Below are positions 1 through 22,547 of a stretch of DNA of 22,547 nucleotides, one piece after another. Position numbers and translations under genes: made by a program. The stretch spans positions 147,964 to 170,510 of the forward strand of contig DYQY01000002.1 in assembly GCA_020719045.1 (NCBI GenBank), given 5' to 3'. Every line of letters begins with the position of its first letter. Positions within the stretch are counted from its first letter, which is position 1. The notes under the pieces were generated by a model. That model was not told where the DNA came from, made no database searches, and was given only the letters and a program-made list of their open reading frames with translations. This DNA is from Candidatus Termititenax sp. Lineage in GTDB: Bacteria > Margulisbacteria > Riflemargulisbacteria > GWF2-35-9 > DYQY01.

Positions 1-499
1 AATCTAGATTAGCATCACGTGCTGATGGACCTTTTGGGTCTGTAGCTGCAAGCTTCGCTGGAGTCTCTGCTTTTGAAGCCACAATTGCTCTACCACCAAT
101 TTTGTCTATTTCCTTAGCTACTAGTGCAGCTAGTGCTTCTTCTCTAATTATTGGCTGTTGGCCAACTATCACTGAAGGAACTGCATTACCACTTTCAAGT
201 GTTTTCACTACTAACGTCTGAACACCATCTACATCTTGAGCCTCAAAAACTTGACCAGGTAATAATATAACAGAATTTAAAATATTTGCTTTTTCTTGTA
301 ACGTACCAGCAGCACTTAAAGAATCGGCTATACTTTTGCTTACATCTAATGTCTTTAAAGTATTCATTAATGAACTAGCGACTGCTACTCCCCGTAATAC
401 TGTTTCTAGCTTTACTGCTATTGCTGCAACTTTTCCAGCATCACCAGTAGATTTCATAACTTTTGCTGCCTCTGAAACTACTCCTATTGTTGAACCCAT
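1..499 (-). CDS. N-terminal part of an unrecognised protein downstream of the giant gene (continues past left edge)
   Basis: The frame opens at ATG (497-499) and stays open to the left edge, 166 complete codons. The start is fixed by AAAGGAG with seven bases to the ATG, the strongest ribosome binding site in the window. The protein begins MGSTIGVVSEAAKVMK and is Ala/Val/Ser-rich with amphipathic helices over the first 75 residues. A more beta-like stretch follows (VILLPGQVFEAQDVDG, then LVVKTLESG), then helical sequence and a Pro/Ala-containing stretch (AETPAKLAATDPKGPS) that looks like a linker. There is no clear signal peptide. It follows the giant gene after a 149 bp gap on the same strand with no terminator seen between them, so co-transcription is plausible. 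No family is recognised. Confidence 0.8.
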   Translation of the reverse strand, partial: MGSTIGVVSEAAKVMKSTGDAGKVAAIAVKLETVLRGVAVASSLMNTLKTLDVSKSIADSLSAAGTLQEKANILNSVILLPGQVFEAQDVDGVQTLVVKTLESGNAVPSVIVGQQPIIREEALAALVAKEIDKIGGRAIVASKAETPAKLAATDPKGPSARDANLD

Positions 500-506
500 A
501 ATTTTA

Positions 507-513
507 CTCCTTT
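507..513 (-). promoter_or_regulatory. Strong ribosome binding site of the downstream partial gene
   Basis: AAAGGAG on the minus strand lies seven bases before the ATG at 497-499. It is a near-complete match to the anti-Shine-Dalgarno complement and makes this start nearly certain. Confidence 0.8.
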
Positions 514-552
514 ATAATTGTTTTTAACTTATAAACATTAATACAAATTAAA

Positions 553-570
553 CTTAACTTAACACTTAAC
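553..570. repeat. Three close copies of GTTAAG in the gap after the giant gene
   Basis: On the minus strand GTTAAG occurs at 565-570, 558-563 and 553-558, so the last two overlap by one base. The gap (500-648) is otherwise AT-rich with one G-rich run (AAAGGGGAG near 579-587). I see no stable hairpin or U-tract terminator in it and no convincing promoter. The repeats may be a binding site or just AT-rich noise. Confidence 0.25.
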
Positions 571-648
571 CTTACCACTCCCCTTTCAGGATTTTTCTTG
601 ATTCTTTATTAATTTATCGTATTGAACTTTAAATAATTTCATTCTAAA

Positions 649-3600
649 TCATTCGTTTTTTCTGTTTAAAGCTGTCTCAACTATTTGAGGCATAATAATA
701 TTTAATCTTTCAACTAAGTAATTTAAATCTTCTTCAGTTAAACTTTCCCAAGTATAAGTATTTGAATAATCCCTAATCAAATCTAAAATATCTTTTATTT
801 CAATAGAAAAATCCAACTGATTATAAATTGTAGCTGACTGCTTAACATCTCTTAATGATTTAATAAACTCCAGCTGAGCCTCACGTATCTCTTGATCAAA
901 ACCTTTTCCTAGACCATTTTGATTATAATAAACAAATATTGCCATTTTCATTACAACATTATCTGCTTTTATATCTGTAGTCTTTCGATCTCGATTAATA
1001 CTTGCTGATAAAGATAAATCAGCAATAAGTTCAGGAGAAAAACCAATCCTGCTAGCTTTTTTACTATGATTCCTAACTAAATACTGCTCAAAATCACCTT
1101 TCGCCTGTTTGCTTTGAATATCATCATAAAACTTAGGACTAAGAGGAATAATCTCATTAAGATTCGAAGCAGTACTTAACTGAGGATTAGCTTGCAAGTA
1201 TGCAGTTCTCCAAACCTGATAACTATCTGCGTATTTTTTTTCCGTAAGAGGAAATTGCAAATCAAAATAAAATTTACCTTGATTATTGTTTCTCATTTTA
1301 ATAAAATTAGCCATTCTATACATTATAAACGTTTTATATTCTTGTATTTTCTGAGTGTTAGTTAATTTGCCATCTGATATATCTACTGAAAAATTCCACC
1401 AATCACCAGAAAACATATCTTTAAAATCATCAAAACTTTGATTTGTGTTTAGATTCCGATGAAGCCCCCAAATAAAAGACTGAGTTCCATCTTCTTTTAC
1501 ATCATAAAATGCACCAATATCAAACAACAACTTAGTTAAACAATATGCATAAAAAGTAGGCTCATTATTACTAAAGAGAATTTGATTAAAAGTTTTATTA
1601 AAATCTGCAGAATTTTCTTTTAATTGAAAATTAAATAATGCTATAAAAATCCCTCTAATTAAAAATTTTTCTTGCAGTATTGTAGTGTCTTTATCATAAT
1701 AACTTAATAATTCATTAGTTGAAAAAGAGTTTTTCAACACTAATGAAGCAAATCTTGCATCATCCTTAATCAGTTGTAAAATATTGGTCAAATACTCTTT
1801 TCTTACTTCTGGGTCATTGCTTTTAACTGGAACAGGGGTTGCTAAAATATCCTCTGCCATCTTACGTTGTTGATCATAATGATTAGTTCCCCATATAGCA
1901 TCAGCTAATGCCAAAGATGAAGAATCCTCCATCATACTACTAGCTCCTGCAACTTGAGAAAATCCTAACAGCCCCTCAGCCCATTCACTATATCCAGTTA
2001 ATGGAGCCATTAACATTTCATATATTTGTGTTTTTTGTTTATCTGACAAATTTCCATCTTGATACAACATCCTATAAATTGGAGCTACAACTGTTTGAAT
2101 CTGAGCTTCTCTTCTATTATGACTTAACCAAGCCATATCTCCATACACATTACTTCTAACTCTATTAAATAGCTCTGAGCCAATATCAACATTATTTTTT
2201 TTAGCTATTTTTAATAGTTCACTTAATATGACTAAACTATTTTTGGAAAGGTCTTCATTAAAATGTTTTATACCAACAGAAATAATATCCAAAAACCTAA
2301 TATATTCATCTTTACTTGTAGAGTTAACTAATTTATCCTGCATTAAATGTTGCAATGAATTAAAATATGCAACTCCTAAACTTCCCCTAATTTCTTGCTT
2401 AAATTTACCCCTCAAACTATCACTACTATCAGCCCTGGTGAACCGGTTTCTTAAAACATCATCAGCACCCCTAGCATAAGTCTCTCCTTCTATAGATAGT
2501 GTTAATTCATAAATAAGATCAGAAATTAACTTAGGTTCTTTCATGGTGTTAAATAATTCATAAACTAAATTTATCATATTTTCTCTAACAATTTTATCCT
2601 CTGATATGCCCCATCCATCGCCTAGAACATGATAATTAAATGATCGAATTAATTCTGCCTTCTTTGCATCTGGCAAAAACTTAGCAGTTCGAAATAAAAT
2701 TGACATCATTTCTGGTCTCTCAACAACATCGTTACTCGTCAATCCCTCCACAAAATTAAGAGGTAGATTAGAAAAAAACGTATAGGAACTTTCAATAAAA
2801 CTTATATCTGTAGGTGTAATCTTTACATTATTCTCTAACTGATACAAGATGAAGCCTAACTTTGCAACTGCTTCCTTAGTGTTATTCTTATTTAGCCCTT
2901 TATCAATAAACTGCTCCTTATACTTATCATAAATCTTTTGTCTCTGCTGTGCAGGATCTGCACTTGCATCAGGGAAAATATAATCCTTATAACTATTTTC
3001 TGAACTATTGTCATAACGATCAATTAATCCATGAAGCGTTTGAGGTGTAAAGTTACTTACAGTGCCAAAAGCTGTTACTCTATTATCTTTAATATACTTT
3101 TCAAGATCAAAATCGCTACTAAACTCCTGGAACTTTGAGTTCAGTTCCTTACTTTCAATTACAATTACTCCTAAAACATATAAAGATATCCAAGCATCAA
3201 AAGAAGTTGAATTTTCTAACACAAACTTCTTAAACTCTTCTTTAAAATTATTACTTAGGATATGTGCCTCTATTTTTGCAGTATCATTTGGTTTATATTC
3301 TTTTAAAGCCAAATAATGATTAAACAATCCAAGATATTTGCCTTTACCATCCAAGTAGCTAAGTGGATTAGACCAAATATCCTGTGCTATAGGATTTAAA
3401 ACGTAATCTTTATTTTTATCATCTTTAAATACATCTTGAAGTGTATCATGCTTACCATCAGGACCTAGTTCAGACACCAAAACAAGTTTACTAGTGTCTC
3501 CTAAACTTATTTTAAAAGCGTTCATCATTAGCTCCGCTGGAGTATAAATATTGCCCTCAAATAAATAACACTCGCTATTTATTGTTATTGGAGAATCAGG

Positions 3601-6135
3601 CAGGCTTCCAGTTATTTTTGACTGAAAATTATCTATTAGCTCTGTTTGTAATGATAACCAATCTTTCAATTTAGTATTTTTATTAAGCTTTTTGTCATTA
3701 GTCTCTCCATCAATGAGTTCTTTTTCGATTAATGAAAAATGCGAGTAATCACAATTATGTAGACTAATTGCAAGATCCTTGTTGCTAATTTTTTCAAGGT
3801 CAATATTTCCTTTATGCAACATTAAAACTAACCAATCAAAACGTGAACATCTAGTACTTTCTATTGTTGAAATGTTAACCTTCTTTAAACCACTAGCTGG
3901 AGTGTCTGACACAACAAATGGATTATACATATTAATAACTGGTTTTATTTCATATGGTTTTAAGCCTTTAAATTCTTCCTTTGAGATACCACCATTTATC
4001 TTTCTATATAACTCAACTAACATGTCCCGATAAGTATCTTGTAATTTATCACTATTTAGCCTACTTTTAATAATACTTAAGACTTCACTCTTATCCTTTT
4101 TAAAACCACCAACTTTTGCTTTTTCTTCTTCTGTAAGATTGCTTTTAAACAACAAGGAAACCGTATCCTTATCTATTCCCCCACTTAATCCAGCATCAAG
4201 GATTAAAAAAGCTAGTAAATCTTTATCTGGCAAACCTTCTAAAGCACTACTTATACTGTTTAATAAGTTTCTGTACAAATCATGTGACTCAAAAATACTC
4301 TTAATAGCTTTATCTGATAATACCAATGAAAATGTATTTAAAAACATTTTTTCAGCACCACTCTTCTCGTTAACTAATCTGCTAAATGAAAACCATAAAA
4401 GATCAAGTAAAGATTGAATAACAGCCTCTTTGCTTTCACCATCATCAACTATTCCAAGCAGAGATAAGGATTCCGCAAATGATTTACCTTCACTTAACCT
4501 CTTAATGATAGAAAGCAAGTTTTGCATTTGTGGGGTGTTTGTGTCACTAAAACTCCTACTAAACTCTGTTAGAAAATCTGCGATAGTAACTTGTTTATTA
4601 TCCTTAACCAATTTTTGAACTAAAATATATATCTCAGGAATATTAGGGTTGCTAGCAGAAGGTATCCTGAAAGAATCAGCCACTGAATGTGCTATGTCTT
4701 TACTAATTAGTCGAGAAGCACATTCTTTAAAAACCTGAGTTCTATCTGCACTTCCTGAAAAATTAGCTTTTAATTGTTTTTCATCAATTAATTGGTGCAT
4801 TTGAAGAACTCTCCAAAGCTCGCTAACATGCAAAGGATGCTTGTCTGGATTCTGTTTTGCCATGCTACCAGAAACCTGTACCATTTGTAATAACCCTAGC
4901 AATCTCTCTGCTGATTGAGTATTTAGCCCCAATGTTTTATCTGAAGTTAAAATAGAAATGACCTCCGAAGTATTCCAAAGATTAATTGAGTTTCCTACGG
5001 TTTGATCTTTATTTATAAATCCAAGCTGATAAAGCCTAATAAATATTGTTTGAAGTCTGGCATAAAGCACTCTAGCTTCATTACTATTGGTATCATCTGT
5101 GATCTTTAATCCAAGAACCTGAGTTATCAAAGCTTGTCTTGTTAACTTATCATCTTGTATATTTTTACTATCCATTTTAGATGACAAAGCGAAAGAAGTA
5201 CTTATGTTTGTCGCATCATAAATAATCCTTGATAACTTATCAAACCAATCCTTCTGGCCCCAAAATACAGCAGAAAAACTTTCAAGACTACTAATATTCT
5301 CTCCTTTATCTAGTAGCTTAGTTATTTCATCAATCATGTCTGCTAAATCACTTTTACCTGTTTTCTTATACATTTCTTTTAATCTATCTAGCATACCAAA
5401 ATCTCTAAGGGCATTAACCATTTGAAAGAATAAAGGACGAGGTTTACTCTGATCTTTATCAAAAAGTATGTCAGATAGTTCTGCTAATTCAATAAAATCC
5501 TTAGCAACTGTATTACCAGCTTCATCTGTAGATAATAATTTACCCTGTTCTATCTGAAGATAATTAACATCATTAGTAAAGTAATCTCCAACACTTACAA
5601 GATGAGAAACAGGACCTGTAAAATTAGTATTAATATTGAAAGAAGAAACTATCCCTGTTCTAGCAAACCTTAAACTTTCTTTTTCTAAACCAGACACAGT
5701 AATAGTTAGTGGTCCTGTTTTATTACTTAACCTATCACTTGCTGCAGAGTTCATACAACTTAACAACATATCAGGTGTAAAAACAAAAGATGAAGGAACA
5801 GATATCTCCTGAATATTAAGTCTCTGAAAAATATTTCTAAGACTAATATTCGTTATATTCTTACCTGGGAACTGTTGCTCAATATATTTAAGAAGATCTG
5901 GATATTTATCTAGCCCAGCTACTTGATTTAAAGTAAAATGCTCGTCCATAAAAATATCCATTATCCTGTCATTAAACCTTTCTTGCATTGACCCACGATA
6001 ATCTTTCTTGCCATATTCATCAGATGTTCCATCATGTAAATCACGAACTGTGAACTTAAACCTATCTCCATAAGCCCCCTTAAGGGCATCTTCAATAGTA
6101 GCTTTTTGGTCTTTATTCATATCCGTTAATGCTTT
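649..6135 (-). other. Unrecognised C-terminal helical tail of the giant protein (residues about 5165-6992)
   Basis: About 1,830 residues of hydrophilic sequence follow the last hydrophobic segment. They are rich in Leu, Lys, Asp, Asn and Ser and appear mostly alpha-helical, with an irregular pattern of amphipathic helices. I see no clean short-period repeat such as TPR or ankyrin, no metal-binding motif, no catalytic signature and no sorting signal at the end (RKNE then stop). It may be a large scaffold or a delivered effector part; nothing in the sequence decides this. Confidence 0.5.
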
Positions 6136-9100
6136 ATCTACCCTTGTAAGCGCCCATCCACCAACAATAATAACCCCACCAACAACAACTCCGCCTACCG
6201 GACCAGCAACTGCAGAACCTGCAGCAAACCCTGCACCAGCTAGTTGAAATGATCCATACATTATTCCAGCATCTAACACATCGTAACTAACGTCTCTCAT
6301 TGCCTGCCATCTTACTGCACCATTATTACCAACTAAATCATCATAGTTAGCCACAACAGAAGTAGTTCCAGCATATACAATCACAAACGGAACCCCCTTT
6401 AAAGAACTTAATGCTTTAGATGATAAGGAGGCAGAAGTAGCTACTGGGCTACCACCAGTTGCCCATCTTGAAAAGTTAACTAACTTTCCATCAGCACCAG
6501 CTTTAAATACAGTATCTCTAAATGTTGCACTCATCAAAGAAGGCATACCGTGATCTAAAACATCTGTAGTAAACGTATATGGACTAAAATGCAAACCACC
6601 ATCCGCACGATACCAATTATCTCCTCTAATTCCTAAAGTCTTTACCGGTGTCCACTTATTCAACTGTTCTGATGTCATGCCAGACAAAACAATACCAGCT
6701 AATAACCCAACCATATGAAATCTTTGCAAACCTTTACCAAACAAAGAGCCTGCGCCTTGATTCCCAGCAGCCAACCTAAAAATGGCATGATCAACAACTG
6801 CTTGAGAACCACCAAAAACTGAAAGATTAACAATAGTGCCTAAATCTGCCGGAAGGATCATGCCTGCATTGCCTGAAGCTCTAAGTTTCTTCGACTGGAT
6901 AGCCATCTCTGTTCCAAAAATAACAGCCATAGGACCAGTAACCATGCCTTTCCAAGACCCAAATATACTCTCAGCTGTCTTAGATGCAACAGCTGGTTTC
7001 ATAGTATCAACTGTTCTTTTAAACCAAGTATTCTGTATCCTAGCTGTCAAAGCATCGGCACCAGTAGCAACTCGCTGTCCCCAAGTTACCATTTGTGGAG
7101 TTGCTCCAGTCATGCCTAGCATCTTTAACGTGAACATCTCTGTTTCAAAAACTGCAAAATGTAGACCCTGTTCGTAGAAATCATGCACATATTGTTGTGC
7201 ATCATAATTCTCATCATTTAACAATTTACCCATATTTAAAATCATCCCAGCTACGGTACCCATAGCAAAACCCTTAGCGGCATGAGAACCTGCGCCTATT
7301 CCGGTATCCAAAAGTCCCTGACGAACTCCAGAGTCTTTGAAAGAACCGGTGAAACTTTGATTTAAACCATATTCAAACACTCCATAATATTTAGCATTTC
7401 TCCAACATTCTTCCCCTACATCAACTAATTTTTTGCCAGCATCAGGTTTAACAGAACCTTCTGCTCTCATCAAAAGTTGCGCTCTTTTTTCAATAGATAA
7501 ACGACCACTTTTTACTGCACTGTCTAAATTAGCTAAATATTTACTCCAAATAAATTGGTTTCTTTGATGTGTTGCTCTAAGTGAGTACATAAATTCTGGC
7601 ATAGCATTAAACTCTTTAATAAGATCCGCTAATTTTGCTGTTGCTATACGCATAGCCTCGTCAACCGTTTTCCCCTCTAAGCTCTTCTTAAACGTTTCAT
7701 CGTTTGTTTTAAGGTTACTTATATCTAATTGCCCATTACTATCTTTCAATTTCTGAAGCATCTCAATATCAGCTCTTAACGTATCTGCTGTTTGTGCCTT
7801 TTTTAATAAAACCTCAGATGTATCTACAGATATCCGAAGTGAATCCTTATGCTCTCCTTGCATAAAAGCTTGTATCTGCTTATTTATGCTGTCAATGAGT
7901 GTCTTAACTGAAGAGGCATCAGTGCTTTGGTCTTGAACAATTTTATTCAATTCAGCTAACTCTTTATTGAGCCCATCAAAAATATTACTATTATTCTTAA
8001 ACCTATCACTGGATAATATCTCAATGTTATTTAGAATATTTCTAGAATACTCGGATAATATACTTCTTGCTTGATCACTCAAAGAAGTTCCAATGTCAAA
8101 CTTAAAAGGTTCCAATGCTGGTATTCCTGTTTTTAACAGCTCCACAAAACTATCGGGAAACAAACTTCTTTGTCTAACTTGCATCTTAGCTTCATAATCC
8201 ATAATTTCTTGATTTAACTTAGCCTCTACCCTATGCTGCGTCTCTAAATAACTCTTAATCTTAGCTAAATCATCTCCATGCTCTATTTTAGCTGCTTCAA
8301 ATATCTTCATTTCTTCTGTCGTTAAAAGATTTCTAATATCTGCTTCAGTTATAGAAGTATTCCCTTGTCCATAAACCAAAGAAAGCACCTTGAAAACCGG
8401 AATTCTAACTAGCAACTTAGTTCCATCTACCAGTTCAATCTCAACTTTACCTGCTCTTTTCTCAAACTCAGAATAGGACTTGGTTTCCGTAGGTCCATCC
8501 TCAGTTATTTGAACAGAAACTTCACCCGCTAGTGAAGGACTACTACTAACAGCTAACAGTGCATCCATCAAAGCAATTCGATGGCTAATATCATCTGCCG
8601 AAAGGTTATTTTTTGCTGCCAATTCTTTAAAAAATGCATCAACTCCTGAAATATCAGACCTTATACTATCGAATTCAGTTCTTGGTAATCGTTGAGAAAC
8701 CTTTAGTTGTGACGAAGTTATCATAACTTCCTTCTCTCCTATTGCAACTTCTACTGTAGTATCACCAAATGGAATAACTATCTTTGCACCGGCTGTAGGT
8801 TCTATCGAAATTATTGCCATAGCAATTAATTTATCAAACCTACCATATAGAGCGTCCATTTGTGTTTGATGAGCTTTAATCTTTGAAACATCATCACTTG
8901 ATATATTAAACGTTGCATCTTGACCAAACCTAAACTGAATAACTTCAAGTGGACTTTTACCTTCAGGGATTGTTAATCCTTCTTTATTGCAAACCTCTCT
9001 CAAGTAGGCTTCAACTGAAGAACCTCTCATTTTGCCAGTAAGATCAACATAATTATCTTCTGTTTTAAAACGAACTATATCTAACTCTAAAACAAGCTCC

Positions 9101-12100
9101 CCCTTGCTCTTTACAAGACGAACACCCCTAAGCCCATTCTTAATAAAATAATCCGATGAAGTAGAAGCTAAATTGTCTCCTGAGCTTACCTCTGCAGTTG
9201 TAGCTATTGTAACTCTCATATACTTGTATAAGGATTGTAGCTCATTACTTAATAATTGCTGAGCTAATTTCTGTGCATCATTTGCGTCATGTATTTTATA
9301 AATTCTTTCCAAACCCTCTTTAATATCAGTATTAAACCTTATTGCATAAAGACTAGAATTAACACCCTTAAGTAACTCATATATTCGCAACAAATTCATA
9401 TCACCAGCTGTAGCTTTGATTACCCCTGACGCATCAAGCTTCGTAATTAATGAATCAATTAAATCAATCTTTATTTGCTCAACATTAATAGTCATACCTT
9501 TAAATAAAATTTCAGAATTAGGTTGACCCTTAAGAAACTCTGCCAAATCTCCGTTGTATCCTTTGTCTGCTAATTTCTCCTGAAAATTAGTTACAATCTC
9601 AGCTTCAGTAATACGATACATCTTCGCTAAAGTAGCAATCTGTGAATTCAATTCTGAAACTTTCATGCCCTCACTAATATCAACTATTTTTTTTATCTGT
9701 AGCGCATGAAAATCTGTCAAAAGCTTTGTAGCTTGTTTAGAGATTTCTGAATCAACCTGACGTAAAGAATCGTATTTGTTTTCTTGCTGTAAAGGCTTAA
9801 CCCTCTTAGCCACTTGTTCCAATAATGTACTTGCCTCATTATTCCATTTAAAATACTCAGCGGTAATCCTATCTACTTCAGAGTTTGATGAACGGTTTTG
9901 TCGTGCCTGATTCTCAGAAACCAAACTACACCCATTTATCATTACCCGTACTCTTCTGTTTAATGGATCTTCAGGACCAATCTTAGTCCAATTTGATTCG
10001 TATAAATCTCCTATCTCACCAAGCATCCTTCCAATAGTATTAGGTTGACCTTTTTGGGTATAAGCCTCGCCTAACCTATCAGTAAGGTCTGAGTCTAAAC
10101 TTATCAAGCTAATAACCATAGCTCTAGCACCACTTCGACCAACTCTTCTTTTCGATTGAGTATCAACAGACCTACCAGCCAAACTTGGATTAGTCGTATA
10201 GAGCGTAAACCCATTCATCGGCTCAACTGCTGCTACTGCAAGATCTGAACCTCTACCTTCCATTAAAAGCTTCGAAAAATAGCTACCTCCCCTTACTTCA
10301 CCTTGAGCGTCTTTTATTAAATTATCAAATCTACTTTGCATCTCTGATAACTTATCTGCGTTAGCTGTTTTTAGACTTGCTTTATCTGCTTCTGTAAGAG
10401 TTGTAATCCTATCAAACTCTTGAACCGCATCAGGTGTTGTACCAGCCTGAATCATTTTTAATAAATTCTCAACTCCTTCTACACCCTTAAATGTAACTGT
10501 TTGTCCATTTAGTGTTGTAATAATAGAACCTTTTATGGCCATAACTAGACTTATCCTAGCTCTGGTATATTCGATGCTAGGATCAAGCCCATCAATATTA
10601 CGACGAAGCACTGGAAGGATATCACTCTCACTAGATTTAACGCTTCTCTCAAACTCCATTACTGCATCCTGTAAATACACTGTTTCTCGCTTTTCATTTT
10701 GTGCTTCTTCTAGTTTTGCAAAATTATTACCTAATTCAGTCTGAGCTAATGGTTGAATTCTACTCTGCAACTGCCCATTAGCCTTCCTTAAAACATCAAG
10801 CTCAGAATCTCTAGTAACAACAACCTCTTTTCCTTCTATCGTCAATGTAAAAGAGACCTCCGTGTCAGCAACAATACCATTTGTCTTAAAAAGCTTCCAA
10901 ATATTATCTCTAGCTTTATCAATCTCCCCATCATACTTACCAATATCTTTACTCAATCCATTCTTATACGTAGTTAGTAACTCTGAAAATTCTACATTTG
11001 TTAGACTTTCTTTTTCACTAATCAATTCAAAGATTTTATTGTGCATTTTTATTTCCGTTAATTGCCAATCTAATCCTCTACCACCACGATTATTGATAAT
11101 TGTAATAGAGCCATAACGTCCACCTTCTAGACGCAATCGTTCAGTAGCATCTGTGGAGTTCTGACTTGTAAGCACATTAACTCTGACTAATAGTTCTTTT
11201 CGTATTGAACCATCAGTCATAAAAGAATTATTTGGCTTAATTACTCCACTTTGACCTAACCCCTCTAGTTCTGATATACCTTTTATAAAAGAACTAATGC
11301 CTATTTTATCGTTTTTAACCATATCTCTAAGTGTGTCTGGAACAGCATTTCCACCCTTGCTATACAATTCCACCCAAGCTTCTTTCAGGAATCTATTTGC
11401 ATCGTAAACCCTACCGTCTTTGGTGCCATCTATTTTAAGAAACTCTTGCATTTCAGGTGAATCTTGCAACCCTAATGTTTGTATCCAATATTCTTTCTGG
11501 AATCTCTCAAAACTCATTTCCTTTTTAAAACAAATAACACCCTTTTGTTCACTTATCCCCATGGCCTTAGCTAATGGAGTTTCTGAGGTAATCGTAACAC
11601 CAGTGACTCTTTCTAACTCTTGAAGCCACAGCCTTTTAGCTATGCTTTGTTGTTTATAATAGTCGTTTTCTGCTATGATTATTGGGTTAGCCCTTTCCCT
11701 GCCGTCTGTTGGGCTACTTTCCTTTATTCTCTCTGCCAAATCCATTTGCAAATGATCCGCAGTTCTATATACTGCTCCGTTTTCTTGAATTATTCTTGGT
11801 TTTACAGGGTCAGCAAACGACAGCACAGCACTACCAATAGAACGCTCCAACTCTCGTGATTCATTTGTTAATGTTCCTGACATACCTACAAACGTATAAT
11901 ACATCTGAGCAAATATAGCTGTTTTGATTCTACCAGAAGTTTCTGTTTCCTCAGTAATCTGAAAGCTTGAAACATCAATATTTAATTTTTTTGAAAATCT
12001 AATAAGTGCCTGAGCCTCTAATGCTTGTTGTAATCCTTCGCTAAACTTAGAACCTATCTGTTGAGTTCCCTCAGCAGCACTATTTAAAACTAGCTGTTTA

Positions 12101-15100
12101 GTTTTCCCATCATTTTTCCTACCTGCTACTGGTATTTCCTGTATCGACCAATTCTTGTTTGATTCATCATTATGGAAATATGCATCTAAGGAACGGTCAA
12201 TTTGTCTAACTGCTAATGTTTCATTCCTTTTTAACATATCGTCTCTGAAAGACTTTAACCATGATAATTCTTGTTTTAACTTAGCTTGATCTTCACCTTT
12301 CGCTGACTCAATATGAGCATCATAATCACTAATCATTTTATATAATTCTTGTCTGATTTCATGAACATTCAACAAGACCTCATGAGTATTTCTGTTTCCT
12401 TCAAGCAACCTTCCTGCCCTATCTCCTTCTTTCTGTAAATTATATGTAAATAAATAGGCGCCCAAATAAGACTTCTCATTAAAAGTCACTTTAGCAACCT
12501 TACCACTCATAATTCTGTCACTTAAAGCCTGAACAATTAATGATTGGTCTACTTCATCAGCTAAATGAAACCATAATCCTTGAGTAATAAGTTTGGCTGT
12601 ATCTATGTTTTCACTAGTTACGTCACTAAGAAGGTCAAAAACCATATCTGTAACTGTTCCATAAGTCATTCTACTGCTATATGCTTGACGAGAAGCAGTT
12701 GCTCTTTCTGAACTACCTCTTTGGTCTGGAAGACCAGAGACACATCCTACATAATTAGGGTCGCCAGTAATATAATAGGTATAACCCCTAATTTCTGCAA
12801 AATCTTTAAGTGCAAGGTCATCTATAGCAGAAGTAACATGAACCCCTTTCCCAAATAAGCTAAAAACATATCCTGAAGCGCCACCGACTATTGTCTTACC
12901 AGCTCCACAAGGAAGTTCAGCTAACATTTTATTAAGCAAAGCTACTGATGCATATATTTGTTCACGAAACATTCTTTTACCTTGAAATTGTTTCTTTAGC
13001 TCTAATCCAACTGAAAAAAGTGCATCAGAAACATTTTGAACAGTTAGTTTATTCTCGTTCAAAGCATTAACTAAACTATTAAAATCAGTAACCTTTATTT
13101 CAGTACCCTCATTTGTTTTTATACTCAACTCTTTTCCATTAGCAGTTAATTTGGCTATCTTCTCTTTTGCAACTTTACTAAACAAATTCTCAAAGCCACC
13201 ATCTGCTATATCAACAGGCGATGTAGACCTTCTGACTCCCTCTCTAAATAAAGCAAGTGCCTTATTCTGAAGATCTGCAATCTCAATATTTAATCTGTCA
13301 ATATCAGGCTTATTACGATTTCTTTTTGCGATTAGTAACAGCTCAAATTTAGCAGTTAAAGCTTGATCGTATTCAACGTGTTTTTCCTTAAGCTGAGCCA
13401 GTGTAAGTCTTACTACTTCAGTTTCATACCTATCAACTTCCTTGCTTCTAGTCTGAACCTGTTGCATCCTTACTGCATCTAACTTTTCAGAAAATAATTT
13501 CTCTAAACTAGTTCTGGTGGTTTCAATATCCTCTTCATTAAATTTTATTGTATCAGAAAGGTCTAATTGTCCTGGTGTCTTATCGTATTTAGCTAATGTC
13601 ATAAAATGCGATTCTAGAACTATAGAGTCCAAGTATCTTTTTACTTTAAGCCCACTAATATCCTGCACAATTATTGGATTAGAATCCTTGATCTTAACTT
13701 TTCCATTATCATTACACTCTAATACTCTGATACTCTCTATCCCGCCTTTGTCGTTCGGGGTAAGTTCTAGAAGGACTCTCCCAGCTAGCTTACCTTTTGG
13801 CAAATCTAAACCACAGTGTTCATTTAAATCAGCTCTGTTTACATGTAAATATAATTTATTGCTCTTTATAAATATTTTCGAGTTAGGAACAGATAACGCT
13901 TGTAGCCCCTTAAAAGCTAATTGGTCTGAACTAAGCCGCAAATCCCCATGTCTTTCAAGTAAAACAGTATTCCACATACTAGCCACTGCGTCTCTTCTAG
14001 CAGTGTCAAAATCCTTTTGTCCACTCTCAATAGCTTCTCCAAGAGCTTTAAGTTTATTAACAATACTATTTATCTGTTGCTCAGATAAACTCCAGCCATC
14101 GTCAGCACCTTGACTACTAATTAATACTTGTTTAAAACTCTCACAAAAATCAGTAAATTTTTGTATTTCCGTTTTTTCGATTGCTTCACTAGCACTTCCC
14201 CTTGAAGCGTCTACCTCTACTGTTCGACTTGGGGCAACATCCATTGCACCTTCTACTGCTGGCTTACCAGCTCTATCTGCAACTATTGTTTTTCCGCTTT
14301 CTGGCTCAGCAATATTTGTAGTCTCAGCTGGCTTTGGCTTTAAAGCATCAAAAGCTTTATTAAGAAACTCAGCTGTGGCACCTGTTGATTTATTGGCTTC
14401 TTTAATAGCAACAGCTAAGTTTTCAGGAAGAAATAATTCACGAATAACAACTTTTTCTGACAGACCATGCTCTCCAGCGTTTAAAACAACCCTGTATTCT
14501 GGTCTAACAGTTCCCGCTCCAACCCTTCTTAGTGAAACGTTATTGTCTATCCCTCGTTTATATAACTTCAAGATAATATCTTTGTCATCGGTTACTTCCT
14601 TTAAAAACTCATTTCTCTCACTCATTAACATAAATGGCCTAGTGAAAATTAATGCATTTTGGCCATCTGACAGTGTCTGAATCTTAAAACTATCAGAATA
14701 TTTCTGAATTAATCCATTAAAAGCATCTGGATTACTTACAAAAAACCCTAAAGGCTTAGCCCCTTGCAGATAAGGTTCAACAGTAATAGAACTAACTCTA
14801 TAATTTTTGTTACCAACTTTAACAAGATAATCACCAGCATTAGTTCTCTCCATATGTGAACCACTAAAATCATTTGCTAAATCATCTATAACGTCATACG
14901 CTAATTGAGCTTTTTCTTTATTCACTTCAAGGAATCCAGAAGGTAAGCCAAGACCTTTCTTTATCTGAGAATGTTCTCCGTCTACACTAGTATATTGATA
15001 AAGATTGTCACCAATTTTAATACGGTCATAACTAAGACCACCCTTCATATAAGAAGCCGTGCCTTGATTATACTCAACACCTTTGGCTTTTATATCATAA

Positions 15101-18100
15101 ACAGCATATGGAGCTGTTCCAACCTCATATCCACCCTGATTTCTCTGATATACTTGTGCACCAACTGCAGTTTTTGTTTCGACATGAAAGGTAGAACCTT
15201 GGGACGCGAACGGTAAAAACATTGACCAAGTAGCAAAACTAAAAGCTCTATTAAGGACTTCTGAAGGAGCACTTACCCATTTATTATCGGAATTACTATA
15301 ATGATTAGTAATCCGCCTTAAATGTTCCCATAAAGTTTGTGTCTTAGTACTATCCAAGAATCTCTCTATGGGTTTTCTTTCCTTTGGTGTATATCCATTA
15401 TTTTTCATCCAATCAACAACTTGTTTAATATTGGCTGGTTCTGTTAACCTCAATTTACCATCAGTTATAAAACCACTTTCGGTTAAATGAGTAATTAAGT
15501 TACTCCTTTTATTTCCATCTGTTTCATTTACTACTGGTATTTTTGATGTTTCTATAGCAGAAAATTCTTGCTTATGCTTCAAAACATTCTTTTTTTCCTC
15601 AGGCGTCATAATCCCTAGTGAAGTCATATATTTTCTAATACTAGAAGATACTTGCATCATAAACCTAGTTTTAGGACTATCTGGTGCTGCAGACTTCCTT
15701 CCGACTTCTGTATCCTTATAATCTCTATCCATTGCCCTTGTTGCAACCCCTTCATGAAATCGAGATAAGGTACCTCTTACATCTTGTCTGCTTCTTGGTT
15801 GCTGAAAAGGGATATTTGCACTAAATCCCGTTTCAAAACTTTTTTCATACATAAACTCAGCATATAAAACCAGCTTTCCTCTTTCTAAAGCAAGCTTTCT
15901 AAACTCTTTTGGGTGTCGATCTCTCATCACACACAAAGATGGGTTTTCTGTTAATAGTATCCTTTCTCCAGTTTGTAGTTGAAGTTGTTTTAATGTTCTT
16001 TTTGTAAAAGATTCTAAGGCACGTCTGTTATTAACAAGCTCTTCTCCATTAGGCAAGAATAAATATCCTTGATACTTACCTGCCTGCACATCATTAAAAT
16101 CAACCTCTTTGCCCTTAACAAAACCTCTGCTTTTATCATATACATGTTCATATCCATTAAAGACTATTTTATTCATACCCTTTGAAATCACGAACAAAAT
16201 AGTAGCGCCTAAAGACAAGAGACTATATATAGACCCTGCTAGTCTAGCTGGGTCATCTGCACCGTTTTGTGTTCTTTCGATAGTATCATTTAGATAAAGT
16301 CTAAAGAAATCCAAAACGGATTCAGGCATTGATGATGAGCCCACCACTTCTAGTGCCCTTTGCTCAATACCTGAAATAGTTGCTTTGTCATAAACCCATG
16401 GTGCTAGTTTTGTAAAAGGGCTCTTAATTAATTCCCAGGTTGAAGAAAAAAAATCAGCGAGTCCAATAATAGGATATTCCCATACAGACGGATTTTCCTG
16501 ATGTGCATTAATACTGACACCAGGTGAGAATGTTTGTAACAATTTGGTATAAAAATCTGAATCATAGCTAACTTTAGAAGCATCACTGTTTGTTGTTAGA
16601 AGCTTATTCAAAGAAAACCTACCTAAACTAACGTTAGTATCAATAAGTTGAAGCCCTTCTGTTTCCGATTGCTCTAATTCTTCAAGTTTCTCTTTTAGAA
16701 AACTCTCTCTCTCTTCAGAAGTATTAAACGTTTCCTTTGAGCTAGCAACTATTGCCTGATCCATATCAGCTAGTTCCTCAATAACTGCATTTACAGAAAA
16801 ATGCTTTGTTGATAAAAAGTTGCCCATTCTTTTATTTCTAACCATTATGAGCAATGCTTTCATGCTATCCAGTGCTTTTCTTGCATCAACACTTAGACCA
16901 CCATCTTGGTCTAATGAACTAATTTGCAAGTCAGCAGGTAACTTATTGATAACATCAATATCCTTTGACTCAAATACCTGAGACCATGCAACTGCAAATT
17001 CCTCATCGGTTGACATTTCCTTCTGAAAATACTCAAAAGCCTCCCTAATATCTTTTCCATAAATCTGCTTATCATATGGAATACCTGCTTCGAATCTAAA
17101 AATCATTGTTGCACTATTGTTTTCCATCGATTCTTGAAATTTATTTGAAGAGACTATAGCTTGAATAAATTGAGATACGAAAAAGTTAACTCTGGTATCA
17201 GCAGAAGCAGTTGAAGACAAATCAAACCCTTCTTTCTGAGCTTTTTCCAAAACTGCTTTAAGTGCACTTAAATACGCATCATTATCCTTGCCTTCAATAG
17301 CTTCTAATACTGCACGTCCTTCACTAAAATCATTTAAATATGTATTTAAACTTGGCATCTTAAATAATAAATCTTTTAACAAACCCCTATTTTTAATTTG
17401 CTCAAAAAGTGCATTATTTGTAGCATTAGTTGTACCATTAACTATTGAAATAACAGCAGCCAACAGCTCCTTGCTTTTTATCTCTACTTTTGTATTTTTG
17501 GAAGACGGAACAGAAGGAACTGATTGAATACCCAGTTGTTCCTGAAGAAAGGCTACTGTATATAACCCAAAAGCTAGGTCCACTTTATTCTTTTCTGTAA
17601 CTTGCTGATACAACATAGCAACTATGTCTCTTAGCCTTTGTAGTTTCTCAATCCCATATTTTTGATTCTCATCACTCAACATATTTTCAGGATCAACTAA
17701 CTCATCAAATCCAATATTTAGATTCATATCCTCTGCTAAAAAATTCTTCTGCAAAAATTCACTTATTTCTGCATCATTACTAAAAGCTTGTTGTAGTCTT
17801 TGAATAAAGCCTTTATCTATTCTTCCTCCAAAAATATTATCTTTTAATTCTGTTAAATTATCAGCAGCAATCTCACCTTTTGAGGCCATTCCATAAATTC
17901 TATCTATCTCTGTTTGATATAAGTAAGTTTTTAATGTCAAAGATACAGAACGTAAAGCTCTTTCTCCAGTTAATAAATCGAACTGAGGATTACCTTTCAG
18001 TGCTATATTTTCTAAACCATTAGAAAATTTACTACTTTGCATCCGATAGAACTCCGAAACAGCTCTTCTAGCAAAAGATAAGGCGATAGAGCCATATTTG

Positions 18101-21100
18101 GTAGAAAATTCTGCATCTAATGAGTTACCTTTATCATCAACAAACTCACCTGTTAAAAATACGTGATCAGGTTTAAATTGGACTTTATCTGGATTACTTA
18201 AAGCATATTGGATTAATTTATTCATATTTGACATAGCATCATCCAACACAGAATTAACACCATCTTTTATTTTTTGTTGTTCACTTGCATTAGTTACGGT
18301 AGATAAACTAATTGAAGGAAGCTTTTTATATACTTCATATGCAACAAGGTCCAACCACGTTCTATCTTCTGATAAAAGAATAGTTTCTAAAGTACCACCA
18401 CTTTTATCAGCTTTTTGTTTTAAATCTAGAACCCTTGCATAAAGCTCGTTTAATAAAGCATTTTCAGTATCTACAACTTTTGTACCAACTGCACTTACGT
18501 TATTTAAAGTTAGAGACATTAACGAAGCAATTACTTCTGGTCTTGTTATATCGCCATTTGCATTAGCAAGTTTCCCAGCCTTCAAATCTTGCACTGCTAC
18601 CTTTTTATTAATAACCCGCTTCGCTCCATCTATGAATTCACTTTCACTTATTGATATTTTGTCTTTATACTTTAAAAAAATCTTATGAGAAACACTATCA
18701 AACTTAGCCTGCCAACCTTCAACGACAGAACCATTAACGATAATAGCTTCTTGTTCCAGCTCTTCCCAAATACTTATTAATGTTGCGTAATCTATACCTT
18801 TTATGGCAAGCATTCTTCCACCAGAAAGAATCTCTAACTCATTAGTCTCTTCAAAATATATCATAGACTCCTGATCTAACTTATATTGTGTCATACTAGT
18901 AAGGTAATTACTGTCAACCTTCTTATGATAGATAGAAACAAAATGTCCTTTTATATTAGTCACATCTGCTCTAGTTTCTTCTTCACTAAAAATAATATCC
19001 TCTGCTTTTATATTTGATAGCCCAGGTACACCAGCAATAGCTTTAATTATGGCTGTCTTTGCCTCCTCATTATTCTTCCAACCAAGTATATACATTAATT
19101 GCATGCTAATATATATTGATGATACTTCTTGTACTCCTTGGATATTTATTATACCCTTTAGCCATGAGACAAAATCCCCAACATTTGTAAAACCACTTAT
19201 CTGAACACTTTTTAATAATTCTCCTGACTTATCTCTATTAGCTCGCCTCTGATTGTCAACTTCAGATTCAAGCCCCTTGTAACTTCTTAGTTCAACAAGT
19301 TCATCAATAAGATAAATAGTTGGATCAACTTTTGAACTGTCAGTATTCTCCTTCTTGAATTCCTTAAGTCCAGCAGATACAGCCAAATACCCATTAATCG
19401 CCTTAAGTTGAGACTGCTTATTACCTGGGAACTCATTTTCAGCTATTTTCATTAGATTCTGAATAACAAGAGGAGCTGTTAGCAATTTTTCAGCACTCTT
19501 TGCCTTAGAATAGGTATCCACTAGTCTAGTTAAATCCTCTAAACAAATACTGTCAGTCTTGGTGCCAGACAATAAATATACGATTAATTCATCAGTATAG
19601 TTACCCTCTAGACCAATATTTAAACCAAACTCAGGCAATAACTTTTCACAAAGAGATTTAATAACTGGATATTTAGATAAATTAGAACTATCTAGCTTGT
19701 CACCACTATCCATTAACTTAACTATCTCAGTCTCCAAGGCTTTAGCGTCTATGTTATTAACATTAATAAAAGCTTGCATTTCATTAGATTGACTTAGCCT
19801 TAAAAACCTGAAAACTGGACTATAATCAAGGAAGTAGCCTACTCCAGAATCTAGTGTTTTAATTAAATCAATAACAGAACTTATTCCCTTAACTTGCAGG
19901 GCATCTGCTCGTTTATACATCTGACTACCTAGCCATGTACGCCCATCAACCGGTCCATTAGCATCAAACAAGAAATTCTGTGCTTGTGTAATAGTTAGTT
20001 CTGATAATCCAAGCTCTTTTCTTAAATAATTAAGGAAACCAGTAAGCATCTGCTCGTCTATTGCATCAGCCTGAACAGTTAACCCACCGAAGCTTCCTTG
20101 CTCCAAAGCAGTTGAAACTCTTATATTTTCTGCATTATCATTTTTAGCACTTACTAATGCTTCACTTCTATATAAATTATCGCCAGACTTAATATATGCA
20201 AGCGAACCATTAAACATCTTGTATAACCTCTCGGTTATAACTGAAGCATTTGATTCCGAGCCAAGAGGAAGTGATTCAATATATTTCCTTATTAACCATA
20301 GTGCTTTTGCATTATCCGTATTTTGCCATTTTTTATTGCTATTAGCAATTTCTGGCTTCTTAGAATTACTGGAAGTCGCAATATAATCCATAAATGCATT
20401 GTATAGTTCTGGTATAAAGACGAAAGTATTTTGGTTAGATGGCATTTGATTAAGAAGAGATAGTACAACTGTTTCAAATGCTGGAGGTAATTTATTACTA
20501 GATGCTGTATTTCCTAGTTCAAACACATACACTTGCGCAAATAAATTAATAACTTCATTAATACTTCCCTCTCCAAGACTTTTGAAATTATCATTTAACC
20601 ATTGATTAATCTGACTCGTAGTCTCCTGAGATTGATAATAATTCATCAAAACACTACCATCTTGCAACACTGTGCAAAAATCTTGTTGTTTAAGGCTATC
20701 AAAAAAAGCATCTAGCTTATCGGCAGGAATAGCACTATTAAAATCGCTCTTAGAAAAAACAGCAGGAAGGGAGCTATTAATAGTACTAAGCTTTACATAA
20801 TTGCGATTTCCATGTCGTATTACCCTACAGCAATACTTACCAGAACCTATGCCATGCAATAATTCTTGATTTTGAACTGAAACATTATTGGTAGAAAAAA
20901 ACAACTTCTCAGGCATACCAATTTCTGCGTACTCTTCAACCTTTGCTGTTCTATTCAAACCAAGTGATGTTCGCTGACTAGTATCCTGAACAGCAGAACC
21001 TATAGCAACACCTGGCTTCTTAGGATTATTAATCACATATTCTCTATCTACCTCTCCATTATCATCTAACATTCTTACTTGGATATAATCATCGCTAGAT

Positions 21101-21627
21101 ATACCTTGAAGCTTTAGACCATTTGATAGTGCCTTCATTGAATCCATGGTAAGTTCTTGAGTATATAATTCTGAACCATCAGCTGCTTTTATGAAAACCT
21201 GAAACCTTGTTCCAATAGGGCAATTTGCAAAACTCAAAACTAGATTACTTGAAGCACCATTTTCAGACCAAGAAGCCATAGCTTGATATGCTTCTTCTTG
21301 CTGAACTAATTTATTATTCTCTAGATAAGAAACCCTAATCTTTAAAGTATTATCACCTGTTATTCTAAAGACATCACCCTTGGCTTTTCTTTCTTCAGCA
21401 GTAAAAACCAGAGGGCTACAGACTGGTTGACCATTAGCATCAAACAATTCAATTTTAATAGAACCATTAGGCTTTGTATCCTTCACATCCAAAGTTAATA
21501 AATCAGAAGAAAATTCTAGCGAATTTATCTTTAAAAAATCTTTTTTGGCAACTGGTGCTGTATTGGCTCCATTAATAGAAGTGACAACTGAGTTACGATC
21601 GAGTGGTGCTGCTAGTGTGTTTATCAT
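649..21627 (-). CDS. Giant 6,992-residue protein with an embedded SecA-like ATPase motor and a glycine-rich membrane region
   Basis: One open frame runs from ATG (21625-21627) to TGA (649-651) with no internal stop. The start is supported by AGAAGGA five bases upstream and by a sigma70-like promoter in the gap before it. No N-terminal signal peptide is visible. Layout by residue: two tandem beta domains at 36-200; mostly helical, unrecognised sequence to about 1700; a Trp-rich patch at 1715-1745 and a membrane helix near 1798-1816; beta modules at about 2180-2300; a Pro/Ala/Thr-rich linker at 2427-2486; charged helices; a SecA-type motor at about 2865-3845; helical and beta segments to about 4770; hydrophobic, Gly-rich segments at 4775-5165; and a long helical tail to 6992. 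The motor would use ATP to drive movement of a polypeptide; its substrate is unknown. I found no HExxH, CxxC or other obvious enzyme motif outside the motor. SecA proteins are normally about 800-950 residues, so this is a fusion roughly eight times larger. Function beyond the motor is not recognised; a secretion, toxin-delivery or predation role is inference. Confidence 0.93.
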   Translation of the reverse strand: MINTLAAPLDRNSVVTSINGANTAPVAKKDFLKINSLEFSSDLLTLDVKDTKPNGSIKIELFDANGQPVCSPLVFTAEERKAKGDVFRITGDNTLKIRVSYLENNKLVQQEEAYQAMASWSENGASSNLVLSFANCPIGTRFQVFIKAADGSELYTQELTMDSMKALSNGLKLQGISSDDYIQVRMLDDNGEVDREYVINNPKKPGVAIGSAVQDTSQRTSLGLNRTAKVEEYAEIGMPEKLFFSTNNVSVQNQELLHGIGSGKYCCRVIRHGNRNYVKLSTINSSLPAVFSKSDFNSAIPADKLDAFFDSLKQQDFCTVLQDGSVLMNYYQSQETTSQINQWLNDNFKSLGEGSINEVINLFAQVYVFELGNTASSNKLPPAFETVVLSLLNQMPSNQNTFVFIPELYNAFMDYIATSSNSKKPEIANSNKKWQNTDNAKALWLIRKYIESLPLGSESNASVITERLYKMFNGSLAYIKSGDNLYRSEALVSAKNDNAENIRVSTALEQGSFGGLTVQADAIDEQMLTGFLNYLRKELGLSELTITQAQNFLFDANGPVDGRTWLGSQMYKRADALQVKGISSVIDLIKTLDSGVGYFLDYSPVFRFLRLSQSNEMQAFINVNNIDAKALETEIVKLMDSGDKLDSSNLSKYPVIKSLCEKLLPEFGLNIGLEGNYTDELIVYLLSGTKTDSICLEDLTRLVDTYSKAKSAEKLLTAPLVIQNLMKIAENEFPGNKQSQLKAINGYLAVSAGLKEFKKENTDSSKVDPTIYLIDELVELRSYKGLESEVDNQRRANRDKSGELLKSVQISGFTNVGDFVSWLKGIINIQGVQEVSSIYISMQLMYILGWKNNEEAKTAIIKAIAGVPGLSNIKAEDIIFSEEETRADVTNIKGHFVSIYHKKVDSNYLTSMTQYKLDQESMIYFEETNELEILSGGRMLAIKGIDYATLISIWEELEQEAIIVNGSVVEGWQAKFDSVSHKIFLKYKDKISISESEFIDGAKRVINKKVAVQDLKAGKLANANGDITRPEVIASLMSLTLNNVSAVGTKVVDTENALLNELYARVLDLKQKADKSGGTLETILLSEDRTWLDLVAYEVYKKLPSISLSTVTNASEQQKIKDGVNSVLDDAMSNMNKLIQYALSNPDKVQFKPDHVFLTGEFVDDKGNSLDAEFSTKYGSIALSFARRAVSEFYRMQSSKFSNGLENIALKGNPQFDLLTGERALRSVSLTLKTYLYQTEIDRIYGMASKGEIAADNLTELKDNIFGGRIDKGFIQRLQQAFSNDAEISEFLQKNFLAEDMNLNIGFDELVDPENMLSDENQKYGIEKLQRLRDIVAMLYQQVTEKNKVDLAFGLYTVAFLQEQLGIQSVPSVPSSKNTKVEIKSKELLAAVISIVNGTTNATNNALFEQIKNRGLLKDLLFKMPSLNTYLNDFSEGRAVLEAIEGKDNDAYLSALKAVLEKAQKEGFDLSSTASADTRVNFFVSQFIQAIVSSNKFQESMENNSATMIFRFEAGIPYDKQIYGKDIREAFEYFQKEMSTDEEFAVAWSQVFESKDIDVINKLPADLQISSLDQDGGLSVDARKALDSMKALLIMVRNKRMGNFLSTKHFSVNAVIEELADMDQAIVASSKETFNTSEERESFLKEKLEELEQSETEGLQLIDTNVSLGRFSLNKLLTTNSDASKVSYDSDFYTKLLQTFSPGVSINAHQENPSVWEYPIIGLADFFSSTWELIKSPFTKLAPWVYDKATISGIEQRALEVVGSSSMPESVLDFFRLYLNDTIERTQNGADDPARLAGSIYSLLSLGATILFVISKGMNKIVFNGYEHVYDKSRGFVKGKEVDFNDVQAGKYQGYLFLPNGEELVNNRRALESFTKRTLKQLQLQTGERILLTENPSLCVMRDRHPKEFRKLALERGKLVLYAEFMYEKSFETGFSANIPFQQPRSRQDVRGTLSRFHEGVATRAMDRDYKDTEVGRKSAAPDSPKTRFMMQVSSSIRKYMTSLGIMTPEEKKNVLKHKQEFSAIETSKIPVVNETDGNKRSNLITHLTESGFITDGKLRLTEPANIKQVVDWMKNNGYTPKERKPIERFLDSTKTQTLWEHLRRITNHYSNSDNKWVSAPSEVLNRAFSFATWSMFLPFASQGSTFHVETKTAVGAQVYQRNQGGYEVGTAPYAVYDIKAKGVEYNQGTASYMKGGLSYDRIKIGDNLYQYTSVDGEHSQIKKGLGLPSGFLEVNKEKAQLAYDVIDDLANDFSGSHMERTNAGDYLVKVGNKNYRVSSITVEPYLQGAKPLGFFVSNPDAFNGLIQKYSDSFKIQTLSDGQNALIFTRPFMLMSERNEFLKEVTDDKDIILKLYKRGIDNNVSLRRVGAGTVRPEYRVVLNAGEHGLSEKVVIRELFLPENLAVAIKEANKSTGATAEFLNKAFDALKPKPAETTNIAEPESGKTIVADRAGKPAVEGAMDVAPSRTVEVDASRGSASEAIEKTEIQKFTDFCESFKQVLISSQGADDGWSLSEQQINSIVNKLKALGEAIESGQKDFDTARRDAVASMWNTVLLERHGDLRLSSDQLAFKGLQALSVPNSKIFIKSNKLYLHVNRADLNEHCGLDLPKGKLAGRVLLELTPNDKGGIESIRVLECNDNGKVKIKDSNPIIVQDISGLKVKRYLDSIVLESHFMTLAKYDKTPGQLDLSDTIKFNEEDIETTRTSLEKLFSEKLDAVRMQQVQTRSKEVDRYETEVVRLTLAQLKEKHVEYDQALTAKFELLLIAKRNRNKPDIDRLNIEIADLQNKALALFREGVRRSTSPVDIADGGFENLFSKVAKEKIAKLTANGKELSIKTNEGTEIKVTDFNSLVNALNENKLTVQNVSDALFSVGLELKKQFQGKRMFREQIYASVALLNKMLAELPCGAGKTIVGGASGYVFSLFGKGVHVTSAIDDLALKDFAEIRGYTYYITGDPNYVGCVSGLPDQRGSSERATASRQAYSSRMTYGTVTDMVFDLLSDVTSENIDTAKLITQGLWFHLADEVDQSLIVQALSDRIMSGKVAKVTFNEKSYLGAYLFTYNLQKEGDRAGRLLEGNRNTHEVLLNVHEIRQELYKMISDYDAHIESAKGEDQAKLKQELSWLKSFRDDMLKRNETLAVRQIDRSLDAYFHNDESNKNWSIQEIPVAGRKNDGKTKQLVLNSAAEGTQQIGSKFSEGLQQALEAQALIRFSKKLNIDVSSFQITEETETSGRIKTAIFAQMYYTFVGMSGTLTNESRELERSIGSAVLSFADPVKPRIIQENGAVYRTADHLQMDLAERIKESSPTDGRERANPIIIAENDYYKQQSIAKRLWLQELERVTGVTITSETPLAKAMGISEQKGVICFKKEMSFERFQKEYWIQTLGLQDSPEMQEFLKIDGTKDGRVYDANRFLKEAWVELYSKGGNAVPDTLRDMVKNDKIGISSFIKGISELEGLGQSGVIKPNNSFMTDGSIRKELLVRVNVLTSQNSTDATERLRLEGGRYGSITIINNRGGRGLDWQLTEIKMHNKIFELISEKESLTNVEFSELLTTYKNGLSKDIGKYDGEIDKARDNIWKLFKTNGIVADTEVSFTLTIEGKEVVVTRDSELDVLRKANGQLQSRIQPLAQTELGNNFAKLEEAQNEKRETVYLQDAVMEFERSVKSSESDILPVLRRNIDGLDPSIEYTRARISLVMAIKGSIITTLNGQTVTFKGVEGVENLLKMIQAGTTPDAVQEFDRITTLTEADKASLKTANADKLSEMQSRFDNLIKDAQGEVRGGSYFSKLLMEGRGSDLAVAAVEPMNGFTLYTTNPSLAGRSVDTQSKRRVGRSGARAMVISLISLDSDLTDRLGEAYTQKGQPNTIGRMLGEIGDLYESNWTKIGPEDPLNRRVRVMINGCSLVSENQARQNRSSNSEVDRITAEYFKWNNEASTLLEQVAKRVKPLQQENKYDSLRQVDSEISKQATKLLTDFHALQIKKIVDISEGMKVSELNSQIATLAKMYRITEAEIVTNFQEKLADKGYNGDLAEFLKGQPNSEILFKGMTINVEQIKIDLIDSLITKLDASGVIKATAGDMNLLRIYELLKGVNSSLYAIRFNTDIKEGLERIYKIHDANDAQKLAQQLLSNELQSLYKYMRVTIATTAEVSSGDNLASTSSDYFIKNGLRGVRLVKSKGELVLELDIVRFKTEDNYVDLTGKMRGSSVEAYLREVCNKEGLTIPEGKSPLEVIQFRFGQDATFNISSDDVSKIKAHQTQMDALYGRFDKLIAMAIISIEPTAGAKIVIPFGDTTVEVAIGEKEVMITSSQLKVSQRLPRTEFDSIRSDISGVDAFFKELAAKNNLSADDISHRIALMDALLAVSSSPSLAGEVSVQITEDGPTETKSYSEFEKRAGKVEIELVDGTKLLVRIPVFKVLSLVYGQGNTSITEADIRNLLTTEEMKIFEAAKIEHGDDLAKIKSYLETQHRVEAKLNQEIMDYEAKMQVRQRSLFPDSFVELLKTGIPALEPFKFDIGTSLSDQARSILSEYSRNILNNIEILSSDRFKNNSNIFDGLNKELAELNKIVQDQSTDASSVKTLIDSINKQIQAFMQGEHKDSLRISVDTSEVLLKKAQTADTLRADIEMLQKLKDSNGQLDISNLKTNDETFKKSLEGKTVDEAMRIATAKLADLIKEFNAMPEFMYSLRATHQRNQFIWSKYLANLDSAVKSGRLSIEKRAQLLMRAEGSVKPDAGKKLVDVGEECWRNAKYYGVFEYGLNQSFTGSFKDSGVRQGLLDTGIGAGSHAAKGFAMGTVAGMILNMGKLLNDENYDAQQYVHDFYEQGLHFAVFETEMFTLKMLGMTGATPQMVTWGQRVATGADALTARIQNTWFKRTVDTMKPAVASKTAESIFGSWKGMVTGPMAVIFGTEMAIQSKKLRASGNAGMILPADLGTIVNLSVFGGSQAVVDHAIFRLAAGNQGAGSLFGKGLQRFHMVGLLAGIVLSGMTSEQLNKWTPVKTLGIRGDNWYRADGGLHFSPYTFTTDVLDHGMPSLMSATFRDTVFKAGADGKLVNFSRWATGGSPVATSASLSSKALSSLKGVPFVIVYAGTTSVVANYDDLVGNNGAVRWQAMRDVSYDVLDAGIMYGSFQLAGAGFAAGSAVAGPVGGVVVGGVIIVGGWALTRVDKALTDMNKDQKATIEDALKGAYGDRFKFTVRDLHDGTSDEYGKKDYRGSMQERFNDRIMDIFMDEHFTLNQVAGLDKYPDLLKYIEQQFPGKNITNISLRNIFQRLNIQEISVPSSFVFTPDMLLSCMNSAASDRLSNKTGPLTITVSGLEKESLRFARTGIVSSFNINTNFTGPVSHLVSVGDYFTNDVNYLQIEQGKLLSTDEAGNTVAKDFIELAELSDILFDKDQSKPRPLFFQMVNALRDFGMLDRLKEMYKKTGKSDLADMIDEITKLLDKGENISSLESFSAVFWGQKDWFDKLSRIIYDATNISTSFALSSKMDSKNIQDDKLTRQALITQVLGLKITDDTNSNEARVLYARLQTIFIRLYQLGFINKDQTVGNSINLWNTSEVISILTSDKTLGLNTQSAERLLGLLQMVQVSGSMAKQNPDKHPLHVSELWRVLQMHQLIDEKQLKANFSGSADRTQVFKECASRLISKDIAHSVADSFRIPSASNPNIPEIYILVQKLVKDNKQVTIADFLTEFSRSFSDTNTPQMQNLLSIIKRLSEGKSFAESLSLLGIVDDGESKEAVIQSLLDLLWFSFSRLVNEKSGAEKMFLNTFSLVLSDKAIKSIFESHDLYRNLLNSISSALEGLPDKDLLAFLILDAGLSGGIDKDTVSLLFKSNLTEEEKAKVGGFKKDKSEVLSIIKSRLNSDKLQDTYRDMLVELYRKINGGISKEEFKGLKPYEIKPVINMYNPFVVSDTPASGLKKVNISTIESTRCSRFDWLVLMLHKGNIDLEKISNKDLAISLHNCDYSHFSLIEKELIDGETNDKKLNKNTKLKDWLSLQTELIDNFQSKITGSLPDSPITINSECYLFEGNIYTPAELMMNAFKISLGDTSKLVLVSELGPDGKHDTLQDVFKDDKNKDYVLNPIAQDIWSNPLSYLDGKGKYLGLFNHYLALKEYKPNDTAKIEAHILSNNFKEEFKKFVLENSTSFDAWISLYVLGVIVIESKELNSKFQEFSSDFDLEKYIKDNRVTAFGTVSNFTPQTLHGLIDRYDNSSENSYKDYIFPDASADPAQQRQKIYDKYKEQFIDKGLNKNNTKEAVAKLGFILYQLENNVKITPTDISFIESSYTFFSNLPLNFVEGLTSNDVVERPEMMSILFRTAKFLPDAKKAELIRSFNYHVLGDGWGISEDKIVRENMINLVYELFNTMKEPKLISDLIYELTLSIEGETYARGADDVLRNRFTRADSSDSLRGKFKQEIRGSLGVAYFNSLQHLMQDKLVNSTSKDEYIRFLDIISVGIKHFNEDLSKNSLVILSELLKIAKKNNVDIGSELFNRVRSNVYGDMAWLSHNRREAQIQTVVAPIYRMLYQDGNLSDKQKTQIYEMLMAPLTGYSEWAEGLLGFSQVAGASSMMEDSSSLALADAIWGTNHYDQQRKMAEDILATPVPVKSNDPEVRKEYLTNILQLIKDDARFASLVLKNSFSTNELLSYYDKDTTILQEKFLIRGIFIALFNFQLKENSADFNKTFNQILFSNNEPTFYAYCLTKLLFDIGAFYDVKEDGTQSFIWGLHRNLNTNQSFDDFKDMFSGDWWNFSVDISDGKLTNTQKIQEYKTFIMYRMANFIKMRNNNQGKFYFDLQFPLTEKKYADSYQVWRTAYLQANPQLSTASNLNEIIPLSPKFYDDIQSKQAKGDFEQYLVRNHSKKASRIGFSPELIADLSLSASINRDRKTTDIKADNVVMKMAIFVYYNQNGLGKGFDQEIREAQLEFIKSLRDVKQSATIYNQLDFSIEIKDILDLIRDYSNTYTWESLTEEDLNYLVERLNIIMPQIVETALNRKNE
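6133..7305 (-). other. Glycine-rich hydrophobic, membrane-inserting region (residues about 4775-5165)
   Basis: Several hydrophobic segments fall in less than 400 residues: about 4787-4803 (GTVAGMILNMG), 4894-4910 (GPMAVIFGTEMA), 4923-4950, 4971-4987 (HMVGLLAGIVLSGM), 5076-5094 (VPFVIVYAGTTSVV) and 5119-5160. The last includes GPVGGVVVGGVIIVGG (5142-5157) with repeated GxxxG-like spacing, a glycine-zipper pattern seen in membrane-inserting and pore-forming peptides. The rest of the protein is mainly hydrophilic, so this is the chief membrane region. Several segments are only moderately hydrophobic, so they may insert conditionally rather than being constitutive helices. Confidence 0.65.
10093..13035 (-). 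other. SecA-like DEAD motor module inside the giant protein (about residues 2865-3845)
   Basis: This segment carries the SecA motifs in order. Walker A is LPCGAGKT (2905-2912), preceded by MLAE, matching the SecA pattern 'AEMKTGEGKT'. Next comes GKGVHVTSAIDDLA, like SecA 'GKGVHVVTVNDYLA', then MTYGTVTDMVFDLLSD, like 'ITYGTNNEFGFDYLRD'. Walker B is DEVD (3024-3027) followed by QSLI. FSEGLQQALEAQ (around 3196-3206) matches SecA 'WSDGLHQAIEAKE', which in SecA follows the preprotein cross-linking domain. Then come MSGT (3249-3252), ITIINNRGGRGLDWQL (GRGLD at 3516-3520, like 'NMAGRGTDIKL') and VGRSGAR (3829-3835). About 170 residues lie between DEVD and the GLQQ element, enough for a preprotein-binding domain, though that part is divergent. 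The ATP-binding and hydrolysis residues appear intact, so an active motor is likely. Generic helicases lack the GLQQ-type element, so SecA is preferred. Confidence 0.88.
10183..11064 (-). other. Extra domain of about 290 residues inserted in the second motor half (about residues 3522-3815)
   Basis: In ordinary SecA, roughly 60 residues separate the GRGTD motif from the GRxGRQGD motif. Here GRGLD (ending at 3520) and VGRSGAR (starting at 3829) are about 310 residues apart. The insert contains charged, coiled-coil-like helices and two short beta-hairpin elements centred on G3599 (LTIEGKEVVV) and G3708 (ITTLNGQTVTF), each followed by a helix. After it, SecA-like sequence resumes with AGRSVDTQSKRRVGRSG, resembling the SecA stretch 'ESRRIDNQLRGRSG'. 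The role of the insert is unknown; a regulatory or substrate-contacting arm is possible. Confidence 0.65.
14158..14355 (-). other. Low-complexity Pro/Ala/Thr/Glu linker ahead of the motor (residues about 2427-2486)
   Basis: The stretch starting ALKPKPAETT and including GKPAVEGAMDVAPS (M2462) is rich in Pro, Ala, Thr, Glu and Ser and lacks predicted core hydrophobics. It looks like a flexible linker separating the N-terminal 2,400 residues from the motor half. Its composition resembles the linkers in the upstream partial gene. Confidence 0.55.
16180..16236 (-). other. Predicted single membrane helix (residues about 1798-1816) after a Trp/Phe-rich patch
   Basis: The segment around G1807 (SIYSLLSLGATILFVIS) is uncharged and hydrophobic and is followed by KGMNK, which fits a membrane helix with positive residues on its C-terminal side. 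About 60-90 residues earlier lies an aromatic stretch including LADFFSSTWELI and LAPWVYDK (W1744), which could be an interfacial or amphipathic membrane-binding segment. It would place the motor and the N-terminal 1,790 residues on opposite sides of a membrane if it spans fully. Confidence 0.5.
21028..21522 (-). other. Tandem pair of beta-sandwich-like domains at the N-terminus (residues 36-200)
   Basis: Residues about 44-112 and 129-196 can be aligned by eye. In copy one a Pro-x-Gly turn precedes SIKIELFDANGQPV, then VFTAEERKAKG, a glycine turn and LKIRVSYLENN. In copy two the same order is PIGTRFQVFIKAADGSEL, ELTMDSMKALSNG, a glycine turn and YIQVRMLDDNGEV. Both look like immunoglobulin or FN3-type strand patterns, although I cannot name the family. 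Such domains usually mediate adhesion or assembly. No signal peptide precedes them. Confidence 0.5.
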
Positions 21628-21632
21628 AAAAA

Positions 21633-21639
21633 TCCTTCT
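21633..21639 (-). promoter_or_regulatory. Ribosome binding site of the giant gene
   Basis: AGAAGGA on the minus strand ends five bases before the ATG at 21625-21627. It decides this start over later in-frame methionines. Confidence 0.75.
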
Positions 21640-21729
21640 AAAATATTCTTACTAATTAACTTATGCCCAATAACACTAGAAATCAAACATTATTTATCAC
21701 AAAATGTATTAATTTATACCAGTACATAT

Positions 21730-21759
21730 ATCATAAAAAATTATAGTTGGTTTTGACAA
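21730..21759 (-). promoter_or_regulatory. Candidate sigma70 promoter for the giant gene
   Basis: On the minus strand TTGTCA (21754-21759; five of six matches to TTGACA) is followed after 18 bases by TATGAT (21730-21735; five of six to TATAAT). Transcription would start near 21722-21724, leaving a leader of about 95 bases before the ATG. The setting is AT-rich, so chance matches occur, but two near-consensus boxes at a permitted spacing in the only gap before the gene make this credible. Confidence 0.5.
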
Positions 21760-21768
21760 GAACACTAT

Positions 21769-21791
21769 GCTGTTTTCGTAATCTAAACAGC
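21769..21791. repeat. Perfect 7-bp inverted repeat between the upstream gene and the giant gene's promoter
   Basis: GCTGTTT (21769-21775) and AAACAGC (21785-21791) form a perfect dyad with a nine-base centre. It lies 15 bases past the TAG of the upstream partial gene and about 10 bases upstream of the predicted -35 box. As RNA it could form a small hairpin, but no U-tract follows, so it is a poor intrinsic terminator. A protein-binding operator is the other reading. Confidence 0.4.
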
Positions 21792-21806
21792 TATTTGGAG
21801 CCACTG

Positions 21807-22547
21807 CTAAAACGTACGTGTAAATGGATTATAAGTTGCAGTTGAATTGCTTTGACTAGAAAAGGTAAACGTATATGCTTTACCACTTTCAAATGCATAT
21901 TTAGCAGCACTGAAACTTTTAGCTATTAGAACTTCACTGCTACCAGTAGTGATAGTTACCGTCAAATCTGGTGGTATTGTCTGCCCAGACTTTGCACTTA
22001 GTATCTGATTTAATTGTATTTCTGCACCAGAAACTACAGAAACACCAGGATTAAGCTTCACTAAGTCTACTGGTGCTGTCCCTGCTGGTGCAGGCGTTTC
22101 TGATGTCACTGCTACTGGCTGCACTTGCTGTGCTGGTGCTGCTGGTGTGGCTTCACTAGGAGCAAGTTTCGCAATTATTTCAGCTAAAGAATAGCTTTTC
22201 TTAGACTCTATTTGGCTAAAGCCAATCGCTGTAGCTTGAGCTGGAGTCAATTCTATTTCTATTATACTAAGTTTCTTAGCTAACTCACAGTCATCTTTAG
22301 CTTCTCGTGTATCTTTATAAGGAATAGGAGGTGTAGTAGTAGATATACTTGCTTGTATACTACCTTTAATCTGTTCACTTAGCTGTCCTTGTAAATATTG
22401 TTGTACAGTTATTTCTTGTGTTGTTGGTGTTGTTGGTGTTGCTGGTGGGGTGGCTGGTATTGTTACCTTAACTTTATAATCTTCTAAACCAAAACCTGTA
22501 TCCTTAATTAAAGACTGTATAGCATCATACTTTTGCTGGAGAGTACT
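21807..22547 (-). CDS. C-terminal end of a Pro/Thr/Ala-linked protein with a terminal beta domain (start outside window)
   Basis: The frame is open from the right edge to TAG at 21807-21809, giving 246 residues. There is no methionine codon anywhere in this stretch; the TTG at 22248-22250 could be read as a start, but the same frame continues upstream with sensible protein sequence, so I treat the gene as truncated by the window. From the edge it has a helical, Gln-rich start (LQQKYDAIQSLIKD), a Thr/Pro linker (IPATPPATPTTPTT), a charged helix with the only Cys (DDCELAKK), a short motif IELTPAQATAIGF, an Ala/Pro linker and a final beta-rich domain ending NPFTRTF. The linkers and beta domain suggest a surface or secreted modular protein. 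It may be part of another very long gene. It lies 179 bp upstream of the giant gene on the same strand. I do not recognise a family. Confidence 0.85.
   Translation of the reverse strand, partial: STLQQKYDAIQSLIKDTGFGLEDYKVKVTIPATPPATPTTPTTQEITVQQYLQGQLSEQIKGSIQASISTTTPPIPYKDTREAKDDCELAKKLSIIEIELTPAQATAIGFSQIESKKSYSLAEIIAKLAPSEATPAAPAQQVQPVAVTSETPAPAGTAPVDLVKLNPGVSVVSGAEIQLNQILSAKSGQTIPPDLTVTITTGSSEVLIAKSFSAAKYAFESGKAYTFTFSSQSNSTATYNPFTRTF

What the first reader, a model, noticed from the sequence alone, without database searches (positions are those of the whole stretch)
10093..13035. A SecA-type translocation motor embedded in the middle of a giant protein
At least seven SecA hallmarks are collinear (CGAGKT, TYGT, DEVD, the SEGLQQALEA element, MSGT, GRGLD, GRSGAR). 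SecA is normally a free-standing cytosolic or membrane-peripheral ATPase acting with SecYEG. Here about 2,860 residues lie before it and about 3,150 after it. I know of no characterised protein with this arrangement.
Basis: partly seen in the sequence, partly recalled or inferred. Interest (0 to 1): 0.87.

Follow-up and report, generated by a model that had tools for sequence, protein, structure and literature searches.

The report
Giant protein with embedded SecA-type motor
A nearly 7,000-residue bacterial protein carries, in its middle, the ATP-driven motor core of SecA (the pump that pushes proteins across membranes), and about a third of the examined genomes of its phylum, the Margulisbacteria, encode a similar giant in addition to their ordinary SecA.

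Summary
One uninterrupted 6,992-codon ORF (window 649-21627, minus strand) contains a SecA-type motor core at residues ~2868-3865. Pfam SecA_DEAD matches at 1.6e-29, solved SecA structures match best, and no generic helicase model is hit. Catalytic SF2 motifs I, II, III, V and VI are present. SecA's C-terminal scaffold/wing domains and Zn tail are not detected, so this is a SecA-type motor module, not a second SecA. The genome has a normal 843-aa SecA and a single SecY.

It is not a one-off. In the phylum (Candidatus Margulisbacteria), 23 of 74 genomes have a SecA core inside a large ORF, 20 of them >=2,000 aa, up to 7,197. Within subfamilies these giants are collinear homologues. In eight genomes of three families a putative HExxH metallopeptidase gene follows close downstream. 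The proteins look soluble and leaderless and evolve extremely fast: the congeneric counterpart is unalignable outside the motor, although AspS is 95% identical. Two relatives carry LysM near the C-terminus.

Most likely a polypeptide-handling ATPase acts in cis inside a cell-envelope or interaction protein; that function is inferred. SecA domains in large proteins were known (Wolbachia, insects, Amoebophilus); this giant family appears unreported in the papers searched.

The parts
649..21627 (-). 6,992-aa giant ORF (ATG..TGA)
   Evidence: same reading frame with uniform coding composition; SecA-core giants in 22 other genomes
21633..21637 (-). Shine-Dalgarno-like AAGGA before the ATG
   Evidence: sequence
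13036..21627 (-). N-terminal flank, aa 1-2864, no known domain; no signal peptide apparent by eye
   Evidence: (only chance-level Pfam hits)
12478..13026 (-). NBD1 (first RecA-like lobe) up to and past the DEVD motif, aa ~2868-3050
12892..12909 (-). Walker A / motif I, CGAGKT (aa 2907-2912)
12655..12666 (-). TYGT motif (aa 2988-2991)
12547..12558 (-). Walker B / motif II, DEVD (aa 3024-3027)
12058..12477 (-). position of the preprotein cross-linking domain (PPXD), aa ~3050-3190; assignment inferred
   Evidence: lies inside the profile-profile match to SecA 72-410; PF01043 not hit here but borderline in relative L023
12013..12042 (-). SEGLQQALEA element of SecA (aa 3196-3205)
11872..11883 (-). 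motif III, MSGT (aa 3249-3252)
10948..11835 (-). NBD2 (second RecA-like lobe), first part, aa ~3265-3560
   Evidence: (P-loop_SecA 0.0067)
11068..11082 (-). motif V, GRGLD (aa 3516-3520)
10228..11040 (-). lineage-specific insertion between motifs V and VI, aa ~3530-3800
   Evidence: no or a shorter insertion at this place in the other giants
10123..10158 (-). motif VI, QSKRRVGRSGAR (aa 3824-3835)
652..10032 (-). C-terminal flank, aa 3866-6992, no known domain; no SecA_SW or SEC-C
21807..22547 (-). upstream gene, 5' end cut by the contig end; other giants also have a large orphan gene just upstream (602-1,090 aa in most families)
2..499 (-). small downstream gene (+1), start of the conserved downstream neighbourhood (the +2 putative metallopeptidase lies outside the window)

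Best explanation
The gene encodes a soluble-looking, apparently leaderless giant protein with a catalytically complete SecA-type ATPase core (NBD1, a PPXD-like region, NBD2) built into its middle. [Shown by sequence: the core, its motifs, its position, its recurrence in the phylum, the presence of a separate ordinary SecA.] SecA's C-terminal scaffold/wing part and Zn tail are not detected, so the core is unlikely to serve the general SecYEG export pathway. The most likely working is that ATP hydrolysis drives grip-and-push of a polypeptide through the NBD/PPXD clamp, with the ~2,860-residue and ~3,130-residue arms of the same chain replacing the SecA domains that dock, gate and receive substrate. 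[Inferred from what SecA's NBDs and PPXD do.] The whole is probably a fast-evolving cell-envelope or cell-interaction protein: related giants carry LysM near the C-terminus, and a putative HExxH metallopeptidase gene lies close downstream in several genomes. [LysM, motif and adjacency shown; role inferred.]
For: SecA-specific profile matches. Profile-profile match of relatives to canonical SecA 86-564 at 99.8% and of the window to 72-410 at 98.6%, none of which extends into the main part of SecA's C-terminal half. GK of Walker A, DExD, SG of motif III and R of motif V invariant in 14 aligned giants; motif VI present in each on inspection. Canonical SecA and a single SecY in the same genome. 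Giants in 23 of 74 phylum genomes. Collinear homology over thousands of residues within subfamilies. Conserved neighbours with an HExxH..E motif. Hydrophobic segments fewer than in shuffles, 25 against 81. LysM near the C-terminus in two relatives.
Against: No function-bearing domain is recognisable in the flanks of this giant. LysM is seen only in one other genus. No export signal or dedicated secretion partner was identified. PPXD is not scored by Pfam in this protein. The structure models are poor. The metallopeptidase family occurs in 39 genomes, many of them without a SecA giant.
Confidence: 0.5

Rival explanations
1. Exported or injected effector: the leaderless giant leaves the cell (for example through the flagellum-type export apparatus of this phylum) and the SecA core remodels or translocates proteins in or on a host or prey cell, as suggested for SecA-domain proteins of Amoebophilus and Wolbachia.
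For: No apparent signal peptide or hydrophobic leader; FlhA/SctV in 66 of 74 and FliF/SctJ in 52 of 55 genomes while flagellin is found only in the window's class; extreme divergence within one genus; precedent in PMC3482391, PMC3639933, PMC5062602.
Against: No effector or toxin domain found; the apparatus is far more widespread than the giants; the window's genome has flagellin; no host is known for this organism; proteins of 5,000-7,000 aa would be extraordinary type III substrates.
Confidence: 0.2
2. Cytosolic remodeller: the giant is an intracellular scaffold or chaperone whose SecA core moves unfolded chains or RNA, with no role in export or cell contact.
For: Soluble profile, no signal peptide apparent, few hydrophobic segments.
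Against: Very fast divergence and patchy distribution are unusual for housekeeping machines; LysM near the C-terminus of two relatives points to the cell wall.
Confidence: 0.2
3. Recruited but idle domain: a SecA fragment kept as a structural or binding module without motor function.
For: Window core diverged from its own SecA (about 30-34% identity over the best stretch to canonical SecAs); large insertion inside NBD2.
Against: Catalytic residues of the Walker motifs and motifs III, V and VI are invariant or present across giants only 15-22% identical to the window, which argues for conserved ATPase function.
Confidence: 0.07
4. An additional true preprotein translocase ATPase (SecA2-like accessory Sec system).
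For: Several genomes have this second SecA core besides SecA1.
Against: No second SecY in 19 genomes tested; no SecA_SW or SEC-C; NCBIfam SecA/SecA2 cut-offs missed by far.
Confidence: 0.03

Closest known systems
Canonical SecA (e.g. B. subtilis SecA, PDB 1tf5/5eul)
   Same: NBD1, SF2 motifs, SEGLQQALEA-type element, NBD2; best sequence matches in Pfam, NCBIfam and PDB
   Different: Free-standing, ~840 aa; has HSD/HWD and C-tail. The giant's core is embedded, its C-terminal SecA domains are not detected, and it has a 290-aa insertion in NBD2
SecA-domain large proteins of Wolbachia (wBol1_1091, wBol1_1092; wHa_3920/3930), insects and Candidatus Amoebophilus (PMC3639933, PMC5062602, PMC3482391)
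   Same: SecA domain inside a long protein of uncertain function; in Wolbachia, next to a normal secA in the same genome
   Different: Wolbachia ones up to ~3,940 aa, with reported similarity to eukaryotic sequences; here up to ~7,000 aa, in an unrelated phylum, with their own conserved neighbourhood. Sequences not compared here
Secondary SecA_DEAD proteins linked to type I secretion-like genes in PVC and other bacteria (Kamneva et al. 2015, PMC4452313)
   Same: A second SecA_DEAD protein besides SecA, with a conserved locus that also holds a peptidase gene
   Different: Not described as giants; their neighbours include HlyD/OEP-type proteins, none found among the adjacent genes scanned here
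Huge proteins of Margulisbacteria and giant ORFs of Omnitrophota (PMC11573180, PMC10066038)
   Same: Very long, few recognisable domains, in reduced genomes
   Different: No SecA domain mentioned for them in the papers read; in PMC11573180 the Margulisbacteria huge proteins got no functional (COG) assignment

Membership tests
SecA (preprotein translocase ATPase) | SecA_DEAD domain above Pfam cut-off | tested here: met
   103.5 bits against 24.6
SecA (preprotein translocase ATPase) | SF2 catalytic motifs I, II, III, V, VI in both lobes | tested here: met
SecA (preprotein translocase ATPase) | Preprotein cross-linking domain (SecA_PP_bind) | tested here: inconclusive
   Not hit in the window; 23.2 bits against cut-off 23.5 in relative L023; region lies inside the profile-profile match
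SecA (preprotein translocase ATPase) | Helical scaffold/wing domain (SecA_SW) and C-terminal SEC-C | tested here: not met
   No Pfam hit; significant profile-profile matches end near canonical 564-602 in relatives and 410 in the window, apart from a marginal motif V-VI hit
SecA (preprotein translocase ATPase) | NCBIfam SecA equivalog cut-off (about 800 bits) | tested here: not met
   93.8 bits
SecA (preprotein translocase ATPase) | Binds SecYEG and drives preprotein export | not testable with these tools
   needs biochemistry
Accessory Sec system (SecA2/SecY2) | Second SecY in the genome | tested here: not met
   exactly one SecY in each of 19 genomes
Generic SF2 DEAD-box helicase | DEAD/ResIII Pfam models score at least as well as SecA_DEAD | tested here: not met
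   No DEAD or ResIII hit in the window protein; in relative L031 they score below SecA_DEAD
Type I secretion-linked secondary SecA_DEAD locus (PMC4452313) | HlyD/OEP-type neighbour genes | tested here: not met
   No significant Pfam match of that kind in the +2 and +3 neighbours or in the neighbours of relatives scanned
Wolbachia/Amoebophilus-type SecA-domain proteins | Grouping with them in a SecA tree | not tested

The most novel reading that the evidence does not exclude
A self-contained translocation machine in one polypeptide: the embedded SecA core uses ATP to pull or push its own arms, or a partner chain held by them, across or along a membrane without SecYEG, as part of a contact-dependent, fast-diversifying system of Margulisbacteria.
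Probability: 0.12. Interest if true: 0.92.

Novelty: new variant of a known kind. Interest (0 to 1): 0.66.

Why it matters
SecA is thought of almost only as the partner of SecYEG. A recurring family in which its motor core, apparently stripped of the SecYEG-coupling half, sits inside proteins of several thousand residues shows that the motor has been re-used. It also gives a first functional handle on the 'huge proteins' that are enriched in Margulisbacteria but lack any functional assignment. The core is a defined piece (about 1,000 aa here, about 600 in relatives) that can be expressed and assayed for ATPase and chain binding.

Tried and rejected
Foldseek on the second model ranks SecA first, ahead of DinG and MDA5, but TM-scores are ~0.4 and the alignment contained SecA, so I give it almost no weight. 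(2) GRGSDL at aa ~3791 as motif V: phmmer and one alignment favoured it, but the GGRG.DW context shared with L021/L022 and the preceding strand favour GRGLD at 3516. (3) Membrane-protein reading of the giant: rejected, hydrophobic segments are depleted. (4) Clean phylogeny: the window core is a very long branch. Grouping with its order-mates' giants is weakly rejected (p-AU 0.041), with the main giant clade not rejected (0.109), and canonical SecA is not firmly separable from it; origin left open. (5) Close relatives in viral contigs: none; phage and plasmid hits shown carry SecA annotation or none. (6) PADLOC gave no significant hit; PHROGs gave only the SecA core matching a family of unknown function. 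(7) Strict co-occurrence of the +2 peptidase with giants: not found, 39 genomes have it.
Full report
OBSERVATION. The window holds one ORF of 6,992 codons on the minus strand (649-21627). The ORF starts with ATG behind AAGGA and shows the same coding signature (GC1 > GC2 > GC3) along its whole length; simulated sequences give ORFs of at most 140 aa. Pfam places aa 2825-3260 in SecA_DEAD (1.6e-29) and gives a weak P-loop_SecA match for the second lobe; no generic helicase model appears. NCBIfam SecA models match at up to 7.6e-27 but far below their equivalog cut-offs. SecA chains head the PDB list.

WHAT THE MODULE IS. Relatives align to canonical SecA from position 86 to 564 in one match (99.8% probability, 2.4e-29; another subfamily 48-602), that is NBD1, PPXD and NBD2. 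The window aligns to 72-410, plus a marginal hit over motifs V-VI. None of the significant matches reaches far into SecA's helical scaffold/wing. SecA_PP_bind is borderline in one relative. Across 14 giants only 15-22% identical to the window, the few aligned invariant columns include the catalytic ones: GK of Walker A, DE.D, SG of motif III, and R of motif V, with D nearly so. Motif VI (Q...R..R) is visible in each giant; in the window it is QSKRRVGRSGAR, separated from motif V by a ~290-aa insertion that the automatic alignment mishandles. This is the pattern expected of a working ATPase.

NOT THE CELL'S SECA. The genome (1.75 Mb, 99% complete) has an ordinary 843-aa SecA and one SecY, as do the relatives tested for SecY. 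The giant therefore is not the housekeeping translocase, and no accessory Sec system is visible.

A PHYLUM-WIDE FAMILY. A SecA_DEAD scan and a giant-specific profile over the 74 held genomes find a SecA core in a non-canonical ORF of at least 900 aa in 23 genomes, my count: G000, G001, G002, G004, G005, G006, G008, G009, G013, G014, G016, G018, G022, G027, G029, G032, G053, G054, G056, G059, G067, G070, G073. In 20 of these the ORF is at least 2,000 aa; several are cut by contig ends. Nearly all of these genomes also show the canonical SecA. Within subfamilies the giants are homologous and collinear over thousands of residues (L016/L017/L019; L018/L024/L025; L021/L022/L048; L015/L023/L029/L049), so these are real genes and the motor has a fixed place in them. 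A second, smaller group (L030, L032, L033b, L034) forms its own clade in the tree of the NBD1 region.

NEIGHBOURHOOD. Orphan genes of 602-1,090 aa lie immediately upstream of the giant in most of the other families and are homologous between several of them. Downstream, in the window's and related families, come a small gene (121-216 aa), then a ~560-790-aa gene with invariant HExxH and a downstream glutamate, then in this genus a ~488-aa gene. The HExxH gene follows the giant in G000, G001, G004, G005, G006, G008, G013 and G018, and lies near the end of a cut giant in G007. Pfam finds no significant family in the ones scanned; calling it a zinc metallopeptidase rests on the motif and is a prediction. 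The same family occurs without an adjacent giant in other genomes, so the link is positional, not obligate.

TEMPO. Between the window's genome and its genus-mate G001 the flanking genes AspS (over the stretch held) and QueC are 95% and 87% identical, the +3 and +2 genes 54% and 51%, and the two giants, though in the same position and of the same size, are not alignable outside the motor. The window's motor is closer to canonical SecA than to the giants tested; placing it with the giants of its order is weakly rejected (p-AU 0.041), with the main giant clade not rejected (0.109). Either the locus evolves extraordinarily fast or one of the two giants was exchanged; I cannot decide.

LOCATION. 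No signal peptide is apparent by eye. Hydrophobic segments are rarer than in shuffled sequences (25 against 81 at the 1.6 threshold), so the proteins look soluble. Two giants of one genus have a LysM domain at or near the C-terminus (3e-14 and 1.5e-9), which hints at contact with peptidoglycan. How a leaderless giant would get there is unknown. Almost all genomes of the phylum carry FlhA/SctV and FliF/SctJ, while flagellin was found only in the window's class. In the window genome and in G014 one such set includes rod, P-ring and export-ATPase-like genes and a sigma factor. It is a conceivable route, not more.

MECHANISM (inferred). SecA's two NBDs bind and hydrolyse ATP and, with the PPXD, grip and advance a polypeptide; the scaffold/wing and C-tail couple this to SecYEG (established knowledge of SecA). 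The giants keep the first set, and the second was not detected. The most economical reading is a polypeptide-handling motor whose docking and receiving parts are the long arms of the same chain. Whether the moved chain is its own, a partner's or a target cell's is not known.

RELATION TO KNOWN THINGS. SecA domains in long proteins were described in Wolbachia (wBol1_1092, 11,829 nt), insects and Amoebophilus (PMC3639933), listed among Wolbachia phage eukaryotic-association genes (PMC5062602) and mentioned among Amoebophilus effectors (PMC3482391). Secondary SecA_DEAD proteins linked to type I secretion-like genes are known from PVC and other bacteria (PMC4452313). Margulisbacteria are known to be enriched in huge proteins that received no functional (COG) assignment (PMC11573180). 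I found no paper that joins these facts; the library searched is open-access only. Verdict: a new variant of a known kind, with a strong anatomical case and a weak functional one.

Noticed in passing
G000:C22:88405, G000:C28:40980, G000:C31:129550; L046, L047, L050, L051: Phylum-wide flagellum-type export apparatus (FlhA 66/74 genomes, FliF 52/55; FlgI, FlgG-like and FliI-like genes confirmed by Pfam in the loci examined) while flagellin is detected only in the window's class (8/55). The window genome has two FlhA and two FliF genes. A filament-less basal body or export device is possible.
   Followed up: partly
L036:17666-19369 (-), L015/L035, L023, L022, L048, L052-L059: Uncharacterised gene family with invariant HExxH..E (putative zincin) in 39 of 74 Margulisbacteria genomes, sometimes in tandem pairs, no significant Pfam match in those scanned.
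   Followed up: partly
window giant versus L015+L035 (G001): Divergence hot spot: the giant is unalignable outside the motor between two species of one genus whose AspS is 95% identical (over the stretch held); the neighbouring +2 and +3 genes are only 51-54% identical.
   Followed up: partly
L030, L032, L033, L034: A second group of SecA-domain proteins in the phylum, a separate clade from the main giants in the tree; L032 has a GTPase-like motif (DTPG).
   Followed up: no
L047:17498-18208 (-): 236-aa protein with three consecutive F0 c-subunit units in an ATP synthase operon that lies next to the second flhA-like gene.
   Followed up: no
L036 near 14900-16177 (-); also next to giants in L017, L018, L024: Homologous ~390-440-aa genes with a Walker A motif (look like AAA_14/DUF4143-type ATPases by eye) lie close to giants in four genomes; may be a mobile family.
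   Followed up: no
G007:C51:13399-14547: 704-aa ORF with a free-standing second SecA_DEAD (318 bits) besides canonical SecA in the same class.
   Followed up: no
L036 end, just outside window base 1: The downstream +1 gene contains a run of N in the held genome just beyond the window.
   Followed up: no
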